From: a virus
Length of the DNA stretch: 64,000 nucleotides
IMG/VR virus record: IMGVR_UViG_3300023176_007781
Span: 27,209-91,208 of that record
Reading direction: 5' to 3' (one strand)
Shown: piece by piece, positions 1-64,000 of the stretch
How the letters are laid out: each line of letters opens with the position of its first letter
How positions within the stretch are numbered: the stretch's first letter is position 1
Program-made: the position numbers and the translations under genes
Notes under the pieces: generated by a model
What the model saw: the letters and a program-made list of their open reading frames with translations, nothing else
Told to the model about the DNA's origin: nothing
The model's database searches: none

Positions 1-193
1 TAATTGATTGCTCAGAAAATTCTTTGCCGTAACAGTTGACTATATTAGGTGGATTTTCCCAGCTGTACTGTTTAAAAGTATTTAATTCATATACTAATTT
101 CATATTAAAACCAACAATCATACCCAAAACTAAAGACAAAAACAAAGCTGAAAAAATAACCACCATGTCTGTTTTTTCACTTTTTTCAATCAT
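1..193 (-). CDS. Partial single-pass membrane protein, cut by the window edge
   Basis: An open frame runs from an ATG at 193 to the window start, giving about 64 residues of a longer protein. It begins MIEKSEKTDM and is followed by one hydrophobic segment at about residues 11-30 (VVIFSALFLSLVLGMIVGF). A polar region containing a cysteine comes next. The layout suggests a type II membrane protein with its C-terminal part outside the cytoplasm, but the rest is missing and I recognise no family. The ATG overlaps the TGA of the preceding lipoprotein gene (ATGA), so the two are probably translationally coupled. A spanin or other envelope protein is possible but unsupported. Confidence 0.6.
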   Translation of the reverse strand, partial: MIEKSEKTDMVVIFSALFLSLVLGMIVGFNMKLVYELNTFKQYSWENPPNIVNCYGKEFSEQSI

Positions 194-1734
194 TCTCCAC
201 ACCCTCTGACAGCATATTTTACATTAATTGTTTGCCCTGGTTCCGGCACACTGTCTTCAAAAAATGAAACTTTGTTATCATCTTCAATGTATTCCCAATC
301 AGCACTTATCTGACCGTTGACTGTAACTTCTATTGTTTCAATTAAAACATCATTTTCACTAAGCGGAAAAAATCTAGAAGTACTTACTTCTTCAGCTAAA
401 TCTTGCAATTGCATCCCCCAATCTTCCGCACAAATAGAGTACCATTTTCCTCCGTAATGATTGATTAATTCATGGTAACCATAACCTGGTTGAGCAACGT
501 TATAACCCCAACTACTAAGTTGGCACCCGTTAGGTATATCACCTATTACACCGTACGGTATAAAATCACCAGCTGGTTTCAAACTATCAAAAAATGTAGT
601 ATATGTTTGCCAACCATTGTACGACCAATCTTGCTCATCAGAAACATATATTACAACTAGTTTAGAATCTGTTCTAAAAAATGGGCTCCCGGGACCACTG
701 TATAAACCATTAGACAATGACTGAAAAGACATTTCTATACCCTGTTCTATACCACTTCCGCCTATTCCTGGCATTAAAAGCTGTGCCAATACATTTGAAG
801 CATTTGGAGTACTATTACTTACGATCGTAGTAAATGAAGGATCATCAGTTGTGATAACTGCTATGTGAAAATCAGCACCAACATTAAAAAATGCATTTAC
901 GAAAACGCCAGTATTGTTAGCCAAATTAGTTTGAAAACGGTTCATTGAGCCTGAGTTATCAATTACCCACAATATATCTAAAACTGGTACCTCATCTTGG
1001 ACCCAAGTTTCATCATACCATTGTTCAACTTCTCCATAACCCTTTTGAGTAATTTGGTATTCCGCTTTCTGTGGATCATTACTGGTAATTTTTATAATAC
1101 TTTCATCATTACCAATATCGTTTGGTATATAAGAAACTAAAAAGTCTAACTGGTGCGTAGGTTGTATTACCCACGGCGTAGATGGCAATGTGCCATTTTC
1201 TAAAATTATATCCACTGGTGAATTTACTAATTGATCTAGATCTTCAATTATCAAATCTAGATTGCCACTATTTTCTATCGTTATACGTTCTTCAATATCA
1301 CAGCCGATTGTGATGTCTCCCCAATCAATAGTTTCTGGCTCTATATTTAGCACTGGGGCGTCGCCGTAACCTTCAAGTGTAACTTCTACAGTGGTCGTTT
1401 CCTCATCGCTGCTGATTATTCTTACTATTCCTCCATTTGCTTCATAAGTTTCAGGCGTATAGTCAACTTTTAATTCCACTATTTCATCGATGCCTATAAC
1501 AAGTGGTATATTTGTATCAATAGAGAATCTACTATTACCAGAAATTAACTCGGGGGACAAGATTTCTAAATCAGAGTCCCCCGAATTTATAATATATATG
1601 TTTTCACTTGCGTTTTCATGCCCCGACAGCAAATGGCCAAAATCAATGTGCTGTGGATGAACTAATAATGTCGGTTGTTTTGGATCAGTTTTTATGACAC
1701 CATAATCAACACAGCCTAACGCAAGAAATAACAT
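190..1734 (-). CDS. VWA-domain lipoprotein with two ASH-like domains
   Basis: The 514-residue protein starts at the ATG at 1734, because the GTG nine bases upstream is part of the strong ribosome site GGGAGGTG. The N-terminus MLFLALGC contains a lipobox with Cys8, so the product is probably an outer-envelope lipoprotein, although the signal peptide is unusually short and has no basic residue. Two repeats at about residues 25-125 and 130-235 have the HIDFG/TIDWGD openings and the xNSGxxDL core of ASPM-SPD2-Hydin (choice-of-anchor D) domains. A von Willebrand A domain follows at about 250-420 with the MIDAS motif DNSGSM near residues 259-264 and a later YVSDEQDWS. Such domain combinations are common in Myxococcota and Bdellovibrionota secreted proteins and unusual in phages, so host capture is likely. 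It could alter the surface of the infected cell, but its role is unknown. Confidence 0.82.
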   Translation of the reverse strand: MLFLALGCVDYGVIKTDPKQPTLLVHPQHIDFGHLLSGHENASENIYIINSGDSDLEILSPELISGNSRFSIDTNIPLVIGIDEIVELKVDYTPETYEANGGIVRIISSDEETTTVEVTLEGYGDAPVLNIEPETIDWGDITIGCDIEERITIENSGNLDLIIEDLDQLVNSPVDIILENGTLPSTPWVIQPTHQLDFLVSYIPNDIGNDESIIKITSNDPQKAEYQITQKGYGEVEQWYDETWVQDEVPVLDILWVIDNSGSMNRFQTNLANNTGVFVNAFFNVGADFHIAVITTDDPSFTTIVSNSTPNASNVLAQLLMPGIGGSGIEQGIEMSFQSLSNGLYSGPGSPFFRTDSKLVVIYVSDEQDWSYNGWQTYTTFFDSLKPAGDFIPYGVIGDIPNGCQLSSWGYNVAQPGYGYHELINHYGGKWYSICAEDWGMQLQDLAEEVSTSRFFPLSENDVLIETIEVTVNGQISADWEYIEDDNKVSFFEDSVPEPGQTINVKYAVRGCGE

Positions 1735-1785
1735 ACATAACACCTCCCTTAAAAATAAGTCACTAATTATAAGTATTGTGAAATA

Positions 1786-2007
1786 TTATTTAATTTGTAA
1801 AATGCAAGTCCGGTCAAAATGAAAATGGTTTTTTATGCTATTGACAAATTTTACCCACGTGTTTGTGTCATACTCAGGATACTCTAAATGTTTTTTATTT
1901 GCCCGTATACAACTTATAATATATTCTATTTCATCATAAAATATATTAATCTCAGTATCATAAATAGCAATTAGAAAATTAAAATAGTTTTTAATGTTTT
2001 TATTCAT
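1786..2007 (-). CDS. Small hypothetical protein
   Basis: This 73-residue protein is rich in Asn, Ile, Tyr and Phe and contains no motif I recognise. Its ATG overlaps the TGA of the gene before it (ATGA), which supports it as a real, translationally coupled reading frame. No signal peptide or clear transmembrane helix is visible. Its function is unknown. Confidence 0.6.
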   Translation of the reverse strand: MNKNIKNYFNFLIAIYDTEINIFYDEIEYIISCIRANKKHLEYPEYDTNTWVKFVNSIKNHFHFDRTCILQIK

Positions 2008-2270
2008 TTATCACCCCATGTTTGCCATAGTAAATCTTCATTAGCGTTTCTATCAAACTTTCTTTCTATATCAGTTTCCCAATAACATAACTTTTGACGT
2101 TCACCGTTAATTTCTATAACGTAACATGGGCCTAAGCTGACAGTAGGTTTTACTTCTACTATCTTTGCTAAGTATGGCTGTGTTTTCTTTCTTTTGATAT
2201 GAGTTAAGTCGACTACAAATTTTTGTGTCAAAATAACCCAGTCATTTACTTTGTATGCTGGAGTTTGCAT
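2004..2270 (-). CDS. Small SH3-like beta-barrel protein
   Basis: The 88-residue protein has the layout of small phage SH3/KOW-like proteins: YKVNDWVIL near the N-terminus, a central AKIVEVKP strand, and a hydrophobic-polar alternation through CYVIEINGERQKLCYW. Similar short proteins occur near 4.7 kb and between 15.8 and 16.6 kb in this window. The frame overlaps the upstream gene by 29 bases and no later methionine is available, so this start is the only reasonable one. Such proteins often sit near phage virion genes, but their role is generally unknown. The fold is inferred from pattern only. Confidence 0.62.
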   Translation of the reverse strand: MQTPAYKVNDWVILTQKFVVDLTHIKRKKTQPYLAKIVEVKPTVSLGPCYVIEINGERQKLCYWETDIERKFDRNANEDLLWQTWGDK

Positions 2271-2826
2271 GTTTAACCTCGTTGTGTAAGTAAGTTTTTT
2301 GATTGTTAGGATTTGAACCTAAAACAAAATCTTTTATAGATCCTATGTTACCATTTACACCACAATCAATTTTTATTTTATTTCTAAAATTTAATATTAT
2401 GTTCTTATTATAGCAGTAAAAATCTTTACCATGCACATTAACTTGTTTGTTAATTTTACGTGCATAACTATTCCATGATTTAGAATGCATTAGATACACA
2501 TCATCATTTGACAACAGTTTAATTACATAGTATTTGTTATCACCAATAAAATTCTTAGTTTTTGAAACAGGGAACAGCCCATCATCATTTAACAAAGTAA
2601 ATAATTCAAAATGTGCAATAATATATTTTCGTTCATCAAATAAAAGTATATCACCATTTCTTAATTCTAATTTTGCTAAATCTACCTTTGTGTAATTTTT
2701 ATTTTTTTGTTTAAAATAATCCCAAGTAGGAATAACATTTAACTTGTTTTCTAACATTAAATTATAAAATTCCGTTTGAAATTTTTTACCTCTTTTAGCA
2801 CGATCAGTATTTTCATTATATAACAT
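2242..2826 (-). CDS. Hypothetical protein
   Basis: This 194-residue protein has a basic N-terminal third, then alternating hydrophobic and polar segments suggesting beta strands (ELRNGDILLFDERKYII), and a polar C-terminus. I recognise no family. A GGAGA ribosome site lies six bases before the ATG, and a promoter-like element (CTATAA, 17 bp, TATAAT) lies directly upstream. It is therefore probably the first gene of the transcription unit that continues through the small SH3-like gene to the VWA lipoprotein. Confidence 0.7.
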   Translation of the reverse strand: MLYNENTDRAKRGKKFQTEFYNLMLENKLNVIPTWDYFKQKNKNYTKVDLAKLELRNGDILLFDERKYIIAHFELFTLLNDDGLFPVSKTKNFIGDNKYYVIKLLSNDDVYLMHSKSWNSYARKINKQVNVHGKDFYCYNKNIILNFRNKIKIDCGVNGNIGSIKDFVLGSNPNNQKTYLHNEVKHANSSIQSK

Positions 2827-2842
2827 ATATTCTCCATATATG

Positions 2843-2871
2843 ATTATATAATATAGTACAACATTTTATAG
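2843..2871 (-). promoter_or_regulatory. Promoter-like element upstream of the 2242-2826 gene
   Basis: On the minus strand a -35-like CTATAA (2866-2871) and a -10 TATAAT (2843-2848) are separated by exactly 17 bases. It is nearly identical to the element at 3772-3800, including the spacer. The ribosome site and start codon follow at once. Confidence 0.6.
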
Positions 2872-3750
2872 AATATTTTTTAAAATATTGTTTATAAAAT
2901 AATAATAAAAAGGATTTATTTTATCTTTACCCTTATCTAGGTTTTTTTCACAAATAATCATGTTATTAATTATTGATTCAATATTACTCTTGTAAAAAGC
3001 ATCAGTTGCAATATTATTAACGATATTTTCAAATTGACTTTCACTATCAAAAAACAAAACAGTTTTTGTATCAAAATATTCTTGTATAACATCATTTGCA
3101 CCCCAGTAAATTGGGATTGAGCCTCTTAATAAGCAGTCAACTATTTTTTCTGACATGTAACCTGGGGTATGTATGTTTTCTATTATTATTGAATATTGAT
3201 TATTTTCAAATATGCTTTTTTTATCTTCCACCCACGTGCTAGATGGGTATAAAACAAAATTATTATTAATAACATTTCTTCTGTTTTTTATTTTATCATA
3301 TATGTGATGCCTTAACCTATGACCAATTAAAAAATTTTTTTTACCTGGCATGAAACTTATTTTATTTTGCTTTGTTAACAAATAATTTTCTTTTTTCTTT
3401 TCAATGGGTAATGGTTCACACCAATTTATAAAAACTGGTATATTGTATTTTTTTGTTGGTGGCACATTGGAAAAGGCTTCGTGCGCAAACATTCTTTTTT
3501 GAGTGCTGACAAAAAAATCAAAATCTTTTGATATTTGCTCATAAAATAAATTAATTTTACTTATTTCATGTACTTCTTTAGAAATATATATTTTGCAGTT
3601 ACTTTCAATATATTTTAAATTATTTCTATATTGTTCCGGATATTCATCAATACATACAAATACAGCTGTTTGTTTTCCTAAATTTTCAATTACATTGGTT
3701 TCCCACGTATTTTGTTCGCTAAAACATATATTTGTATACGACGTAATCAT
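2866..3750 (-). CDS. GT10-family (alpha-1,3-fucosyltransferase-like) glycosyltransferase
   Basis: The 294-residue protein carries the C-terminal signature of glycosyltransferase family 10: a sugar-nucleotide region with IENIHTPGYMSEK at about residues 190-202 (Glu191 and the EK pair match the family's ENS...TEK motif), then LLRGSIPIYWG at about 207-217. The N-terminal half is a divergent acceptor domain. No membrane anchor is visible, so it probably acts in the cytoplasm, transferring fucose or a related sugar. The start at 3750 follows an excellent AGGGGGTG ribosome site; the longer frame from 3783 begins inside the promoter. Phage GT10 enzymes could modify host surface sugar, a virion glycoprotein or DNA, and the sequence does not say which. 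Confidence 0.85.
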   Translation of the reverse strand: MITSYTNICFSEQNTWETNVIENLGKQTAVFVCIDEYPEQYRNNLKYIESNCKIYISKEVHEISKINLFYEQISKDFDFFVSTQKRMFAHEAFSNVPPTKKYNIPVFINWCEPLPIEKKKENYLLTKQNKISFMPGKKNFLIGHRLRHHIYDKIKNRRNVINNNFVLYPSSTWVEDKKSIFENNQYSIIIENIHTPGYMSEKIVDCLLRGSIPIYWGANDVIQEYFDTKTVLFFDSESQFENIVNNIATDAFYKSNIESIINNMIICEKNLDKGKDKINPFYYYFINNILKNIL

Positions 3751-3771
3751 AGCACCCCCTAACTTTTTATG

Positions 3772-3800
3772 ATTATATAACATAGTATAACATTTTATAA
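3772..3800 (-). promoter_or_regulatory. Promoter-like element upstream of the GT10 gene
   Basis: TTATAA (3795-3800) and TATAAT (3772-3777) on the minus strand are 17 bases apart. The element overlaps the stop codon of the upstream gene. Its spacer is almost the same as in the element at 2843-2871, which suggests a duplicated promoter. Confidence 0.65.
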
Positions 3801-4607
3801 AATTCTTTTCATTTGCAGTGCTGCAGGGTTTGCTATATCGCCTATTAATTCATATATTTCAGTTGGCGTTTCTGTCATATCTATTTCAAAACTACCACCA
3901 AATGCTGGGTGAAAAGTTTGAGGATGAATATCAAATGTTATTTTCCCTTTAGATTTAAGTGTTTTATCAGCTTTTTTAGTCAGCCCACCAGCTGCGTCAT
4001 AAGGAATATTAAATGGTTTCATTTTCTTGTAAAATTTTCCTTTACGCCCGCCAAAAGAATCCCCCATGTCACTAGTTGCGCACAAACAACCTTGACAATT
4101 TGGTACTCTAACAATATATAATGGTGCTTTAAATCTTTTAGCATGCTGTTTACCAAACTCTAAAGCTGCTGCCAGTTCACCAGCAAATGATGCACCAAAT
4201 TCTGACTCTGAATCTGGCGTCACAGCTCCTTTTGGCAACTTAGCTAATCCTTTTGTGCCTATTATTTTTTTAGTTTTCTTTATAGCTGCGTATTCAATTG
4301 AATCTATTATTCTATATAACTCAGCTTCACTCTCAACTACAGCTGCGTCCATTGGTAAAAAAGTATCTAGACCCATTCTTTTACTTACTTCGCCACCAGG
4401 CAACATTCTTTTATCAATACTACATGTAATTTTAGTTGTATTAAATGGAAAATTTGCTGGAGTGTAAGTTTGACCAACAACTGTTCCAGTATTTTGAGGT
4501 ACTGTTTTTGTTTTTCTCTTTCTTTTTGCTTCTGCTAATTGTTTTTTAAAAGCTTTGTAGTTTTTATTTCCAAATATTTGAATAATTCTACTTTTCGTTA
4601 TTAACAT
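3795..4607 (-). CDS. Hypothetical protein with a basic N-terminus
   Basis: The 270-residue protein starts MLITKSRIIQIF and has a strongly basic stretch at about residues 20-36 (AKRKRKTKT), followed by a globular region. It contains FGASFAGELAAALEFGK near residue 130 and a pair of closely spaced cysteines in NCQGCLC near residue 170. The stretch before the alanine-rich helix resembles the second conserved region of ADP-ribosyltransferases, but I cannot find convincing Arg and Glu partners, so I leave it unassigned. An AAGGTGA ribosome site precedes the ATG. The N-terminal helix could be a distant version of the tags seen elsewhere, without a clear L-x-E end. Confidence 0.68.
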   Translation of the reverse strand: MLITKSRIIQIFGNKNYKAFKKQLAEAKRKRKTKTVPQNTGTVVGQTYTPANFPFNTTKITCSIDKRMLPGGEVSKRMGLDTFLPMDAAVVESEAELYRIIDSIEYAAIKKTKKIIGTKGLAKLPKGAVTPDSESEFGASFAGELAAALEFGKQHAKRFKAPLYIVRVPNCQGCLCATSDMGDSFGGRKGKFYKKMKPFNIPYDAAGGLTKKADKTLKSKGKITFDIHPQTFHPAFGGSFEIDMTETPTEIYELIGDIANPAALQMKRIL

Positions 4608-4611
4608 AATA

Positions 4612-4827
4612 TCACCTTAACATGTTTAAATTGTGCATCCATTCTTCATAAAATTTATTTTCTGCAAAAAATACAACTAGCATAGCATTACAATTCATAC
4701 TCAAACACCATCTTTCTTCGCATCCAATAACTATACCAATTAAATTCTTTTTCCTAGTATAATCAGTAGCTACTAACATTCCTTCAAAATAATGATCAAC
4801 ATGTATTTTGGTACTCTTTTCTTTCAT
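4612..4827 (-). CDS. Small SH3-like hypothetical protein
   Basis: The 71-residue protein shows the FEGMLVATDYTRKKNLIGIVIGCEE pattern of short SH3/KOW-like barrels: an opening strand, a basic turn, then a GIVIG strand. It ends with an aromatic helix (FYEEWMHNL). It lies two bases after the giant gene that precedes it and four before the next gene, so it belongs to the same operon. Fold by pattern only; function unknown. Confidence 0.6.
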   Translation of the reverse strand: MKEKSTKIHVDHYFEGMLVATDYTRKKNLIGIVIGCEERWCLSMNCNAMLVVFFAENKFYEEWMHNLNMLR

Positions 4828-4828
4828 A

Positions 4829-7800
4829 TCAATTTTTTATTTTTATTTTAGGTATCAAAATATCAGTGTATGTAGAATTTGAAACTAAATTTGCCAAATC
4901 TTTTGCACTAACAGTTTCCTTTATATCAAAACTTACTGTGTTTAAAAATAATGAACGATACTGTGTATTTTTATAGGCAAAAGCATATAAAATAATAAAA
5001 GCATCTGAAAATAAATAAAATGGTAAATTCATAATATTTATGGTTTCATTAGGCTTAATTAACTCTATTGTTTTGTCTGTCGTAGGTTTTCTTCCGACAA
5101 CTGACATTGGCGCAGCAGTATCAGATTCTTCAGTGCTCTCTGCATTATTAAAATTTTCTAAAGCAGCTCCATACATTTTTTTGTATCTACTCGCAAATGA
5201 ACCAGCAAAAACATCTGATGGGTGTCTTTTGTTTTGCCAGTGACCATCAATACCAGCATGTTTCCAATATTCTATTTGCTTTTTAAAACTTTCAACTTCT
5301 ACAGGATTGTTAAAAATACTTGAATATATTTTTTCTACGTGATTTGATATTCTATATGGCAATGGATTCTCAATATCTTTTTGTAGACTGGCAGAATATT
5401 GAAAGTATTTATCCAATATATAACCATATCCTGTTATGTGATAACAGTAATTAATAAATATATTAATGCTTTCCTTCGCAAGTTTTGAGTTATCTACTAT
5501 GTCCTGCACAAAATGCTTCCATTTAGCCGGCTGTTTTTTCGCCATTTCTTGATGAGCACCAGCGCCGACAAATTTAAAATATGCCCAGAAAAAATCCTCT
5601 GGTACTGCTTCCGTAAACATGTTTTTGTTGCTTAAATAAAAGTTTTTATAATCGTACATATAGTCAATAAAATTAACCTTATCTACAAATTCATCGGAAC
5701 CGTATACAGTAGACCAACTTTCAAATGCTCTTATTTTAGTTTCTGTGCCCGTAATAGTAGCTTTACCGCAAAGATATTCCCACATAGAAAACCCGTCATT
5801 CAAATAAGTATTACTATCAAACAATGGCATACGACTTGCTCCACTTGATTTAAAACCATACAAACCGTAATCTTTTAAATTATTATAAAATATTTTTCCA
5901 TCATATGATATTAAATTAGCATATAGTTTTGCTCCGTGTTGATAATGCACCATAAAATCTTGAACTGCCTTTGGTTTTATTGCTAATGCATTAACAAGAC
6001 CTAAAACTAAGAATCTAGATTCAAACGTAGTGTGATTTAATTTTACAAACTGATTATATATTTTTTCAGTAAAAAGAAAGACTTGCGTTAATATATCGTA
6101 CAAAACTCTATCTTTGCTTTTTACATGATTTAAAAAATTAGAAATTGCTTCTATAATGCGACTTGTCTTTTCTATTTCACTTGGATCGTCTGTTCTTCTT
6201 TGATAAAAATAACCTAACGCATTGATAAATCTAATACCAATTATCCCTTCTAACATGTAGTCATTAAAGTCATTGTATTCTGCATTTTGGCCATCATTAA
6301 CTAGTCTAACAACCTTTTCTATCCCAAGCATAGATTTTGTTTTTTCATAAAACTGAATAAGGTTTTTAAATGAGCTTTCAGAATAAAAGCCTCCAGTAGT
6401 CCCAGTGTGGAATATAGACGACATTATTTTACTTATAAACACATTGTATGTTCTATCTTTATTTGTGTCTCCAATCAGTGCTCGAGATGCATACATTTTT
6501 ATTTCGCTATAGTCACCAAAAGCACTCAGTGTATCTAACATTTCAAATATTTCTTCCATCTCTTGTACATTAAAGTTTGGTTTTTTATACAAGTTTATTT
6601 TTTTATCTATGTTTAAATCCTTAACAGCGTCAGCTCCAAGTATACCTACGTATTTATTTAAAAAAGATTTATTTTCATTAAAATACCAACCAGAGTTATT
6701 TAAACCTCCGTCATTCGCTCGAGGATAAAATGATCTACTTGCATTAATGTGATTATACATATTCTCAAAGTACAATATCCTGAAAGCACTGTTGTTTAAA
6801 TTTTTGCTAAATGTTTTCTTAAAACTTTTCTCCGCTCCTTCCTCTTTCATTCTGTGCTTGTAAAATTTAACCATTAGTTCTTTTAATTCACCCCAGTAAA
6901 CAGTGTTCCAATTAGCCATGTGTTCTTTATCTACTGAAGCTTTGAATAAGTTTCGTAATTTTTCTAAACTTTTGTCTCTTTCCTCGAAAAACTCTGCATT
7001 TTCCTCTGTTTCTTCTATTTCCACATTCTGGAGTCGTAAATCATGTAGAATATTCCCTTTTAAGGAATGTTTTCTTCCAGCACTTAAGTTATAAACATTA
7101 AACAATTCTATTTTTGGATGATCACTTATAAAATTATGTACTGATGCATCTTCATTTTCAGCAAAATATTTTTTAATATAGTCACCAGTTACTTGTTTTG
7201 AAGATTGAGCTATGGAATTTGACATGTCAAATTTACGTTTGAAAGACTTCATAACTTGAGTATGAGCATATTGTACCAAACTGGTATTGTCTGCACTAAA
7301 TAATTGCGTATCATCTAATATACGTTCATCTATGAATGATCTATGTTTATTATCTTCTGCATATTTGTTGTTTATTATTATATCAATGTTTTTATTTTTA
7401 AAAATATTTTCTAACATGTGTTCATATTTTTTTACAAACTTTCTAGAAAAACTAAGAATTTCGGCTGGCGCAAAAACTGGTTTGTTATCGAGTTTCTTAC
7501 ACATAAAATACATCAAACTACCTAAAGACACAGACAAATTAATATCTTTACAATATGCTTTCGGCTGATCAGTTAAGACATAAATCTTATTCTTCGAAGC
7601 TTTTTTTGCTTGTTCCCAAGAACTAAAAGGGTCGATGCCTAAATGAATATTAATTAAATAATTTCCCTCTGTTGGCGCATTACCACCATCGAAGATAGCT
7701 GCCGGACCAATGTCTTTAGGATCCCATAGTTTTGTACTTTTGTCATATTTCAAAGTTAATTTCTTGACAGTTTCTTTGTTTTTGTCTAGTGAGCTTTCGC

Positions 7801-9553
7801 TTTCTATATTTTCTAATTTTTCATCGCTACTTTCTGGTACGAAAAAATCATTTATAAAATCAGTTACAGTATAATCTGACTTTATGCCGTACGCCATTTT
7901 GTATTTGTTACATATTTTTTTAAGATGTGCAATTATCTTTTCTTTATCTTCTTTGCTAACTTGTTCGTTAAGAAAAACAAGGTTAAGAAAGGTAATACAT
8001 CTATCAATATCTTCTGTTCTTAGTGCACTATTTAATTTAAACTTATTGCCAATAATATCTTGTTGAGCATTCCATGGCAAAAATTCTCTAGTTCCAGCAG
8101 CATCATTTTCTATCCTTGTGCCTACACTATTTTTTAACAATGTTGATCTAGAAAAAACGTTTTCATTGATATTAAAACCAGTATTCAATATATCAAGAAT
8201 AATAGCTCTTATTTTTTCACGTGCTATTTCCACACATTTATCATAACTCTCTGGTTTGCAATATGCTAAAAGGGTGCACACATACTCATTATAAAAATGC
8301 ATAAAATCATCATTATTATAACTACCCATATCAAATTCATTATCATTGCTAGCATCAATTTCATGAAAAAAACTAGTTTTTTTAATATTTCTATCATTTA
8401 ACAAGTCAGAAAATATTTTTTCGTCAATTGTCAAATAGTGACCCCTGTTGTTGGTTAACAAATTTAAATTTCTATCTAGCTTAAAACCTTTGTGTGATTT
8501 TAACTTTTCATTACTTTGTAGTTTTGAAAAAGCTTCCTTGATATATTTTCCGTATACACCGCTTTGAATAGGATGTATTGGCCCCTTCATGTGAATAAAT
8601 TTGTCATAATAACTAGCGTTTAACAGAAGTTTAAGTGAGTCAATTGATTCTGTGCCACTTTGATTTGAATAAAATTTCATAAATACATCTGAATTAGTTC
8701 TTGCTTTCTCTATTTCTTTTTTTACTGGGTGTATCAATCGCCCTCGACTATCAGTCAAAGTGTCAACTTTATCAGTAAGTTTTCTTTGTATTGCATTCCA
8801 CTTCGATGACCCAAGAATATCTAATAACCTACTTTCAGTTAAACCAACATTGTCACCATCAACACTAAGACTTCCATTCGTGCCATCTAATAAAGCCTTC
8901 CCATTTCTATAACCAATAGATAAATAATCTTCTGGTCCACTAGCATTATCTTTAATTAAATAAAACAATACTATATCTGCATCTTCTCGAGCTACATAAT
9001 TGTAAAACAAGTTAGACCCATGAATTCTAGCAGTGCACCAAGTTGTTTTTGGGACATATGTCTTCTCATCATACCCCGCTATTACACAACTTGATGCTCG
9101 TGTTATAGGCATGTATACTTGCCAATCATCCACACGCCCAATTATTTCTTCTCTCTGGATTCTAGTATTGTCTACGTCGATTAGTGGTTTTCTATAATCT
9201 AAAAGCTGGATTAAAATTAACATTTCATCAACTGATAATTTCATAAAATCATTTGGGTTTTCCCATGACTTGTTTGGCAAAGAATTATCGACGGCATCTT
9301 TGTATTCACCACCCGATTTGTATTTTGACTTTACACGAGATTCTTTGCGCAAATAATCGTCCAGGACAGAAAAACAATCTTGTATAGGATGCACTTCTGT
9401 ATAAGTGTCTTTAATAAATCTACTATTCAACCAATTAGATGCCTTATTAGGCAATGCATTAATTTCATTAGCGTATTCAGGAAATGCACTAATTAACTTT
9501 TTCTTGTTTTCTAATAATAAAATTATTTTGTATGTTTCGTTTATTAAATTCAT
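4829..9553 (-). CDS. Giant 'WCTAR' paralogue 1, putative packaged or structural protein
   Basis: At 1,574 residues this is one of two tandem giant paralogues. The start at 9553 lies one base after the upstream stop; the nine-codon extension upstream lacks support, and from 9553 the N-terminus aligns with that of its partner (IILLLENKKKLI versus RLLLVENKKNLI). The LLLE at residues 12-15 fits the L-x-E end of the tags. A shared region at about residues 140-300 contains SSCVIAGYDE, then TTWCTARIHGSNLFYNYV (Trp172) and a DYLSIGYRNGKA strand pair. The rest is mostly helical with no recognised enzyme motif. The WCTA box recalls domains seen in other uncharacterised phage proteins. A packaged inner-virion protein is my inference. 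Confidence 0.85.
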   Translation of the reverse strand: MNLINETYKIILLLENKKKLISAFPEYANEINALPNKASNWLNSRFIKDTYTEVHPIQDCFSVLDDYLRKESRVKSKYKSGGEYKDAVDNSLPNKSWENPNDFMKLSVDEMLILIQLLDYRKPLIDVDNTRIQREEIIGRVDDWQVYMPITRASSCVIAGYDEKTYVPKTTWCTARIHGSNLFYNYVAREDADIVLFYLIKDNASGPEDYLSIGYRNGKALLDGTNGSLSVDGDNVGLTESRLLDILGSSKWNAIQRKLTDKVDTLTDSRGRLIHPVKKEIEKARTNSDVFMKFYSNQSGTESIDSLKLLLNASYYDKFIHMKGPIHPIQSGVYGKYIKEAFSKLQSNEKLKSHKGFKLDRNLNLLTNNRGHYLTIDEKIFSDLLNDRNIKKTSFFHEIDASNDNEFDMGSYNNDDFMHFYNEYVCTLLAYCKPESYDKCVEIAREKIRAIILDILNTGFNINENVFSRSTLLKNSVGTRIENDAAGTREFLPWNAQQDIIGNKFKLNSALRTEDIDRCITFLNLVFLNEQVSKEDKEKIIAHLKKICNKYKMAYGIKSDYTVTDFINDFFVPESSDEKLENIESESSLDKNKETVKKLTLKYDKSTKLWDPKDIGPAAIFDGGNAPTEGNYLINIHLGIDPFSSWEQAKKASKNKIYVLTDQPKAYCKDINLSVSLGSLMYFMCKKLDNKPVFAPAEILSFSRKFVKKYEHMLENIFKNKNIDIIINNKYAEDNKHRSFIDERILDDTQLFSADNTSLVQYAHTQVMKSFKRKFDMSNSIAQSSKQVTGDYIKKYFAENEDASVHNFISDHPKIELFNVYNLSAGRKHSLKGNILHDLRLQNVEIEETEENAEFFEERDKSLEKLRNLFKASVDKEHMANWNTVYWGELKELMVKFYKHRMKEEGAEKSFKKTFSKNLNNSAFRILYFENMYNHINASRSFYPRANDGGLNNSGWYFNENKSFLNKYVGILGADAVKDLNIDKKINLYKKPNFNVQEMEEIFEMLDTLSAFGDYSEIKMYASRALIGDTNKDRTYNVFISKIMSSIFHTGTTGGFYSESSFKNLIQFYEKTKSMLGIEKVVRLVNDGQNAEYNDFNDYMLEGIIGIRFINALGYFYQRRTDDPSEIEKTSRIIEAISNFLNHVKSKDRVLYDILTQVFLFTEKIYNQFVKLNHTTFESRFLVLGLVNALAIKPKAVQDFMVHYQHGAKLYANLISYDGKIFYNNLKDYGLYGFKSSGASRMPLFDSNTYLNDGFSMWEYLCGKATITGTETKIRAFESWSTVYGSDEFVDKVNFIDYMYDYKNFYLSNKNMFTEAVPEDFFWAYFKFVGAGAHQEMAKKQPAKWKHFVQDIVDNSKLAKESINIFINYCYHITGYGYILDKYFQYSASLQKDIENPLPYRISNHVEKIYSSIFNNPVEVESFKKQIEYWKHAGIDGHWQNKRHPSDVFAGSFASRYKKMYGAALENFNNAESTEESDTAAPMSVVGRKPTTDKTIELIKPNETINIMNLPFYLFSDAFIILYAFAYKNTQYRSLFLNTVSFDIKETVSAKDLANLVSNSTYTDILIPKIKIKN

Positions 9554-9554
9554 T

Positions 9555-12500
9555 TTAATTTCCACCATCGTGCAAGTCAAATATTTGTTTGATTAATATA
9601 ACCTGGTCATTATGCGTATCGTTAATTTCTGAGCTAGTTTTACTCATGGCAGGTACACCCTTGCTGTTATCTGCATAGTCAAAACCATATTTTTTAACTT
9701 GTTCTAAAAAAGCCTTACCATTGCTAGGCGTAATATTTTTTGTTATCCCCGGGCTACCAGTATTTGATTTATCAAAATATTTCTTTAACAGACAAAGAAG
9801 AAAGTATTCAAAAGGCATATCCAATATGTGCACATCATACATGCTGGTAGTTTTTCCCGGGTAAACTGCTGATAGAAGAGCTTTATAAAGCCTTTCTTTA
9901 CCAATATCGCCCATGTTGTAACCGCGATGCATTTTAACAGCTTTAAACACAAAGTCAATAAAAAACATAGTGTGACTGTCAGAAATTTTAAAATTGCTAG
10001 CAACAACAGGAATATCAGTGTTTTCTTTATTCAACCCAAAATGCCAACATATATAAAGTACTGTGTTTAGAGTTTGATAAAATTTATCATCAAGTCCGCT
10101 TAACATGTGGCCCTTAATTATATCACCACTGTTGTTGAATGTAACATTAGCTCTTTCATTATACATACTAGCAACTTTCGTATAAAATTCTTGTTCATCT
10201 GCAGCAGACATTTCAAGAGGAGGGTATTCATCACCAATATCCTGCACATGTTTATGTATTTTTCCTCTTACTATATGACTGGCAATATCTTGTAAAGTAT
10301 CCGACTTTATTATTTTGAGACCGCCTGAATGATAAACTTTATTATTTATAGTTTTGTACAATTCTTTCCAAGCGTTATAAGCATGTATAACATAAGCAGC
10401 TGGTAATATTTGTGTAAGTAATGTGCTCAGCTTATGAAACGTTACAGACTGAATATCCTTTATAAAATTGTTTTTAGAAACTAGTTCAAGTAATTGTTTT
10501 ATTGCAATTTCAGAAATATTGTGGTTTTCGACATGTATATCTTTATAGCCTATAGTTGATGCTGCGAATATAGCTGTGTTTATAAAACATGTTTTCTTAA
10601 GACCATCTGGCAGGTTTTTTGCGTGCAAGAGTAATGAAAATAAAATCTCAAATTTTTCTTTGCTTTCTTTCATGAAACTGCCGGCTTCAGCTGCATATTT
10701 TAACCGGTGAGAATTTTGGTTTAAACCAGCAGCTTCGTTTCTATCTTCTCCGCTTTCATACATTTTGTGCGTTAATACAAACCCTAATGATTTAGGAAAT
10801 TCTGCGTGGTCTTTAGCTTCCAGTAAAAAATCTAAGTATTTATCAAACACTTCCATAGATTGGTTGATTTCTGATAATGATGTTGCATTATCAAACAAAG
10901 CAAGAATCATATCATTAGTGTATGTTTCATGCCTTGCTCTTGTGTGCACGTCAAAATATGCTTCTACATCAGGATTTTCTTTAATATATTTTATATAAAA
11001 AGTTACTAATTTGTCAATATCAGAAACAGAATAATTTTTATAAATATTATTGACTTTCCCAACCCGGGTTTGATTCATTGCTTCTCTACCATACATAAAG
11101 TGCAATTCACCAATCATGCCTAAAAAATGATGTTCTATACATTTTTTATAAAACTGTTTTGACTTTTCATTCTTTAATTTTGAATAAAAGTTTCTAGATT
11201 TTTCGACCATATTAAAAAAATCATTAGGGTTTGTAATATATTCACCTTCACCGAAAATGTCTGCCAAACAACTTTTAATAATATTAGTGACATGTATTTG
11301 CAAAGGTATATTAAAATGTGACAATATTTCTATTACATTGTAATGCAACATGTTTAAAAAATCAACAGCATCTTCCTGTGCCCAATCCTGAGTGTTTTCG
11401 CCATTGTCAATGGCTTTATAATCTTTTTCAAATTTATCAGTATCTATTCTACCATTTTTAACATAGCATTGCACCATTACCACTTGAGCTGTTTCTGTCT
11501 GTTTTTTCTCTTCGTATTTTTTAATTGATAAATAACTCAATGGTTTTTCATAAAGGCTATCAAAAGCATCTGAACCATCTTTGTGTTTTAAAAACCTTAA
11601 ATTGCTTGTTCTTAAAAATCTTTGGTTGTAAGCACGTGAAATGCATGGGAAATTATGGCTAATTTTAAAACCAAGCAAATCACACATTTCATTTAAATAT
11701 TTCATATGACTTATTAACTTTTCTAAAATTTCATAACGCTTATTTAAATCTAATTCTAATGGCCATCCGCCCTCGTGATAACCTACTTCCTGATTTTCGC
11801 CTCTAGTAAATGGACTAGTAAAATTGTTTCTAGATATAAAGACTGATGATAAATAATTTTCACTGTAGGATCTATTTACTCTTGCAAGAAAATCTCCTTC
11901 TGAGTACGTATCATTAGCTCGATCATGTCTTCCAATATGATTTATTTGTCCTATCTCAAAACTGTAACTTGTTTTAAAACCAGCAGCAACTTCTTTCTTA
12001 AATGTACTTATTTTTTCCGATGCTGTGTTATAATAATTGCCCTGCATTTCATGAATTGGTTTATCATTTGTAACATTCTTGCTAGCAAATTTTTCGAAAA
12101 ACTTATCAAAAATTTTTACTTTTCTGTCCAAATCTAAAGAAACAATTTGCAAATCAATGTTACCTATATTGCTAGAATCAGTATAGTCTGCAGAAACTGG
12201 ATTATAACCCAAACTTTTTTGGAAAGCTTCATGTACATTTTCTGACGTCAGAAAAGATTCTTTTATGTCTTTTCCGCGGGCCACTTCCAACCTTGGACTA
12301 TTTAAATTAATAGGCGGTGCATAATGATTTCTTTCACTATTTATTTGCCAACTTTTAGAATTACCACTAATCGGATTATTCGCAATTAATGGCATTGCAC
12401 TAACGGGAATTGATACAACTTCGACATTAGGGTTTCTAATCAGTGAAAATATTCTAGAATTTATATTACTTATTAATTCATTTATTTTTTTTATGTATTC

Positions 12501-14513
12501 ATTATATAAGTTGTTTTCCTTAACAGCGTGAAGAAACCTAGTCCCGCGACTGCCATGAGCTGCAGGGTCATCATTTAACAAATGGTATATTAAATCGTCA
12601 AAATACACAGAAGTATTTAAAATTGGTACATGGATTAATAATTTTCCGTGTAAAAATAAAACTTTTTTCTTTTTAGAACGAGTATCATTCGACCAGTTGA
12701 AATTGTCAGAAAAATTCATTTGCAACAACGTTGCTGGCATCGAACCTTCTGGCGTAGGCAAAATTTTGCTATTATTTATTTTTTTATATTGATTAATCAA
12801 ATCTAAGTCAGCTTTTCGAATGTTTGGCGCCAAACTCGTAGTCCCTCTACCTTTCGGACTAAATATGCTCTCATCAGCCTTGTAAGAAAACCATTTTATT
12901 TCATCATCTCTACGCTCATCATAATTCTTGCCGAATGTTAACATTCTATCCAACCCATACACTTTCGCAAATGTAGTATTTACCATAGTTTGATTTAAGG
13001 GTTTTTGATTTCCACCGACATGTTTGTTCAGGCTGGTTTGATCTTTAATCGCGGCTGCAAAGTTAATTGGTTTATTAATTTCTTCTAATTTATCTCCCCC
13101 TTCTAAAGCATCATCAACTGCTGCCAATATATGAGCGCGTTTTATGTTTTCTAAATATTCAGCTGCATATAAGTTGTGCACAGCTCTGTTAAGCTTGCCA
13201 TAAGCTACACTGTCACTGCCTACATCACCATTCTTTGAATTAAAGATGTCTGACATTTTATATAAATCAAAAACTGCATCATCACGTGATTTAATAATAT
13301 TATCAATCAGATTAAAAATAAACTGACTTGTAACAATGCTAACAAAAGCATCTTCTTCTGCCTGCTTATCTGTGGGTAAATTAACGCCATAATTTCTTTG
13401 TTTTCTTAAAACTTTTCTAGCAATATCAGAATACATGTTAACAAAAGTGTTATGACTTTTATCCACCGGTGTAGATATTGTATTACGCTGTGTCGGTGGG
13501 TTTTTTGTAACTGCATTAAAATATTTCTTATTGTTAAAAATATCTAGCCTAATTTCATTGGTACAGTCTCCATCTAAAACCATGTTAATAGCATCTTCAG
13601 TTTCACTAGCACTTAAGCCTCGAATAAAATTTTGAAGTTCTTTTCTGTCTGTTCTTGCTAATTTAACTTTTTGTTTAGCAGGGTGCACCAAGTTGCCGTC
13701 TTTGTCTTTCCATCTTTTAGCATCTTCTAATATTTTTGCTTCCACTTTAGACCACGTAGATGCACCAAATATTTTTTTAACTCTTTCAACTGTAAGTCCA
13801 ATGTTGTCTCTATCAACGCTCAGTCCACCATTTTGGCCGTTAAGTCTTACTTTGCCATTATATAATCCAATTGAAAGAAAATCTTCAACGTCTTTTGCAT
13901 CATCTTTTATTACATAATATAAAATAATATCGGCTTCTTCTCTTCCGACGTAATTATAAAAAAGATTTGAGCCATGAATTCTAGCAGTACACCATGTAGT
14001 TTTTGGCATCATTGTCATTTCGTCATATTGAGCTATAACGCAGCTAGATTCGCGCGATAAAGGCACGTATATGTTCCAACCATCGATGTTACCTACTATT
14101 TCATCATTTTGTATTTCTACCGCTTCAATATCAAATGGTGGTTTCTTTCTTTCTCTTAAAACAATCAACATTTCCATTTCGTCAATTGTCAACTTCATTA
14201 TATCCCTAGGGTCGTTCCATTCTTTGTCAGGTAACATGCGATTTACTACATTAACAAATTGTTTATCTCTGAATTTTGCATTAACACTATTTTCTACTTT
14301 ACTATATTTTTGTAGTGTTTCAAAACAATCTTCTATTGGATGTACTTCTTGCACTTTTTTAGAAACAAAGCGCGAGCTTAACCACATTAAATATTTATTT
14401 GGAAGTGTATTAATATCATCTGCATGTTGTGGATACAGCTTTATTAAATTTTTCTTATTTTCAACTAAAAGAAGTCTTTCTATTAATAGTTTTTGCACAT
14501 TCTGATCTAACAT
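9555..14513 (-). CDS. Giant 'WCTAR' paralogue 2, putative packaged or structural protein
   Basis: At 1,652 residues this is the largest product in the window. Its N-terminal 300 residues match the downstream giant gene: a helix ending LLLVE (residue 18), HADDINTLPNK, EVHPIEDCFETL, then SSCVIAQYDE and TTWCTARIHGSNLFYNYV (Trp175). The two diverge further on, and the remainder is long, mostly helical and without a recognised domain. An AGGAG ribosome site lies seven bases before the ATG. A polar stretch at about residues 585-690 and many small predicted segments suggest several domains. The size, the duplication and the L-x-E N-terminus fit a structural or ejected virion protein, but that is inference. 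Confidence 0.85.
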   Translation of the reverse strand: MLDQNVQKLLIERLLLVENKKNLIKLYPQHADDINTLPNKYLMWLSSRFVSKKVQEVHPIEDCFETLQKYSKVENSVNAKFRDKQFVNVVNRMLPDKEWNDPRDIMKLTIDEMEMLIVLRERKKPPFDIEAVEIQNDEIVGNIDGWNIYVPLSRESSCVIAQYDEMTMMPKTTWCTARIHGSNLFYNYVGREEADIILYYVIKDDAKDVEDFLSIGLYNGKVRLNGQNGGLSVDRDNIGLTVERVKKIFGASTWSKVEAKILEDAKRWKDKDGNLVHPAKQKVKLARTDRKELQNFIRGLSASETEDAINMVLDGDCTNEIRLDIFNNKKYFNAVTKNPPTQRNTISTPVDKSHNTFVNMYSDIARKVLRKQRNYGVNLPTDKQAEEDAFVSIVTSQFIFNLIDNIIKSRDDAVFDLYKMSDIFNSKNGDVGSDSVAYGKLNRAVHNLYAAEYLENIKRAHILAAVDDALEGGDKLEEINKPINFAAAIKDQTSLNKHVGGNQKPLNQTMVNTTFAKVYGLDRMLTFGKNYDERRDDEIKWFSYKADESIFSPKGRGTTSLAPNIRKADLDLINQYKKINNSKILPTPEGSMPATLLQMNFSDNFNWSNDTRSKKKKVLFLHGKLLIHVPILNTSVYFDDLIYHLLNDDPAAHGSRGTRFLHAVKENNLYNEYIKKINELISNINSRIFSLIRNPNVEVVSIPVSAMPLIANNPISGNSKSWQINSERNHYAPPINLNSPRLEVARGKDIKESFLTSENVHEAFQKSLGYNPVSADYTDSSNIGNIDLQIVSLDLDRKVKIFDKFFEKFASKNVTNDKPIHEMQGNYYNTASEKISTFKKEVAAGFKTSYSFEIGQINHIGRHDRANDTYSEGDFLARVNRSYSENYLSSVFISRNNFTSPFTRGENQEVGYHEGGWPLELDLNKRYEILEKLISHMKYLNEMCDLLGFKISHNFPCISRAYNQRFLRTSNLRFLKHKDGSDAFDSLYEKPLSYLSIKKYEEKKQTETAQVVMVQCYVKNGRIDTDKFEKDYKAIDNGENTQDWAQEDAVDFLNMLHYNVIEILSHFNIPLQIHVTNIIKSCLADIFGEGEYITNPNDFFNMVEKSRNFYSKLKNEKSKQFYKKCIEHHFLGMIGELHFMYGREAMNQTRVGKVNNIYKNYSVSDIDKLVTFYIKYIKENPDVEAYFDVHTRARHETYTNDMILALFDNATSLSEINQSMEVFDKYLDFLLEAKDHAEFPKSLGFVLTHKMYESGEDRNEAAGLNQNSHRLKYAAEAGSFMKESKEKFEILFSLLLHAKNLPDGLKKTCFINTAIFAASTIGYKDIHVENHNISEIAIKQLLELVSKNNFIKDIQSVTFHKLSTLLTQILPAAYVIHAYNAWKELYKTINNKVYHSGGLKIIKSDTLQDIASHIVRGKIHKHVQDIGDEYPPLEMSAADEQEFYTKVASMYNERANVTFNNSGDIIKGHMLSGLDDKFYQTLNTVLYICWHFGLNKENTDIPVVASNFKISDSHTMFFIDFVFKAVKMHRGYNMGDIGKERLYKALLSAVYPGKTTSMYDVHILDMPFEYFLLCLLKKYFDKSNTGSPGITKNITPSNGKAFLEQVKKYGFDYADNSKGVPAMSKTSSEINDTHNDQVILIKQIFDLHDGGN

Positions 14514-14563
14514 TAACTAGCTCCTAAACTATATTAATTATGACAAAAATTTATTTAATTTGA

Positions 14564-15238
14564 TCATTCTTCATATTTACGAAGTCTAACTTGACCATCT
14601 TTTATAATAACGTACGTGCAGTTGCCAACCCAATCCCCACTGTTTATATACGTTTTTATTTTCTCATTTTTGTCTACCCATATCAACACTTCAGGTACAT
14701 GTGTATGCCCCATAATTAATACATCAATATCTTTATTCCAAGATATTATATCCCAAATCCTAATTAGTTTCCTTTTTTTTAACTTCCAATTAGCATACAA
14801 AGTAGTCAAATCAATTTTAAACAATCTTTCAAATGCGTTTTGCGCAAATGAAACTAGTTGCATTAAATACTCTTTCTTAACTAAACCGGTGTCATACTCA
14901 TCACCATGTACGACTCTATAAACTCTGCCGCAATATTTAAACACGTGTTCTTTCTTAAATTCAACATTCATTAAAGTCGTATTAACAAACGCATGAAAAG
15001 CAACGTCGTGATTACCAACAATATATATAATTTTCTTATCTTGAAGGTTGTGAATATACTCAAACAACTCTCGAGAAAAAGGTGTGAAGCTGGGGTTTCT
15101 TAAAAACTCTACTATATCACCAGCTAATATTAACTCATCAAAATACGTACTTTTTAAAAAGTTAATTAGTTTTTCTTCTTGTGAATACATCGAGCCAACA
15201 TGCGTGTCAGAAACTATCAGCCTGATGTAATCATTCAT
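14564..15238 (-). CDS. Calcineurin-like metallophosphoesterase (LpxH/YfcE type)
   Basis: The 224-residue protein has all the metal-binding blocks of the calcineurin-like phosphoesterases: SDTH at about residues 10-13, AGD at 39-41, GNHD at 76-79, HGD at about 112 and GHTH at 178-181, closing with YINSGDW. These bind two metal ions and support hydrolysis of phosphomono- or diesters. The length and motif spacing are close to UDP-2,3-diacylglucosamine hydrolases, but the substrate cannot be read from sequence. The start is the ATG at 15238, overlapping the previous stop (TGATG). A phage copy might remodel lipid A precursors or cleave a nucleotide. It has no tag or signal peptide, so it is probably cytoplasmic. 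Confidence 0.88.
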   Translation of the reverse strand: MNDYIRLIVSDTHVGSMYSQEEKLINFLKSTYFDELILAGDIVEFLRNPSFTPFSRELFEYIHNLQDKKIIYIVGNHDVAFHAFVNTTLMNVEFKKEHVFKYCGRVYRVVHGDEYDTGLVKKEYLMQLVSFAQNAFERLFKIDLTTLYANWKLKKRKLIRIWDIISWNKDIDVLIMGHTHVPEVLIWVDKNEKIKTYINSGDWVGNCTYVIIKDGQVRLRKYEE

Positions 15239-15492
15239 CAACTCAATCCACTATTAGGAAAAAATGCTGCTAAATAACCAGTGGGACAAGTTTTCTTAAG
15301 TAAACGCCATCCTTTAAAAGGACTAGACAACAATTCCTTTGCTTTAACTGGCACTTTCTCTTCAAACCAAACTTCCAAATGAGTACCACCATCATCAGAA
15401 CGTACAAATACACGATACTCTTCCCCAATAGTGTCTATACAAATATCATGTATTATTTCCTTAACTGTGTCTTCGTTTTTCTTAATCCACAT
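15238..15492 (-). CDS. Small hypothetical protein
   Basis: This 84-residue protein has an acidic-basic N-terminal helix (KKNEDTVKEIIHDI), a strand-rich middle (YRVFVRSDDGGTHLEVWFEE) and a C-terminal KGWRLLKKTCPTGYLAAFF. The pattern suggests a small alpha/beta fold with no recognised family. It overlaps both neighbours by one base and belongs to the same operon as the phosphoesterase. No signal or membrane segment is visible. Confidence 0.65.
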   Translation of the reverse strand: MWIKKNEDTVKEIIHDICIDTIGEEYRVFVRSDDGGTHLEVWFEEKVPVKAKELLSSPFKGWRLLKKTCPTGYLAAFFPNSGLS

Positions 15493-15785
15493 TATAACTC
15501 CATTTCTATAATTTTATCTAACAATACGTGTGTAAAATTGCTTAAATCATTTAAACCAGCTTCATTTATCAGATCACGAATACCTGAAATAAGACTTAAT
15601 TCATATCTTACGTGTTCAAATAACTTATCAAACTCGGAAGTGCCTATAATTTCAGGTCTTATATGGTGTATAGCATAATCAATTATTTTTTTCCCACCCT
15701 GCACATTCTTAACATTTTCTATCATGTTAATTTCATTATGTACTTCCTTTAAAAGTTTTCTAACTAGTTTTTTATTAACTAACAT
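15492..15785 (-). CDS. Small helical protein with a possible loose tag
   Basis: The 97-residue protein is mostly helical and begins LVNKKLVRKLLKE, a basic amphipathic helix ending in L-L-K-E at residue 14. This resembles the B-tag but is less regular, so I count it only as a possible member. The remainder (VHNEINMIENVKNVQGG and on) has no recognised motif. It overlaps the next upstream gene by 11 bases. Confidence 0.65.
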   Translation of the reverse strand: MLVNKKLVRKLLKEVHNEINMIENVKNVQGGKKIIDYAIHHIRPEIIGTSEFDKLFEHVRYELSLISGIRDLINEAGLNDLSNFTHVLLDKIIEMEL

Positions 15786-15993
15786 CTTTACCTCCCAAGC
15801 TGAATATTCTACTTACAGCCAAATCACTTATCCAAAATAATGGCATACCAGGTACGTATATTAAATATGTTACGTAATTCCAATTTGTATCTGCACTAAT
15901 AGTTTTTGTCCTCTGGTCAAGCACTAAACCAATTTTTCTATCTATGTTTTGATTTTTCCACGTGCCACGTAATAATATTATATCCCCAACCAT
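15775..15993 (-). CDS. Small SH3-like protein
   Basis: The 72-residue protein opens MVGDIILLRGTW and continues with IGLVLDQR and a strand pair YLIYVPGMPLFWI, the pattern of small SH3/KOW-like barrels. I start it at the ATG at 15993, because the longer frame from 16017 would need TTG and the VGDI motif sits at the N-terminus in its relatives next door. No clear ribosome site precedes it. It is one of four such genes in a row upstream of the phosphoesterase. Confidence 0.62.
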   Translation of the reverse strand: MVGDIILLRGTWKNQNIDRKIGLVLDQRTKTISADTNWNYVTYLIYVPGMPLFWISDLAVSRIFSLGGKDVS

Positions 15994-16020
15994 GTTAATA
16001 AATATTAACACAGTCAAACA

Positions 16021-16221
16021 TTAATTTAATATTTCAAAAAAACTTCTTGACATAGTTGTGACAGTGTTTTGTATATATACGTAATATACTATGTCATAAT
16101 TTAAAAAATAATCCTTTCTACGACTTATTACAATACCTACACTCCCAGCTGGGATTTTATCTGTTGCTTTGCACGACAAATCTCTATTTGTTACAAATAA
16201 ATCACCTGGTTTTACCATCAT
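16021..16221 (-). CDS. Small SH3-like protein
   Basis: The 66-residue protein has the layout MVKPGDLFVTN, then PAGSVGIVISRR, then YYVYIQNTV, typical of a short SH3-like barrel with a GDL entry and a GIV strand. It overlaps the upstream gene by four bases (ATGA). It probably arose by duplication with its neighbours, although identity between them is low. Function unknown. Confidence 0.65.
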   Translation of the reverse strand: MMVKPGDLFVTNRDLSCKATDKIPAGSVGIVISRRKDYFLNYDIVYYVYIQNTVTTMSRSFFEILN

Positions 16222-16427
16222 TTTACTCCGTACGTAAGCATTGATATTCTAGTTATATCACAATAATAGAATTGCCTAGTTTTACCCAACTGGGGGAAAA
16301 ATATTTCGTATTTTCCGTACGGCATTATTTCAGTTATTAGGCCATAGCCGTGTAACTTGTGAGCTGTAAAATCTTTTTTGCCGTCAGGGGTTATTTTAAC
16401 TAAATCACCAATATAAAAATTATGCAT
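16218..16427 (-). CDS. Small SH3-like protein
   Basis: The 69-residue protein shows FYIGDLVKITPDGK, HGYGLITEIMPYGKYEIFF and a terminal QFYYCDITRI strand, again a small SH3/KOW-like pattern. It lies three bases after the 56-residue gene and overlaps the next one by four. Several such small barrels side by side suggest a duplicated family that binds nucleic acid or protein, but no partner can be named. Confidence 0.65.
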   Translation of the reverse strand: MHNFYIGDLVKITPDGKKDFTAHKLHGYGLITEIMPYGKYEIFFPQLGKTRQFYYCDITRISMLTYGVK

Positions 16428-16429
16428 AT

Positions 16430-16600
16430 TTAATCCGGCAGTTTGTACATGAGTTGTAGGTTAAGATAAAATTCTATTGATATATCATGATCATAATAAA
16501 CGTAGTAACCATATTTATAATGCTTCAAAGGTGGTCGACCAACTACTATTCCTATTCTGTCTTTAGGTAATATTCTAACTAAATCTCCGCTTTCAAACAT
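16430..16600 (-). CDS. 56-residue SH3-like protein
   Basis: An ATG at 16600 opens a frame that starts MFESGDLVRILPKDRIGIVV and ends MYKLPD before a TAA at 16430-16432. The GDLV entry and GIVVG strand match the three genes that follow, so I take it as real despite its size. It is the first gene after the tmRNA on this strand and lies only 14 bases from the tmRNA 3' end. Confidence 0.6.
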   Translation of the reverse strand: MFESGDLVRILPKDRIGIVVGRPPLKHYKYGYYVYYDHDISIEFYLNLQLMYKLPD

Positions 16601-16614
16601 ATTAATCCTTAAAA

Positions 16615-16962
16615 TGGTGGACCCGGCGAGAGTCGAACTCGCGTCCGCAATAGTCTTAGTTTAAGTCATTCACAACTATAGTTAATTATATCGTCAACTA
16701 ACAAACTATCCACAACATTTTAAATCTTTTATGTGGCCTCCAGATTTAGACTTATTTTATTCTTCTGTCGTTGCTAAAGTCATCACGCAATATATCCGTT
16801 ATTGGACTGATGGTAAACGGAAACCACCCGATTAGGCTGCGATTGCTGCTGCTTCGAAATGCTTATTATTATTTGCAATTATTGTTTTTGAACTGTTAAG
16901 GCCGAATCTCACCTAGTTGCACTCTCCCCTTGATTCTACCCCGTCGATACCATTACGGGCCC
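16615..16962 (-). ncRNA. ssrA: tmRNA (transfer-messenger RNA)
   Basis: The 348-base RNA has both halves of a tRNA(Ala)-like domain. The 5' end GGGCCCG pairs over seven positions with CGGGTCC at the 3' end, leaving A plus an encoded CCA. The third pair is G-U, the alanine identity element. The typical 5' GGTATCGACGGGG and the T-arm GAGTTCGACTCTCGC are present. The tag frame (16876-16832) reads ANNNKHFEAAAIAA followed by TAA, ending in AIAA where most bacteria have ALAA. tmRNA and SmpB rescue stalled ribosomes and mark the nascent protein for proteolysis; no smpB is visible here, so host SmpB would be used. A TATAAT at 16978-16983 could be its -10 box. Confidence 0.95.
16832..16876 (-). other. 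tmRNA tag reading frame
   Basis: The frame begins at the resume codon GCA (16876-16874) and encodes ANNNKHFEAAAIAA before TAA at 16834-16832. The hydrophobic AIAA end is what ClpXP-type proteases would see, as a conservative variant of LAA. It lies between the expected pseudoknot regions. Confidence 0.85.
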
Positions 16963-16977
16963 ATTATTTTAAAGAAC

Positions 16978-16983
16978 ATTATA
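16978..16983 (-). promoter_or_regulatory. Possible -10 box of the tmRNA promoter
   Basis: TATAAT lies about 16 bases upstream of the mature tmRNA 5' end. It sits in a run of three near-repeats of TATATAAGTA, and no clear -35 box stands 17 bases further up. RNase P would trim any short leader. Confidence 0.4.
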
Positions 16984-17005
16984 TACTTATATATATACTT
17001 ATATA

Positions 17006-17602
17006 TTACTCCATGTCACGATAATGTATAAAATAATTATACAGCTGTAACATTAATGCAAAAATCATTAAAAAAATAAACAAAGCTATTGACTGATTTT
17101 CATTAAGAAAATAAAAAATAACAATAACAATTAAGTTGCCACCAATTCCAGCCACGCCATCTCTAAATGTGGCACAATATTTATATTGCTCGAACACTTC
17201 TTTTTTGTACTTGTCAACAACATATACGTCCCAACCTATATGCAATACAATCGAGTTAACACAAAAGAAGATAGACAAAAATGATTCTGTCCATAAAAAA
17301 AAGAGCTGATCATAAAAATATAACAACGTTGCAAAAACATAAGTAAAGTTTAAACAAATAATAGTACTATATGATTTCTTAACATGGGTGCCCTTAAAGT
17401 AAGGTGATATTAAACCACCTAACCTCACCATAATTAAATAAATAGAGATATAAGTAGTTGTCCACAACATACCCTGTAGTTTCATTATTATTGGTGATAT
17501 CAATGCCCATGTACACTGTATATATAACCCAATCATCAGCTGATCTTTTAAAAATCTATCAAAACTTTTAAAATCATTATATAATTCTTTTATCTTACTC
17601 AT
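17006..17602 (-). CDS. Multi-pass membrane protein
   Basis: The 198-residue protein has about six hydrophobic segments (near residues 22-40, 46-64, 78-97, 107-126, 148-168 and 170-188) separated by short loops with lysines. The N-terminal 18 residues are polar and probably cytoplasmic. I see no transporter signature; it could be half of an MFS-like bundle or a superinfection-exclusion protein. It has its own TTATAA-N17-TATAGT promoter-like element and lies after a strong terminator, so it is transcribed separately from the ART-like gene upstream. Confidence 0.75.
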   Translation of the reverse strand: MSKIKELYNDFKSFDRFLKDQLMIGLYIQCTWALISPIIMKLQGMLWTTTYISIYLIMVRLGGLISPYFKGTHVKKSYSTIICLNFTYVFATLLYFYDQLFFLWTESFLSIFFCVNSIVLHIGWDVYVVDKYKKEVFEQYKYCATFRDGVAGIGGNLIVIVIFYFLNENQSIALFIFLMIFALMLQLYNYFIHYRDME

Positions 17603-17610
17603 AGTAACAA

Positions 17611-17639
17611 ACTATACTATATAACAACAGCTTTTATAA
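17611..17639 (-). promoter_or_regulatory. Promoter-like element upstream of the membrane-protein gene
   Basis: TTATAA (17634-17639) and TATAGT (17611-17616) are 17 bases apart on the minus strand. The -35 box overlaps the T-tract of the terminator just upstream, giving a compact terminator-promoter junction. Confidence 0.6.
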
Positions 17640-17678
17640 AAAACAGGCCGGGTCGCGTAAATAAAGTTACCACCCGGC
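17635..17678 (-). terminator. Rho-independent terminator
   Basis: On the minus strand GCCGGGT (17672-17678) and ACCCGGC (17647-17653) form a seven-pair GC-rich stem, followed after CTG by TTTTTT. It ends transcription from the tagged array and the ART-like gene before the membrane-protein gene. Confidence 0.85.
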
Positions 17679-17766
17679 GTCTAACTCATACCTAAAATAA
17701 GTCAGCTGTTTTATTATTTGTTTTTTGTAATGATACAATATATATATATCACGTAAAACAGTTTTT

Positions 17767-18789
17767 CTATCTTTTAAAGTTGAACTGCAGCTTCGGCGGA
17801 GATGACTCAGCTTTTATTTTGCCCATAACATCTACATAAATAGTTTCTTTATAATATTTTGCAGGAATATGTGTTGGCGTATAAACATAATAAACATGCC
17901 AACCTAAAGGAGCACTGCGAGAATCATATACTTCCATCTTTGCATTTTTGCTAAATTCAGTATCAATATAAAAATTCATTCCAAAATTATCTGCATCAAT
18001 CTTAGCCGGATCAAAAACAATAAAACATTTATGCTGATTAGCCTTTTTGCCAGAAGCACTCAATCCCGACATTTGACTGATAAAATATGCAAATTCCTGC
18101 AACTTCTGAGGATCATTATAATCTTTCTTGTCAATAAGCATTAAATATAATCTGCCTTTACCAAAATCATGACCATATCTTGCTTTTCCACCAGTAGGCT
18201 TAAGACCTTTTGATTTAATAGAGGCTTCATTAGCTTCAGCAGTATAATGAACAATTAATTTATCTTGAATGCCCTCAATGCCGGCAAAGTAACTAGGATT
18301 TTTTTTGTGTGGTAATGGTTGCAACAACATAGTAAACTTCATTATCAAATGACTTGGTTCTAACCTAGTCTGACCAGTGTTAACAACATGCCACCCTCTA
18401 GCATTACACCACTTTCTAAAATCATTAACAAATGAATCATAAACTTTACTAAATTCTTTATATCCTTCATCTTCAAAATACCTAATTGTATTCCTAGTGT
18501 AACCAGGCGGAAGTGGAGACAATAGCATTGAATCCTCAATTGCCCCAATAATCATTGGTTCTATAATAAATTCTAGCTTGATAACACCAGTATAGTTAAT
18601 ATGAGTGTCACCACGGTACTTCATCTTAAAAGTTTCAGTTTTTTTATCATACTCATTATAATATGAGAATTGCAAACCGGTTGTGACTAAAATATCTTTA
18701 AAATATTCCCTAATCCTGTTAATCATGTCCTGATGATTGACACTAGTTATATTCTCTGTTATAACATTTCTGATAAATTCTCTAATCAT
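17767..18789 (-). CDS. B-tagged ADP-ribosyltransferase-like protein (H-Y type)
   Basis: The 340-residue protein begins with the B-tag MIREFIRNVITE, with a predicted cut after Glu12. The C-terminal half resembles the KptA/Tpt1-like and diphtheria-toxin-like branch of ADP-ribosyltransferases: VHYTAEANEASIKSKGLKP around His181, then GKGRLYLM around Tyr215. The third catalytic residue is not certain; EVYDSRSAPLGWHVYY comes later. If active it would transfer ADP-ribose from NAD to protein, nucleic acid or an RNA phosphate. The N-terminal half (30-160) matches nothing I know. A terminator follows the gene. The ART assignment rests on motif spacing and needs a profile search. Confidence 0.6.
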   Translation of the reverse strand: MIREFIRNVITENITSVNHQDMINRIREYFKDILVTTGLQFSYYNEYDKKTETFKMKYRGDTHINYTGVIKLEFIIEPMIIGAIEDSMLLSPLPPGYTRNTIRYFEDEGYKEFSKVYDSFVNDFRKWCNARGWHVVNTGQTRLEPSHLIMKFTMLLQPLPHKKNPSYFAGIEGIQDKLIVHYTAEANEASIKSKGLKPTGGKARYGHDFGKGRLYLMLIDKKDYNDPQKLQEFAYFISQMSGLSASGKKANQHKCFIVFDPAKIDADNFGMNFYIDTEFSKNAKMEVYDSRSAPLGWHVYYVYTPTHIPAKYYKETIYVDVMGKIKAESSPPKLQFNFKR

Positions 18790-18820
18790 ACAATAACTCC
18801 GATAAAATATAATTATCTAG

Positions 18821-19678
18821 TTATTTATAAAATCCCCAGTGCATCGTTAAATCATATATATTCATGTCAAATTTAAGTAACACAATGTGTTCCTCATTAC
18901 CATGTATATCAGTATTAGATCTCCCAATTATTTTATATTGTTCGAAACCTAAATTAGCTAACAAATCCCTGTGCTTTCTGTAAAAATCTTTATCATTAGG
19001 AGCTGAAACACCGAAAATAAGTGAATACTTGTGACCACGATTAGGAACAAATACGTCTAACTCTGACAATTCAGATATATTGTATAATATGGTTGCTGTT
19101 TCATCTACTATTTGATATCCCCAATCTTTAACTCCAAATCTTTCACTACAGTTTAAAAGTATAGATAAAAATCCTCTTTTTTCTTCGCCGCCACGAAAAA
19201 AACCATCTTTGTCAATCAAACTAATTCTAACAGCAGAAATTACCTCATAATTTGAATCATCATCCTCTTTCCCAACAATATACAAATTATTATGCAACCA
19301 AACATATCTATCACGATTACCGGGTATCTTTAACCCATATGACAATGCATTACATATATCTTCATTATCAATATTTCTAACAAACATCTGATGCTTTGCA
19401 TGTGTCTCATATTCTATATTGTTTACTGCCCGGCCACCACGCTTAGGGCCTTTCATTACATTAAGTATCATATTTGTGTCATTACTAGCAACCTTTACCA
19501 ATACATTGTTCAAGTAATAACCAAGCTTTCCATTTTCCTTCCTGTCCGCAACACGATACAATTTAAACTTCTTACCCCAGCTTAAAACATCCAACACATT
19601 CTGCTGTACAGCTTCACTCTCTAAACTAGGACCATTATAATTATCTAAATTGTATCCAGCATCCGTTAACTTACACAT
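18821..19678 (-). CDS. Hypothetical protein without a tag
   Basis: The 285-residue protein is alpha/beta in character, with strands such as NLYIVGKEDDDSNYEVISAVRISL and KYSLIFGVSAPND, and no recognised catalytic motif. Unlike nearly all its upstream neighbours it has no N-terminal tag. It has an AAGGAGG ribosome site and a promoter-like element (TTATAA-N17-TATAGT) directly upstream, so it can be transcribed on its own. The C-terminal region resembles a small acyltransferase-like fold in pattern, but I would not name it. Confidence 0.7.
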   Translation of the reverse strand: MCKLTDAGYNLDNYNGPSLESEAVQQNVLDVLSWGKKFKLYRVADRKENGKLGYYLNNVLVKVASNDTNMILNVMKGPKRGGRAVNNIEYETHAKHQMFVRNIDNEDICNALSYGLKIPGNRDRYVWLHNNLYIVGKEDDDSNYEVISAVRISLIDKDGFFRGGEEKRGFLSILLNCSERFGVKDWGYQIVDETATILYNISELSELDVFVPNRGHKYSLIFGVSAPNDKDFYRKHRDLLANLGFEQYKIIGRSNTDIHGNEEHIVLLKFDMNIYDLTMHWGFYK

Positions 19679-19708
19679 AAAAAACCTCCTTAAATATAGT
19701 GTATTAAT

Positions 19709-19737
19709 ACTATACCCAAAGAGGTCACATTTTATAA
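19709..19737 (-). promoter_or_regulatory. Promoter-like element upstream of the 18821-19678 gene
   Basis: TTATAA (19732-19737) and TATAGT (19709-19714) are 17 bases apart on the minus strand. The -10 region lies in an imperfect palindrome (ATAGTGTATTAATACTAT on the plus strand, 19695-19712), which could be an operator. Confidence 0.55.
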
Positions 19738-19748
19738 AAATATTCTAA

Positions 19749-20693
19749 TTAGCTTTTTCCATATTTTTCAACGCGGTTAAAAATGTCAAAATTCAACCGA
19801 AAGTCATGAGCATATCGATCGCCACCCTTGCCGTCTTCGCCTAGCAGAGGTCTAATCTTATTTTTCTTTTGATCACCATGCTCGTAGTAATTCAAAAAAT
19901 TCAATATGCCTTCTACACATTCTTTTATTGCTTCATCGCTAAAGTTTAAAATTGGTCCATCATCCCTTTTGTTTTCAGGCACGAAATATATAGGGTTTGA
20001 ACCTCTATCTTCTGTTTCAGGACGGCTAGTGCCGAAGAATAACTTTTGTACTTCTCCGGTCTTGTCGGATAAATATTTTTTTCCATATTTTTTACCAACA
20101 GCATCAACACCGGCCGGTATACCAACATGTTGACGTGCTTTGGAGGGTTTATCGAAGCCTAAAGCTATATCACGCGGAGAAAATGTAGCACTAATTTCTT
20201 GATCCTTATGTGCAGCATTTTTTTCCTTTTCTTTGTGGATAACATAATCATGTTTAGGTATTGACCCACCAAGCTTGTCTTCCAATAAAACTAATTTTCG
20301 TTTGGTCAATTTAATTACTGGTACTTTGCCGCTAACTTCCAGGAGTGCTGAAATACTAACATTTGCATATTTTTTCTGTGTTTCAGTACTATATTCACCG
20401 ACTGAAGTTTTGGCTAATATTGGTAAATCTCTTATGTCAATGTTTAATTCGAGCCTTGGGTGTGCTGCATTTCGATCTGCTTGTAAATCATAATACCTCA
20501 GATCAACCTTCACTGGCGTTTGCATAGTAAGAAAATTATAAATGTTAGATGCACCTCGCCCTAATGAACCCATAAACTCACCAGTGTGTATTTTCACCCG
20601 GTCCATAAATGTCTCTTGCAACAAGTCTCTTACACGCTTCCTAGCATATTCCTCAGCAATAATCTTTTTCAAAGTTGTCTTTTTAATTTTCAT
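19749..20693 (-). CDS. A-tagged hypothetical protein, paralogue of the next gene upstream
   Basis: The 314-residue protein starts with MKIKKTTLKKIIAEEYARKR and a LLQE end (Glu27). After the tag it is strand-rich, with VKVDLRYYD and RLELNIDI, then a basic middle and a C-terminal region containing LLGEDGKGGD. The upstream neighbour has the same tag almost letter for letter and an LLGDD near its C-terminus, so the two are tandem duplicates that diverged. No catalytic motif is recognised. It lies at the end of the A-tag cluster. Confidence 0.8.
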   Translation of the reverse strand: MKIKKTTLKKIIAEEYARKRVRDLLQETFMDRVKIHTGEFMGSLGRGASNIYNFLTMQTPVKVDLRYYDLQADRNAAHPRLELNIDIRDLPILAKTSVGEYSTETQKKYANVSISALLEVSGKVPVIKLTKRKLVLLEDKLGGSIPKHDYVIHKEKEKNAAHKDQEISATFSPRDIALGFDKPSKARQHVGIPAGVDAVGKKYGKKYLSDKTGEVQKLFFGTSRPETEDRGSNPIYFVPENKRDDGPILNFSDEAIKECVEGILNFLNYYEHGDQKKNKIRPLLGEDGKGGDRYAHDFRLNFDIFNRVEKYGKS

Positions 20694-20714
20694 AATACTA
20701 CCCCATATTTTAAT

Positions 20715-21398
20715 TTATGATAAATCGCCAGTTATATTCCAAGACCAAGTAGGGGTGTCATCACCTAGTAGTCTTCGGTTCTTACCACCATAAAAATAAT
20801 ATAATTTTTTTAATATTTGATCAGTTATTGATTTTACTGATTCTTTGGTTACAGGCCTGTCCCCATAAACACGTTTGTTCCTGCCATCTTCATTTGGCAC
20901 CATTTCACTGTAGAAAAAAGCTGGGCTTTGAAATTGGATGTCCTCACTTTTTTTGAGACCTTTTGTACCAAACGGACCTCCAAATCCATATTCACCCGTT
21001 CTTCTTGCAAAGTTCACCTGTGCATCAGGTCCCTTGAGACCCATTACAATAGGAACATCTCCGACATGTGTTACACGTGTGTCTCCATTTTTTAGCTGTT
21101 TTAAATTTAACTCTGCTCTGTACAAGAAGTGAGGAAAACTTGAGCTGTGACGTGCAGAAATTCCGGAATTTTTTATTGTAAACTCAATTTTAAGATTATA
21201 ATCTTTTCCACGTGTATTTTCTTTAACTTCTACTTTTATTGCATCACGCATTCTTAACCAGTTATAAGCACCTTTCGCCATATTCAACACCGGTGATTGA
21301 TCAAAATCAAACATTCCCTCTTGCAACATGTCTCTTACACGCTTTCTCGCATATTCCTCAGCAATAATCTTTTTTAAAGCTGTCTTTTTAATTTTCAT
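20715..21398 (-). CDS. A-tagged hypothetical protein, paralogue of the next gene downstream
   Basis: The 227-residue protein begins MKIKKTALKKIIAEEYARKR and DMLQE, with a predicted cut after Glu27. The mature part opens with a short helix, then strands (IKVEVKENTRGKDYNLKIEF), a Gly-rich GEYGFGGPFGTKG near 137-149, and a C-terminal helix followed by LLGDDTPTWSW. It is shorter than its tandem paralogue mainly in the middle. I recognise no enzyme family. The start codon and ribosome site lie 13 bases after the upstream stop. Confidence 0.8.
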   Translation of the reverse strand: MKIKKTALKKIIAEEYARKRVRDMLQEGMFDFDQSPVLNMAKGAYNWLRMRDAIKVEVKENTRGKDYNLKIEFTIKNSGISARHSSSFPHFLYRAELNLKQLKNGDTRVTHVGDVPIVMGLKGPDAQVNFARRTGEYGFGGPFGTKGLKKSEDIQFQSPAFFYSEMVPNEDGRNKRVYGDRPVTKESVKSITDQILKKLYYFYGGKNRRLLGDDTPTWSWNITGDLS

Positions 21399-21411
21399 GA
21401 TATTACCCCCC

Positions 21412-22308
21412 CTATTGATATTTTTTATTTTTATTTTTGCTTAAGTCATAATAATCTTCAGCTTTTTTCTGCACTGCTTCCCTATCCGGATTGCCCTTTT
21501 CCCCATACATGAAATGACCAAAAGTTTCCAAATCTGACATGTCTGGAGCAGTACCAGTTCTTAAATCTATTTTACTACCAGGATTTAATTTGGATATATC
21601 TTTATTCACCAACTGTTGATGAAAATCTCGTCTTACATTCTCCGCATCACCAAAAGTTTGCGGCATGTTAAATATATTCTCATCAGCTTCACGCCAACCC
21701 TTAGAATAATTACGACGACTTTCAAAATCCCAACTGTCACCTTCAAAATCAAACATGTACTTGAAATAACCATTATCGCCAGATACCTTCCGGAAATTAT
21801 GTACAGGTCCCTTCAATGCTTTAGTCCCTAACCATGATGGTATATATTTATCCCATATCTGCATTGGGCTTTGTCTGTCTACCCTGCTTCCCCACCATCT
21901 GCCATCTAGATTTAAACCCAAAGTTTCATAATCATCACCAGACAACCTAGTTTTTCTAGGGTCACCATAATACCACAACAACAAATCTTCCAAACTATCA
22001 GGCACTTCTGACGTCAGAAAACTTTGCGTAGAAGACAAGTCAGACAATAACTCAACAGCCTTATCATAATCTCGTTTAGGCATTCTAGGATAGTATCTTG
22101 TAAGATTTTTGAGGTGCTCCAACGCCTGATCATACCTTAATTCCTTGTCAGATATCATACGCTTTATTTCCGCCACAATATCTTCAACAGGTACCTTCTC
22201 AGCAGCCATGCCCTGAAGTTTGTAGTATTCCTTCGTAGATTCATTAAGTCTAGACTTTCGACTCAGCTCCTCACGAATAATACGCTTTAACGCACCCTTT
22301 TTTATCAT
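21412..22308 (-). CDS. A-tagged hypothetical protein
   Basis: The 298-residue protein begins with MIKKGALKRIIREELSRKSR and LNE, a slightly shortened A-tag with its predicted cut after Glu23. The mature part is helical up to about residue 105 (KEYYKLQGMAAEKVPVEDIV and on), then aromatic and loop-rich with several tryptophans (RWWGSRVDRQSPMQIW; GDSWDFESRRNYSKGWREAD). No catalytic signature is visible. The tag agrees with its neighbours despite an unrelated body, as expected if the tag is a targeting module. Confidence 0.8.
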   Translation of the reverse strand: MIKKGALKRIIREELSRKSRLNESTKEYYKLQGMAAEKVPVEDIVAEIKRMISDKELRYDQALEHLKNLTRYYPRMPKRDYDKAVELLSDLSSTQSFLTSEVPDSLEDLLLWYYGDPRKTRLSGDDYETLGLNLDGRWWGSRVDRQSPMQIWDKYIPSWLGTKALKGPVHNFRKVSGDNGYFKYMFDFEGDSWDFESRRNYSKGWREADENIFNMPQTFGDAENVRRDFHQQLVNKDISKLNPGSKIDLRTGTAPDMSDLETFGHFMYGEKGNPDREAVQKKAEDYYDLSKNKNKKYQ

Positions 22309-22347
22309 TTAATTACCTTTTATTTAATTTTAGTATTAAATGTAATA

Positions 22348-22965
22348 TTATTTAAGCATGAGCCTAATTTTTCTTCTTATATTTTCTTCTAAATTATCTT
22401 CACTTGGATCATAAAGATTATCTTCTTTTTCGTCATAAAAGGTGTTAGGCAAGCTAGCTCTATGTTTTGCATAAGCTTCTGTATCACCGCCAGGGCCACT
22501 AACACTCAATTGACCACTTCTGTGTAATTTCATTAAATCAGATGAGCTTACATCAATACCAAGTTCCCTAGACAAATGACCAGCCCAGACATTACAGAAA
22601 TTTTCCACAACATCACCGCCTCTTCTTCTTACCGAACCCATATCCAATGATATTCTAGAACGATTGCCATATTTTTCTCGTTTCTCTCTGCTTGTTTTAC
22701 CTCTTAAACTTGTTTCATGTTTCATATTTTCCGCTGCTATGTTATGCGCCTGATGTCCAATAGATCTTTCTTGAGATCCCATATGCGAGCCATCTTTAAA
22801 TACGGCAAAAAATGTTGATGATAGCTCTCCATCAGGGCCTTTAGCTATATCTACATTTAACTGTTGTAGTTTTTTACCCGCACTCTCATTGAGCATACGT
22901 CTGAATTTTAGTCTTGTGTATTCTTCACGTATAATTTGTCTTAGTTGTTTTTTTGATATTTTCAT
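22348..22965 (-). CDS. A-tagged hypothetical protein
   Basis: The 205-residue protein shows the most typical A-tag in the window, MKISKKQLRQIIREEYTRLK then FRRMLNE (Glu27). The mature part is polar and basic, with DGSHMGSQERSIGHQAHNIA and many Ser, Arg and Gly residues, and ends in EENIRRKIRLMLK, a basic amphipathic helix that looks like a second, C-terminal copy of tag-like sequence. It contains no cysteine pattern or enzyme motif I know. Confidence 0.8.
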   Translation of the reverse strand: MKISKKQLRQIIREEYTRLKFRRMLNESAGKKLQQLNVDIAKGPDGELSSTFFAVFKDGSHMGSQERSIGHQAHNIAAENMKHETSLRGKTSREKREKYGNRSRISLDMGSVRRRGGDVVENFCNVWAGHLSRELGIDVSSSDLMKLHRSGQLSVSGPGGDTEAYAKHRASLPNTFYDEKEDNLYDPSEDNLEENIRRKIRLMLK

Positions 22966-22976
22966 GGTTGTCCCCC

Positions 22977-23216
22977 TTAATATGAGCTAATAGCTTCTTC
23001 AATTGTTTCTATATTTGCATGTGGAAATTTTGATTGTATATATTCTATTAAACTTTCTTTGGTCATGACATCTAATAAATGATCTATTTCATCCATAGCT
23101 AATCTAATTGAATCTACTAAATCTTCATTAATCTCTTCATTAAGTATCCTGCGATTTTGCAAACGCACATACTCTTTTCTGATAATTTGCTTTAATTGCT
23201 TTTTTGATATCTTCAT
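22977..23216 (-). CDS. Small A-tagged protein
   Basis: Only 79 residues long, it has the full tag MKISKKQLKQIIRKEYVRLQ and NRRILNE (Glu27), leaving about 52 acidic residues after the predicted cut. That remainder (EINEDLVDSIRLAMDEIDHL and on) is a helical acidic peptide with no known match. It shows that the tag is kept even on very small cargo, like the small internal proteins of T4. Confidence 0.75.
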   Translation of the reverse strand: MKISKKQLKQIIRKEYVRLQNRRILNEEINEDLVDSIRLAMDEIDHLLDVMTKESLIEYIQSKFPHANIETIEEAISSY

Positions 23217-23339
23217 TTGCTTCCTTAAAATCTATACCAATAAATATAAACAACAAAATAAAAAACACGAAAAACTTTTGGCGCGCGATACACCCATAGA
23301 TCACCACGTACAACAATGTCTAGGCTCCCCCTAGACATC
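23217..23339 (-). other. Intergenic hairpin region
   Basis: This 123-base gap holds a nine-pair hairpin, ATGTCTAGG (23316-23324) with CCTAGACAT (23330-23338), immediately after the stop of the gene at 23340. A GC-rich stretch with GGCGCGCG follows, then an A/T-rich leader to the next ATG. No T-tract follows the stem, so it may be an attenuator, an RNA-processing site or a weak terminator. Confidence 0.5.
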
Positions 23340-23735
23340 TTATGCAACAGATCTCCGCGGCAAATTATCAATCACAACCTGCTTCAATTCCTGCCTAAAC
23401 TGCGGATCATTTTTATTTTCCAACAACCAAGCTGTTACCTTTGCAGCTGCACCAGGCAAACCAAAAAACCCAGGCATCGTTGGTGGTATTACAGTTTTCA
23501 CACCAGAATTATACAATGTCTGATACTGTTGCCAGTTTATAACACGGCACCTTTTATAAACATACTCACGAGCCTCAGTAGCATATTTTCCTTTTACTAA
23601 ACCAAATACCGCGCCTTTTAAATTACCAGTCTGCGCCTTGTCAGCCAAACCATTAAGGTAATCTTCTAACCCCGGGTCAATAGACTCACGAAGAATCATT
23701 TCATATATTAATTTTCTTATGTACCTTCTTAACAT
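23340..23735 (-). CDS. B-tagged small hypothetical protein
   Basis: The 131-residue protein starts MLRRYIRKLIYEMILRESID. There are two possible L/I-x-E ends, after Glu12 and after Glu17. The rest includes a GLVKGKYATEAREYVYKRC helix and VIPPTMPGFFGLPGAAAKV, with no recognised catalytic motif. This is the first B-tag met when reading down into the otherwise A-tagged stretch. Confidence 0.75.
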   Translation of the reverse strand: MLRRYIRKLIYEMILRESIDPGLEDYLNGLADKAQTGNLKGAVFGLVKGKYATEAREYVYKRCRVINWQQYQTLYNSGVKTVIPPTMPGFFGLPGAAAKVTAWLLENKNDPQFRQELKQVVIDNLPRRSVA

Positions 23736-23741
23736 GTAATA

Positions 23742-24263
23742 TTACTCCGGGAGAAATAATTCTAATAATTTAATTACTTGGTCTTCTCGACCATATCTAG
23801 CTATTAAATCGGGCCAAGTTTCAGATTCATCTGTACTCCCGGGAGGCCGGCCCATTTGAGTTAAATAATTGATATCGACATGTTCTTCTAGAATATTGTT
23901 CCTAATCCAGTCGCAGTAACCAGCACATCTTCTCAACATTTCTATTAATGCATCAATTTGTTTGTGTCTGATATTATCATCAATGTCCCACCAATTATAT
24001 GCCTCTATTTCTAGAAATTTAGCATTTCTAATTACAACCCAGTTTTGTGGTCTTTCGTAACTATATTCATCACCATATAATTCATGCAAATATGAATCAT
24101 GATCGATTACATGACTTTTATCCGGATTAGCCATTCGATATTCTTCTATATCATGCAAATTGCCTTGATCATCGATGAAACCAAATGATATATAATTACA
24201 GGCTGTGTTAGAAGTTTCTAACAGTATGTTTCTAATATATTTTCTTAGTGCGAAGCCTAGCAT
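23742..24263 (-). CDS. B-tagged hypothetical protein
   Basis: The 173-residue protein begins MLGFALRKYIRNILLE with a predicted cut after Glu16. Its body includes YISFGFIDDQGNLHDIEEY, which resembles a short beta-hairpin, and a Trp- and Asp-rich middle (EAYNWWDIDDNIRHKQ). It overlaps the upstream gene by 32 bases, so its tag and the C-terminal tag-like end of that gene are encoded by overlapping DNA in different frames. No alternative start preserves the tag. Function unknown. Confidence 0.75.
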   Translation of the reverse strand: MLGFALRKYIRNILLETSNTACNYISFGFIDDQGNLHDIEEYRMANPDKSHVIDHDSYLHELYGDEYSYERPQNWVVIRNAKFLEIEAYNWWDIDDNIRHKQIDALIEMLRRCAGYCDWIRNNILEEHVDINYLTQMGRPPGSTDESETWPDLIARYGREDQVIKLLELFLPE

Positions 24264-25233
24264 TGTTTAATCTCATTTTTCTTCTATATTCTTCTCGTAT
24301 TATTTTCTTAAGAGCAGACTTAGGTATTTTGTAAGATTCAAGCTTGTGAATACCTTTCTTCCCCTGTGATAAAGCAGGCGAAATAGTATCAGTAACAAAC
24401 TTAGCCGTACCAAATAATTCTATGGCTTGTTTAACCCATGCAATCGGACCAGCAAACTGTTCAATCGCTTTACCTGCTAATTTTTCCACAAGCTCCTGAA
24501 TTTTGTTCTTGAACTCTTCGACAAAACCAAATTTTTCTTTAATAACATCAAACACTTTTTCCTTGACAGCATCTAAAACATCTTCCTTTGCATCTTCTAT
24601 TTTACCAGTAAGATAGTCTAATACTTCCCCTTTAAAATGTTTAACTGGTTCTTTTAATATTTCAATAGCATTACCTAGCTTGTCACTGATTTCAAAATTA
24701 TCATCTAAATATTTTACACCTAGTATATACGCTAAGTTTGACAACAAGCCTTTCCAACCAGAGATTTTTGCTACACTAACTCTGAAACTATCTATAGTCT
24801 TAGCAATCTTATACAAGCCTTTTGCAAATGTTGGCATGTTGTATTTTTTTAAATAATCGCCTATTTTATTAATTTTGTTAGCAATATTTTTACCTGCAGC
24901 CCTCCCGGAGTATTGCACGAAAACATTAATCTGCTTAAGCATTTTTCCATTTTGCACAGCTGCTGTAAGAGCAGCAACAATACCCTTGACGTCTGAACCA
25001 AATTCGTTTATTGCTTCGATTGGCTCCATGGCCTTTTTTTTAATTTTATTAAAACCCTTACCTAGAAATTTTTTAGCAGGATCCCACCAACTTTCAAAAA
25101 GCAAATGTTCTCTAAGAATTGCCTCTTGTAGCTGGATATTATAACGACCCTCAACTAGTAATCCGCGTTCGAAACCTAGTACCTCTACGATATAATTTTC
25201 ACTTAACTCATGCGGTGTTATTAAACTTGACAT
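24232..25233 (-). CDS. Amphipathic helical protein with a C-terminal A-tag-like segment
   Basis: The 333-residue protein is almost entirely helical and amphipathic, with Lys, Val, Ala and Ile patterns at 70-290 (KAMEPIEAINEFGSDVKG; EDVLDAVKEKVFDVIKEKFG). Its N-terminus lacks the common tags but contains GLLVE (Glu28) and LLFE (Glu47), possible L-x-E sites. The C-terminus KIPKSALKKIIREEYRRKMR is a clear A-tag sequence, placed at the end instead of the start. This could be a reversed targeting signal or a remnant of a fused neighbour. The helical body could bind membrane or DNA. AAGGAG precedes the ATG. Confidence 0.8.
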   Translation of the reverse strand: MSSLITPHELSENYIVEVLGFERGLLVEGRYNIQLQEAILREHLLFESWWDPAKKFLGKGFNKIKKKAMEPIEAINEFGSDVKGIVAALTAAVQNGKMLKQINVFVQYSGRAAGKNIANKINKIGDYLKKYNMPTFAKGLYKIAKTIDSFRVSVAKISGWKGLLSNLAYILGVKYLDDNFEISDKLGNAIEILKEPVKHFKGEVLDYLTGKIEDAKEDVLDAVKEKVFDVIKEKFGFVEEFKNKIQELVEKLAGKAIEQFAGPIAWVKQAIELFGTAKFVTDTISPALSQGKKGIHKLESYKIPKSALKKIIREEYRRKMRLNNARLRTKKIY

Positions 25234-25244
25234 TGATTTACTCC

Positions 25245-25565
25245 TTATTGTATATTCATTTGACTTTCAAAATGTAGTTGAACAGCTGCTAATACTCCCG
25301 CTTCAGCATCTTCACAGCCCATCTCAATACAGCACTCTCTTACACATTTATGCATAGTGATACTAAAACGTCGACCCTGCATTAATTCAAGTTCGACTTT
25401 CGTACGATGTAGATTTAGTTTTTCTATACATTTCTTGATGCATTCTTCAACAATATCAGCTGACGACTCGTTCAGAGTGCTGAATGCGTACGCGTTCCAC
25501 AATCTTCTGTGTCTTGCATACTCTTCCTTAATAATACGTTTTAGTGTCTTTCTAGATATTTTCAT
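25245..25565 (-). CDS. Small A-tagged protein with paired cysteines
   Basis: The 106-residue protein has a long A-tag, MKISRKTLKRIIKEEYARHR, and then a spacer to STLNE (Glu33). The mature part has five cysteines in ECIKKCIEKL, KCVRECCIEMGC and a final acidic stretch. The C-x3-C spacing, repeated after about 25 residues, resembles a coiled-coil-helix (CHCH-like) or metal-binding hairpin. It could be disulfide-bonded after delivery. No family is recognised. Confidence 0.75.
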   Translation of the reverse strand: MKISRKTLKRIIKEEYARHRRLWNAYAFSTLNESSADIVEECIKKCIEKLNLHRTKVELELMQGRRFSITMHKCVRECCIEMGCEDAEAGVLAAVQLHFESQMNIQ

Positions 25566-25581
25566 ATTTATCTCCTAACTA

Positions 25582-26217
25582 TTATATATCTTCCATATAT
25601 GCCCACTCGAACATGCTATATTCGTCTGCGTCTTTTAACCAAGCATCACAAAACTGTTTATAAGTTTCATAATCCAACCCAAAGACACCTTTATCATTAT
25701 TAATTTCAGCCTGATTTACCATCCATTGAAAAGATCGAGTATCATCACCACACCCCTCAATTGTAGGTAAATTATAACCCATCATAAAACTGTCCTCCCA
25801 GAGTTGAATTAATTTGCTTCGCTTTTGCATAAAATATGACGCAACTGTGTCTTCAAATCTTGAAAGTATACTTTTAACATCTTTAAAAGATGGACAGTCG
25901 CCTTTTTCAGGGTGAGTTATACGTGTGCGTTTATCATATTCGCCCATAGGGTCCTTATGTATTTCGTCATCATCCGAAAATTCATGATATGGTCCATATT
26001 GTGGTTTATAACCTGCACCTTTAGCTAGATGATCTGCATATTTTCTATCACTGGTTTTTAAGTCCCTTAATTTCCCAACATGGTCTGGCTTAAGTTGATC
26101 AGCTGGGTCTTCGTCTGGCACAGCCATAGTACCTGCAGGTCCGGATATAAAAGACTCGTTTATTCTTCTATATTCTTCTCGTATTATTTGTCTTAACCTT
26201 TTCTTAGATATTCTCAT
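25582..26217 (-). CDS. A-tagged hypothetical protein
   Basis: The 211-residue protein has the short A-tag MRISKKRLRQIIREEYRRIN with Glu21 at the predicted cut. After a Gly/Pro-rich linker it is polar with many Asp, Tyr and His residues (YGPYHEFSDDDEIHKDPMGEY), then a helical C-terminal half (CPSFKDVKSILSRFEDTVAS). No catalytic motif is recognised. It sits in a run of A-tagged genes separated by 1-20 bases. Confidence 0.78.
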   Translation of the reverse strand: MRISKKRLRQIIREEYRRINESFISGPAGTMAVPDEDPADQLKPDHVGKLRDLKTSDRKYADHLAKGAGYKPQYGPYHEFSDDDEIHKDPMGEYDKRTRITHPEKGDCPSFKDVKSILSRFEDTVASYFMQKRSKLIQLWEDSFMMGYNLPTIEGCGDDTRSFQWMVNQAEINNDKGVFGLDYETYKQFCDAWLKDADEYSMFEWAYMEDI

Positions 26218-26218
26218 G

Positions 26219-27022
26219 CTATTTCCTTGAAGGCAATGTGCCGTAATGATAATACTTCATAGTATCTTTATATTGCTTTCGTAAACTTTTAATAGCTTCT
26301 CGAATCATTTTTAATGCTTGTCGACCATCCGAAAAAGAAGCAAGATCCTGACGATCTTTTTCATACTTAGCATCACTCAAATACTTTTCCAAATTGTTAG
26401 CTGCCCTAATGATATCCTTTTCTAAAACAAAATTATTAATGTATTTATGAAGCCTGGTTCTGTCCGCCAAGTCTTGACCAAAAAACCCGATGTCGGATCC
26501 TTTAAAACCAAACTCATTCCCAGTATCACTTTCCATTCTTTCATTAATTGTTTTTATCCATATATCTTCAGCTACACGGGACAAATTATAAACTTGATTA
26601 TTTGTATAACCACGCAAATTCAACATAAAAGGAGGTATACGATCGTCAAAGTTTCTATCAACTGTACCCGGACCATCAGGGTTAGGTACCTCTTCATCAT
26701 GTATTCTTGATATCATTTCCATTTCTTCTGTATAGCCTTTACTTTTATCATAAAACCCGTACGGCTCATTAATTAATGGTGCAACTAATGCATCCGTTTG
26801 CTTGCCATCATCAGCCCGCAAAGTGGCTAACTTATCACCATACTTTTCTTTCTGTTCATCAGACAAATACTCTTCCGGAGGCTTACGACGATTTGGAGCA
26901 TTTTTTGTAAACCAATGTTGATACGTGTGCGGCAATGACCGTTGAACCAAATTAGGCTGAGTTATAACGTTTTCAATCGCTTCTCTAATAAAATATCGAA
27001 GTTGCCTTTTTGTAAGCCTCAT
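26219..27022 (-). CDS. A-tagged protein, PHTYQ paralogue 1
   Basis: The 267-residue protein begins MRLTKRQLRYFIREAIENVI, an A-tag variant with FIRE at 11-14. It shares its whole body with the protein at 27609-28415: SLPHTYQ, the PE.Y.S.EQK.KY pattern, an NEPxGxYDxSKGxTEE block and a C-terminal YL(S/T)DAKY helix pair ending K(Q)YKxxMKxY. The two were produced by duplication, now separated by one unrelated gene. I recognise no fold. The high conservation of the NEP-YD-KG block suggests an active or binding surface. Confidence 0.8.
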   Translation of the reverse strand: MRLTKRQLRYFIREAIENVITQPNLVQRSLPHTYQHWFTKNAPNRRKPPEEYLSDEQKEKYGDKLATLRADDGKQTDALVAPLINEPYGFYDKSKGYTEEMEMISRIHDEEVPNPDGPGTVDRNFDDRIPPFMLNLRGYTNNQVYNLSRVAEDIWIKTINERMESDTGNEFGFKGSDIGFFGQDLADRTRLHKYINNFVLEKDIIRAANNLEKYLSDAKYEKDRQDLASFSDGRQALKMIREAIKSLRKQYKDTMKYYHYGTLPSRK

Positions 27023-27042
27023 AGAAGCCTCCTTTGTTATGA

Positions 27043-27489
27043 TTAGGTGTTTTCTTCATCAGTACCGGGCATGACACCATACTTTTCGTATTCCCAACCA
27101 TCTTCTTGCCAATCGACAACATCCGGTGATACAGATCTCAATTGATTTTTTCTCCTTCTGTCTGAAGGCAATTCTCCACCTTCAGGTACATCATGATATT
27201 CTTTCCAGATGGTCAGAGCACGAAACAAAATATTGTAACACTCTTGGTCCTTTCCTTCTCGAGCAGACTTAAGTCCGTTAGCAGGATTCTCACCTAAAAG
27301 AAACGCAAAAGCTAGTTGTTCCTCTGTCGCTTCAGGAAACAATTCTTTTAATTGCAAACACATCTCATGAACAGGGTGGTGGTTTTTCATGCCTAGGTGA
27401 TACCCAACAGTGCCGGCAATGCCTTCTTTTATAACTTCCTGATATTCTTCTCGAATAATTCTTTTGAGTTGTCTTTTTGTAATTTTCAT
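27043..27489 (-). CDS. A-tagged small protein
   Basis: The 148-residue protein starts with MKITKRQLKRIIREEYQEVI and KE (Glu22). The mature protein is mostly helical in its first two-thirds (GYHLGMKNHHPVHEMCLQLK; EATEEQLAFAFLLGENPANG) and acidic at the end. The LKELFPEATEEQLAFAF stretch resembles a UBA-like three-helix bundle (CUE type: LkelFPeatee.l..aL). Such a bundle in a phage would be curious, and I consider it a weak similarity. Confidence 0.76.
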   Translation of the reverse strand: MKITKRQLKRIIREEYQEVIKEGIAGTVGYHLGMKNHHPVHEMCLQLKELFPEATEEQLAFAFLLGENPANGLKSAREGKDQECYNILFRALTIWKEYHDVPEGGELPSDRRRKNQLRSVSPDVVDWQEDGWEYEKYGVMPGTDEENT

Positions 27490-27516
27490 TTTATACCCCT
27501 TTTTGATAATTTCATT

Positions 27517-27603
27517 TTATAACCCTTTAGCATCCATCTGACCATCTTTGTATGCTTCCATCGCTTGTTCATAGTCATTCGGATAATCGTATTTTTGTGT
27601 CCT
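27517..27603 (-). pseudogene. Possible remnant of a reading frame
   Basis: The gap between two A-tagged genes contains an open frame RTQKYDYPNDYEQAMEAYKD and GQMDAKGL before a TAA at 27517-27519. It has no start codon at its beginning and follows an in-frame stop, but the composition looks protein-like. It may be the C-terminal stub of a decayed tagged gene or simply chance. Confidence 0.3.
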
Positions 27604-27608
27604 CTATT

Positions 27609-28415
27609 TCAGTTCTCTAACAATGGCATATACCAACCATCAGCAATTTGACCAGTGTAGTACCATTTCATTGCTGTCTTATATTGTTTTTCTAAACTTG
27701 AAACGAGGGTTTCCATGTCTGCCAATAATGTTTCGCCTCTGTAAGAATAATTAGAAACTATTTCTTCGCGATCATCCGCATATTTAGCATCTGTCAAGTA
27801 TTCCTCTATCTTGGCTTTCGCTGTAAGAATATCTTTGAGGGCAAGCTCGCTATAATAATCAAAAAGTCTAGATATGGCGTTTGTGCCAGTGTCTCTACCC
27901 CAAGGATTAGCTACACCGCTGGTCGAGTATATCTTGTATGCAGCTTTGTACACTATATTATAGTCATGATTTTCAGTTGCTAGCAATTTCTCAACTGTTG
28001 GAGGAACAGACTGTCGCCTTCTATGTAATAAATTCGCTGGATCCTCTGGGTCTGGGATATAATCTTCTGAGTGCATGCGATATAAAATATCTTGCTCTTC
28101 AGTGAAACCCTTACTTGAATCGTACCAACCAAACGGTTCGTTAACAACAGGACCAACTAATGCATCAGCTTGATGCGGATCAGTATTACGCAAATTTGCT
28201 ACCTTATCACTATATTTCTTTTTTTGCTCCGGAGAAAAATATGTCTCTGGAAACTTCCGCGACCACTTGCCCTGTTGCATCAGAGACTTCCAGTGCACGG
28301 GTTGGTATGTATGCGGCAAAGAAGCCACAACACGATTAGGCTCCATCATTTGAGATGATATAGCCTCTCGTATGACCAATCGCAGCTGCTTTAATTGTTT
28401 TTGTCTTCTATTCAT
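27609..28415 (-). CDS. A-tagged protein, PHTYQ paralogue 2
   Basis: The 268-residue protein starts at 28415, where MNRRQKQLKQLRLVIREAIS follows a GAGGGA ribosome site; the longer frame from 28445 lies inside the upstream gene. The tag is divergent but keeps the K/R-rich helix and VIRE. Its body matches 26219-27022 over its length (SLPHTYQP, ALVGPVVNEPFGWYDSSKGF, EYLTDAKYADDREE, KQYKTAMKWYY). The pair is the clearest A-tag duplication with a long conserved body. Function unknown. Confidence 0.78.
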   Translation of the reverse strand: MNRRQKQLKQLRLVIREAISSQMMEPNRVVASLPHTYQPVHWKSLMQQGKWSRKFPETYFSPEQKKKYSDKVANLRNTDPHQADALVGPVVNEPFGWYDSSKGFTEEQDILYRMHSEDYIPDPEDPANLLHRRRQSVPPTVEKLLATENHDYNIVYKAAYKIYSTSGVANPWGRDTGTNAISRLFDYYSELALKDILTAKAKIEEYLTDAKYADDREEIVSNYSYRGETLLADMETLVSSLEKQYKTAMKWYYTGQIADGWYMPLLEN

Positions 28416-28752
28416 ATATAGTCCCTCGAGGCGGTGTTGGTCCATAAACAGTTATATCTCTCATCTTTGGATCCGGATGACGCCTAGGCATTAAAATACC
28501 AGCTGATATACAATCCTGAATTAATGAAACACAAGTTTCCATATCAGCCTCCTCACCAAAAAGCTGTTTGTAAACCTGCCCGGCACAATGACAACAAACA
28601 TAACCATTCTTACTTGCCATAGCTTCCAACTGTTCTACACAATCCAACCAAACATCATCGAAAGCACTCTCATTAATACTATGTACCCGCGCTGCGCGGC
28701 GCGCATACTCTTCTCGGATAATTTTTTTCAACTGTCTTTTTGTAATTTTCAT
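28408..28752 (-). CDS. A-tagged small protein
   Basis: The 114-residue protein has MKITKRQLKKIIREEYARRA and a long spacer to SINE (Glu28). The mature 86 residues contain five cysteines (CVEQL, CCHCAG, CVSLIQDC), of which CCHC could bind a metal. The C-terminus (RRHPDPKMRDITVYGPTPPR) is proline-rich. It has no recognised family. The stop codon overlaps the start of the next gene by a few bases. Confidence 0.75.
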   Translation of the reverse strand: MKITKRQLKKIIREEYARRAARVHSINESAFDDVWLDCVEQLEAMASKNGYVCCHCAGQVYKQLFGEEADMETCVSLIQDCISAGILMPRRHPDPKMRDITVYGPTPPRGTIYE

Positions 28753-28769
28753 ACATTCCCCCCGCTTAT

Positions 28770-29084
28770 CTATCTATTACCGCCGGGTTGCTTTTCCAAC
28801 CACCGATGTAACCGTTTTTCTGATATACCCCGGGATTCACATGTCCAATTAACCATATCCTGGATAGACTTGTCAAACCCGGTCTCCAGTTCCATTAACA
28901 TGAAATTAATAGCTATATTCGCAATATCCTCTCTGCTTAATAACTTGCCAACATCAGAAGCCATTTTAGCATCACTCTTGCTTATAGCCTTTCTCCGTCT
29001 CTCATATTTTTCTTCGCCTATAGATTCCGCGCCAGCTATATGCTCTCTTATTATTCGTCTCAACCGCTTTTTAGATATTTTCAT
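28770..29084 (-). CDS. A-tagged small protein
   Basis: The 104-residue protein starts at 29084 (MKISKKRLRRIIREHIAGAE and SIGE, Glu24), because AAAGG lies seven bases before this ATG and it preserves the tag; the frame is open six codons further up. The mature part is helical (LLSREDIANIAINFMLMELE, TGFDKSIQDMVNWTCES) and ends basic. Its EDIANIAINFMLMEL helix could pack against another subunit. Function unknown. Confidence 0.76.
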   Translation of the reverse strand: MKISKKRLRRIIREHIAGAESIGEEKYERRRKAISKSDAKMASDVGKLLSREDIANIAINFMLMELETGFDKSIQDMVNWTCESRGISEKRLHRWLEKQPGGNR

Positions 29085-29110
29085 AATATAACCTTTGTAC
29101 ATGCATGTAG

Positions 29111-29530
29111 TTATCTACGTGGACCTTCTAACAAAGCTTTGTACATACGGGCCATCCGTAACAAACTTTCCGCCTGTTTTACTTCACCTACTTCACCATC
29201 TAGTCCACCCAGCTGTGATAGATATTCTTTCATTCCACTTAAATTTTCAATAGCTTTGGAAACACTTCCACTTAACATGTCCTTTTCGTACGGTGAGAGA
29301 TTCTTAGGTGGTCTCCCATCTTGCAAAACCTGAAGATAACCGGAATATACGTGATACATTCGCGGAGCACCGCCATGAGCTGCATGCAGTTTAGCCAAGC
29401 TATCAAATCGCTTTCTTGCTTCTTCGTATGGCGTCATGTTACGCATATCTTCATTTAGCATTTTACGTATACGCAAACGTGTATACTCCTCTTTTATAAT
29501 TCGTCTCAATTGCCTTTTGGATATTCTCAT
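29111..29530 (-). CDS. A-tagged small helical protein
   Basis: The 139-residue protein has a full A-tag, MRISKRQLRRIIKEEYTRLR and IRKMLNE (Glu27). After the predicted cut it is helical throughout, with KRFDSLAKLHAAHGG, YLQVLQDGRPPKNLS and a final MARMYKALLEGPRR. No enzyme motif is visible. It follows the upstream A-tagged gene by two bases. Confidence 0.78.
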   Translation of the reverse strand: MRISKRQLRRIIKEEYTRLRIRKMLNEDMRNMTPYEEARKRFDSLAKLHAAHGGAPRMYHVYSGYLQVLQDGRPPKNLSPYEKDMLSGSVSKAIENLSGMKEYLSQLGGLDGEVGEVKQAESLLRMARMYKALLEGPRR

Positions 29531-29532
29531 AA

Positions 29533-29988
29533 TTAAATCCCCCCAAATATCATATCTTCTAATTCATCATACATGTCCAATATGCTTTTATATTCGCCTA
29601 TCTCTTTACCGATCTGAGCTTCTTTGTCTTTATCAGACCAAGCGCGGTACTCCTCTCTTTCTAGGTTATTAAGTCTCTTCTTAATTTCCTTCTCAACTTC
29701 GCCACGTAATTTACTTTTATCAAGCCCATATTTTCTTGAATTTGCGATTTCTCGTGCCCACTCAGCAACTTCTTCTAGACTTTTGTAATCTCCGTACATA
29801 TCATACCCGGGTTCATTTTCATGGTGTAAGAAATAATCCATCCATTGGATCAACGAATCAGCAATATCACTCACGTACATATCACTTTGCATGTAACCGC
29901 CAGTGGCTTCGTTAAGCATTTTACGCACTTTTAACCGCGTATATTCTTCTCGTATAATTTGTCTCAATTGTCTTTTAGATATTCTCAT
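29533..29988 (-). CDS. A-tagged small helical protein, first of the A-tag operon
   Basis: The 151-residue protein has MRISKRQLRQIIREEYTRLK and VRKMLNE (Glu27), nearly identical to the tag of its downstream neighbour. The mature part is charged and helical (IADSLIQWMDYFLHHENEPG; KSKLRGEVEKEIKKRLNNLE). Upstream lies the GC-rich non-coding stretch, then a TATAAT-containing leader (near 30030), so this is probably the first gene of the A-tag transcription unit. A GGGAG ribosome site precedes the ATG. Confidence 0.8.
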   Translation of the reverse strand: MRISKRQLRQIIREEYTRLKVRKMLNEATGGYMQSDMYVSDIADSLIQWMDYFLHHENEPGYDMYGDYKSLEEVAEWAREIANSRKYGLDKSKLRGEVEKEIKKRLNNLEREEYRAWSDKDKEAQIGKEIGEYKSILDMYDELEDMIFGGI

Positions 29989-30279
29989 AATTTTCTCCCG
30001 GGAATTTTTGAAAGGTATGATATATCTTAATTATACGTTCGCTCAGGAAAAACAGTACCCATAGTCAAAAAATCTCCCCCCGGAAAATTTGAACACTACC
30101 TTAACCCACCTCCACCCAGAAAGCGCCACACAGCGACACCACGGGGGCCATTAGGGCCAGGCCTTTTTAGCATATTTATGGGCCTTTTAGGGCTGGCCCA
30201 TTTCGGGCATAAAAAAGGGCCCTTCTGGCGGGCCCTATAGACATATATGGGAGCCTAGGCTGGGCTGGCCCGTCCTGGC
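29989..30279 (-). other. GC-rich non-coding stretch with repeated GGCC hairpins
   Basis: About 290 bases without a gene. Between 30140 and 30275 the sequence is rich in GGCC and GGGCCC blocks, unlike the AT-rich surroundings. GGGCTGGCCC occurs at 30190-30199 and 30262-30271, and several blocks can pair with one another. It contains one good minus-strand terminator (30211-30235) and a possible plus-strand one (GGCC stems before TTTTT near 30165-30172). A TATAAT near 30030 may begin the A-tag operon. It could be a transcription barrier, a structured RNA or an origin-like element. Confidence 0.55.
30211..30235 (-). terminator. Rho-independent terminator after the RadA block
   Basis: On the minus strand GGGCCC, a seven-base loop and GGGCCC form a GC stem (30230-30235 with 30217-30222), directly followed by TTTTTT. 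It closes the transcription unit of the RadA-like and 52-residue genes. Confidence 0.8.
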
Positions 30280-30438
30280 TTATGAATCTAATCGATTAAC
30301 TTCCGTAATCCAGTGAGACTTTGGATGAGACCTTTGAAACATGAGGCATGCTAGTTGTGCATCCTTTGCTTGTAGGACTGTCTTACCAATACGGTTGTAA
30401 TCCTCATCGATGATATATGTTATTTCGTACGTACGCAT
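30280..30438 (-). CDS. 52-residue hypothetical protein
   Basis: A frame starts at the ATG at 30438 after CGGAG and ends at TAA 30280-30282. The protein begins MRTYEITYIIDEDYNRIGKT and has a helix VLQAKDAQLACLMF, then a strand with HWITEV. The strand-helix-strand pattern and the ribosome site support a real small protein. It follows the RadA-like gene by 17 bases and shares its transcription unit. Confidence 0.65.
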   Translation of the reverse strand: MRTYEITYIIDEDYNRIGKTVLQAKDAQLACLMFQRSHPKSHWITEVNRLDS

Positions 30439-30455
30439 AGTGTTAACTCCGTGAT

Positions 30456-31196
30456 TTATTTTTTAAATGTACCGACTAGTTTAAAACCTTCTTCCGCCAT
30501 ATCGAGGAATACTAAGTGGCCGCATCCGCCAAATCTATTTTTCTCAGCGGTAAGTACACGACAGCCTAGCAAATCAGGGTCACGTTGTTCTATGCTGAGA
30601 TGAAGATGACAGTCTACCATATGCTTGAGTTTATTGCTACCCGCCATTTTACCAGACTTATTGACTTGGTTAATGATGATAGCTATAGCATTGGTTTCCT
30701 TACAGAAGTTGGTTATCATCTCCAATGCGCCAGTTGCTGAATGATAGCGTCCAAACTTAGGGTGCATATAGTGCATACATTGTAGGGAGTCAACGATAAA
30801 GAACAGCTGTTTCTTAGGATTGGCTGATTGGATTTCGCGGAGACCATCGATTAAATCGTCTAAGCAATCTGTATTACCGGTAAGGAAACCGTGCTTAAGA
30901 CCTAATCGTTCTGTGGTGAGACTGATTTGATGCAAGCTTTCTTCCGCGGTATTGAATACTGCGATATGACCTTGGCCGGTAAGTCCGTTACAAAGGGATA
31001 ATGCCATAGTAGTTTTACCAGCTCCGGGTTCTCCTGTGAAGATGGTAACTGTTGAAGGAGTAAAGCCGCGTCCACCCATGACACCGTCGACATAATGCAA
31101 ACCGGTTTGATGGCGTTGGCGTAAAGCGGGAGGTACTGTAATGTTAAGAATATCGGTACCGAATGGGATATCGTGACTGTTAATATTGAGTTTCAT
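30456..31196 (-). CDS. RadA/Sms-like RecA-fold ATPase, core domain only
   Basis: The 246-residue protein is a RecA-family ATPase: Walker A GEPGAGKTT at residues 55-63, a Walker B-like FFIVDS with Asp136, and the hallmark RadA motif KNRFG at 219-223. It lacks the N-terminal zinc finger and C-terminal Lon-like domain of bacterial RadA, as in shorter phage and DnaB/KaiC-like relatives. RadA helps branch migration in homologous recombination, so the product probably handles DNA during replication or recombination. GGAG precedes the ATG, and a promoter-like TTGTAA-N17-TATAAT lies upstream. It lies in the block of opposite strand composition and carries no packaging tag. Confidence 0.85.
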   Translation of the reverse strand: MKLNINSHDIPFGTDILNITVPPALRQRHQTGLHYVDGVMGGRGFTPSTVTIFTGEPGAGKTTMALSLCNGLTGQGHIAVFNTAEESLHQISLTTERLGLKHGFLTGNTDCLDDLIDGLREIQSANPKKQLFFIVDSLQCMHYMHPKFGRYHSATGALEMITNFCKETNAIAIIINQVNKSGKMAGSNKLKHMVDCHLHLSIEQRDPDLLGCRVLTAEKNRFGGCGHLVFLDMAEEGFKLVGTFKK

Positions 31197-31243
31197 ATGT
31201 GCTCCAATAGGTAGGTTAATAAGTATGTTTAATTGGTATATAT

Positions 31244-31272
31244 ATTATAATTCGTTAAGATTAAATTTACAA
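31244..31272 (-). promoter_or_regulatory. Promoter-like element upstream of the RadA-like gene
   Basis: TTGTAA (31267-31272) and TATAAT (31244-31249) on the minus strand are 17 bases apart. It belongs to the TTGCAA-type class seen at 31888 and 59599. Confidence 0.65.
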
Positions 31273-31284
31273 AATTTACTGGGA

Positions 31285-31689
31285 TTATTTTGCGTTAAAT
31301 TCTTCCCGCAATTCCTTGTATCTTGGGTGGTCCGGATTATTGATGGCGTATTCCCATTCATTCTCTTCGGCTTCTTGAATATTACGCGCATTGTCTAGAA
31401 TGACTTCTGCTTCTTCTAGAATGTATGAGTACTCGAATGCCAATGTCTCATACATATTTACTTGCGCAATAAGACCTTCAACGAATTCGACATCTATATC
31501 CATAGGCTTGACATTATAGGTGCACTCGACTATTCTGGATATAAGACATTTTTCCGGACCAGCGGCTAAAAGCTTTTCAATATTGGCGACGGTTTCCGGT
31601 GTAAACATATCTGCATTTTCTAGAAGTCTTTGCAAATCGGTAACACTGTGATCGGCTAGATAATCGTATGGTATAGTTTTTTTAGTCAT
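31285..31689 (-). CDS. Acidic hypothetical protein
   Basis: The 134-residue protein starts at 31689 after a perfect AAGGAG seven bases upstream; the 13-codon extension upstream is not supported. It is acidic and helical (DLQRLLENADMFTPETVANI; VNMYETLAFEYSYILEEAEV), with no known motif. The leader contains a six-pair CGGAGG/CCTCCG hairpin (31717-31735). It lies between two promoter-like elements in the RadA block. Function unknown. Confidence 0.75.
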   Translation of the reverse strand: MTKKTIPYDYLADHSVTDLQRLLENADMFTPETVANIEKLLAAGPEKCLISRIVECTYNVKPMDIDVEFVEGLIAQVNMYETLAFEYSYILEEAEVILDNARNIQEAEENEWEYAINNPDHPRYKELREEFNAK

Positions 31690-31716
31690 AAGTTTCTCCT
31701 TGTAAGTATTCGGGGC

Positions 31717-31735
31717 CGGAGGGACCAAACCTCCG
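31717..31735 (-). promoter_or_regulatory. Hairpin in the leader of the 31285-31689 gene
   Basis: CGGAGG and CCTCCG pair around a seven-base loop about 28 bases before the start codon. No T-tract follows, so it is more likely to affect RNA stability or translation than to end transcription. Confidence 0.35.
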
Positions 31736-31762
31736 TGGTGATGGTGATGAATTCGTGTGCAA

Positions 31763-31858
31763 TTATTCTGGCGGGCGGGTTAACGTGAGCATAAAAAGCA
31801 TGAGGCCGAAAAGCGTGAACATCCCTAACCAAAGGCAAAGTAGTATAAAAAGCTGCAT
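31763..31858 (-). CDS. 31-residue membrane microprotein
   Basis: An ATG at 31858, eight bases after AGGAG, opens a frame of 31 residues ending at TAA 31763-31765: MQLFILLCLWLGMFTLFGLM and LFMLTLTRPPE. It is one hydrophobic helix with a short polar tail. A TTGCAA-N17-TATATT promoter-like element lies 30 bases upstream, which supports real expression. Phage proteins of this kind can act on host membrane enzymes or lysis, but no specific role can be read. Confidence 0.65.
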   Translation of the reverse strand: MQLFILLCLWLGMFTLFGLMLFMLTLTRPPE

Positions 31859-32175
31859 AGTGTTCTCCTGTGTTTGATTACATATATAATATAACCGGTT
31901 ACTGGAGATTTTGCAAAAAACACTGTAAAAAAATAATTCTTTTTTCCGCGGAGAGGGTAGACTCCAGACGGCGTGAGGATGGATTGACGATAGATTAGTC
32001 AGGATGTGCGAGAGGGCCTTAAAGGTACGGTACCCGTATAAGCACTCGTATTCAGTGTCAGCATTACCTGGTGTACAGTATACTGTGGTTTATGGTATGA
32101 AATGGTGTCTATCCGGGTTGCTGGTATTTGGTAGTTTGGCCAGAGATGATGGTTTATGGTGATGGGTGTTGGTAA
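31859..32175 (-). other. Non-coding stretch with a promoter
   Basis: No credible gene lies in these 317 bases. The left part holds the promoter-like element at 31888-31916. The rest is G-rich on the plus strand, and includes a GGTACGGTACC near-palindrome (around 32025) and several short direct repeats. It separates the tagged three-gene group at 32.2-34.7 kb from the RadA-like unit. Confidence 0.5.
31888..31916 (-). promoter_or_regulatory. Promoter-like element upstream of the microprotein gene
   Basis: TTGCAA (31911-31916) and TATATT (31888-31893) on the minus strand are 17 bases apart. The core TTTGCAAA-N13-GGTTATATTATATAT is shared almost exactly with the element at 59599-59627. Confidence 0.7.
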
Positions 32176-33639
32176 TTAGAATGGGACGACGTCGTCGACG
32201 TTGTAATATTTTACCATCTCAATGTTTTTGGCTGTTTTTTGGTGGTTTTTCCATGCTAGAGGGGTGCCATTACCTGACATGGCTATGGCGGCTATGATAT
32301 CTTTGTCTATCGTATGACTTTCATAGATTACTTTTTTGGACATGTGGTTTATTATTTGCATGGTGCGTCTGAATTTTTGGATATTTTGTGTAATGTTGTT
32401 GTTACTTTGGTCGAACACGTTGAATGGTTGCAAGTATTGGGTGAATGTTAATAGGTAGTCTATTTCTTTAAATGATTGTTTGAGCAGGCGATATCTTTCT
32501 TCTGCTTTGCTATTGTCTTGTGAGGTTTGGCTTAGTAGTGCATTGAAGTCAAATATTAATTTGTTTGCGATTCCTGTTCGTTTGTATTGGGTTTGTGGGC
32601 CGACGTGTTTATATTGGTTGAGTATAAAGTCATTAATGTTATTGGACATTTTGTTTACTTCGATTATGGCGTTCATAATTGAGAGTTCCCGTTTATCAAA
32701 TTGGAATTTGTTGATGATGCTGGGTGGCAGGATGATGTAGTTATCTAGTTTCCAGTTGTCTACTACTATTTCATTATATGGGTCGGCACCGTGGAGGAGT
32801 TTATCGTCTGGTCCTGTTATAAGTCCTTTAATGCCGCCTTTCCGCATTAGGGTTGAGAAGTCGGCAAACTTTTGGAAGTCGGCGTCTTTTTCTTTTGCGA
32901 GTTGTGTCCATTGTGTTAGTATGTCATGACTTCCGGCGAATTTGATATCTCCTTTTATTTTAACGCATATTACTTGTTTTATTGGCGAGAGGTTGTTTGT
33001 TATTTGCATTATTCCGGGATTTACTTTTGTTTTGGATGTTTGGTTTTTAGTTCCGTCCCATCCATAGGTTGAGAAGTCGTCTGAGCTTGTTTTCCAGTAT
33101 TGGCCGGTCATGATATCGATGAATGCTTTTATTAGTGCTTTAGGTTCTCTGGATTCTTTCCCTTCTTTAAATGCATTTATTCCGTGCCATGTTTCGAATG
33201 ATTCCCAGAATTCAGGGTGTTTATTTGCCTCTTCTTTCCACGCGTTTTGTAATATTTGGTCGAATCTTTTAGCAAATTTGCTTCTCCCAGTGGTTTCTGC
33301 GCGTTCGAAGCCTGATCCGCTTTCTTTATCATATAACATTTGAAGGGCACTTAAGACGGTTTCTGTTGTTCCGCCTTTTGATTCGCCTACTGCTATGACG
33401 CTACGCATATCTTGTTCTGACATGTTGTATTGGTCAAGTATTTTATTTAGTTTTCTTTTGACTATCTTTTTATATTTGTCCGCTTTTTTCTCGAGCTCAG
33501 GTTTGTTTTTGACTAATTTATCTATTTTTTCTGGTGTGAATTTTAGCGTTGAAAAATAGTCGTTTATGTCATCAAATATTGATTTATAAACATTTTCTGA
33601 TCTTTCTAATATTATTTTTTGTATGTATTGTCTTATCAT
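32176..33639 (-). CDS. B-tagged protein with the shared G-x-A-D / NE domain
   Basis: The 487-residue protein begins MIRQYIQKIILE (Glu12). A lysine-rich helical region follows (about 30-70). The central domain contains CVKIKGDIKFAGSHDIL at about 225-241 and YNEIVVDNWKLDNYIILP at about 288-305. The same two blocks occur in the B-tagged proteins at 42945-44117 and 54592-55398, so they share a domain that I recognise from other large-phage proteins but cannot name with certainty; an ADP-ribosyltransferase-like fold is possible. The base composition is opposite in strand bias to most of the window. It overlaps the next gene by four bases. Confidence 0.78.
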   Translation of the reverse strand: MIRQYIQKIILERSENVYKSIFDDINDYFSTLKFTPEKIDKLVKNKPELEKKADKYKKIVKRKLNKILDQYNMSEQDMRSVIAVGESKGGTTETVLSALQMLYDKESGSGFERAETTGRSKFAKRFDQILQNAWKEEANKHPEFWESFETWHGINAFKEGKESREPKALIKAFIDIMTGQYWKTSSDDFSTYGWDGTKNQTSKTKVNPGIMQITNNLSPIKQVICVKIKGDIKFAGSHDILTQWTQLAKEKDADFQKFADFSTLMRKGGIKGLITGPDDKLLHGADPYNEIVVDNWKLDNYIILPPSIINKFQFDKRELSIMNAIIEVNKMSNNINDFILNQYKHVGPQTQYKRTGIANKLIFDFNALLSQTSQDNSKAEERYRLLKQSFKEIDYLLTFTQYLQPFNVFDQSNNNITQNIQKFRRTMQIINHMSKKVIYESHTIDKDIIAAIAMSGNGTPLAWKNHQKTAKNIEMVKYYNVDDVVPF

Positions 33640-34172
33640 GGTACATGTTCTCCGTATTGAGTTTTTAGTTGGTGAAGTTTATTGTTGATGGTATCTTGTG
33701 CTTCGGGTATGAGTTGTTCAGATTCTGCTTGCCATTCATCCCAGTAGAGCATTCCGTAATGGCGTACGGTGCTTTCGGGCATATCGGAAGGTGCTGGCAT
33801 ACCGCGGCGTTGTTTTTGTATTTTCATTGCCATTTCTGCTGGTGATTTTTGTTGCCATGATTGGTAGTAATTTTTGGCGTGCCATTGGAGGAAGTCTGAG
33901 TGATCGAGGATATCTTGTGTAAGGTTTTCTTTTAGTGTTTCTTGTTCGATTAATTTTAGATGTGTATATATTTGCAATATTAGGTTTTCGGTATCATATT
34001 TGAAGGATGTGAGTGTTTTTATTGCGAACAAGAATTTTTCTTGGTGTAATTTATTTTTAAGCAATTTTTCGCCTAGGCTTTGTTTGATCATATTAACGAG
34101 TGTTGTTTCTCTTTTAGATTCAATGTCTTCTATAGATTCTGATATGATGTTTTGTATATATTTTCTAATCAT
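33636..34172 (-). CDS. B-tagged protein, tandem paralogue
   Basis: The 178-residue protein has MIRKYIQNIISE (Glu12). The body shares IEQETLKENLTQDILDHSDF and the PSDMPESTVRHYGM block with the gene immediately upstream (EQETLKDNLTKEIVKHSEF; SNDMDSHTARGYGM), so the two are tandem duplicates. It is helical and charged with no recognised enzyme motif. It overlaps both neighbours by one to four bases. Its coding strand is C-rich, unlike genes outside this block. Confidence 0.8.
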   Translation of the reverse strand: MIRKYIQNIISESIEDIESKRETTLVNMIKQSLGEKLLKNKLHQEKFLFAIKTLTSFKYDTENLILQIYTHLKLIEQETLKENLTQDILDHSDFLQWHAKNYYQSWQQKSPAEMAMKIQKQRRGMPAPSDMPESTVRHYGMLYWDEWQAESEQLIPEAQDTINNKLHQLKTQYGEHVP

Positions 34173-34696
34173 TATTCAAATAACCCATATTTTTTGGCGA
34201 ATTTATCTGCTTCGTGTTGAATTCTATTCTGTGCTGCAGCTGTACGTTTTCTGACGTGTTCATCGAATACATGCTGAGGTATCATGCCATATCCGCGTGC
34301 AGTGTGAGAATCCATGTCGTTGGACGCAGGTTGACCATATATTGCGCCGACTTCGTTTGCTGCTTCGAAGCCTGCATCTCTGTTTAGTATCTTGTTATAT
34401 TCTTTTGTGAGAATTCTTTTAAAGAATTCTGAGTGTTTTACTATTTCTTTTGTTAAGTTATCTTTTAGTGTTTCTTGTTCGCTGTATTTTAAATTATTGT
34501 AATAGAGGCTTGTTGATGCGCTGGCTTTTATGTTTTTTATTTTGGCGAGTTTAAGTGCATATAAAAATCTGGTTACACTAGTGTCTGTGCTGAGCAATTT
34601 TTGTATGCTTTTTCTTATCATTTCATCGATGAGAAACTTTTCTCTTTGTTTGATGTTTGATTCCTGTATAACTTTTCTTATATATTTTTTAATCAT
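34172..34696 (-). CDS. B-tagged protein, tandem paralogue
   Basis: The 174-residue protein begins MIKKYIRKVIQE (Glu12) and is the tandem paralogue of the gene just downstream, sharing the ETLKxNLT helix and the DMxxxTxRxYGM block near residue 130. The C-terminal helix (EHVRKRTAAAQNRIQHEADK) is basic. A promoter-like TTGCAA-N16-TATAAA lies upstream at the point where the strand composition changes, so it may be the first gene of its transcription unit. Confidence 0.8.
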   Translation of the reverse strand: MIKKYIRKVIQESNIKQREKFLIDEMIRKSIQKLLSTDTSVTRFLYALKLAKIKNIKASASTSLYYNNLKYSEQETLKDNLTKEIVKHSEFFKRILTKEYNKILNRDAGFEAANEVGAIYGQPASNDMDSHTARGYGMIPQHVFDEHVRKRTAAAQNRIQHEADKFAKKYGLFE

Positions 34697-34713
34697 TGTT
34701 TCTTCCTGGCGTT

Positions 34714-34741
34714 TTTATATTTTTTAAAAACCATTTTGCAA
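34714..34741 (-). promoter_or_regulatory. Promoter-like element at the edge of the composition block
   Basis: TTGCAA (34736-34741) and TATAAA (34714-34719) on the minus strand are 16 bases apart. The element lies in the short gap between the ART gene and the first gene of the skewed block. Confidence 0.45.
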
Positions 34742-34748
34742 CTCTTTA

Positions 34749-35594
34749 TTATTTAAATTTTTCGATATTTTTCACAAACTGTTTGATTTCTCCGGGCCCG
34801 CGTCTACTTTGTCTCATCCCCACTAGTATTTGTTTTCGCACTTGTTTCCACTGTAGGTCATCAAAAAACACAGGTTTATATATCATTATACCAACACAAA
34901 GAACGCTATCTTTGCCGATCAATAATGACTCTTTTTCCGAACCCCAAGGGTTAAACAATGTATTGCCACTGTCGATGCCCATTTTGCCTCTTTCCCAAAG
35001 TTCTTGTGCTATTCTAGAAACTAAATCAACATTAAAAAACACTTTTGGATCGTTTTCCCTTTTGTGCCAAAAAATAACTGGCACCTCATTAGCCTCCCCA
35101 GTGATCTGGACATTGTATTGTTTTGAAAACTTTAGTACTGAAGACAAGTGTGCTGACCAGCTATCGACTTCTCCTTGCGGTTGATAGTCAAAATTACCTG
35201 TAAATATTAACCAATTATCTGCTTGGTTGTCTGTGAAAATATTTCGACATGATGGCCGAAAATACTTTGTGTTTTTACTTAGGAATTCTCCTACTGCTTT
35301 AGGGCTTAATGTTAATCCACGATAATAATGATCATAGTTTGTTAACAAATTTAACAATTTCGTACTAGTAAAAGTTTGCGGACCTTTGAAATATTTTTTT
35401 ACCCAAGCATGCAGTGATTCTTCCTTGTGAAGCACTACATATTCATGAAGGCTAACAATAAATTCCTGTTCAGCTTCAGTATTTTTTTCATATGGCATAT
35501 TATCAAAAAGCTCATGGAATTCTTCAGCATTAAAATAATCACCAAAAACTGAGTTGCTTTCATTAATAATTTTTTCTATATATTGTCGTAACAT
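34749..35594 (-). CDS. B-tagged ADP-ribosyltransferase (R-S-E type)
   Basis: The 281-residue protein starts at 35594, where MLRQYIEKIINE gives the tag (Glu12); the 24-codon extension upstream lies inside the previous gene. It has the three conserved regions of R-S-E ADP-ribosyltransferases: YYRGL with Arg92, DSWSAHLSSVLKFS with Ser145-Trp-Ser147, and SEKES with Glu220-x-Glu222, in the right order. These enzymes move ADP-ribose from NAD to a protein; ExE usually means transfer to arginine. T4 Alt is a packaged ART that modifies host RNA polymerase on entry, so a tagged, packaged ART is a close functional parallel. The target cannot be read from sequence. Confidence 0.72.
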   Translation of the reverse strand: MLRQYIEKIINESNSVFGDYFNAEEFHELFDNMPYEKNTEAEQEFIVSLHEYVVLHKEESLHAWVKKYFKGPQTFTSTKLLNLLTNYDHYYRGLTLSPKAVGEFLSKNTKYFRPSCRNIFTDNQADNWLIFTGNFDYQPQGEVDSWSAHLSSVLKFSKQYNVQITGEANEVPVIFWHKRENDPKVFFNVDLVSRIAQELWERGKMGIDSGNTLFNPWGSEKESLLIGKDSVLCVGIMIYKPVFFDDLQWKQVRKQILVGMRQSRRGPGEIKQFVKNIEKFK

Positions 35595-35605
35595 TTTTAT
35601 ACTCT

Positions 35606-36346
35606 TTACTTTATGTGCTCTATTTGCGTAGCCATTTTTTTGGTTGCTTCTAAGAACTGCTGACACATCATAAATATATTATCTAAAGTTAACTCATATT
35701 CTTCAAAAGGGTCAGATTGACCAATAGCTTTCATCATTGCAGATTCAATATCATACTCTTCTTTAGGTATGTTTTTCCACCATGATCTTAAATTATTATT
35801 TTTATCATAATAATCTTTATAAAAAGTAACTATTTGCTGATGAATAATAGGTCTCATACGCCAATTGTCAGGATTACTGTACCCAACGCCGTGTGTTCCG
35901 CCAAGAGCTTTATTTTTAAAATTAATTAAATCAAAATTAAAATTAGCTTTCCAACCACGACAATGCATGACGACGGAAATGTTGGTAAAAAAATCAGAAT
36001 CAAAGTCTACATAAAATCTTATTTCGCCTTTTTTAAAACGCCTGGGGTTTTGAAACGTAGAGGTGTTGTTTTCATAATGTACAAGCCCTAAATTTTTTAG
36101 ACGATCGATTAAAATTTTCTCAATCTTTTCATTATCTAAAAAGAAAACTTTTTCATAATTCTGGTCTAACGTGTCACCTAATGCTAGTGCTTGTTCTATG
36201 TTGTCATCTGCCAAATTTGCAAGTTTTTGAAAGTTTTGTGATGATACGCCTGGTGCAATTTTTTTATAACGTGATGATTGTTTTGCCATGCTTCTAGTGA
36301 CGCCTGGACCTTCGCTAATAATTTTTCTAATATATTTTCTTAACAT
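35606..36346 (-). CDS. B-tagged hypothetical protein
   Basis: The 246-residue protein begins MLRKYIRKIISE (Glu12), then a basic segment with SRYKKIAPGVSSQNFQKLAN. The middle has a strand pair (GEIRFYVDFDSDFFTNISVV) and the C-terminus is helical and acidic. The SSRYK element also occurs near residue 31 of the 42945-44117 protein. I recognise no enzyme family. It lies in tight file with the genes around it. Confidence 0.76.
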   Translation of the reverse strand: MLRKYIRKIISEGPGVTRSMAKQSSRYKKIAPGVSSQNFQKLANLADDNIEQALALGDTLDQNYEKVFFLDNEKIEKILIDRLKNLGLVHYENNTSTFQNPRRFKKGEIRFYVDFDSDFFTNISVVMHCRGWKANFNFDLINFKNKALGGTHGVGYSNPDNWRMRPIIHQQIVTFYKDYYDKNNNLRSWWKNIPKEEYDIESAMMKAIGQSDPFEEYELTLDNIFMMCQQFLEATKKMATQIEHIK

Positions 36347-36347
36347 T

Positions 36348-37052
36348 TTACTTCTCCTTTCTAAAATCTGGCCAACCTAATTTTTCTCTAAATTCTTCTC
36401 TGTATTTTTCTGGATCCTGTCGATAAGTGCCTACCTTTATTCTTTTTAATCTAAATAAGTCTTTTATTATTGGTTGATGCGCTTTACCAATATCATTGAT
36501 TTTAAAGTATTTGTATTTTGACCAGCCATACTTTTTATCATGATAAATGTCTAAGTTAATATTTCTGTGGTGATCTCTGGGATTCATTTTACATGGAAGT
36601 GGTGCTGGTGTCACATCATATCTAGTTGTAACATATTTTTTCCAAACGTTTTCTGCTTCTGCGGAAACTGTATGTCTGTCGCACATAAGCCCAGTGTCAC
36701 CAGCTATTTCAATTGCAATGTCATATAATAATGGACCAGCGCTTTCCGTTTTTGCGTACGCATTAACGACTTCGTATGTCTTACACGTATGATTATACTC
36801 TACGTCTATATGATCAGTCATGCGAACAAGCCCTGACCCATCTCCACGCGCAGCTTCTAAACTTACTCTAAATGCTTCACCGGCCGGTTTTAAAGGCATG
36901 GTCTTATTTTGCATGCCATCGACCACAATAAAAAATTTTTCTGCATACTTTGGATCTGTGTAATATTCTCCTGGTTCATCTAAATTACTGATATCATGTG
37001 GGCTCATCATACCTTCCATAATTTTTCTAATGTATTTTTTTAAATTCTTCAT
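36348..37052 (-). CDS. B-tagged GNAT-like domain protein
   Basis: The 234-residue protein has MKNLKKYIRKIME (Glu13). At about 95-155 it contains the repeated domain of this window: an upstream CKTYEVVNAYAKTES, then AGPLLYDIAIEIAGDTGLMC, DRHTVSAEAENVWKKYVTTR. This matches the GNAT pattern in which a G-x-G turn, here GPLLYD, starts the CoA-binding helix and A-x-x-VW-x-x-Y stands for the later motif. GNAT enzymes transfer acyl groups to proteins, antibiotics or other amines. The similarity is by pattern and needs a profile search. The domain occurs in eight or nine proteins here. Confidence 0.6.
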   Translation of the reverse strand: MKNLKKYIRKIMEGMMSPHDISNLDEPGEYYTDPKYAEKFFIVVDGMQNKTMPLKPAGEAFRVSLEAARGDGSGLVRMTDHIDVEYNHTCKTYEVVNAYAKTESAGPLLYDIAIEIAGDTGLMCDRHTVSAEAENVWKKYVTTRYDVTPAPLPCKMNPRDHHRNINLDIYHDKKYGWSKYKYFKINDIGKAHQPIIKDLFRLKRIKVGTYRQDPEKYREEFREKLGWPDFRKEK

Positions 37053-37369
37053 ACTTTTGCCTTTGGTTTGTTAACTATATAACCCGCTGTAACTAACCAG
37101 TTTTCAATTCTGCCACTTTCTAATATTATTGTTGCTAGCCAAGCATTTTCACCACGAGTACGTTTGTTTGTTTCAATAATTATGGCGCTAGCAAGCAACT
37201 TACTTTCTAATTTTTTAATAGAAATTTCATCTGGTAAATCTTCTTCATCAGCAGCTGAAATAAATTTAAACATCTTTGCGCGATATGTAATACTAAAGCC
37301 TAAATCAATATCAACTTCTATAGAGCCATCTGCATAGCATTTTATCAATTTAGCTTTGTACTTATTCAT
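37049..37369 (-). CDS. SNase-like OB-fold protein with degenerate active site
   Basis: The 106-residue protein resembles short phage thermonuclease-like (SNase) proteins: YKAKLIKCYADGSIEVDIDL and GFSITYRAKMFKFI at the N-terminus, and later a WLATIILESG strand and VTAGYIVNKP. The catalytic DGDT is DGSI here and the usual acidic and arginine residues are missing or shifted, so it may bind rather than cut nucleic acid. It is untagged, in contrast to its neighbours, and overlaps the next gene by four bases. Confidence 0.55.
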   Translation of the reverse strand: MNKYKAKLIKCYADGSIEVDIDLGFSITYRAKMFKFISAADEEDLPDEISIKKLESKLLASAIIIETNKRTRGENAWLATIILESGRIENWLVTAGYIVNKPKAKV

Positions 37370-37372
37370 TTT

Positions 37373-38218
37373 TTACCCATTTATTAAAGCATCTATTTTA
37401 TTTTTTTGACTTTTTGCAAAAGGACTCATGAGTTTTAATCGCTTATTACTTGCAAACCACGTTAGAAGACCCGGGTTTTTTTTGTAATAAACTTTTGAAA
37501 ATACATTGTTTGGGTCCTGAACATATTTTAAATATTTCGATGAAGGAGCTAAAGGCTTTGCAGTGTTTTTTAAAACGTCATCCTGGTGATCAACAAAATA
37601 TCCATATAATTCCATTGGGTCATCTGCCGGGCCATACAATTCTTGTACTTCAGGGTATGCATTTTCTACACCAATATCTATGGTTTTGCCATGTTGCTCC
37701 ATACTCCATTTGTCTGCACTCATAATATCTGCGCAATCATCTTCTGGGTCGTCTGTCAATGGACTGCCCGGCAAATCTAATTGCACAGTTTCTATGTCAG
37801 ATCTCAATTTAAGATATTTTTCCCAAACTTCTTGCGCTGCTACAGAAACTTCATATCTATCATTAACCAATCCGTGACCGCCGATTAAATACACCCATTC
37901 CATTAATGCATCGTAGCACACTGGTCCAAAACCCAGGACATGTGCCTTTGCCCACTTAACCATATATGCATCATTACATGGGCCGAAAGCTGTTTTATAT
38001 TTACCTTTTCTCATATGACTAGTTCTTGTGTACAAAAAGTCTATTGTTACTAACAACAAATCACCATTAAATAGTTTAATGTATCCATCACCCGCGTCAG
38101 CCATTTTTATGTGTAAATGTGGATCTTTTATTAGGCTTAACAAACTCCATATCTTTTCATCCGGCAAATCATTTGCTTCAACTAATATTGATCTAATATA
38201 TTTTCGTAAATTTTTCAT
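37373..38218 (-). CDS. B-tagged GNAT-like domain protein
   Basis: The 281-residue protein begins MKNLRKYIRSILVE (Glu14). It carries the same domain as its neighbours: CNDAYMVKWAKAHVLGFGPV, CYDALMEWVYLIGGHGLVND, RYEVSVAAQEVWEKYLKLRS and DIETVQLDLPGSPLTDDPED. The GPVCYD replaces GPLLYD. The C-terminal third is family-specific and may bind the substrate. Its start overlaps the stop of the metalloprotease-like gene (ATGA). Confidence 0.62.
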   Translation of the reverse strand: MKNLRKYIRSILVEANDLPDEKIWSLLSLIKDPHLHIKMADAGDGYIKLFNGDLLLVTIDFLYTRTSHMRKGKYKTAFGPCNDAYMVKWAKAHVLGFGPVCYDALMEWVYLIGGHGLVNDRYEVSVAAQEVWEKYLKLRSDIETVQLDLPGSPLTDDPEDDCADIMSADKWSMEQHGKTIDIGVENAYPEVQELYGPADDPMELYGYFVDHQDDVLKNTAKPLAPSSKYLKYVQDPNNVFSKVYYKKNPGLLTWFASNKRLKLMSPFAKSQKNKIDALING

Positions 38219-39504
38219 GGTATTCTCAAATTTTTAAACTTGTTCATCTTTTGTCTTAAATATTCTTTTTTAATTGCACGTGACAATTGTTTAACTAACA
38301 TGTTTTTAAACTTATCTTTATCTGGAAACTCTGATGCTATTTTATTATAATTTTTAACGGTCCAGTTGTAATCATATTTTTGAAACATAGAAAACATATC
38401 ATCAAAGAAACGTTTGATACCAGTAGGAGCTTTGTTAATGTTGACTAAATCATTTGCTATTGCAGTAAATGCTTGATCAAAATCTTCATTTTCTAATTTG
38501 CTTTGTATTGTATCAAAATTATCCTGTACGTATTCAACAGCTGTGTGGTATATGTGAGCTTGTACTTCATGTGACTCTAAAAAATAGTCTGTAGTAGGAT
38601 AAACTTTTTTAATCTGTATTTTTTTTTGTTTTGACAAAAGATCTTTAAATTTTACGCCACCGAAAATAAAATCTTTGTTATCAATATCAAAAAGATGACT
38701 ATAAGTAAGCGTTATATCGTTCTTTTTAATTGTTTCTTTGTAGTCTGCTAGATTTTGTTTATAAAAAGCGCCTTTTCTGTCAGCTGAAAGTAGGCTGGCA
38801 GCACTATCACTAATTTCAATTTTCTTAATTTTGTTTAAACGTTGTACAACTATTCTTCCAAGTAACAACCAATATGAACCAACAAACTGTAAAAAATGTA
38901 TAAATTCATGTATAATAGTAGCATTTGCTCTCTTGGACATGGCAGTTTTAAGTTTCATATCTATTATTGGCATCTCAATACCATCGCCTGTCGGCAAATT
39001 ATTAGCAATATCTGCCTTAAATCTTCCTTCCGCACCTAGCATTGCAAAACCAGCTAGTATTCGAAAGCCAATAAACATATCTATATCTCGCCGATTTTCA
39101 GCACAAAATTCACTGGTTTTTTTGATTAATTTTTCCCTTTTTTCATAAAGCACGTTACGTTCATTTTTTATTTTTTCTACAGTGCTACCTTTAAACCGGT
39201 TTTTTTGATTAACATTTTCGAAATAATCCTGTTCAAACATTTCAAATATTAAATCATTTATTGCATCATCTAAATTTTTATTATCTATTTTTAAACTTGC
39301 ATGTATGTAATTGCCGATTTCAAGTAGAGGTGTGCGATATGGAAATTCTGCTGTTGAATAATGCACAGTATTTCTGCCTTCTGTTGATTCGCCTGAAACT
39401 AGTTTATCTTTATGTGCAATAATAGTGTTTAATGCTTTATCGTGACCTAATAAATTAATGCTTTCATTAATTGTTTGTCTTATATATTGTCGTAAATGAT
39501 TCAT
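38215..39504 (-). CDS. B-tagged zinc metallopeptidase-like protein with a C-terminal A-tag-like end
   Basis: The 429-residue protein begins MNHLRQYIRQTINE (Glu14). It has the zincin motif HEFIH at about 199-203 within ATIIHEFIHFLQFVG, and later ESHEVQAHIYH near 310-320, which could supply a third ligand. Zincins of this layout are often peptidases. The C-terminus SRAIKKEYLRQKMNK resembles the A-tag, giving this protein both kinds of signal. If packaged and active it might act during entry on the cell wall or on a host protein; the substrate is unknown. Confidence 0.68.
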   Translation of the reverse strand: MNHLRQYIRQTINESINLLGHDKALNTIIAHKDKLVSGESTEGRNTVHYSTAEFPYRTPLLEIGNYIHASLKIDNKNLDDAINDLIFEMFEQDYFENVNQKNRFKGSTVEKIKNERNVLYEKREKLIKKTSEFCAENRRDIDMFIGFRILAGFAMLGAEGRFKADIANNLPTGDGIEMPIIDMKLKTAMSKRANATIIHEFIHFLQFVGSYWLLLGRIVVQRLNKIKKIEISDSAASLLSADRKGAFYKQNLADYKETIKKNDITLTYSHLFDIDNKDFIFGGVKFKDLLSKQKKIQIKKVYPTTDYFLESHEVQAHIYHTAVEYVQDNFDTIQSKLENEDFDQAFTAIANDLVNINKAPTGIKRFFDDMFSMFQKYDYNWTVKNYNKIASEFPDKDKFKNMLVKQLSRAIKKEYLRQKMNKFKNLRIP

Positions 39505-40190
39505 ACTTCAATCCCCATAGCTCTCACCCGATCTCCATGTACTGCTTCTCCGTTCATGATAAATTTGAACGTAAGCAATCCCATATCGTATAAAGCATTT
39601 ATCGTGTTAGTATGCATAGGTTTCTTTATAAATTTGTTTGTTGAAAAGTGATTTGCATAAGTTAACTCATCTATTTCGTTCGAGGATTTGGATCCATCAT
39701 ACTGCCTCTGGGAACAATCGTCAGAAGGATCGTTCGGTGTTATCCACGGTTCATCTCTGTAATCAAGCAATATTGCTTCAACGTCATCCCGAGCTCCTAG
39801 ATAATGATACCAGACTTTTCTTGCCTTTAAAGATGTTATATGCCGATCAGACATGATCCCATCTTCACCAGCAAACTCCATCGCAAGATCATATAAGAGT
39901 GGACCTAAGCCAGAGACAGATTCAACAATGCCAGCATCCTCAACAGACCAAGCGCTATCACAGTTGCCTTCCCCATAGTAGTTATCATTTTGCCAAACCA
40001 AATATAACTGCCCAACGTTCCCAAACCTGGGATTTGGATCTCCTGTTGCTGGTCTTTTCTGAGCCTGAAGCCAGATCTGAGATGGACCAACTTTGAATAC
40101 TATATGGATGTTTTTGTCTTTCATTAGTGATGGTGTATACATCCCTTCTGTTAACAATATGTTCCTTATATACTTTCTTAATTGTTTCAT
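39501..40190 (-). CDS. B-tagged GNAT-like domain protein
   Basis: The 229-residue protein has MKQLRKYIRNILLTE (Glu15), then the common domain at about 75-155: NCDSAWSVEDAGIVESVSG, LGPLLYDLAMEFAGEDGIMS, DRHITSLKARKVWYHYLGAR, DDVEAILLDYRDEPWITPND and PSDDC. It is one of the best matches to the shared pattern. The N-terminal strands (IHIVFKVGPSQIWLQAQ) may be the family's substrate part. ATGA overlap with the gene after it. Confidence 0.62.
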   Translation of the reverse strand: MKQLRKYIRNILLTEGMYTPSLMKDKNIHIVFKVGPSQIWLQAQKRPATGDPNPRFGNVGQLYLVWQNDNYYGEGNCDSAWSVEDAGIVESVSGLGPLLYDLAMEFAGEDGIMSDRHITSLKARKVWYHYLGARDDVEAILLDYRDEPWITPNDPSDDCSQRQYDGSKSSNEIDELTYANHFSTNKFIKKPMHTNTINALYDMGLLTFKFIMNGEAVHGDRVRAMGIEV

Positions 40191-40882
40191 TTTACTTTCT
40201 CTGCTATGTCAAAAAAATTAGAGCCATCTCTTTTTAATAATTTTGATTTTCTTCTGTCAAGTCTATAAACAGCCATAGGTTTCAATGGACCTTCGTGAGC
40301 AATGTCAGCACCCATATCAATCAAACTTAATTTTTCTTCATCACTCATTACATCTACTAAATATCTTCCCCCCGTCGCAAAAGCATCATATTCACCGCCA
40401 ACTAAGGCATCATACAAACTATAGTAACCCAAACCTTGTCCTTCATCATCGTATGGCTCTTCTTCTAAATAATATTTTGCCATTTGGTCAAGCCAGGGCA
40501 CCTCTTTATTGTATATCATTTCTCCTATGCTATCTTCATCTGGATGTATATTAGATAAATCTTTGCCAGCAATTGCAAATACGTATCCGTATCTACCATA
40601 CTTTTCCTCTAACTTTGATGTGCCATGACCCGCCATATCTCCGCCAAGTGCATACATTTGTACGGTCGCAATACTTGGTGTTATATAAACCATACCATCT
40701 ACTGGTCGAAGCGGACCTGACCTATTTGATAGATCGGGTGGTTTTATCTCGCCAGCTGACATTATAGACTTTGCATATTTTTCAATCGGTGTACCATGAT
40801 AATAAACAGTGTCAGAGTGATCAGTGCTAGGTGCTGCCATCTCTCTTAGCAAGTTTTGTATGTATAATCGCAAATGTTTCAT
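40187..40882 (-). CDS. B-tagged ADP-ribosyltransferase-like protein (H-Y type)
   Basis: The 231-residue protein has MKHLRLYIQNLLRE (Glu14). TVYYHGTPIEKYAKSIMSAG with His29 and GMVYITPSIATVQMYA with Tyr66 match the first two conserved regions of the H-Y-E branch of ADP-ribosyltransferases (YHGT, then a Y-[LI]-T strand). The final acidic residue cannot be placed with certainty; YEFD- and EDE-rich stretches follow. It could use NAD to modify a protein, nucleic acid or small molecule. It is the second or third ART-like tagged protein in the window, which supports a packaged-effector theme. Confidence 0.68.
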   Translation of the reverse strand: MKHLRLYIQNLLREMAAPSTDHSDTVYYHGTPIEKYAKSIMSAGEIKPPDLSNRSGPLRPVDGMVYITPSIATVQMYALGGDMAGHGTSKLEEKYGRYGYVFAIAGKDLSNIHPDEDSIGEMIYNKEVPWLDQMAKYYLEEEPYDDEGQGLGYYSLYDALVGGEYDAFATGGRYLVDVMSDEEKLSLIDMGADIAHEGPLKPMAVYRLDRRKSKLLKRDGSNFFDIAEKVK

Positions 40883-40890
40883 TTTGCCCT

Positions 40891-41361
40891 CTATTTTGGT
40901 GGTAGTGTATCACCGTGAGCCATGGCAACAAGATTTCTAACACGATTTTCTTGGTCCATCGATTTTACTAATTCACCTATGTTTTTAACTTGTTCATTTA
41001 TCTGACCGACTTGATTTTTTATAAAATCTATGTCATCACCGTCAGCATCTTGCTTAACTAAAAAGTTTGAAGTTTTCTGATCTATTTTTTGCACTATTGA
41101 TCCAACAGCTTCTACTCTTTGTTTAATTTGCAACCTCATTTGTTTCTTTTCACTGTCATACTTTGCTATGACATCATCATATCTTTCACGCAGTAATTCT
41201 TGATCACCTTTGTGAATGTTTTGCATTTCTTCTAGTTGAACCTGAAACCTATCTACTAGTGCATCCATTCTGGCTTGCATATTTGTATAAAGCCATATTA
41301 AGAATGCTGCAAATATTCCTAATGAGCCGTGGTCTAATAACATTTCTAATATTTCTGTCAT
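40891..41361 (-). CDS. Holin-like single-helix coiled-coil protein (BhlA/UviB type)
   Basis: The 156-residue protein has a short acidic N-terminus, one transmembrane helix at about residues 13-27 (SLGIFAAFLIWLYTN), then a long charged coiled coil (60-145). This is the layout of BhlA/UviB-type phage proteins, often called holin-like, though coiled-coil bacteriocin-related roles are also reported. It has no tag and lies between tagged genes. Expression late in infection would fit a lysis role. A non-lytic membrane scaffold is the alternative. Confidence 0.55.
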   Translation of the reverse strand: MTEILEMLLDHGSLGIFAAFLIWLYTNMQARMDALVDRFQVQLEEMQNIHKGDQELLRERYDDVIAKYDSEKKQMRLQIKQRVEAVGSIVQKIDQKTSNFLVKQDADGDDIDFIKNQVGQINEQVKNIGELVKSMDQENRVRNLVAMAHGDTLPPK

Positions 41362-41915
41362 TCTTCTTGTCCTCCATGTGTATGTTTAAATGGTCGAATA
41401 TTTCCTACAGCATCATCTGTATTTCTTATGCCTGTGGCTGATCGAGTTTGTTCGTCTATCTCATCTTTAAAAGATGGCACCAGTCCATACATGTCTATTA
41501 CTTCTTTACATTGTTCAGCAATGTGCCTCAGTTCATCAGTATCTCTAACACTAAATGCAAAGTTACCAATGTATGTTTTCTTATTAGCAATAAACCAAAG
41601 GGCAATCATAACTCTATCTGGTGTGTGTAGATTTGAGTATTTTCTAAAAATATCTACATCCCAGCTCCAAAAAGTGTGACGTGCCAAGTCATGAAATTTA
41701 TCCTCTAATGTTTCTTCTTCTGCCATTTCATCTACATCTTCAACAGTACTATACCATTCTTCGCCTATCATGCCCTCACGTAAACACTCATCAAAGTCTT
41801 GTCGAAATTTATCATTTAAACCATAGTAACAATCACTGAAAGTATTCCAGCTTAACCATTGCATGTTGATAGATTCTCTTAAAATATTCCTAATATATTT
41901 TTTTAAATTTTTCAT
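41358..41915 (-). CDS. B-tagged protein, shares a C-terminal domain with the next gene upstream
   Basis: The 185-residue protein has MKNLKKYIRNILRE (Glu14). Its C-terminal half (DRVMIALWFIANKKTYIGNF, TDELRHIAEQCKEVIDMYGL) matches the C-terminal half of the 41928-42935 product (DRAIMALAVVKEDGLDLGML, LDDVAKQVEEACKKFGV). The pair therefore shares a helical domain, with different N-terminal parts. The function is unknown. Its start codon is preceded by a short gap after the larger gene. Confidence 0.74.
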   Translation of the reverse strand: MKNLKKYIRNILRESINMQWLSWNTFSDCYYGLNDKFRQDFDECLREGMIGEEWYSTVEDVDEMAEEETLEDKFHDLARHTFWSWDVDIFRKYSNLHTPDRVMIALWFIANKKTYIGNFAFSVRDTDELRHIAEQCKEVIDMYGLVPSFKDEIDEQTRSATGIRNTDDAVGNIRPFKHTHGGQEE

Positions 41916-41927
41916 AATCAGTACTCT

Positions 41928-42935
41928 TTATCTATACTTGTCTATTTGAGAGCTAGACCAACCTGGTCCAATTTGTTCATCTACATCTCTGTTCCACTGC
42001 ATGTCGCTAATTTTATCTTCGAGGTCTTCAGGCATCATTACACCAAATTTTTTGCAAGCTTCTTCCACCTGTTTCGCTACATCGTCCAAATCAACACTTG
42101 AATAAGTAAGCATGCCTAGGTCTAAACCATCTTCCTTTACCACAGCGAGTGCCATAATTGCTCTGTCGATGTCGCTGAAATAGCCGCTTCGCCAAAAATT
42201 TGAACTTCCGGGGTCTTCGTACTCTTGATCAATAAATTCTTCCACCGACATTTCACTCCACATTGGATCATTTCCGGGTACATAACCTCTATCATCAATA
42301 TCGTGAGTGTCAACAAGCAACTCGTAGATTTCCGGATACATTTCGAAAGCCTGACCTATGGAAGCTGGTTTTGGTTTGATTTCATTAGATGGGTCATGGA
42401 ATAATAGTTTATGAGATTTGATTGCAGCTTTGTTCCATACACAACCCTGATCAATATCATATCCACTTAGCCAGCGCGGTCCATGTGGTAGAGGGCAAAA
42501 TTCAATACCCGCAAACTCGTCAGCAACTGCATGCCAGTCAGGTGAGGCAAAACTCTCACCTTTAACGTATATACTAGTAAATTTTTCAAATGCTTCATCA
42601 CTATCTATTTTACAAACTGCATTAGCATCAGGTTTGTCAATGGTTGTATAATTTACTTCTAATCTGTACAGAAAAGCTCTTCCTTTTTTAAACTGACCCA
42701 TCATATTATCAGGATTTTTAACATATCGAAGCCACTCATCACCGCAAGCATAAAATAAGCCATGAGGTTTTGGCGTAAACTCGCCTGTCGGCTGTTCTAT
42801 GTTATTTAACTTTTCAACATCTAACTCTGATTGTAAAACAGTTAACAACTCACCTTCATCAGCCGGCTGAGTTTTATAATCAAATACAGACAATTCTGTT
42901 AATAGGTTTCTTACATATTTTCTTAATGTTTTCAT
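41928..42935 (-). CDS. B-tagged protein with the GLFYACGDEW domain
   Basis: The 335-residue protein begins MKTLRKYVRNLLTE (Glu14). A central domain has HGLFYACGDEWLRYVK, then VNYTTIDKPDANAVCKIDS, PDWHAVADEFAGIEFCP and YDIDQGCVWNKAAIKS. I know this succession of blocks from other uncharacterised phage proteins, where it recurs with W-[YF]-x-x-G-D-x-W and I-x-x-C-P-x and DxxxGCVWN. It has no assigned activity; a nucleotide-binding or ADP-ribosylation-related fold is possible. The C-terminal helical domain is shared with its downstream neighbour. Confidence 0.72.
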   Translation of the reverse strand: MKTLRKYVRNLLTELSVFDYKTQPADEGELLTVLQSELDVEKLNNIEQPTGEFTPKPHGLFYACGDEWLRYVKNPDNMMGQFKKGRAFLYRLEVNYTTIDKPDANAVCKIDSDEAFEKFTSIYVKGESFASPDWHAVADEFAGIEFCPLPHGPRWLSGYDIDQGCVWNKAAIKSHKLLFHDPSNEIKPKPASIGQAFEMYPEIYELLVDTHDIDDRGYVPGNDPMWSEMSVEEFIDQEYEDPGSSNFWRSGYFSDIDRAIMALAVVKEDGLDLGMLTYSSVDLDDVAKQVEEACKKFGVMMPEDLEDKISDMQWNRDVDEQIGPGWSSSQIDKYR

Positions 42936-42944
42936 TTTGTTTTC

Positions 42945-44117
42945 CTAGTATATTTTATTAGCTTTATTCATTTCATGGTTTTTCTTAACATTAGGCGAGA
43001 ATATGTCTAAAAAACTATCTCCATCAACATCTTCTAAAAACCTATTGTACATATCTTTTGTACTGTCATCTAAATCTTCTTCTTCAAATCGCAATTCATC
43101 TTCTATCATAATTTCTTTTTCTACTGCACATGCATCATAAAAATCTATATCTAAGTAGCCATCTTCATCAATTATTGGTATATCATCATAACATGTATCA
43201 TGGAAAAAATTATCAGATGCTTCAGAATTAAAAAATGCTTGTTTCATTTCACTAGGTATACAAATCGCTACAATTTCCCAGTTGTCAATGATAGCTTCTG
43301 GCCAGTTTAAATCCATGCCGCGGTTTCCATCATCATCTAGTATGTCATCAAAAGGATTTAAGTCCTCTTTTCCTTTTATTATTATATCATATATATTGCT
43401 AATTTCGCCTTCTTTATCTTGCAACATGACGTCATCGCTACCGTATTTAATATTGTCAGCTGCATCATCATCACCCTGTTCAAGTGCTTCAATGTATTCT
43501 CTTGATTTAGAGGCGCGGGTTTCAAGAGATGCAACGTCAGGTCTAGAAGGTACGCCACTAGTTTTGTATTGGTTATACATATATGCTAATTCAGTCGGTT
43601 TTAACATTGTAACCAACTTATTATAATTTTCTCTGTCACGATGTGTAATGTACTTTTTTAGACCTGGATCACGCTTGGCTTTTACTATTTTGTCATACGA
43701 CTTTAACAACTTTAAAAATCTACCCGGCCGACCCGAATCTAAATCAACTTTTGAGGCAAATGTTACATATCCATCAATCACAATGCCTATAACATGCTCA
43801 TCCATCAGCTTAAAAGGTTCGAAAGTTTCTTCAGTTTTGTGGATATATGTATTAATCTCATTTCTTTGTCGACCACGTACATTAAAATATAAATCGACCG
43901 CTTGTTGAAAAGGTGCCCAATGAATATAGGTTAAACCATCTTTTAATCGACTTTGCCCTTTTGCTCCACCAGTTGTTTTCTGAAAAAACTGTTTTAGCTG
44001 TTTTGCTTGGGTACCTTTGTATCTACTAGATCGGTGGTGAAGTAAGTCACCCATCTGTGCTAGCTTCTCACCTTTTTCAGTGATAACATTTCTTATATAT
44101 TTCCTTAAGTCAATCAT
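42945..44117 (-). CDS. B-tagged protein with the shared G-x-A-D / NE domain
   Basis: The 390-residue protein starts MIDLRKYIRNVITE (Glu14). It contains IGIVIDGYVTFASKVDLDSG (Gly116) and further on NWPEAIIDNWEIVAICIP near residue 275, aligned with the two blocks in the 32176-33639 and 54592-55398 proteins. The remaining C-terminal part is very acidic (about 300-370). Upstream of the domain lies YIHWAPFQQAVDLYFNVRG. The shared domain could be ART-like, but the evidence is only the pattern. Confidence 0.74.
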   Translation of the reverse strand: MIDLRKYIRNVITEKGEKLAQMGDLLHHRSSRYKGTQAKQLKQFFQKTTGGAKGQSRLKDGLTYIHWAPFQQAVDLYFNVRGRQRNEINTYIHKTEETFEPFKLMDEHVIGIVIDGYVTFASKVDLDSGRPGRFLKLLKSYDKIVKAKRDPGLKKYITHRDRENYNKLVTMLKPTELAYMYNQYKTSGVPSRPDVASLETRASKSREYIEALEQGDDDAADNIKYGSDDVMLQDKEGEISNIYDIIIKGKEDLNPFDDILDDDGNRGMDLNWPEAIIDNWEIVAICIPSEMKQAFFNSEASDNFFHDTCYDDIPIIDEDGYLDIDFYDACAVEKEIMIEDELRFEEEDLDDSTKDMYNRFLEDVDGDSFLDIFSPNVKKNHEMNKANKIY

Positions 44118-45152
44118 TCACTTCACCTTCTGATATGGTTTCCACCAAGTGTTGTCTTTATAAATACATCCAAAATATGATTCTATTAATTCTAATAAAC
44201 ACTGATCGTTTGGTGCATCATCATGGCCGAACTCCATAAAAAATGCATTAAAGTATTGTAAAGCTTCATATATAATGGCATTATTGTTTTGCACCGATAC
44301 TTTTTGTTTTATTTTTACACCTATGTCATACAAATCACCATCAGATAAAATACCATCAAGTGCAGGGTTATATACAATAGGAGCATCTCTATTTTCTAAA
44401 TCTACAGCAGAAAGTTTATGGTTTGTATTATAGTTGTGTAATGATGGCAAATCATCTAAGTTAGTACTAGTTATTTTTTCTTTTTCAGAGTCCATTAATA
44501 TAAAATCATATTTGTCGAAAAGATTTTTATTTCTTATGTATTTATAAAAATTCATAGCAGCATCAGTAATTGAAGGTATTACCTTTTTGTTCCCACGTTT
44601 GCCGACTTCTTTTTGCCCTCTATCCGGAACCATGATTTTTGGATGCAAATGTGATAACATCATATCTTTCATTAGTGGCCCAAATTTAGAGCCTATGTGC
44701 GCTGCAGTGTATTCAATGTAATAAGAATTTTTTGAGGAACTAGTCGGTTTTGCTTTAATCATTCCATCAATTGAAGCAAAGAACATCCAAAGATCACCAC
44801 GATATTCATCTGCGCCATATAAATCAATTGCTTGCGGTTCTTCAAACTCAAATGGTTCATACATGTAATATTTTTTTACCAATGGTGCAACTTTTCTTAA
44901 AGCACCGTCATTATTATTTGCATCGTTTATTGCTTCAATAAATTTTTTGCCAAGTTTCGTCAGCTGACTAGTCGGTGCAATATTCTGTTTTGCACAGTTG
45001 ATGTATTCATCGATCAAGCTTTTGTTAAATAAAGCAATCATTATACATTCAGTTCCAGTACTGTCAGCTCCTTCGTAAACATATGTATAGTGGTTACTTA
45101 CACCAGGATTAACGTAATTCTCAAATAACAATTTTTCTAAACTATAAGTCAT
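44118..45152 (-). CDS. Loosely B-tagged, divergent GNAT-like protein
   Basis: The 344-residue protein starts MTYSLEKLLFE, a shortened tag ending L-F-E at residue 11. A divergent version of the repeated domain appears at about 150-205: IEYTAAHIGSKFGPLMKDMM, LSHLHPKIMVPDRGQKEVG and ITDAAMNFYKYI, matching the GPLLYD, SDR and A-x-x-VW-x-x-Y blocks. It is the most distant member of the set. It overlaps the stop of the previous gene (TAATG). Confidence 0.58.
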   Translation of the reverse strand: MTYSLEKLLFENYVNPGVSNHYTYVYEGADSTGTECIMIALFNKSLIDEYINCAKQNIAPTSQLTKLGKKFIEAINDANNNDGALRKVAPLVKKYYMYEPFEFEEPQAIDLYGADEYRGDLWMFFASIDGMIKAKPTSSSKNSYYIEYTAAHIGSKFGPLMKDMMLSHLHPKIMVPDRGQKEVGKRGNKKVIPSITDAAMNFYKYIRNKNLFDKYDFILMDSEKEKITSTNLDDLPSLHNYNTNHKLSAVDLENRDAPIVYNPALDGILSDGDLYDIGVKIKQKVSVQNNNAIIYEALQYFNAFFMEFGHDDAPNDQCLLELIESYFGCIYKDNTWWKPYQKVK

Positions 45153-46267
45153 TATCTTTCTACCATACGTTTTCTAAAAAAGTTTAATAATATACTGTCA
45201 TAATTATCATGGTCTTCACAGAATTCCCAAAAATCTACTTCTAAACCGTGCCAATTGTTAAGATGATGTACAAGGTCACCTAATTCACCTTTAACATCTG
45301 TGTGTCTGCGTTGCAATATACTATGTTCCCAAGAAAATGCACTAGTGTTATAGCTTAAATCTAGTGCCACACTGTCAGGATCGTTCTCTGTAAAATCATC
45401 TTTAATACTATCCCATGGCACTTCATTATGTAAGTCATGTTCTATTTCCCAATGGTCTTCCATCCATTGTTCTTCTATTTCTTCTACTGTTTCGCTATCA
45501 TTTCCAAAATGATTTTTCATCCAATTTATAATTATAAATGGCGAATTCGCTCTATCAGCCCAGCCTTGTTTTTTGCAAATATCAACAATATCTTTATCAA
45601 AATTATTTTCAAGCCACATCATAAAAGCAGTGTTATATGCTTGTCGCAGCGGGGGGTCGTCACTCCAATAGGATTCTGTATCGTCAAAATCAGTCATAGT
45701 AATTTTTGCATCACCACCATCAAGGTATTTCTTTTCTATATCCGGTCTTTTAAATGCATAAGTGTTATAAACTTTTCTAGCCGACGACGACACTTCTTCT
45801 CTATCAGAAGTTATGCCATCTCCAAAATAAGACATTGTTAAATCATATAGTGTCGGACCATAACCTTCTATGGCTGCAGCTCTTGTAATTTGCATTGCAC
45901 CATTAGTATTTTCACCCTCCTGGTTTTCCGCTCTAATTGCTGCTTTAGTGCAATCGTAAAGCACAGAATAAAACTCATCAGAAATTTCATTATAAATAGC
46001 AGTACTAGCATCTCTGTTATCTATAGCCGCGGCCGCAACAGCATTTCCTGCATCTGTGTGAACCTCATATGATTTTTCTATAACTTTTTTCATTTCTTCT
46101 AAAAATTTTACCCTATCATAAAGTATGCATGTGTAACCGCCCATGAAAACACCGCCACCCGCACTTGCATGATATAGTGCCATGTTGTCTAACACCTCAT
46201 TACTCTTAGGTGATTTGTAACTAGATTCTATTATTATATTTTGTATTAGCTTTCTTAGAGTTTTCAA
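45152..46267 (-). CDS. B-tagged GNAT-like protein, triplet member 1
   Basis: The 371-residue protein has MKTLRKLIQNIIIE (Glu14) and is the last member of three tandem paralogues. The common domain is TNGAMQITRAAAIEGYGP, TLYDLTMSYFGDGITSDREE and VSSSARKVYNTYAFKRPDIE. An N-terminal region with ALYHA.AGG and ILYDRVKFLEEM is shared by all three. The C-terminal part is acidic and repeats the LDLSYNT.A motif. Triplication suggests selection for variation in target or dose. Confidence 0.66.
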   Translation of the reverse strand: MKTLRKLIQNIIIESSYKSPKSNEVLDNMALYHASAGGGVFMGGYTCILYDRVKFLEEMKKVIEKSYEVHTDAGNAVAAAAIDNRDASTAIYNEISDEFYSVLYDCTKAAIRAENQEGENTNGAMQITRAAAIEGYGPTLYDLTMSYFGDGITSDREEVSSSARKVYNTYAFKRPDIEKKYLDGGDAKITMTDFDDTESYWSDDPPLRQAYNTAFMMWLENNFDKDIVDICKKQGWADRANSPFIIINWMKNHFGNDSETVEEIEEQWMEDHWEIEHDLHNEVPWDSIKDDFTENDPDSVALDLSYNTSAFSWEHSILQRRHTDVKGELGDLVHHLNNWHGLEVDFWEFCEDHDNYDSILLNFFRKRMVER

Positions 46268-47331
46268 TTTTCTGCTCCTGCGTAGTGCTCGTCGAAAAAG
46301 CCAATTAATATACTCTGGTATGTATTAGACTTTATTTTTTCAAACATGCCAGCAAATGATTCTTCAAGTTCATAGCCATTGTATAATATATCCTCAACCA
46401 TTTCATTTAAAATAAATAAAAAGTCCTCGTGTGCTTTTGTTAAACTTTTAAAAGCTTCTTTTGCATAATCAGTGTTAAAGCTTAAGTCTAACTCTTCATT
46501 AGGTTCAAAAACTATAGTTGGTGAAAATTTAAATAAGTTTCTTTCTATATTTTCTTTATCAGACTCCCACTGCGAAACAATATCATCTATAACAAAATCC
46601 TGTGAATAATACTTTTTTATTAACCTTACAGCAGTGTAAGGGTGTTTACTAAAATATACGCTATCCACAGCATCATATAGACCCGGGTCATAACTTTTTA
46701 ACCATAATTCAAAAGCATCCTTGTACGCATTTTCTATCATTTTATTATTTCCAGCATGATCTGGACAGTCATCATTACTTATATCCGTGACACTATCTGG
46801 GTCTAAGTATTTTTTCTCAATATCTGGCCGTTTCTCTGCATAGAAACGATATACCTTTCTCGCAGAACGGCTGACAGAACCCCTATCTGGAATTATTCCA
46901 TTTTCCTCTATCGACATAACTAAGTCATACAGCGTAGGTCCATAACCTTCAATAGCTGCAGCTCTGCTTACTTCCGAAGCGAGATTGCAGCTGTCGAAGG
47001 GTTCTTTTGTTTGTATTACAGCGACAACACAGTGAGGAAGTATTGCAGTAAACACATTTCTCAGAGAAGATTCAAATTCTAATGACATGTAAAAAGTATA
47101 TTCGTCACCCGGGGTGATGGGTTCTTCGTTAGCAGCGTAAGCAGAAATTTCAGTTCTAAGATGATGTCTCATCATGCTTTTCATTTTAGATTTATCATAT
47201 AAAATATAGTTTTTATATAAATAATCTGCAGTACCGTGATAAAGTGCAAAATTTGTTTGTACTTTATCACTGCGTGGATCTTTCATTGCTTCTGCAATAA
47301 TTTGTGAAACTAATAATCTTAAACTACTCAT
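46264..47331 (-). CDS. B-tagged GNAT-like protein, triplet member 2
   Basis: The 355-residue protein starts at 47331 (MSSLRLLVSQIIAE, Glu14), overlapping the upstream stop as ATGA; the extension upstream lies in the previous gene. Its layout follows its two neighbours: ALYHGTADYLYKNYILYD, SRAAAIEGYGPTLYDLVMSI, EENGIIPDRGSVSRSARKVY and RFYAEKRPDIEKKYLDP. Note ALYHGT near residue 32, which resembles the first motif of H-Y-type ARTs, but the GNAT-like block is the better match. Confidence 0.66.
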   Translation of the reverse strand: MSSLRLLVSQIIAEAMKDPRSDKVQTNFALYHGTADYLYKNYILYDKSKMKSMMRHHLRTEISAYAANEEPITPGDEYTFYMSLEFESSLRNVFTAILPHCVVAVIQTKEPFDSCNLASEVSRAAAIEGYGPTLYDLVMSIEENGIIPDRGSVSRSARKVYRFYAEKRPDIEKKYLDPDSVTDISNDDCPDHAGNNKMIENAYKDAFELWLKSYDPGLYDAVDSVYFSKHPYTAVRLIKKYYSQDFVIDDIVSQWESDKENIERNLFKFSPTIVFEPNEELDLSFNTDYAKEAFKSLTKAHEDFLFILNEMVEDILYNGYELEESFAGMFEKIKSNTYQSILIGFFDEHYAGAEN

Positions 47332-48464
47332 TTGCCACCTTCGTAGTGAGCATGGAAAAAATCCAATAATATATTTTCCCAAAAACTTGGTTTTAAATCG
47401 GTTATCATACCATCGATTGGCACTTCACGGCCATATATTTCTTGCAACATATAGTACAACCCCATTTCCATTTCATCTAAAAATTTATCGTGTGCTGCCG
47501 TTAATTTATTGAAAGCGCTCACAGCATAATCAGTATTATAACTTAAGTTAAGCTCTTCTTTGGGTTCTAAAATGGCGGGTGGTTTTAGTTTATAGAGATT
47601 TTTTTCTATTTCCTCTTTTTCTTCATACCAACTAGTTTGCAGCTCACTTAACTCGCCTTCATCATACATTTCTCCAAACTCAACAGAATCAATTATGTAT
47701 CTTATAACATCATCTGGACCTCCGAAGTGATCTACCACATCGTAAAAACCGCCTTTGTTGTCAAGCGCTTGATAAATTTCACGATTGTAACTAATTAACC
47801 AGTCACCGAAAGCTTCGTAAACAGCTTTTCTTAGTAAGCTGTTTTTATACATTTCTTTTGGTGTCATGTATGTGTAACAATCATCAGATGTTATATCAGT
47901 TAACATGCCGCCATCAAGGTATTTTTTTTCAATCTCTGGACGTTTTTCTGCGTAAAATCTATAGACTTCCCTAGCAGAGGAGCTAACCTGTGCTCTGTCC
48001 GAAGTTATACCATTCGGTTCAATAGACATTACGATATCATACAACGTTGGACCATGACCTTGTTTTGCCGCGGCTCTTACAACTTGCACTGCGCCATTGC
48101 AATCAATATCATTTTTTTTAGTTTTTATAATTGCGTATGTGTGTTCATATATTATTTCCCAAAAAAAGGATCTTACATCATCCCAGTTCCATCTTTCTCC
48201 AGAGTCATTAAATCCTAATACAAGCTTGCCGGTCACTGTTTTTCTTATTAGCGGTGCGAACATATCTATTATTGTTTCTTTATCACTTAATCTTTCTGCT
48301 ACTTCTGTTTTGTTATAAAGGATATAAATTTTAACGCCGGCACTCGAGGGAGAATCGTAATCATTTGCGGCATATAACGCGTAGTTCTGCAATATTTCGC
48401 CACTATTCGGGTTAATCATGCCTTCAGATACAATTTTCCTTATAAAACTTCTTAAATTTTTCAT
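47328..48464 (-). CDS. B-tagged GNAT-like protein, triplet member 3
   Basis: The 378-residue protein has MKNLRSFIRKIVSE (Glu14). Its domain reads DIDCNGAVQVVRAAAKQGHG, PTLYDIVMSIEPNGITSDRA and QVSSSAREVYRFYAEKRPEI, very close to the next gene. It is the first of the triplet to be transcribed. The three have about the same length and order of blocks. No membrane or export signal. Confidence 0.66.
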   Translation of the reverse strand: MKNLRSFIRKIVSEGMINPNSGEILQNYALYAANDYDSPSSAGVKIYILYNKTEVAERLSDKETIIDMFAPLIRKTVTGKLVLGFNDSGERWNWDDVRSFFWEIIYEHTYAIIKTKKNDIDCNGAVQVVRAAAKQGHGPTLYDIVMSIEPNGITSDRAQVSSSAREVYRFYAEKRPEIEKKYLDGGMLTDITSDDCYTYMTPKEMYKNSLLRKAVYEAFGDWLISYNREIYQALDNKGGFYDVVDHFGGPDDVIRYIIDSVEFGEMYDEGELSELQTSWYEEKEEIEKNLYKLKPPAILEPKEELNLSYNTDYAVSAFNKLTAAHDKFLDEMEMGLYYMLQEIYGREVPIDGMITDLKPSFWENILLDFFHAHYEGGK

Positions 48465-48471
48465 ATAATAC

Positions 48472-49140
48472 CTACAATTTTGGTGATATGTATAGCATTT
48501 TGCGCTTTTTTAACATTTCTATTGTCTTCGTGTTATTTTTCACATACATTTTTGACAACTCTGATTTTTTATATTTTGATTTTCCACCTGCAACTTCCAT
48601 ATCACAATCATCGGGGTGCAACTGTATTTTTTTTACGTCATCTCTCTTGCTATTATATACTTTCCAAACATTTGCGGCTTCGGGTTTAACGCTTCTTCTA
48701 TCAGGTATTAAACCATTTTTGCTTCTATAATTGTATAAATACTCAAGAGCAACTTCATACAACAATGGTCCAAAGCCGGCTGGGGCTTCTATTATATCGA
48801 CCTTGTATGCTCCATTGCAATTACCATAATTTCTGATATCAGCACTAGTCATTTTCATGATTGTAAGCGCACCTACTAAATCTTCTAGATCTAACTTGTT
48901 CTTTTTGTAGTATGCCTTCGCACGATCTGATAAATGGCTTTCATCAAAGAAAAAATCTGCGGGTTCTTTTTTATTTTTAGGTTTTTCACAGTAAACAATA
49001 TCTATTTTTCCCTTTCTTTCACCAGGTACAATCTTTATCCCAGCATCAAAGCCATCGATGGTTGAAATTATGTCATCTATCTTACTGTTTCCGCTCGACT
49101 CTAAAATTAAATGTCTTATATATTTTCTCAACTTTTTCAT
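48472..49140 (-). CDS. B-tagged GNAT-like domain protein
   Basis: The 222-residue protein begins MKKLRKYIRHLILE (Glu14). Its domain at about 110-180 has NYGNCNGAYKVDIIEAPAG, FGPLLYEVALEYLYNYRSK and NGLIPDRRSVKPEAANVW, the nearest match here to a typical GNAT G-x-G-x-L-L turn. It is followed by HPDDCD, as in other members. It is the smallest of the family and could represent the minimal form. A gap with a terminator separates it from the exported-protein gene upstream. Confidence 0.64.
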   Translation of the reverse strand: MKKLRKYIRHLILESSGNSKIDDIISTIDGFDAGIKIVPGERKGKIDIVYCEKPKNKKEPADFFFDESHLSDRAKAYYKKNKLDLEDLVGALTIMKMTSADIRNYGNCNGAYKVDIIEAPAGFGPLLYEVALEYLYNYRSKNGLIPDRRSVKPEAANVWKVYNSKRDDVKKIQLHPDDCDMEVAGGKSKYKKSELSKMYVKNNTKTIEMLKKRKMLYISPKL

Positions 49141-49167
49141 GTAACTTACCTCTTCATATAAATATAC

Positions 49168-49191
49168 AAAAAAAGCCCTATAAATAGAGCT
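49168..49191 (-). terminator. Rho-independent terminator
   Basis: On the minus strand AGCTCTAT and ATAGGGCT form an eight-pair stem with one G-U pair and a two-base loop, followed by TTTTTT. It ends transcription of the exported-protein gene at 49214-49750 before the next B-tag unit. Confidence 0.75.
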
Positions 49192-49213
49192 TGTTTTAAA
49201 ACTATTGCACTAT

Positions 49214-49750
49214 TTACATTGATAGCCAAAGAAATGCTACAACTTGGCCAATGTCATGTGACAGTATGACTGGTGGAAGCTCTTCCCTGGTTGGTGGTTT
49301 TATTATTTGTGTTGTGTCACTTGAGAATCCACGAGAACCATTAGACTTTGTTTCTATCGTAGTAACATTTGGTATTACTATTACCTTTTTTTTATTTTCA
49401 TACGTAGCAGACGACACGGGTACATGTAAATTATCAAACAGCGTCAATGTAATAGTAGCTACATCAACAGTGTAAGATATGTGTGTTCTTAAATACCAAT
49501 GTTCATTTACTACTGAACAGTGTGCACCCTTATTAACATAGTCACAGTTTTTAAACTTCATTCGAATACTGTAAGGATTGTGCAACTCCACTTCGTCATC
49601 TTTGTTTTTCCACATTGGGAGTTTTCTTACTAACTCACTATATATCTGATCATATTCAATGCCACTTCCTACACCTTCGACTACTGGTTTATCGACATAT
49701 ATAATGTTGTGTGCTAAACAATTTAAAACAAATAATAAATAAAAAAACAT
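49214..49750 (-). CDS. Exported hypothetical protein
   Basis: The 178-residue protein begins with a signal-like segment MFFYLLFVLNCLAHN, cut probably after the Ala of CLA, so the mature protein would be in the periplasm or outside. The rest is mainly strands (MKFKNCDYVNKGAHCSVVNE with two cysteines near 70-80, then HISYTVDVATITLTLFDNLH), suggesting a small beta protein with a disulfide. It has no packaging tag. The ATG at 49750 is preferred over the GTG two codons before it because the GTG is part of the AGGGGTG ribosome site. A terminator follows. Confidence 0.7.
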   Translation of the reverse strand: MFFYLLFVLNCLAHNIIYVDKPVVEGVGSGIEYDQIYSELVRKLPMWKNKDDEVELHNPYSIRMKFKNCDYVNKGAHCSVVNEHWYLRTHISYTVDVATITLTLFDNLHVPVSSATYENKKKVIVIPNVTTIETKSNGSRGFSSDTTQIIKPPTREELPPVILSHDIGQVVAFLWLSM

Positions 49751-49765
49751 AAACACCCCTTTCTC

Positions 49766-50374
49766 TTAATTACTATACTTCCTGATCAGTGTTTTTACAG
49801 CTTGATTAAAAGCAATATTCCACAAGTTTATATTTTTATCTCTGCCATCTAAAACTGACATTGGATACCAGCCACCACTATCAGGCGTTGTTTCCCAGTT
49901 AAATTCAAAGTCGACCGGTTTTGCCTGCGCTATCATTGCATCTTTCTGCTTTTTCGTGCATGTAGCAATATAAAAATGAAAATTCCAAGTACTGTCAACT
50001 GTGGCTGTTATTTTATTTTCTTTTATCGTAAACATTATTGGCATACCAGTTTCTTCTTCCCACTCTTCAAGTGCTAACAACTCATAATCTTTTTGTGTTT
50101 GCGGCACCATATCTTGCGTAATATTTCTCGTATCATAATGTTTAACACCTCGCGCATTATTAGCAGCTATTCCGCCAGAAGGATATGAGTATTGCAATCT
50201 TCCACCAGTTACTAAGTCGCTTCTTTGTTGAAGGTACATGGTTTGATCTTCTGGGCATATAACTAGAATACCAACTGCAGAGACACCCCACATAGTTGCC
50301 TCTAACAATAAAGCATTCTTTCTACTAATCTCTTCTTTAATTATTTTTTTTAATATTGTTTTTTTAATTAACAT
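49766..50374 (-). CDS. A-tagged Nudix hydrolase-like protein
   Basis: The 202-residue protein starts MLIKKTILKKIIKEEISRKN and ALLLE (Glu25), the only A-tag at this end of the window. The body has the Nudix fold elements: YSYPSGGIA with Gly67-Gly68 and then LLALEEWEEETGMPI at 99-113, corresponding to the REXXEEXG part of the Nudix box, but with a long insertion between the two parts. Nudix enzymes cleave nucleoside diphosphates linked to another group, such as ADP-ribose, NAD or capped RNA. In a phage full of ART-like proteins, ADP-ribose or NAD is an attractive substrate, but this is a guess. Confidence 0.7.
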   Translation of the reverse strand: MLIKKTILKKIIKEEISRKNALLLEATMWGVSAVGILVICPEDQTMYLQQRSDLVTGGRLQYSYPSGGIAANNARGVKHYDTRNITQDMVPQTQKDYELLALEEWEEETGMPIMFTIKENKITATVDSTWNFHFYIATCTKKQKDAMIAQAKPVDFEFNWETTPDSGGWYPMSVLDGRDKNINLWNIAFNQAVKTLIRKYSN

Positions 50375-50387
50375 GTAACTCTCCCTA

Positions 50388-53300
50388 TTATTTTTTAGGC
50401 AATATAAAATGAAGACTAATATCTTTCTTTAATTTTTCTGTAAAAACCCAGAGACGATCATTTATATCTCTAAAAAAATCTATCTCGTTCTCAAAAAAGC
50501 TAGCATCTATTGCATCAACAAAATATTTTCGTATATCACCCGCAAGATATGCTTCATCTGCTCCGAAAAGATCTTTAATAATTTCCCGGTCAGCCTCACC
50601 CTTGTACATTGGTTTGTCTAATATGTCACATAATCTAAATAAAATCCTCGCGAGGTCCTGCGCTTTGTCAAAATCTTTTGCACCCGAAAAGGCATCCGGC
50701 TCAATATTGATATGTACGTAAACTATATCTATATCATCTAAATGATAATCGTTCCAAGAAATACTTCCATCAAAATCATAATCAGTTGCCTTTGAATGTT
50801 CAAAATCTCCCCCAAATCTATCTTGCATCTTAGACATTAACCCTGTTGAATTCTCGGGATGCATAGTTACACCAATAAATATTTTATCCGGGTCTATAGG
50901 ATTATCAAAAACTGCATTTAGATCTTCAAAATAATCTATTTCTTCACCCCTCCAGCTTTCTCTAACTCCGTCATGATTCTCAATTGTACCCATTATATAT
51001 TCGAAGAATTTTTCAGCTCGTTTTCCATGACTGATCTCTGGTCTTTGCATATCTTCTTTGAGTTCTACGATATGTTCTATTTCATCAAACATATTACTAA
51101 TATATTGAACTAATTCATAACCCTCTTTTGCAGCTGCTGTTACTACCTTATCGCCAGCTCGTTCTATTTCTTGTGCTGGGACATCAATCTTTTCCATTAT
51201 GTTTTGTAATCTTTTTTGAAGCTCGTGCTTACCCTGCTCAAATAATTCCATATCATCATCAACGGCTGCTTTTTTCATTTTTCGTAAATATTCTTCGTTA
51301 GCTGTTATTTCTTTCTCTAAGGCTAACTCAACACCTTTACTGTATGTTGTTGCCTGACCGGTTTTTGCAAATTCAGTTTCAAAAGTTTGATACTTTAATA
51401 TATCATTATAAGCTTTTAAAACAGTTTTTAGTATTTCAATTGGCATTCCATCAAAGTCTGAAGCCTTTCCGCTTTTAAAATTACTTAATTGCTTTTGGTA
51501 TTCATCTGCAATCAATCTTTTTTCACCAAAGTATTTATCATGTATGTGAGGATATAAATTTTCATACATGTCTGATATTAAATCTAAAGTTTCTTGGGAG
51601 TGTTTAGTAAAATCCGACAGGCTTTTAAAAGTCTTTGTTCTTTGTTTTACACGATTTTCAAGATCGAATCTAAAATTGTCCATTTTTACTCGTTGCAAGG
51701 ACGATTGTGTTTGTTTTAAGTCACTGCTTGCTTGGCTATGTTTTGTCTCGAATTCACCAGAGAATATTTGGTTATCTTTTAATACATCAACAATACTTTT
51801 ATTTACCAGGTAATTCGTGAGCTGGGGGCGGCGGCCGCTGGCTTCGCCGCCAGCATTTAATGCTGCAGCATTAGCACCTTTAATAATATTATCAATAAAA
51901 ACACCGGTCTCTTCAGAGAAAAGCTTTTTATCACTGCTTTGTTTCATCTGATGTAACATGCTTAACAACTTAGCAATATTAAAAAATAATTCTTTTCTTG
52001 CTTCGGCATTTACAAGGAATTCTTGGTTATTTCTCCCGAAAGCTCTTTTAGACCCAGCTGACGATCTATGGAACTGTTCTTTTCGTTTTCTTGCCCTAGA
52101 CTGCTTTTCTTTTGCTTCGAGATCTAGAAATATTTCTCTTAGTTCGTCGCAAGCACCTTTATTACCAATACTACAAGCGCCCAAAAGAGAAGCTATTTTT
52201 TGTTTCAGTTCTTCTGCTTCCATTTGATTCATTCCAGAAGATTTGATCAATCGTTGAATCTCTTCATCAGTTACTTTTTTAGGATTGTCAGCTAGCGAAT
52301 GCACTTCTTCTATTTCATTTAAATCATCAATTAATTCCTTGTAAATGTTTAACAAGTCAATGACAGAAGATGCGACTGAACCACTGCCCAATAGTTTAAG
52401 TTTCTCTTGTGCTTTAACATAATCCGCATAATCTTTCAAAAGTGTATCTTCAGCCGCTTCTAGTTTTTTTATAAATTCTGCTATTGGAATTAATTCTCTT
52501 TTTGCTATAGTTTCTTCCTGTCTATAATCTCTGTGTGGATTAAACCGCGGCAAATTATCTAGTGCTTTCCACAAATCCTTGTTAATGCTGTATTTTTTTT
52601 GCATCTCTTTCATGCTAGTTCTGGTTGTATGAATTACCGGTATTTTTACGTAGCTAGAAAATGGTTTATAATTTCCTTTGCGTACAATGACATGATCGGC
52701 ATATGCCTTTGGTGAAAAATTGTGCGTTGTCCACTCTAGGGTTGGTTTATTAGAAGATTTTCTTATTTTACCACCTTCAAGTTTGACACTGGGTTTTCTT
52801 TGGTACCCTATCTTGTCAATAAATGTAAATGACCTATCTGAACTGATACCTTCTTTTGGGAATGCCGGGGTTGGTTCTTTGACTACACCAGCTGGGTCAA
52901 CTAGTGACTTAAAAAAATGATGCACATCTTCATGTTTTATTTTTATGCCGCCAGCAACTGGCATTCCAGTTACATCGCCATCAAGTACAACTACTTGCTT
53001 TTGATTTTTAGTAACATCTTCGTACCTTCCGCCTAAGTCCCACCAATCATTGTATTTTTTAGAATTATAATATGCATCAAACCAAGATTTGTTAAGTTTG
53101 TTTGACATTTCTGTAAATTCTTTAACCGCTTCTATCAAAGCTTCTTCTCTTTTTTCTATGTCACCTGTTCTGTTATTGTTTTCATCAACCATTGCCTCAG
53201 GTTTGACACCTGTAATATCTTCAACAACATCTAAAGTTTCTTCGAATATTTCTTCTAGCTCTTTTATTGTGTATGAGTACCTAGGTTTTGCGGCTGCATC

Positions 53301-54599
53301 TCTGGAAAGTTGCATAATCTCTTTCTCTGTAGCCGGCATGCGTTCTATTTTATCACCAGTATAATCTTTTTGTTTTGATATTCTTTCTAAACTTTTTTCA
53401 AGTTTTTTCACTATTTCCTTGTTGTCATGTGACTTAAGTGTTCTTGCAAATGCATCAATGTCCATTGGAGATAGCGTTTGAGGCGTAATACGCTCAGCAT
53501 GTGCTTTTTTTATTTCCCAATCATAAAATGCATTTGGGTTTTTGTAGTAATCTGATGCCATTATATCTTCATGTTCTTTTTCATCGATAATCAGATTTGG
53601 AGACCAAATTAAATCAAAAGAATAAAGAACAAAATTAAATTTCTTACTGTCACCTAAAATACGTAGCATTTTGTCGCGGTTTGTATTTGGGTCAAATATT
53701 TTTTTCATATTTAAAACTTGATTATATAACTCATGAAAAAATGATTTAATGTTGTGATAGCCTATTGATGAAGCGTTACCTATGTATTTAAATGAATAAT
53801 AAAGATTAGGGTAGGGTAAAAGCACTGTCGTGTTATATTGCATATTTTGGGTTGTAGCATTGATGGCGCCAAAATAGAGCTCGTCATACATAAAATCTAT
53901 TATTTCTTTTTCAAAAACTTCTAGATATGGTCGCATCATTGTTCTCATATATTGCTGTGATCTTTCCATCCAACTTTCTATTTCTTTTTCAGTTACTGAT
54001 TTTACATCTACGTTTTTAAAATCTTTTATTATATCCTGGTTAAAAGTTTTAACATATTTGTTGTACACATTTTTCTTGATATTACTTTTAATTTCTTCTT
54101 CGTTTTTAGTAAAATAGTGTGCTAATGATATACTGATATCATCAATATCTCCCGGTATTCCATCATTGTCTATATCTATCTGATTAAAAAATGTATAATA
54201 TTTTGATATTAACCCTAAAAATTCGTTGCCAGTTATTGCTGGTAAACGAGGTAACCATTTCTGTGCATTGGCCGGATCTGTATCAGCATAAAGTTTTTCT
54301 AAATCAGCTTTACTAAAATGTTGTCTTTTAAAATATTTGTACCTACCCTTAGAATTAGTAATGTGTTGTTGCTGTTGCAAAATCTTATTAATAATAGTAT
54401 CTTTCCCTCTAGACACACCTTTTTTTGGGAATGATATTTGAAAATCACCGCTACCAATGTAGTCACGCAATCTTGTATCAATTTGTTTTGTTCTATTTTC
54501 AAAATCGTTTTGGGTTTCTGCATTGCCAAAAGTTACTTTTTCCGGTCTCTGCTCTAAAAGAATTCTTATATATTTTCTTATGCCAATTTCATCAATCAT
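50388..54599 (-). CDS. Giant B-tagged helical protein
   Basis: The 1,403-residue protein begins MIDEIGIRKYIRILLE (Glu16). Most of the length is charged helix and probable coiled coil. A calcium-type loop DIDNDGIPGDIDDI at about 141-154 resembles thrombospondin type 3/EF-hand-like repeats. A Ser/Arg/Lys-rich stretch comes near the middle (about 850-890), and the C-terminal part is acidic. No enzyme motif is recognised. Size and tag fit an internal virion or ejection protein, similar in scale to inner-body proteins of jumbo phages. The start overlaps the previous stop by eight bases. Confidence 0.8.
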   Translation of the reverse strand: MIDEIGIRKYIRILLEQRPEKVTFGNAETQNDFENRTKQIDTRLRDYIGSGDFQISFPKKGVSRGKDTIINKILQQQQHITNSKGRYKYFKRQHFSKADLEKLYADTDPANAQKWLPRLPAITGNEFLGLISKYYTFFNQIDIDNDGIPGDIDDISISLAHYFTKNEEEIKSNIKKNVYNKYVKTFNQDIIKDFKNVDVKSVTEKEIESWMERSQQYMRTMMRPYLEVFEKEIIDFMYDELYFGAINATTQNMQYNTTVLLPYPNLYYSFKYIGNASSIGYHNIKSFFHELYNQVLNMKKIFDPNTNRDKMLRILGDSKKFNFVLYSFDLIWSPNLIIDEKEHEDIMASDYYKNPNAFYDWEIKKAHAERITPQTLSPMDIDAFARTLKSHDNKEIVKKLEKSLERISKQKDYTGDKIERMPATEKEIMQLSRDAAAKPRYSYTIKELEEIFEETLDVVEDITGVKPEAMVDENNNRTGDIEKREEALIEAVKEFTEMSNKLNKSWFDAYYNSKKYNDWWDLGGRYEDVTKNQKQVVVLDGDVTGMPVAGGIKIKHEDVHHFFKSLVDPAGVVKEPTPAFPKEGISSDRSFTFIDKIGYQRKPSVKLEGGKIRKSSNKPTLEWTTHNFSPKAYADHVIVRKGNYKPFSSYVKIPVIHTTRTSMKEMQKKYSINKDLWKALDNLPRFNPHRDYRQEETIAKRELIPIAEFIKKLEAAEDTLLKDYADYVKAQEKLKLLGSGSVASSVIDLLNIYKELIDDLNEIEEVHSLADNPKKVTDEEIQRLIKSSGMNQMEAEELKQKIASLLGACSIGNKGACDELREIFLDLEAKEKQSRARKRKEQFHRSSAGSKRAFGRNNQEFLVNAEARKELFFNIAKLLSMLHQMKQSSDKKLFSEETGVFIDNIIKGANAAALNAGGEASGRRPQLTNYLVNKSIVDVLKDNQIFSGEFETKHSQASSDLKQTQSSLQRVKMDNFRFDLENRVKQRTKTFKSLSDFTKHSQETLDLISDMYENLYPHIHDKYFGEKRLIADEYQKQLSNFKSGKASDFDGMPIEILKTVLKAYNDILKYQTFETEFAKTGQATTYSKGVELALEKEITANEEYLRKMKKAAVDDDMELFEQGKHELQKRLQNIMEKIDVPAQEIERAGDKVVTAAAKEGYELVQYISNMFDEIEHIVELKEDMQRPEISHGKRAEKFFEYIMGTIENHDGVRESWRGEEIDYFEDLNAVFDNPIDPDKIFIGVTMHPENSTGLMSKMQDRFGGDFEHSKATDYDFDGSISWNDYHLDDIDIVYVHINIEPDAFSGAKDFDKAQDLARILFRLCDILDKPMYKGEADREIIKDLFGADEAYLAGDIRKYFVDAIDASFFENEIDFFRDINDRLWVFTEKLKKDISLHFILPKK

Positions 54600-55398
54600 T
54601 TACTGTACTCGCATCTAATATTTTTACTGGTGTTACAATATATTCATTCCATAAACTAGTTTTGTTAGGCTCGTCGCATTCATCCAAGTCATAACATATA
54701 TTTGTTTCTTCACCCGGATAATCTAATCTTAACATGTTACATGCGCGCATACCATTATCTACCACAACAGATTTAATATCTGATTTAAAGGCAGCTTTTA
54801 CATTACCAATTAATTTTAATTTAATATTTGCTTTCTCATCAAAATAACTATCCATCATATATGTAAAAGCAGAAATGTCTATAGGTTCTTGCTTTTCTAT
54901 AGAATATTGTATTCTATTCATACCCTCTTGGTTAGTAAAATGACTTACTATTTTCAGATTCTTGTTACTGCCATAAATTTGGTATGTAAATTCCCTATTC
55001 ATTAAGACGTATGGTTCAATATCTCCACGACTGTAAAAATATGCAAATCTTAAAGAATCAATATCTTTAAAATATGGTGCATATTGACGTTTAATAGACC
55101 ACACTCTGTGATTAATAAAATCTTCAATGAATATTAACACGTTTTCTGTGTTGAAACTGTCATAGTTAGCTACTTCATCATATAGTAAATAGCCAAAGTT
55201 TTGTTGTATTATATCGTATATAGGACCGGGTATAGTTTTATTTCTTACGCTAATACCTGATCGCTGATATAACAATAGCATTCTAGCTATGTGTTCCCAT
55301 TCTTTTAATGTCTTGAAAGCTTTTATAGGCTTTATATAACCTCTAACTTGAAAGCTTTCTGACAATATATTTCTAATATAGGATCTTACTAAACGCAT
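54592..55398 (-). CDS. B-tagged protein with the shared G-x-A-D / NE domain
   Basis: The 268-residue protein has MRLVRSYIRNILSE (Glu14). The end of the protein carries LKLIGNVKAAFKSDIKSVVV (Gly198) and SLWNEYIVTPVKIL (Asn251-Glu252), which align with the blocks of the 32176-33639 and 42945-44117 proteins. Before them lies SHFTNQEGMNRIQYSIEKQE and PIDISAFT, which resembles the S-x-T and H-x-T parts of ART-like domains. This is the shortest and clearest form of the shared domain. It overlaps the giant gene after it. Confidence 0.68.
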   Translation of the reverse strand: MRLVRSYIRNILSESFQVRGYIKPIKAFKTLKEWEHIARMLLLYQRSGISVRNKTIPGPIYDIIQQNFGYLLYDEVANYDSFNTENVLIFIEDFINHRVWSIKRQYAPYFKDIDSLRFAYFYSRGDIEPYVLMNREFTYQIYGSNKNLKIVSHFTNQEGMNRIQYSIEKQEPIDISAFTYMMDSYFDEKANIKLKLIGNVKAAFKSDIKSVVVDNGMRACNMLRLDYPGEETNICYDLDECDEPNKTSLWNEYIVTPVKILDASTVND

Positions 55399-55424
55399 TA
55401 CATACTCCGCTAAGAGTAATTATG

Positions 55425-55802
55425 TTAATAAGTTTGAAATTCCTTATATTTTCGCAAAGCAATAGTAATAGGATGATCATCCGGATAAGGGACAGTTTTA
55501 AACTTAATGTCATTGATATGAATATAGTAAGCAGCACCACCAGCACCACCGCCCCAAATGCTTGCCATCATACGAGCCCAGTCATCAGGGTCATGTACAT
55601 CATGCAAATCCACAATATGTGGCAAAACATCTTTTGTATATACCCTAACTTGTAAATGATCATGATTTCTTAGATCACCTTTCCAGCCAGGCACTAATAT
55701 CAAATCAGTGTCACATTCGTGTCCTTCTGCAATAAATGATATTGGTCCAGATACAACATATCTAGCTGTGTATGTAAGACTATTTAATTCTTCTGCAAAC
55801 AT
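55425..55802 (-). CDS. Hypothetical protein
   Basis: The 125-residue protein is mainly strands (YVVSGPISFIAEGHECDTDL; HLQVRVYTKDVLPHIVDL), with a Gly-rich GGGAGGAAYYIHI near residue 85 and no tag. It has its own strong signals: a TTATAA-N17-TATAAT promoter-like element upstream and an AGGAGG ribosome site. It could be an independent small virion or accessory protein, and I recognise no family. Confidence 0.7.
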   Translation of the reverse strand: MFAEELNSLTYTARYVVSGPISFIAEGHECDTDLILVPGWKGDLRNHDHLQVRVYTKDVLPHIVDLHDVHDPDDWARMMASIWGGGAGGAAYYIHINDIKFKTVPYPDDHPITIALRKYKEFQTY

Positions 55803-55820
55803 AATACCTCCTATAAAGAT

Positions 55821-55849
55821 ATTATACCTGCAGGATCAATTTTTTATAA
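55821..55849 (-). promoter_or_regulatory. Promoter-like element upstream of the 55425-55802 gene
   Basis: TTATAA (55844-55849) and TATAAT (55821-55826) on the minus strand are 17 bases apart, the best consensus example of the TTATAA class. A strong AGGAGG follows before the start codon. Confidence 0.7.
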
Positions 55850-58597
55850 TCACCTATCATGTTTTTTTGAATAGACTTTGTTGAAAAAACTAACTAACAA
55901 ATTTTTTAAAATGTTTTCGTGACTATAGAGCCCAACTTCTTTAAACGTTTCATGCATAGGCGTATCATCTATCAACATGTCTGAATAAGGCAATGGATTT
56001 TTGATTGAAAATATCATATCTAAAGGATCATTAGGTTCTTTTCCAGGTTTCCATATTAACATACCTTCTGCTGGTCCACTTGGTGCGAGATAATATTCAT
56101 CTTCACAGTCTTCTTTCCGAGCGCCTATGCCATAATTTTTTGCATGATATATATCATGAAAATTTGTATAAGGTATATTATCAGACCTTGTGGGAGTATA
56201 ATTGTTGTACTCATTATCTAAATAATATATATCAAAATCCTCTGGTCTATTCTCTAATATAAATGTATATACATTTTTAGCGTGTTTAGAAACTGAAACT
56301 CTGTCACAAATCGTGCCGGCATAATCTAAGTCATGTACAAAGCTAAAAGCAATATCATATAGCAAAGGTCCTAACTTGCTTCCTTTCATTGAAGCTGTGT
56401 TTGTTATTCTGCATAAAGAACCATTACCATCTGTTCCAAGTCTTAGCACGAGGACAGCTTCAAGTGATCTACATATATTAAAAACTTTTTTCATTGTTGC
56501 TTCATCATTTTTTGTTTTATCACTTAAAGCTGCAATTGCATCGAATGCCCAACCAGTTTTGCCTTCGTTATAGCTTGGCGGGTTTTCATTAAATGCTTGT
56601 TCATTGAAAAGTCCAAAAAATATTCTTGGTGATATGCCGCCATAGTCCCTAATTATGAGAAGCTTATGTGACTGTGCGGCCTCGGCATAAGTGACAGCTG
56701 CTTCCAATAACAAACGCTCTCTTCTTCGTTTGCTTTCTTGAAAATTAATTTTGGTGGCGCCAATTTCTGCGCGCACATTTTCGTCTTTGTTCTTTAACTT
56801 TTTCAAGGCGTCGACGCGAAACTTTAAAAACCTAAAACTGCCGGACCTTGTTCCTAATGTTTTATACACCCAGTTTATAAGTCTCTTTCCTTTTTCAGGA
56901 CTATTATATATATCTTTGAAAAATTGCGACCAATCAATTAATTCATGCTCTATTAATTTATTATAATTATTATTGATTAAAATCTCTTCGTAACCTATTC
57001 TTTTATAACCGGAACCATGTAAATTTTTGCTCGGCTCCCAATCCTTATCTTTTACCGGTAATTGTTCCTCAACATTTTTAAAATCTTCACTATTATCCTC
57101 AACATTAGGCGTGTACCACATAAAAATAAATCGCTGAAGTTCAGCTGTCGTCCAACCTTCGAAGCGACCCATTTTAACAATGGCTTGATTTATAGCTTTT
57201 GTTCTGCCAAAATTATGAGAGCTGTTTATAAAGTCTTTCAGTGTTTCTAATTTTTTCAAAAGCCAGGGGAAATACTCTGGATGATATGACTTTGTAAGAG
57301 GATCTATAGGTTTTTTACTTTCCCCTAATTCAAAACCCGTTTTTTCAAGTCTACGATGAAGTACTTCTTTAACCATTAGAATACATGTATTAATAGAAAA
57401 CAAAGCCTTAGTTACACTTTTAAATTTTGCAATATCGTCTGCGTCTATGGTATAATCTAGATTTTTTTGTAAAGTTTCGATTTTATATTTTTTTACATCT
57501 TCTGGCGTGTGAGAGTACACTGTTCTAATAGCTCTTTTCATTAAGTTTACTTGGTCTTTAAATATTTCTGGATCAGCTTTTTTACTTTCAAGTTGTTGTT
57601 TCGCTGCTTCATATCTCCCGTTTATAAAAGTTTGATGCTTAAAAAGAAAATGTCTCATCATGCCACCATCATTAGCATATATTAAATCTTCAAGATCTCT
57701 GTTTATATCAGTGGCATTTGGCTCTACGTGTCCATCGACATGTTTAAAAGAAAGATTTTCAAAACGATCTGCAAATCCTAGATATGCATATGCTTCAACA
57801 TGTCTGGGTTTAAATGATTCGGGTTTTACATGTTCACGATATAATTTTCTAAATATTCTCATACCTTTACTGATAATTGATTCTTCAGAAGGGTCTGGCT
57901 CCGGAAGATCTTCATCTGTTTGTGCATCTTCATAATCTCTTGCAAGTATAATTTTTTCGCCAGCAGTGGAAACACCTTTCAGAAAAAAAGCTAAGATCAT
58001 CAGTGCAGTTCCAAAAGCACCACCGGTGCCGGCTGCAAATTCCGCGGACCAACTTAATAAACCTAGTAAATAAACCAAAAAAGAAAACTGTTTTTCATTC
58101 CCTTCAATGGTTTTTATAATTTTCATCATCGCTCTTAAATCATCAACTAAATCTTTAGTACTTATTTTTTTGTTAACTAACATGTATTTTTTTAATTCAG
58201 AAGGGGTAAACCCAAATTCCCGCAACTCATTCCAAGCTGCAGTACTATGTAATAAATCATTCCCTGATGCACCAGAAAAAACTTTTAAATCTTCCGGCAA
58301 AGAATATTCATTTGTTTTTACTTCAGACCATTTGTAATAATACTCGCCATCTTTTTCATGTTTTGGCAACATTGGCCTATCATCTTTCAATGGATTGCCA
58401 GCATCCGGATTATATGTTACACCTCTTGCTGCAAGACCTTCTTTGTCACCTGCAAAAAATAAATCATCTATGTCATCTTCCACACCTGACGCATACTGTT
58501 CATCTCTGTTAGCAAAATACTTTCTGTCCTCCTCGGGTGTTTCATTTAAAAGAAATTCTTTGTATACACTTGGATATTTTTTCTTAAAACCTTTCAT
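55850..58597 (-). CDS. Large loosely tagged protein with a GNAT-like domain
   Basis: The 915-residue protein starts at 58597, where GAGGA stands in front of MKGFKKKYPSVYKEFLLNE; Glu19 follows an L-L-N-E end. An alanine- and glycine-rich hydrophobic stretch at about 180-215 (FSFLVYLLGLLSWSAEFAAG) may be membrane-active. The C-terminal part has SLCRITNTASMKGSKLGPLL, YDIAFSFVHDLDYAGTICDR and VSVSKHAKNVYTFILENRPE, the same GPLLYD/DR/A-x-x-V domain as in the smaller tagged proteins. A terminator lies directly upstream. It could be an ejected protein with a membrane-penetrating part. Confidence 0.74.
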   Translation of the reverse strand: MKGFKKKYPSVYKEFLLNETPEEDRKYFANRDEQYASGVEDDIDDLFFAGDKEGLAARGVTYNPDAGNPLKDDRPMLPKHEKDGEYYYKWSEVKTNEYSLPEDLKVFSGASGNDLLHSTAAWNELREFGFTPSELKKYMLVNKKISTKDLVDDLRAMMKIIKTIEGNEKQFSFLVYLLGLLSWSAEFAAGTGGAFGTALMILAFFLKGVSTAGEKIILARDYEDAQTDEDLPEPDPSEESIISKGMRIFRKLYREHVKPESFKPRHVEAYAYLGFADRFENLSFKHVDGHVEPNATDINRDLEDLIYANDGGMMRHFLFKHQTFINGRYEAAKQQLESKKADPEIFKDQVNLMKRAIRTVYSHTPEDVKKYKIETLQKNLDYTIDADDIAKFKSVTKALFSINTCILMVKEVLHRRLEKTGFELGESKKPIDPLTKSYHPEYFPWLLKKLETLKDFINSSHNFGRTKAINQAIVKMGRFEGWTTAELQRFIFMWYTPNVEDNSEDFKNVEEQLPVKDKDWEPSKNLHGSGYKRIGYEEILINNNYNKLIEHELIDWSQFFKDIYNSPEKGKRLINWVYKTLGTRSGSFRFLKFRVDALKKLKNKDENVRAEIGATKINFQESKRRRERLLLEAAVTYAEAAQSHKLLIIRDYGGISPRIFFGLFNEQAFNENPPSYNEGKTGWAFDAIAALSDKTKNDEATMKKVFNICRSLEAVLVLRLGTDGNGSLCRITNTASMKGSKLGPLLYDIAFSFVHDLDYAGTICDRVSVSKHAKNVYTFILENRPEDFDIYYLDNEYNNYTPTRSDNIPYTNFHDIYHAKNYGIGARKEDCEDEYYLAPSGPAEGMLIWKPGKEPNDPLDMIFSIKNPLPYSDMLIDDTPMHETFKEVGLYSHENILKNLLVSFFNKVYSKKHDR

Positions 58598-58610
58598 AAT
58601 TTTCCTCATA

Positions 58611-58636
58611 AAAAAACCGCATATATAAATATGCGG
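58611..58636 (-). terminator. Rho-independent terminator
   Basis: On the minus strand CCGCATAT and ATATGCGG form an eight-pair stem with a four-base loop, followed by TTTTTT. It ends the transcript of the 58666-59556 gene. Confidence 0.85.
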
Positions 58637-58665
58637 TCATTAAACAAATACTATAACTAAAAAGT

Positions 58666-59556
58666 TTAGTTCATAAACCCTTTTTTCTTAGCCATCCACT
58701 CAGGCAACTCAATATATCCAGGCTTAATAGAAATTTGTGAGTTAGGTAACCAATGTAACCTACCATCCCAAACAATCTGTGTTGCCTTTTCACGAGTATC
58801 CTTAATAACAGCACCAGTTAACTGATACATTGCTGGCGGTTTATTACTAGTAAACTTTGGCTTAGGATTTTTAAGCGGCAAACTAGGTAATTGATAGTTA
58901 GCATCTGTCAAAGCACCTAACTGTCGCCAATGTTTTCCAACAATCATTTCAGCAAATTCAACAGCGTTAGCAACTTCATAAGCACTAATGTATTTGCGAA
59001 ACTCATAATCAGACTTTTCATGCGCAATACTTTTTGGTGCCCATCTACTTTCATTAGTTTTTGGGTCAACACCAGTTACCCATGTCCATAGATTTTTACC
59101 TGTACGTGCATAAGCAGCAGAGAAGCCAACACCATTGTGCTCATCGGTAGTCCCAGCTGCTAATTCATCAGCTGTTTGATTATCACCAATGATTTTAATC
59201 GCAGCATCTACATAACGATGATCAAGAGCAAATAAGGCTATGATATCATCCTTAGTGTGAGATACCTTAGATGGTGGAACAATAGTAACTTCATCACTTT
59301 CATCAGTGGTAGAAGTTAAACCGCCAAGAATAAAGTCAGAAAAGATAGCACAACTACTATTTTCATCGAAATTAGGGTTGTTACGCTTTTCATGTGATAT
59401 AAGTGATACAACACGTGCATCCTCTGAATCAAGTATTTCAAAACCTTCAGTTAAAGCTTCCGTAATAGAATTAATATCTTCTTCAGAAGGATTAAAATAA
59501 ACACGAATTTCTGGATTGTTAATGTTTTTAGAATTTATAATAGCAAAAGTAGTCAT
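58666..59556 (-). CDS. Hypothetical protein, own transcription unit
   Basis: The 296-residue protein is untagged and has a clean promoter (TTGCAA-N17-TATATT), a strong GGAGG ribosome site and a terminator, which marks it as a separately expressed gene. Its first half is polar and acidic (about 1-100). The middle contains DIIALFALDHRYVDAAIKII and a YISAYEVANAVEFAEMIVG helix. The last 60 residues (VIKDTREKATQIVWDGRLHW, LPNSQISIKPGYIELPEWMA) form a short beta-rich tail. I recognise no family; a DNA- or nucleotide-related early protein is possible because of its promoter class. Confidence 0.75.
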   Translation of the reverse strand: MTTFAIINSKNINNPEIRVYFNPSEEDINSITEALTEGFEILDSEDARVVSLISHEKRNNPNFDENSSCAIFSDFILGGLTSTTDESDEVTIVPPSKVSHTKDDIIALFALDHRYVDAAIKIIGDNQTADELAAGTTDEHNGVGFSAAYARTGKNLWTWVTGVDPKTNESRWAPKSIAHEKSDYEFRKYISAYEVANAVEFAEMIVGKHWRQLGALTDANYQLPSLPLKNPKPKFTSNKPPAMYQLTGAVIKDTREKATQIVWDGRLHWLPNSQISIKPGYIELPEWMAKKKGFMN

Positions 59557-59598
59557 GTGACCTCCGGTAAGTTAGTAATAAGTTGTTTTGGTATATAT

Positions 59599-59627
59599 AA
59601 TATAACCTAAATCTAAAGTATTTGCAA
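59599..59627 (-). promoter_or_regulatory. Promoter-like element upstream of the 58666-59556 gene
   Basis: TTGCAA (59622-59627) and TATATT (59599-59604) on the minus strand are 17 bases apart, in a core TTTGCAAA-N13-GGTTATATTATATAT that matches the one at 31888-31916. Confidence 0.72.
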
Positions 59628-59810
59628 ATATTGCTGAAAATAATCTAAAATAAAATAAATTAAAATCATATCAAATATTGCTGCTAGAATAATAAGTTTA
59701 ACCGGATACTGTGTGTAATCATGGTGCAAAATATAATAGACTGCAGTATATGCGCCTAATAAAAGAAACACAGCTAAGACAGCACTGATTATAAGAGTTG
59801 GTAAAAGCAT
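59613..59810 (-). CDS. Small membrane protein with two helices
   Basis: The 65-residue protein consists of two hydrophobic segments at about 3-30 (LLPTLIISAVLAVFLLLGAY) and 38-60 (LIILAAIFDMILIYFILDYF) with a short polar turn between them. The start follows the leader AACCCACTTAAGGAGA, which also precedes the zinc-ribbon gene. Two-helix membrane proteins of this size include holins and superinfection-exclusion proteins, but the sequence gives no more detail. The promoter of the next gene lies inside its 3' end. Confidence 0.68.
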   Translation of the reverse strand: MLLPTLIISAVLAVFLLLGAYTAVYYILHHDYTQYPVKLIILAAIFDMILIYFILDYFQQYLQIL

Positions 59811-59817
59811 AGAAAAA

Positions 59818-59833
59818 TCTCCTTAAGTGGGTT
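59818..59833 (-). repeat. Repeated ribosome-site leader, copy 1
   Basis: AACCCACTTAAGGAGA (minus strand) precedes the two-helix membrane-protein gene and is identical over 16 bases to the leader at 60420-60435. It contains the AAGGAG ribosome site. Confidence 0.7.
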
Positions 59834-59853
59834 GGTAGTCTGGTAAAAAACAA

Positions 59854-60075
59854 TTAAGAAACTGCTTTACTGATTTTAGTTCTTAGCGTTTCTCTATCAT
59901 CATCATTACCTCGCACTTTAATAGACACTTGATTTGACAGATCAATATAGAATATTGTCTCAGTGCTTTTAGTAATTTTTGTGATGTGATAAACATTAAC
60001 GTCGTGAGATACACCATTGTAATCTGTGATAGAAACCATTGGTAAAACGTTTGTAGTGGTAAATTGTTCGCTCAT
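59854..60075 (-). CDS. Small beta-rich hypothetical protein
   Basis: The 73-residue protein starts at 60075 after AAGGGAG (MSEQFTTTNVLPMVSI); the frame is open upstream but lies in the previous gene. It has strands DVNVYHITKIT and TIFYIDLSNQVSIKVRG and a C-terminal helix. The 60486-60878 product shows a similar strand-strand layout (NVQFVHVGSKP, FVNGAEIKVAISL), so the two may share a small beta fold. Function unknown. Confidence 0.68.
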   Translation of the reverse strand: MSEQFTTTNVLPMVSITDYNGVSHDVNVYHITKITKSTETIFYIDLSNQVSIKVRGNDDDRETLRTKISKAVS

Positions 60076-60076
60076 A

Positions 60077-60415
60077 TTATTCTCCCTTTCCTTTGTGATT
60101 GGTATTTTGTATGTTAGCACCTACGTGCTTATGTTTAATTTGATTACATTTATTTGATTTACGACCGCCGAAACCGGTGCTAGCATTAAAACTACGCACA
60201 TAGCTATCAGCATCCTCCTTTGAATCAAACGATACAATACTAATAGCAGCCATCTTTCCGCTGCCAGATACAACACCACGATACCTAACATGTGTTTCAG
60301 TACCTAACTCTTCAACGCAATCCGGACATTCATCGATATATCCACCAACACGTTTCTTAGTTTCTGAGTGTGCATCAAAATCATCTTCACAATGACGACA
60401 TTCTTTTATTAACAT
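60077..60415 (-). CDS. Zinc-ribbon protein
   Basis: The 112-residue protein has Cys6-x2-Cys9 (ECRHC) and Cys30-x2-Cys33 (ECPDC) 20 residues apart, typical of a small zinc ribbon. The rest holds a strand-helix unit (KMAAISIVSFDSKEDADSYV) and a basic tail. Zinc-ribbon proteins often bind nucleic acid, and many phages carry similar ones of unknown role. The second AACCCACTTAAGGAGA leader stands in front, and a TTATAA-N17-TATAAT element lies further upstream. Confidence 0.74.
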   Translation of the reverse strand: MLIKECRHCEDDFDAHSETKKRVGGYIDECPDCVEELGTETHVRYRGVVSGSGKMAAISIVSFDSKEDADSYVRSFNASTGFGGRKSNKCNQIKHKHVGANIQNTNHKGKGE

Positions 60416-60419
60416 ATAT

Positions 60420-60435
60420 TCTCCTTAAGTGGGTT
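60420..60435 (-). repeat. Repeated ribosome-site leader, copy 2
   Basis: AACCCACTTAAGGAGA (minus strand) precedes the zinc-ribbon gene, identical to the copy at 59818-59833. Identity beyond the ribosome site itself points to a recent duplication or a shared translational control element. Confidence 0.7.
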
Positions 60436-60453
60436 AGTAAGTAAAGACTATTT

Positions 60454-60482
60454 ATTATACAGCCATAAATTTAAATTTATAA
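60454..60482 (-). promoter_or_regulatory. Promoter-like element upstream of the zinc-ribbon gene
   Basis: TTATAA (60477-60482) and TATAAT (60454-60459) on the minus strand are 17 bases apart, followed by a leader with the repeated ribosome site. Confidence 0.55.
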
Positions 60483-60485
60483 AAA

Positions 60486-60878
60486 CTAGTTTATTTCAAC
60501 AGTGTCTTCAAAAGGCAATTCCATTTGATTAGGGTCATATGAACTAGTACCTTGTTTATATTCTTCCGGTTTAATAATATGCTTTAAATACTCTGTTCGC
60601 AGCTCAGTACTGTCTAAATTAATGTGACGATTGGCTTCAAAGTAACCTTTTAAAGAAATTGCTACTTTTATTTCCGCACCATTAACAAATCTAATAATGG
60701 TTGGATAAAAAGTAAAACCACTTGCTGTTGTAGGTTTACTGCCAACGTGAACAAATTGTACGTTATCTGGATTTAAAACAACTAAATTTTTATCGGAAAA
60801 TAACTCTATAGTTGAGTTGTAATGAAAATAGTTAGCCATTTGTAAAGGGCGGAATTTTGGTAAATATATTAGTGACAT
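60486..60878 (-). CDS. Hypothetical protein
   Basis: The 130-residue protein starts after AGGAG at 60878. The core is strand-rich: LVVLNPDNVQFVHVG, then FYPTIIRFVNGAEIKVAISL, with an acidic C-terminus. The layout recalls the smaller protein at 59854-60075. No motif is recognised. It may be a beta-barrel accessory protein of the small-gene cluster. Confidence 0.68.
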   Translation of the reverse strand: MSLIYLPKFRPLQMANYFHYNSTIELFSDKNLVVLNPDNVQFVHVGSKPTTASGFTFYPTIIRFVNGAEIKVAISLKGYFEANRHINLDSTELRTEYLKHIIKPEEYKQGTSSYDPNQMELPFEDTVEIN

Positions 60879-60909
60879 ATTGTCTCCTATGTTTGATGTT
60901 AGAAATGAT

Positions 60910-61320
60910 TTATAATTTTTGTGCTTTTTTTATTGTATCACACATTCGCGAAGTGATACTGTAAATTGTGCCGCAACGATTAACCCAACCTGCACGACGC
61001 CAATAGTGGTCTTCGAAATGACCTATCTTATGAAGGTCACTGGTTGTAGGCTTGTGTTCTTTTTTTACAGCTACTCTAATTCTATCTTGCCATTTTTTAC
61101 GTATTGAACCACTGACTTTATCAATGCTGGTCCATACGTATATGGTTTTATAGGGATTGTATTTATCAACACGTGAACAAACAAATTCCCATGACTCACT
61201 TGTTTTTTCAGCGTCAACAGTAAAACCCCACTTTTGAAGCGTGTTTAAAATATTATTAGCTAGTTTGTGCCTGTGCGATGGAAGCTCAGGGTTGTAATCG
61301 AAAATGTTGGTTTTAGGCAT
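60910..61320 (-). CDS. Hypothetical protein under an operator-like promoter
   Basis: The 136-residue protein has helix HKLANNILNTLQKWGFTVDA, then a strand-rich part with SWEFVCSRVDKYNPYKTIYV and a basic region (KKWQDRIRVAVKKEHKP). The C-terminus (HYWRRAGWVNRCGTIYSITS) is aromatic. I recognise no family; a nucleic-acid-binding role would fit the charge. The promoter contains a perfect 19-base palindrome overlapping the -10 box, so it may be regulated. Confidence 0.68.
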   Translation of the reverse strand: MPKTNIFDYNPELPSHRHKLANNILNTLQKWGFTVDAEKTSESWEFVCSRVDKYNPYKTIYVWTSIDKVSGSIRKKWQDRIRVAVKKEHKPTTSDLHKIGHFEDHYWRRAGWVNRCGTIYSITSRMCDTIKKAQKL

Positions 61321-61344
61321 TGCGACCTCGAGGTTAGCAGTTAA

Positions 61345-61363
61345 GTTATACTAATAGTATAAC
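61345..61363 (-). promoter_or_regulatory. Palindromic operator-like site
   Basis: GTTATACTAATAGTATAAC is a perfect inverted repeat with nine-base arms around one central base. It covers the -10 box of the promoter-like element at 61356-61384, a typical place for a repressor site. Confidence 0.55.
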
Positions 61364-61384
61364 AACTATACGAGGCTTTTGCAG
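61356..61384 (-). promoter_or_regulatory. Promoter-like element upstream of the 60910-61320 gene
   Basis: CTGCAA (61379-61384) and TATACT (61356-61361) on the minus strand are 17 bases apart, a variant of the TTGCAA class. Confidence 0.55.
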
Positions 61385-61404
61385 ATTTTACAGAGATTTT
61401 TTAA

Positions 61405-63639
61405 TTATTTTCTCGTGGCCCACTTAACCCAACGGTTAATTGATTCACCTAAGCTTTCCTCTGTATTAGTATCTAACAAGCCAGTCACATCAGCGTCTAA
61501 TTGTTCCATATATATTTTTTTAAGATCAAAACCAGCACCACCAGAAGTTATCGAAGCAATTTTCTTTTCTAATTGACCATTTACGCTCTTCATTACTAAC
61601 TCTTTTAGTTTACCTGGTGTTAAAATACGAAAATGGGTTTCGCCAACTATCATTAAAGTCGTACCAGATAAAACTATTTCAGGGTTTAATGCTTTTACAT
61701 AGTTACGCCTAAGAAGATCTAAATACTGATCAGTGTTTTGTATACCGCGGGGAAAACTAATATCATAATAATTGTATGCACCTACTAAATCTGTTATGAC
61801 AGATGGAGCTACTTCTAAACTTTGAGATCTCTGAAGTATTTCTGCACATTGATCAAGACACCAGTCAATCGTGTATTTAAAATATTCGGCAACAGCTTTT
61901 TCCCACTGATCCATTGATATTTGTTTTGAATTTATTATTCGAAGCATTATATCTAAATCTTCACTAACAATTTCATGTTCTTTGACCATCCAATCAGATT
62001 TTAACAGTGAAGCTTCCATTAATTCTTCTTTTCCAATATTTTCTGAAACACTTTCGCCATCTAAGAAAATTTGTACGCGAGAATTCGCCATAGCCATTAA
62101 ATTTTTATGGGATTTAGTTTTTACAGATTCAAGCTGCTTAATTAAATAATTAATATGAGGCACGATGAAATTACTAAATTCTATCGCTGGTTTTACACTT
62201 TTTACACCAACACGAAAATCCGGTTCTTTTACTTCGTATTTGATATCTGGGTTAGCATAATGAATTAAATCAACACCGGCTTCCGCAGCTGAACCGCCGA
62301 CAACAACTAAGTGAGGAAAAATGGCCGACATTAAGTATTCTCCTCGGCCTGTTTGTCCCGGGTTATAATCCCATGCTTTCTTGATGTTTATAGCCTCTAA
62401 CTCTAATTCTTCCCCATCTAACATCATTTTAGGTACACTTGTGCCATAAATCTTATTTATTGCTTCTTCGTAAGCATACGCTTTTGTGTCTGGTTTAAGT
62501 AATTCTTCTATGTCCGATTTCTGTAAAGGAGTAAACGCGTTTGGACCTTCAAAAAAGGCGTGAGCTATATTGTACTCTTCCTGACTAATGTGTGAATTCT
62601 TCTCAGATCTTTTTTCTGTTGCTGTTCTAATATTTTCAGCGCTAATCCATATAGGCTCTTCTGTAATGTATTCTCTTCCCCCAGAGACAAGAGGTAATCC
62701 GGTGGTTTTATCGTATCCGGTTATCACTTGTTTATATATTTTACCATAAAAAAACACGACTGGTTTGCTTTTGGAAGACGAATGACCATGAACACCCCTT
62801 CTTATCACATTTCTTTTAGGGGATTTGTTATTGAAACTGGTTGATGGTTCAAAACCAATAATATTTCGCAAACTAGTCACCGGAAAATTTACTTTTTGTT
62901 TGTTTTTATAATTTTCGCGAGCTTGGATTAATTTATCTATATCATAATAGCCTCGGGTTTTCATTGCTCTTTCATTTTGAAATGAAAAATGATAATCATT
63001 CGTAGTACCCTTTTTTAACAATCTTCCATTAGCATGAATATCAAAGGAGTTCTTTGTTATACTAGTCACTTCTCTTACATACCAGTCGTAAATATGACTA
63101 TGATAAGCTTGTTTGTTATATTTAGCTTCATTTTGTTCCAGATATTGATCTTGTGTAGGAATTTCATCACCATAAAAATCATACATATCACGGTCATCTT
63201 CTAGTTCTTCTGGATCAGGAAATTCATATTGATGTTCTTTAATTAATTGATTTTCAATATTTGTCTTCCATTCATTATATTTTTGATTATCAAAAAGTGA
63301 TTTTTGCAAACGTAAAGTATCAATAAATCCTTGAAAAGCGGTTGGTGTCATTTCCTCATAAACGTTGCGATAATTCCCTGATTCTGCTTTAAAGCTAAAA
63401 TATTTAGATAGATCATCTGAGTCAAAATAATATATGTATCGCTCGTCTTTCCCTTGGTCGTTTTTTCTTTTATTAGGGGTTACATAAAAAATAATATTAT
63501 CGTAGTTTCCATCTTTAGTAATGATTTTAGGATGTACATCATCAAAAACAAGGGGAAAATCAAACTTTCTTTGCCTACCGGATGTTCGACTATTAAATTC
63601 ATTTAAAAAATATCGCTTAAGGCTATATTTATTTTTCAT
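61405..63639 (-). CDS. Large hypothetical protein with a loose tag
   Basis: The 744-residue protein starts MKNKYSLKRYFLNE, where a basic amphipathic helix ends F-L-N-E at residue 14, like the tags. It has a strand-rich N-terminal part (IIFYVTPNKRKN), an acidic stretch near 145-165 (DPEELEDDRDMYDFYGDEIP), and mostly helical and mixed regions after. Near the C-terminus ETHFRILTPGKLKELVMKSV precedes a Gly-rich ITSGGAGFDLKK. No enzyme motif is recognised. It may be a virion component. It overlaps the partial gene upstream by 11 bases. Confidence 0.76.
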   Translation of the reverse strand: MKNKYSLKRYFLNEFNSRTSGRQRKFDFPLVFDDVHPKIITKDGNYDNIIFYVTPNKRKNDQGKDERYIYYFDSDDLSKYFSFKAESGNYRNVYEEMTPTAFQGFIDTLRLQKSLFDNQKYNEWKTNIENQLIKEHQYEFPDPEELEDDRDMYDFYGDEIPTQDQYLEQNEAKYNKQAYHSHIYDWYVREVTSITKNSFDIHANGRLLKKGTTNDYHFSFQNERAMKTRGYYDIDKLIQARENYKNKQKVNFPVTSLRNIIGFEPSTSFNNKSPKRNVIRRGVHGHSSSKSKPVVFFYGKIYKQVITGYDKTTGLPLVSGGREYITEEPIWISAENIRTATEKRSEKNSHISQEEYNIAHAFFEGPNAFTPLQKSDIEELLKPDTKAYAYEEAINKIYGTSVPKMMLDGEELELEAINIKKAWDYNPGQTGRGEYLMSAIFPHLVVVGGSAAEAGVDLIHYANPDIKYEVKEPDFRVGVKSVKPAIEFSNFIVPHINYLIKQLESVKTKSHKNLMAMANSRVQIFLDGESVSENIGKEELMEASLLKSDWMVKEHEIVSEDLDIMLRIINSKQISMDQWEKAVAEYFKYTIDWCLDQCAEILQRSQSLEVAPSVITDLVGAYNYYDISFPRGIQNTDQYLDLLRRNYVKALNPEIVLSGTTLMIVGETHFRILTPGKLKELVMKSVNGQLEKKIASITSGGAGFDLKKIYMEQLDADVTGLLDTNTEESLGESINRWVKWATRK

Positions 63640-64000
63640 TATTCATTCTCCACACTTTGTAAAGTATGTAATCGTGAGCTGAAGCTAATCTATCTTCTGC
63701 AGTAGTGACCTTATCCTGCACCCATTCAGGTAAATCATCAGCGTCAACTAATTTATCGTGTAAACGTTGTGCCATCTGTGCCATTCTGAAAAGCTTTGCC
63801 TTAGTCATACGACCTTCATGTGAATCTGATTTAGTATGACCATAATCCATCATTCTACCACCATCACCATGATGTTCATCGGGATAGTTGTCATCTTTGC
63901 CGACACCCATAACTAAAGAAATAACATCAGTGCCATCCATTTCCGCCATCTCTTCCATGTCTTCACATGCACACTCAACGAGATTTCTTTTTTTAGGAGT
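63629..64000 (-). CDS. Partial protein with a conserved phage C-terminal helix domain
   Basis: The frame stays open through the window edge (PKKRNLVECACEDMEEMAEM), so the beginning is missing; the ATG at 63958 is probably internal. The C-terminal 60 residues (MTKAKLFRMAQMAQRLHDKL, VDADDLPEWVQDKVTTAEDR, LASAHDYILYKVW) are a compact helical domain I have seen in many uncharacterised proteins of marine and jumbo phages. The middle is Asp/His/Gly-rich. NLVE in the edge-proximal part could be the end of a tag. Function unknown, possibly a head-core or internal protein. Confidence 0.7.
   Translation of the reverse strand, partial: TPKKRNLVECACEDMEEMAEMDGTDVISLVMGVGKDDNYPDEHHGDGGRMMDYGHTKSDSHEGRMTKAKLFRMAQMAQRLHDKLVDADDLPEWVQDKVTTAEDRLASAHDYILYKVWRMNNEK

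Follow-up and report, generated by a model that had tools for sequence, protein, structure and literature searches.

The VWA lipoprotein gene at the start of this phage sequence sits in a conserved cassette of genes for predicted exported proteins, one of them a protease, and this arrangement appears to be new; no description of a VWA-protease pair in phages was found in the open full-text literature. The window, by which we mean the whole stretch of 64,000 nt that was analysed, is G000:C1:27209-91208 of IMG/VR record IMGVR_UViG_3300023176_007781 (91,208 bases), and the cassette continues beyond its edge on locus L005. The first-pass annotation had considered the lipoprotein by itself, and its picture left out the linked protease and thioredoxin-like genes to which the VWA gene is coupled. 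The features of the cassette are as follows.

190..1743, minus strand: VWA lipoprotein gene (ORF of 517 aa from a GTG at 1743 or 514 aa from an ATG at 1734; supported by its domains and by full-length viral homologues at 48%)
1743..1749, minus strand: Shine-Dalgarno-like AGGGAGG (from the sequence), 8 nt upstream of the ATG at 1734
1711..1734, minus strand: very short lipoprotein signal with lipobox, MLFLALG↓C (from the sequence; lipobox kept in homologues)
1369..1674, minus strand: ASH/Ig-like domain 1, residues 24-125 (PF22544, E 1.5e-11; HYDIN/CEP192-like fold)
1033..1353, minus strand: ASH/Ig-like domain 2, residues 131-237 (PF22073, E 2.6e-11)
379..987, minus strand: VWA/integrin I-like domain, residues 253-455 (VIA-align, Z 15.2 to 1n3y)
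946..960, minus strand: MIDAS loop-1 motif DNSGS, residues 262-266 (DxSxS invariant in homologues)
193..369, minus strand: C-terminal beta domain, residues 459-517 (AlphaFold2 strands; residues 240-517 against integrin beta subunits, rmsd 7-11)
190..193, minus strand: ATGA overlap of the VWA stop with the protease ATG (from the sequence and ORFs)
1..193, minus strand: 5' part of a membrane-anchored matrixin (M10)-type protease gene (full ORF at L005:6859-7410, beyond the window; PF00413 above cut-off)
L005:6315-6848, outside the window, minus strand: thioredoxin-like lipoprotein gene, next after the matrixin gene (PF00085 and PF00578; WCAPC)

The ATG at 1734 is a likelier start than the GTG at 1743, because the AGGGAGG motif lies 8 nt upstream of it, and the signal peptide of the window protein is unusually short. 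The lipobox that had been proposed is borne out by conservation, with a strict match in 81 of the 86 viral VWA proteins and a conserved Cys. The window protein is a choice-of-anchor D / ASH-type Ig domain protein that exceeds the curated cut-off of NCBIfam choice_anch_D (NF012200; 69.6 bits against 45, E 2.8e-19), and both of its ASH domains score above the Pfam cut-off; the two xNSGxxDL repeats described at the outset are INSGDSDL and ENSGNLDL, and they fall in these tandem domains. In an AlphaFold2 model of the lipoprotein (mean pLDDT 83), in which a pTM of 0.46 leaves the relative placement of the domains unsure, the ASH region finds its matches in domains of the HYDIN and CEP192 type, and residues 253-455 superpose on integrin I domains (1n3y, Z 15.2, rmsd 2.9 over 179 residues). 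Only the VWA part of the structural match is firm, because the alignment of residues 240-517 to integrin beta subunits comes at rmsd 7-11. The Pfam VWA model did not reach E 0.001 for the window protein.

The MIDAS-bearing VWA domain recognised by the first-pass annotation is upheld by this I-domain fold in the model and by the motif itself. DxSxS and the loop-3 SDE, with its acidic residue, are invariant across all nine full-length viral homologues, in which the invariant positions are D262, S264, S266, D369, E370, E333 and cysteines 148, 407 and 438. DxSxS is present in 86/86 viral VWA proteins, where the first Asp was partly selected for by the search pattern DILWVID that contains it, and the two Ser were not. 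The canonical MIDAS loop-2 Thr is not evident (the nine-row alignment has S, A or N at that column, followed by an invariant Glu), so that metal binding is not assured; it is likely that the predicted MIDAS of the lipoprotein binds metal.

Searching IMG/VR with an alignment of the VWA proteins (A1) gave relatives on at least 139 stretches, which does not bear out the earlier view that such a protein is rare in phages. Genomes scanned with only the window protein yielded no relatives, and bacterial ones appeared with alignment A1. No VWA relatives were found in plasmid records, and none among 50,697 annotated phage records, given which work on cultured phages would not have revealed the gene. 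We retained 86 VWA loci, equal to 64 clusters at 90% identity, and in 42 of the 64 a protease or thioredoxin gene lies on the same strand within 100 bp of the VWA gene. The partner is trypsin-like in 33 of these clusters (upstream of the VWA gene in 14, downstream in 19), thioredoxin-like in six and a matrixin in three, the thioredoxin count being partly circular since loci L095-L102 came from a thioredoxin query, and the trypsin count not. Several records from clusters without a nearby partner carry a phage-type trypsin gene elsewhere, and the collections are fragmentary, so that a missing partner on a short contig means little. Just upstream of some VWA genes we also observed a conserved gene matching phrog_1128 (L036:7138-7617, with similar genes in L021, L024, L048, L054 and L073); several records with this gene have no adjacent protease.

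A reciprocal search seeded only with trypsin-like proteins (alignment A6) returned 213 relatives, and the best 80 loci were examined. A VWA gene is adjacent on the same strand at 66 of these 80, which is a count of loci and not of independent events, since VWA loci supplied most of the A6 rows, some contigs are common to both searches and the 80 include near-copies. The other 14 have no VWA gene within the stretch examined, and at least two of them (L234 and L254) lie on contigs with a VWA gene elsewhere, namely those of L102 and L021. The trypsin triad is kept in at least 48 of 50 proteins at every position, nearly all of the phage trypsin-like proteases have a hydrophobic N terminus, and the other active-site motifs are likewise intact (WCxxC in the thioredoxin-like proteins, HExGHxxGxxHxxxxxHxMxP in the matrixins). 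Median dN/dS is 0.085 for the VWA gene and 0.067 for the trypsin-like protease, and the former value indicates that the viral VWA genes are under purifying selection. Among PADLOC defence-system models, none matched the VWA, matrixin or thioredoxin-like proteins; the trypsin-like protein weakly matches the protease parts of several systems, which we read as common protease domains.

In the window phage the protease partner is a matrixin (M10) enzyme, with its HExxHxxGxxH zinc site, Met-turn and fold: the protein has an N-terminal membrane helix and the motif HELGHALGYAHxxxxxHIM, and its model resembles the catalytic domains of karilysin and MT-MMP (top matches E 5e-4, TM about 0.5). Its start overlaps the VWA stop, and the thioredoxin-like gene follows on the same strand. 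Beyond the latter, on the opposite strand, are genes for a PA14/GLEYA protein and for a 1,102-aa protein that we take for a putative tail fibre. The PA14/GLEYA gene (L005:5757-6317) lies directly after the putative tail-fibre gene and is convergent with the cassette; its product may be a sugar-binding part of the tail. A tail-fibre-like gene adjoins the cassette in three ASH-VWA lineages only (the window phage, L017 and L095), and this adjacency was not seen in the VWA-only clade.

It is reasonable to postulate, with a probability of roughly 35%, that the VWA lipoprotein and the protease make up an exported envelope module encoded by the phage, in which the lipoprotein is the docking subunit and which acts in receptor removal or superinfection exclusion. 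After infection the phage would export an outer-membrane-type VWA lipoprotein, whose ASH domains would form a stalk and whose MIDAS-bearing VWA domain would find its binding partner within the host envelope or on it. The translationally coupled protease, a matrixin here and trypsin-like in most relatives, would be kept at this place or guided to it and cut an envelope protein, and the thioredoxin-like lipoprotein may handle disulfides in the same compartment as the other two. The benefit would most likely be superinfection exclusion through a phage receptor that is removed or masked, because putative tail-fibre genes adjoin the cassette in the window phage and two relatives, much as the gene for the receptor-binding protein adjoins llp in T5. 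The anatomy of the module is well supported, namely lipobox, domains, DxSxS, intact protease and thioredoxin motifs, gene coupling, conservation across phages and purifying selection; export, membrane destination, metal binding, cooperation of VWA protein and protease, substrate and the role in exclusion are what we infer.

Removal or masking of a receptor is suggested by two precedents. T5 Llp is a phage superinfection-exclusion lipoprotein that shuts the receptor, encoded beside the receptor-binding protein gene (PMC9586334); like the VWA protein of the window phage, L017 and L095 it is a phage lipoprotein with its gene next to a receptor-binding (here putative tail-fibre) gene, and it has a disulfide, the VWA proteins invariant cysteines. 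It is a much smaller protein, though, that lacks a VWA domain and works without a protease (PMC9586334). Complement C2/factor B combines a MIDAS VWA domain with a trypsin-like protease, and in C2 the metal site is needed for C4b binding (PMC9797810), although these are single secreted animal polypeptides, and the parallel is one of working, with relatedness not claimed. Against the proposal, the class of protease varies by lineage, and its substrate may do so too; trypsin-like proteases that have no lipobox could be purely periplasmic; and the N-terminal helix of the matrixin is possibly in the inner membrane, apart from an outer-membrane VWA protein.

The same exported hydrolases, with their intact active sites, might instead serve egress. 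The protease and the thioredoxin-like protein would then weaken the outer envelope late in infection, with the VWA protein tethering or targeting the protease, and so aid lysis. The cassette is among or near virion genes on some contigs (tail tube, sheath and baseplate genes are beside the VWA gene in L063 and L080), which is consistent with this explanation; its position relative to virion genes varies, however, and its neighbours include no recognised gene for a holin, endolysin or spanin. We regard a part in egress as possible, though doubtful.

The first-pass annotation had favoured a gene taken from a host, whose product might coat or alter the cell surface, for instance to help adhesion. 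Developed further, this reading makes the protein a surface adhesin of Myxococcota or Bdellovibrionota that was taken up by the phage and would alter the attachment or predation of infected cells. Much of the bacterial side of that picture stands: by NCBI placement, 63 of the 80 best bacterial VWA matches are in Myxococcota (45) and Bdellovibrionota (18), the family is present in 259/290 Bdellovibrionota genomes, the architecture resembles that of lipoproteins from these phyla, and the suggested surface role is plausible. That such lipoproteins act at the cell surface is known from Bdellovibrio, where an adhesin with lipobox and MIDAS works at the junction of predator and prey and depends on the Asp of its MIDAS DxSxS (PMC11003981). 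The MIDAS-family adhesins of Bdellovibrio (Bd0875 and Bd1483; NF052240) share with the phage protein a lipobox and a MIDAS/VWA domain with a small beta-rich domain (PMC11003981), and the VWA part of the phage protein is 35% identical to Bdellovibrionia proteins. The phage protein differs from them in its two ASH domains, its viral clades and its protease-coupled gene, and it scores 26.4 bits against the NF052240 equivalog cut-off of 700; that model matched 0/14 control genomes. CglD of Myxococcus gliding motility (NF033765), a VWA-domain lipoprotein predicted to reside in the outer membrane (PMC4488436), is matched locally at the MIDAS; it is a far longer bacterial protein (model of 1124 positions), and the phage protein reaches 30.4 bits against a cut-off of 400. 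An ASH-type domain is also found in Erwinia phage proteins (phrog_18474; 26-27% identity), which differ in having no VWA match and in being annotated as hydrolases.

Recent capture from a host is a different matter. The nearest relatives of the window protein, which that annotation would have had us look for among bacteria, are phage proteins at 48% identity over the full length; the best bacterial match is at 33%. In a quick tree of 109 viral and bacterial VWA domains, a viral ASH-VWA group (9 rows, 99 SH-aLRT) and a VWA-only group (20 rows, 100 SH-aLRT) are supported clades, L059 is the sole viral row that groups with bacteria, and the fewest label changes number 3 against 26.6 expected under shuffling. 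An ancient origin of the phage VWA gene in bacteria is likely, and the part of the earlier claim that implied a recent, one-off acquisition is not sustained, the nearest relatives being phage and the viral clades deep. Furthermore, trypsin pairing was seen at 0/80 bacterial VWA loci (flanks of up to 8 kb, a non-exhaustive set). With viral proteins in deep clades of their own and a protease coupling not seen in these bacterial loci, a host-derived adhesin seems to us rather unlikely. A VWA-thioredoxin pairing in bacteria was considered and set aside, since the four weak matches lie 2.7-3.3 kb away and the arrangement differs. No host phylum was called for the VWA-only clade (only 3 matches at E <=1e-30 in 226 genomes), and GroEL was uninformative as a host marker, its closest records being mixed and under 50% identity. 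One record titled Comamonas sp. KCTC 72670 (L124) encodes a VWA protein whose place in the tree is within Myxococcus (support 97); this record may be mislabelled or contaminated.

Envelope upkeep in the infected cell, with protease, thioredoxin-like and VWA proteins acting as periplasmic quality control alongside Hsp20 and GroEL-like genes, is improbable: such genes are nearby in these phages and in domain terms the Trypsin_2 proteases are akin to DegP/HtrA, but the match of the phage protease to long trypsin-like proteins of hosts is only weak, and the VWA-protease pairing is left unexplained. A place in the virion for the lipoprotein or its partners, with a part in entry, is very improbable; the adjoining tail-fibre genes in three lineages and the ASH domains of other phage proteins annotated as hydrolases speak for it, however a lipobox and N-terminal export signals are kept across the family.

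An assembly chimera of phage and bacterial DNA, which the first-pass annotation had raised as a danger, has next to no probability, with nothing found in its favour, and is excluded by two further contigs (IMGVR_UViG_3300018424_000008 and 3300017969_006784) that carry the same locus at 99.9% identity over 17 kb, and the 48% homologues sit on other viral contigs. Agreement with each of the two contigs is 99.9% or more and extends over 12,001 bases of L005 and 9,743 bases of the window; the two may be the same phage population and add no diversity, which comes from the 48% viral homologues. The record and other VWA-bearing contigs have PhoH, NUDIX, cupin, nucleotidyltransferase, Hsp20 and DUF2201-type genes in common, and on some of those contigs the VWA gene has T4-type tail tube, sheath and baseplate genes as neighbours. 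The window phage is a divergent lineage, because most of its structural genes found no match among PHROGs.

Some other features are worth recording. About 14 ORFs start with a common tag like MKxLRKYIRxILxE, mostly in one run at window 36348-55398 and also at 23742-24263 and 26219-27022 on the minus strand; counted over all ORFs, a tag of this kind is on 15/101 of the window phage and on 1/797 in bacterial loci. It resembles the leader by which internal head proteins of T4 are targeted to the capsid, and the tagged ORFs could be a packaged and injected set of proteins. At L004:7336-12058 there is a PrkA-like kinase gene, about 32% identical in its product to the 'serine kinase' of Thermus phage phiYS40, beside genes that resemble SpoVR and YeaH. 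Two RNA genes were also located, the first of which is a possible host marker.

Window 16615-16962: tmRNA gene, tag ANNNKHFEAAAIAA
Window 2298-2369: tRNA-Leu (taa) gene, overlapping the 3' part of ORF 2242-2826

The VWA-protease gene pair is widespread and apparently undescribed, and it bears on the means by which phages, once they have infected uncultured bacteria, take charge of the surface of the host. From the pairing one would expect MIDAS lipoproteins to have a protease as partner, and a case can be made for superinfection exclusion that is actively proteolytic, whereas known exclusion lipoproteins such as T5 Llp act by binding alone. We would suggest, quite tentatively, that in many uncultured phages a MIDAS lipoprotein picks a target in the host envelope and passes it to a trypsin-like or matrixin protease encoded alongside, stripping receptors from the infected cell as a counterpart in working to complement C2/factor B. 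The cassette may point to a common way of remodelling the infected-cell surface across many uncultured viruses.

Follow-up and report, generated by a model that had tools for sequence, protein, structure and literature searches.

The internal proteins of phage T4 carry N-terminal capsid-targeting propeptides of 10-19 residues, and gp21, the prohead protease of T4, cleaves behind the motif L/I-X-E (PMC9026906). Capsid-targeting peptides have so far been known as N-terminal signals. C-terminal processing has precedent, since C-terminal peptides are removed from T4 Alt and from the prohead protease of SPN3US (PMC9026906, PMC10052503). At both of its ends gp21 processes Alt, a head-packed ADP-ribosyltransferase (PMC9026906), so that a C-terminal propeptide is already known from one T4 protein of the head. 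In giant phages such as SPN3US, many ejection proteins are packed in the head and lose propeptides to the prohead protease gp245 (PMC5694885, PMC10052503); the sole C-terminal propeptide reported there is that of the protease itself (PMC10052503).

The DNA analysed here is a stretch of 64,000 nucleotides (the window) in which about 36 genes carry one of two classes of short tag, A and B. Like the targeting sequences of T4 IPI, IPII and IPIII, these tags are short, stand on many otherwise unrelated proteins and end in L/I-X-E. The T4 sequences, however, are few and N-terminal, whereas the window holds two classes and one of its tags is C-terminal; moreover, targeting is putative here. The tagged proteins resemble the SPN3US ejection proteins in being many different candidates for head packing with propeptides cut by a prohead protease, but the SPN3US motif is AXE, its propeptides are mostly long and they form no shared short tag family. 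The protein with the C-terminal tag, P0001, differs from Alt in that no tag common to the N-termini of other proteins has been reported for Alt, and no homology between the two was found.

Two classes of putative head-targeting tag

Around P0001, 15 genes have an N-terminal A-tag with the consensus MKISKxQLKxIIREEYxRxxxRxxLNE, and 21 window genes have a B-tag, like MKNLRKYIRNILLE. They fall in two blocks of cargo-like genes, at 19749-29988 and 32176-55398. The gp21-type motif [LI]xE comes next after 13 of the 15 A-tags and 20 of the 21 B-tags, compared with 23% and 9% respectively in control windows of the same size taken from protein bodies. The A-tag recurs in many IMG/VR contigs, and all four A-tag relatives longer than 160 kb that were tested encode both Peptidase_S77 (gp21) and Gp23. 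The window belongs to a 91 kb virus record (G000), and a second record of the same phage (G001) has 99 kb; neither gp21 nor gp23 was detected in these two fragments, both of which are without head genes. With their [LI]xE ends, and with gp21- and gp23-like genes in the relatives, the tags look like T4-type capsid-targeting propeptides, an assignment that is strong by analogy. The A-tag would be a short basic, helical targeting peptide, normally at the protein start, that takes its protein into the assembling head and is then removed by a gp21-type protease cleaving behind [LI]xE. No printed occurrence of the A- or B-tag sequences was found in the papers searched. The same two-class system is seen in the relatives L220 and L215, and two parallel classes may be usual in such phages.

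Two adjacent giant paralogues of 1583 and 1652 aa (4829-14513) have similar N-terminal LLLxEN(K)K segments and LxE-like sites, and are possibly very large head-packed proteins. Two large untagged proteins, at 61405-63639 and 55850-58609, have an early LNE site (YFLNEF and FLLNET) and are perhaps further protease substrates. Beyond the window, G001 (L006 773-4931) seems by eye to encode the large and small subunits of carbamoyl-phosphate synthase, and this would be in keeping with a large phage that carries host-like metabolic genes.

An A-tag at the C-terminus of P0001

The original prediction, made from the letters alone, placed an A-tag at the C-terminus of a helical protein of 333 residues, and the analysis bears this out. 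With a profile built only from the N-terminal A-tags of other window genes, the C-terminal segment of P0001 (residues 302-321) was matched at E 2.5e-7 in a search of the near-identical 99 kb record, and in a set of 71 window genes it scored 25.7 bits, with unrelated matches below about 10 bits. In a position-specific scan of the 140 ORFs of the phage (about 29,000 windows) the tag scored 25.3, and every other window beyond residue 25 stayed below 6. A weak A-like segment, KQLSRAIKKEYLRQKM, ends a B-tagged protein of 429 aa (38215-39504), at 7.2 bits, near noise. The P0001 gene has a good ribosome-binding site (aaggagtaaatcaATG). Its product ends in ...HKLESYKIPKSALKKIIREEYRRKMRLNNARLRTKKIY or, when split at the junction, ...GKKGIHKLES-YKIPKSALKKIIREEYRRKMRLNNARLRTKKIY. 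In a model based on the family alignment (mean pLDDT 80) the tag forms a separate helix after a break.

Features of the P0001 locus, in window coordinates, and architecture of the family members with a tag-like segment behind the body
Feature	Position	Strand	Remarks
P0001 gene, 333-aa helical protein with C-terminal A-tag	24232..25233	-	ORF, start ATG, ribosome-binding site aaggag; remote family of 46 loci
Conserved N-terminal family segment, P0001 residues 14-47	25093..25194	-	predicted prohead-protease sites after E28 and E47
Junction KLES, P0001 residues 297-300	24334..24345	-	glutamate just before start-less tag, as in relatives
C-terminal extension, P0001 residues 301-333	24235..24333	-	missing in sister L252 (alignment, C-termini)
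A-tag core KIPKSALKKIIREEYRRKMR, P0001 residues 302-321	24271..24330	-	profile match E 2.5e-7, 25.7 bits; helix 305-332 in model
Next gene, 173 aa, N-terminal B-tag	23742..24263	-	overlaps P0001 at 24232-24263
B-tag core LRKYIRNILLE of next gene, partly within DNA of P0001 end	24216..24248	-	B profile 31.2 bits
27 bases in A-tag of gene 25582-26217	26163..26189	-	identical, in register, to 24279-24305 in P0001 tag
L217			body-TAES-TLREYVRELLSE/Q-second body
L214			body-KNES-VNMEMNEKKLRELIREALKE/NYN-second body
L215, sister of L214			tag-like end only; tag weak by profile score
L220			...NEALLRQVIREALLREAMA, then stop
L226			body, then nucleotidyltransferase-like body; tag weak by profile score
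P0001			body, then tag only

As had also been noted beforehand, the DNA of this end codes in another frame for part of the B-tag of the next gene, which starts MLGFALRKYIRNILLE...; the overlap is 32 nt. Such an overlap could mark a spurious extension, and it is the one feature that speaks for chance similarity, an assembly artefact or a gene-calling artefact. We regard these as scarcely credible given the E value of the profile match, its being the sole such match in the phage, and the agreement of the only two records, which are 100% identical over the 3.3 kb compared and have P0001 itself 100% identical (G001/L001). Moreover, 27 bases of the tag DNA recur identically, and in register, in a true tag. 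This run, which lies in the A-tag of the second gene upstream (25582-26217), is the longest shared by any pair of tags in the phage, exceeding even that of the near-duplicate tags of 19749 and 20715. Since the P0001 tag DNA is closest to this one, the donor may be a copy of that tag, which still exists, and not a lost neighbour. Beyond the shared bases the two differ by one base in length, and the P0001 tag there leaves the cleavage-site frame of the upstream copy.

The P0001 tag departs from the others at its end. Its core is intact, with 12 to 14 of 21 residues common with several other tags, and the cleavage glutamate is absent: it reads RLNNA, compared with RLNES in other tags, and RLNNARLRTKKIY is without the [LI]xE motif. 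The position is also not the N-terminal one of T4-type propeptides, since the tag occupies residues 302-321 of 333. With the glutamate missing, the tag may be left unremoved, be cut at KLE/S, or be a relic; a cut at KLE/S would need a protease that tolerates K at P3.

The helical family and the origin of the tag

Homologue searches with P0001 and its 173-aa neighbour among annotated phages and viral contigs returned the same phage only, a P0001 search of the first A-tag relatives gave one match (residues 275-320 only, mainly the tag), and close relatives of P0001 were absent from the collections searched. Only a sensitive search of ORFs close to A-tags in further relatives, followed by alignment, led to the family, and this alignment-based search gave remote homologues at 46 loci. 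P0001 belongs to a helical family of T4-like metagenome phages. Its body had only weak matches of helical stretches in Pfam and PHROGs, the single-sequence structure model was uninformative, and a fold search of PDB and BFVD with the pLDDT-80 model gave no match at E < 0.001 and no function for the body. A tail tape measure protein, raised by weak PHROG matches, was rejected because these were partial helical stretches without a fold match at that threshold.

All 34 family rows compared (P0001 and 33 others) share Y[VI]xxVLG[IVF]...LLxE(G/S/A) with two LxE-like sites, which suggests an N-terminal propeptide common to the family. In P0001 the predicted protease sites of the N-terminal 47 or so residues are LLVE28 and LLFE47. 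The claim that the N-terminus has no tag is right for the A- and B-tags, and incomplete in that this end is a conserved segment with two predicted protease sites. Most family members start with a third tag-like sequence, MSEMKLIMENWRxYLxE. Starts of this type were seen at family loci L222-L255, and also at L006 11485-12429 of this phage (MSNMKLIMESWRKFLLRE). Among P0001 and its relatives, P0001 and L214 alone are clearly without an N-terminal tag. An apparent inverse relation between N- and C-terminal tags across the family was set aside, as it rests on a loose N-tag pattern.

The proposed comparison with relatives that lack the C-terminal tag locates the fusion point. The closest relative is L252, a sister with 100/100 support and 37% identity in the alignment. 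Its end, ...ISRAKGPFNKL and a stop, aligns with ...LSQGKKGIHKLES/YKIPK of P0001, so that it stops two residues short of the start of the P0001 tag; at its N-terminus it has a tag-like sequence instead (MNNEQLLREVIRLSLVEQ). The body of P0001 is thus complete and the tag an addition, and the ancestral C-terminus would lie at about residue 298.

Six members of the tree (L217, L214, L215, L220, L226 and P0001) have something tag-like behind the body. In L214 and L217 the fused part is an entire tagged neighbour. The fused segment of L214 starts a separate gene in L165 (MKITKRQLRKLIE/SYNSMSPAG..., 57% identity over 90 residues), and the second bodies of L217 and L226 are separate ORFs, the former in L179 and L223 and the latter in L140. 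The C-terminal tag label changes five times on the family tree, and at least three changes are forced by well-supported branches. On this evidence, drawn from metagenome contigs that are not independent samples, tags were fused to the C-terminus on at least three occasions within the family.

Given the end of L252 and the fused neighbours that are free-standing elsewhere, capture is the best-supported origin, and we think it very probable that the P0001 tag was copied or captured from another gene and fused to the body. The fusion would have joined the body in frame to the first part of a tagged gene, or to a copy; the donor gene body is absent, and the added peptide would form its own C-terminal helix. 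The original suggestion that the gene captured the start of a neighbour is thus supported by L252 and by the pairs L214/L165 and L217/L179/L223, which are sister cases and not the P0001 tag itself. Likewise, relatives that have the segment as a separate gene, with the body ending earlier, occur in the sister cases and not for the P0001 tag; no free-standing gene with the same P0001-type tag was found among the relatives.

The other suggestion had been that the signal works from either end, and it may do so. In one such reading the tag was copied from N- to C-terminus within the genome and selected as an ordinary variant, without any captured gene. The upstream copy in gene 25582-26217 is still present, a tag-like segment is N-terminal in L252 and C-terminal in P0001, and an unrelated small protein has C-terminal tags in L098 and L103, all as this reading would have it. 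In L214, L217 and L226, however, a whole neighbour was fused and not a bare tag, and we hold such an origin to be improbable.

Start-less tags and the possible present role of the P0001 tag

Tags without a start codon of their own form a small class. Gene starts were set mechanically, several thresholds were chosen after the data had been seen and all evidence is sequence-based, and the following counts are to be read accordingly. Among 727 non-redundant A-type matches of at least 8 bits in the window and relatives, 704 start at a start codon or an open record end. Of the start-less tags of at least 9 bits, 17 of 22 have a glutamate in the four preceding residues, compared with 36% of ordinary tags in the upstream frame (38% if that frame is open). 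A ribosome-binding motif lies upstream of 27% of start-less and 63% of ordinary tags, which argues that the glutamate is not merely a translated ribosome-binding site. By these figures, the start-less minority is not random. P0001, with KLES/YKIPK, fits the glutamate-preceded class. Two candidates for a leader remnant before its tag were rejected: GAATCT is not a common leader, and the ribosome-binding motif is rarer at start-less than at ordinary tags.

About two dozen of 611 distinct N-tagged genes have a second tag, internal or C-terminal, and in two of these it is at the C-terminus. Two to four A-tags in one frame, in the order tag-body-tag-body, were seen at L108 2387-3697 (three to four tags), L098 4765-5391, L185 1537-3192 and L118 2191-2850. 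These ORFs have the appearance of polyproteins built from tagged modules, and most of the internal tags follow a glutamate. A small protein, MPFKSEKQRRW... (MPFKSEKQRRWMWANDPEMA...), bears an A-like tag at its C-terminus in the two contigs L098 (5760-5984) and L103 (11327-11533). Its N-terminal motif also occurs in cultured phages, where the match is to that motif only.

That start-less tags mostly stand just after a glutamate is compatible with continued use of the tag. The P0001 tag could nevertheless be a functionless relic, captured by fusion and now drifting, with head entry, if any, through the conserved N-terminal segment. The lost cleavage glutamate would suit a relic, as would the one-base length difference that follows the 27 shared bases, the short tail overlapping the next gene, and the retention in P0001 of the N-terminal segment with its two sites. 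Nevertheless the core of the tag is preserved, relatives repeatedly have start-less tags that follow a glutamate and have few ribosome-binding motifs, and both L214 and L215 retain a tag-like C-terminal end. A relic seems to us unlikely, and the prospect of continued function about even or slightly better. The reading we prefer, with moderate confidence for the account as a whole, is that the A-tag was added to the C-terminus of P0001 by fusion and probably still helps head entry, in place of the N-terminal tag of L252.

A broader and more tentative possibility, which we would not yet call probable, is that the tag works anywhere in the chain and that T4-like phages string tagged modules into polyproteins with glutamate junctions, to be freed in the head by the prohead protease, P0001 being cargo loaded through its C-terminus. 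If the repeated capture of C-terminal and internal tags is real, the targeting signal would tolerate other positions, and such captures would provide a model from nature for loading capsids through C-terminal tags or with several modules. Cargo genes would then evolve by tag shuffling together with gene fusion, and this would be a route by which large T4-like phages enlarge their set of head-loaded proteins.

Follow-up and report, generated by a model that had tools for sequence, protein, structure and literature searches.

A 281-residue protein, P0001, encoded in a viral DNA stretch of 64,000 nucleotides (the window; bases 27209-91208 of the 91-kb virus record G000), joins a short N-terminal tag to three candidate regions of an R-S-E ADP-ribosyltransferase (ART). 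From these features we propose, at roughly even chances, that it is a head-packaged, injected, Mod-like mono-ADP-ribosyltransferase, Alt-like in its working and outside the Alt family. The tag is well supported and the enzyme moderately: judged from its N-terminus and neighbourhood, P0001 is quite likely packaged in the head, and its motifs make it somewhat probable that it is an ADP-ribosyltransferase. The source appears to be a marine T4-like giant phage. What is new here is a Mod-like body behind a capsid-targeting-like tag that is not the T4 one, within a tagged arsenal numbering at least 35 proteins, and this multi-effector tag system is the more interesting part. The features concerned are as follows:

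34749..35594, minus strand: P0001, candidate R-S-E ADP-ribosyltransferase with tag (281-aa ORF)
35559..35594, minus strand: B-tag MLRQYIEKIINE, P0001 residues 1-12, an N-terminus type found on 21 other ORFs of the window
35319..35321, minus strand: R92 in the YYRGL motif, a candidate arginine for NAD binding (falls on the catalytic Arg of the ModB family when aligned blind)
35154..35162, minus strand: S145-W-S147, candidate S-x-S strand (blind alignment to the ModB-family S-F-S)
34929..34937, minus strand: E220-K-E222, candidate catalytic E-x-E (position only, 75 residues past S145)
32176..55398, minus strand: mostly B-tagged gene cluster containing P0001 (ORF map and tag scan)
19749..29988, minus strand: mostly A-tagged gene cluster, MKISKKQLRQIIREEY... 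then LNE or LQE (ORF map and tag scan)
40187..40882, minus strand: second B-tagged ART-like ORF with YYHGTP, 231 aa (tblastn to Tunturi_5 gp205)

The P0001 gene and its motifs

The initial annotation had placed an ORF at 34749-35594 with no strand given; the ORF is confirmed and lies on the minus strand, running from an ATG at 35594 to a stop at 34749. This ATG follows the upstream tagged gene at a distance of 11 bases, in an operon-like arrangement, and it is preferred over the mechanical ORF start, a GTG 24 codons upstream, because the latter overlaps the preceding gene and would bury the tag. P0001 is also present, at 100% identity, in the sister IMG/VR contig G001. The residues that had been singled out are exactly where they were said to be (R92 in YYRGL, SWS at 145-147, EKE at 220-222), they follow the order R-S-E, and the B-tag precedes them. 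On the other hand, the claim that their spacing reproduces that of R-S-E transferases holds for one interval and fails for the other. S145 and E220 are 75 residues apart, close to the 69-74 of eleven ModB-family proteins, whereas R92 and S145 are separated by 53 residues compared with 26-27 in those proteins, and the R-S spacing is therefore unlike that of T4 Mod.

Motifs of this kind are easily met by chance. The loose set RG..SxS..ExE within broad distances occurs in 2789 of 50000 shuffles of P0001 (5.6%) and in 32 of 600 other ORFs from the window and other phage contigs; its presence in P0001 is not above chance and proves little alone. A stricter pattern (aromatic-aromatic-R-G; hydrophobic-x-S-x-S/T-x5-A/V-x2-aromatic; E-x-E-hydrophobic) matches P0001 and 13 of 13 Mod proteins with no hit among 50000 shuffles or 600 ORFs, these figures being post hoc in that the pattern is the T4 Mod consensus loosened to admit P0001 and written after P0001 had been seen. 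Less biased than either is a blind MAFFT alignment of P0001 with the eleven ModB-family proteins, which puts R92-G93 on the catalytic R-G columns and S145/S147 on the S-x-S columns; both regions (R-G plus S-x-S/T) were matched by none of 250 shuffles and by 2 of 242 decoy ORFs. V153 and F156, which follow the SWS, fall on the A..F columns of the family, with V replacing A. E220-K-E222 did not reach the ModB-family E-x-E column in the blind alignment; across the alignments made, that column was nearly always occupied by residues 210-212. Trimming P0001 and the references brought the E-x-E into register in one of many settings only, and this was rejected as forcing. An R-S-E transferase is a plausible assignment, with the R-G and S-x-S regions aligned blindly to ModB and the glutamate region not.

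It might be argued that P0001 is packaged and injected but is no ADP-ribosyltransferase, its motifs being coincidental in an orphan fold with, for instance, an anti-restriction or nuclease-inhibiting role like that of T4 IPI. The frequency of the loose motifs, at about 5% of ORFs and shuffles, the unaligned E-x-E and the silence of the profiles described below are all in keeping with this idea, as is the diversity of the T4 internal proteins, which include an anti-restriction protein (PMC3012670), and most of the tagged neighbours of P0001 likewise show no recognisable domain. Against it, two motif regions align blindly in an extended context (VDSWS...V..F), with no match among 250 shuffles, and a tagged protein of a related phage, G017, has a W-containing S motif together with a clear E-x-E. 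We regard this alternative as possible, at well below even chances. It is very improbable that P0001 is an ART-like protein that has lost, or is losing, its catalytic activity and is retained as an internal protein with a binding or structural role. The unaligned E-x-E, the extended R-S spacing, and the SWS and V153 standing in place of the usual S-T/F-S and A would suit such a protein, but the ORF is intact, all three residue classes are present in order, and the tagged G017 protein carries the full R-S-E.

Comparison with Mod and Alt

Direct comparison with the T4 enzymes gives weaker signals than the blind alignment. The Smith-Waterman score of P0001 against ModB is reached by 10, 39 or 74 of 500 shuffles, depending on the matrix, and that against ModA is no better than shuffles. 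With HMMER profiles of ModA/ModB and of Alt, P0001 does not score above decoys; hhalign, at probabilities below 5%, places it 30th of 345 for Mod, 77th for Alt and 3rd for both, and 155 of 3000 shuffles score at least as high on a three-block PSSM. PF03496 does not match P0001 at E<=1 or anything in the genome at E<=10, and neither PF03496 nor PF01129 has a match across five phage records. The silence of Pfam on P0001 weighs little, because Pfam also misses T4 ModA and ModB themselves; T4 Alt matches PF03496 at 5.8e-36.

Homologues of P0001 were found neither in Pfam, PHROGs, NCBIfam, the PDB, annotated phages, plasmids and GTDB contigs nor in 37 related phage records, and an IMG/VR search with the whole protein and a 76-aa core returned the sister contig only. 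AlphaFold2 models were unusable, both from the single sequence (pLDDT 34.4) and with eleven ModB-family rows added (pLDDT 40.3). Seven of the 12 top PDB matches of the latter model are ART entries, led by SdeA, a toxin/immunity pair and Vis, none of them significant (E>=0.8) and all obtained from an alignment that presupposes the ART answer. These matches are not counted as evidence of fold, because a control PDB search with a row-free model of P0001 gave no ART matches.

Similarities to Alt and to the Mod enzymes concern different parts of the protein. The propeptide of T4 Alt, MELITE, ends at ITE-6 (PMC5694885) and resembles the tag of P0001 in being short, N-terminal and terminated by I-x-E; the R-S-E chemistry proposed for P0001 is a second likeness. 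Alt, a packaged ADP-ribosyltransferase of RNA polymerase, is however 682 aa long; it has an extensive N-terminal domain, matches PF03496 and carries a further propeptide at its C-terminus, removed by a cut at LTE-619 (PMC5694885), whereas P0001 has 281 aa, no PF03496 match and no [LI]xE past residue 222. With ModA and ModB, P0001 shares the R-G and S-x-S regions of the blind alignment, the S-E spacing and a compact domain; it differs from them in lacking a significant profile match, in an R-S insert of about 27 residues, and in its tag, which ModA and ModB do not have. Since P0001 fails the PF03496 and architecture tests on one side and the Mod profile test on the other, it is assigned to neither family. 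The earlier description of P0001 as a possible Alt analogue therefore survives as regards the logic of delivery, in the propeptide-like tag ending in I-x-E, and not as regards the catalytic part, which resembles Mod (P0001 neither matches PF03496 nor has the large N-terminal domain).

N-terminal tags

Two classes of tag were found by the tag scan of the window, the B-tag on 22 ORFs and the A-tag on 13, giving at least 35 carriers, every one of them encoded on the minus strand. The B-tag has the consensus MKxLRKYIRNIL.E and the A-tag MKISKRQLRQIIREEYxR...LNE, and the sequences behind them are mostly unrelated. An [LI]xE motif is present in 21 of 22 B-tags, in most cases with S, G or A as the next residue, and in 13 of 13 A-tags, compared with 5 of 20 untagged ORFs (first 19 residues); at the tag end this motif is in part a product of the pattern that defines the tags. 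That does not apply to a second [LI]xE, which 11 of the 13 A-tags have at residues 21-31. The prohead protease gp21 of T4 cleaves after L/I-X-E (PMC9026906), and it is propeptides of 10-20 residues ending in L/I-x-E that bring Alt and the internal proteins of T4 into the head (PMC9026906, PMC5694885). We read the tags as a packaging signal because they are common to mostly unrelated proteins and end at the gp21 motif, and because relatives with the same tags encode a gp21-type protease; by analogy with T4, this role in head packaging is well supported. In P0001 the predicted cut lies past I-N-E (INE-12), ahead of S13.

The closest known counterpart is the capsid targeting sequence of T4 IPI, IPII, IPIII and Alt, which is likewise short and N-terminal, sits on unrelated proteins and ends in L/I-x-E. 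The tags differ from it in sequence, in forming two classes in one genome, and in number, at least 35 carriers here as against a handful in T4. None of the papers searched gives the tag sequences.

Tagged proteins recur in families. A paralogous family with the motif GxGPLLYDxAxE...DRxxVSxxAxxVWxxYxxxRxDV has at least seven copies in the window (36348-49140) and members in the related phages G002 and G017 (L042:10405-11211, L157:2495-3184). A motif like 'EA[IL][IV]DNWxI..I.[VIL]P' is common to tagged proteins at window 32176-33639 and 42945-44117 and at L038:12285-13229, L052:7399-8007 and L157:178-999; the N-terminus at L038:12285 is a third tag-like type, MKLIMESWRKFLLRE. One family is tagged at window 54592-55398 (MRLVRSYIRNILSES) and apparently untagged in G003 (L055:1273-2097) and G017 (L170:7641-8456), at 49% and 46% identity, a case of tag gain or loss. 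Given these apparently untagged orthologues, the protein of 54592-55398 works without its tag.

The last family bears on another account of P0001, according to which it is an ART made inside the infected cell, as T4 ModA and ModB are, with an N-terminal helix that serves localisation or chaperone contact and not packaging. Besides the apparently untagged relatives of 54592-55398, the body of P0001, closer to ModB than to Alt, is in line with it. We nevertheless find this account improbable: 35 tagged proteins end in the cleavage motif of a protease family found in tag-bearing relatives, and a short N-terminal propeptide ending in L/I-x-E is the capsid-targeting design of T4. Packaging in the head is the reading retained below.

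Related phages

With a PrkA-like gene as bait, 40 loci of the phage group were recovered. G003 (267 kb) has many genes in common with G000, including a PrkA-like protein that is 75.5% identical, and bears 15 A-tags and 11 B-tags; its major capsid protein (E=1.1e-64) and prohead protease (E=1.8e-27) are both of T4 type. G017 (293 kb) carries 10 A-tags, 14 B-tags and a gp21-type prohead protease (E=8.9e-25). A gp21-type protease is present in the tag-bearing G002, G003, G017 and G040; the T4-type major capsid protein and prohead protease were not found in G000 or G001, both of which are partial fragments.

A B-tagged cluster of G017 (L157:178-4313) holds homologues of the tagged proteins at window 37373-38218 and 41928-42935. 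It also contains a B-tagged protein of 174 aa (MNESALRKYIRELLIE; L157:1430-1951) with the motifs YIYRGM, ESWTTSMDVAASFA and EDESEVRIPKG, which aligns unprompted with T4 ModA/ModB at R, S and E-x-E, at an hhalign probability of 10%. Judged by these motifs, this protein is the more convincing R-S-E transferase, its case being clearer than that of P0001. In common with P0001 it has the tag class, a cluster with shared tagged families, YRG plus SW[ST], and a long R-S spacing (47 residues, 53 in P0001); it differs in its length and in its clear E-x-E alignment to Mod, and the pairwise similarity is marginal, the Smith-Waterman score being reached by 11, 20 or 43 of 500 shuffles, depending on the matrix. 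The alignment sets R on R (R92 on R30), SWS on SWT (S145-W-S147 on ESWTTSMDVAASF) and F on F. Because a clearer R-S-E protein is found in G017 with a B-tag and in a similar cluster, it gives the strongest context support for the idea of a tagged transferase. A PDB search with the G017 protein led to light-harvesting proteins through low-scoring stretches, which were rejected as noise.

Two further gene groups were noted. A phage-borne three-gene set at L032:7336-12058, consisting of a serine kinase (PrkA/YeaG-like) and two neighbours, one of which matches a 'sporulation protein' PHROG, is conserved at 55-77% identity in G003 and G017. Carbamoyl-phosphate synthase subunits and adenosine-deaminase-like and ClpS-like proteins, named by eye, lie on the phage contig at L038:1573-8617.

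Proposed role of P0001

By analogy with the T4 capsid targeting sequences, the 12-residue B-tag would bring P0001 into the prohead core during head assembly, where a gp21-type prohead protease, of the kind found in the relatives and not in this fragment, would cut past INE-12, so that the head would contain the mature enzyme, about 269 aa long. P0001 would then go into the cell together with the DNA. There, R92 and S145 may hold NAD+ and E222 may activate the transfer of ADP-ribose, with a protein or nucleic acid of the host as acceptor, ahead of any phage gene expression. The T4 enzymes ModA and ModB come into play later in infection (PMC9503650). From Alt, ModA and ModB, a natural first guess for the target would be the transcription or translation machinery; host RNA polymerase, which had been suggested for P0001, is a guess by analogy that nothing in the analysis supports.

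The initial annotation had also considered a packaged ART from an unrelated protein to be a parallel solution to that of Alt. The novelty is only partial: it has been argued, by inference, that about 44% of phage ARTs occur in contexts suggesting head packaging (PMC9503650), so a packaged ART is no new kind. A wider proposal, which we put forward tentatively, is that one group of marine T4-like giant phages loads its heads, by means of two distinct cleavable tags, with a large, fast-changing arsenal that can reach 35 proteins or more in a single genome, that this arsenal includes several unrelated ADP-ribosyltransferases, and that P0001 represents a new Mod-like R-S-E family acting at entry and not once phage genes have been expressed. 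If this were true, a 12-residue tag would have moved a Mod-like transferase, made only after infection in T4, to the packaged stage, and tag recognition alone would list injected phage effectors from sequence, among them dozens of proteins here that domain libraries miss.

Other candidates and features of the window

The second B-tagged ART-like ORF, at 40187-40882, matches part of gp205 of Tunturiibacter phage Tunturi_5 (tblastn E=2e-16, 39.8%). This gp205 is annotated as 'ADP-ribosyltransferase exoenzyme toxin', and a Pfam search of it gave no ART domain. A third B-tagged candidate, at window 17767-18789 (IVHYTAEANEASIKSKGLKPTGG), is like H-Y-E type ARTs by eye. In G005, a polyvalent protein of 737 aa (L046:15936-18149) starts with a B-like tag, MASEINSIRKLIREVLED; Pfam recognises an ART-PolyVal domain in it (2.5e-11), and it is weakly similar to GNAT.

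Two giant proteins, of 1583 and 1652 aa, are encoded at window 4829-9580 and 9555-14513; their N-termini resemble each other, and neither has a match in Pfam. The window also carries a phage-borne tRNA-Leu (2298-2369) and a phage-borne tmRNA (16615-16962) with the tag ANNNKHFEAAAIAA.
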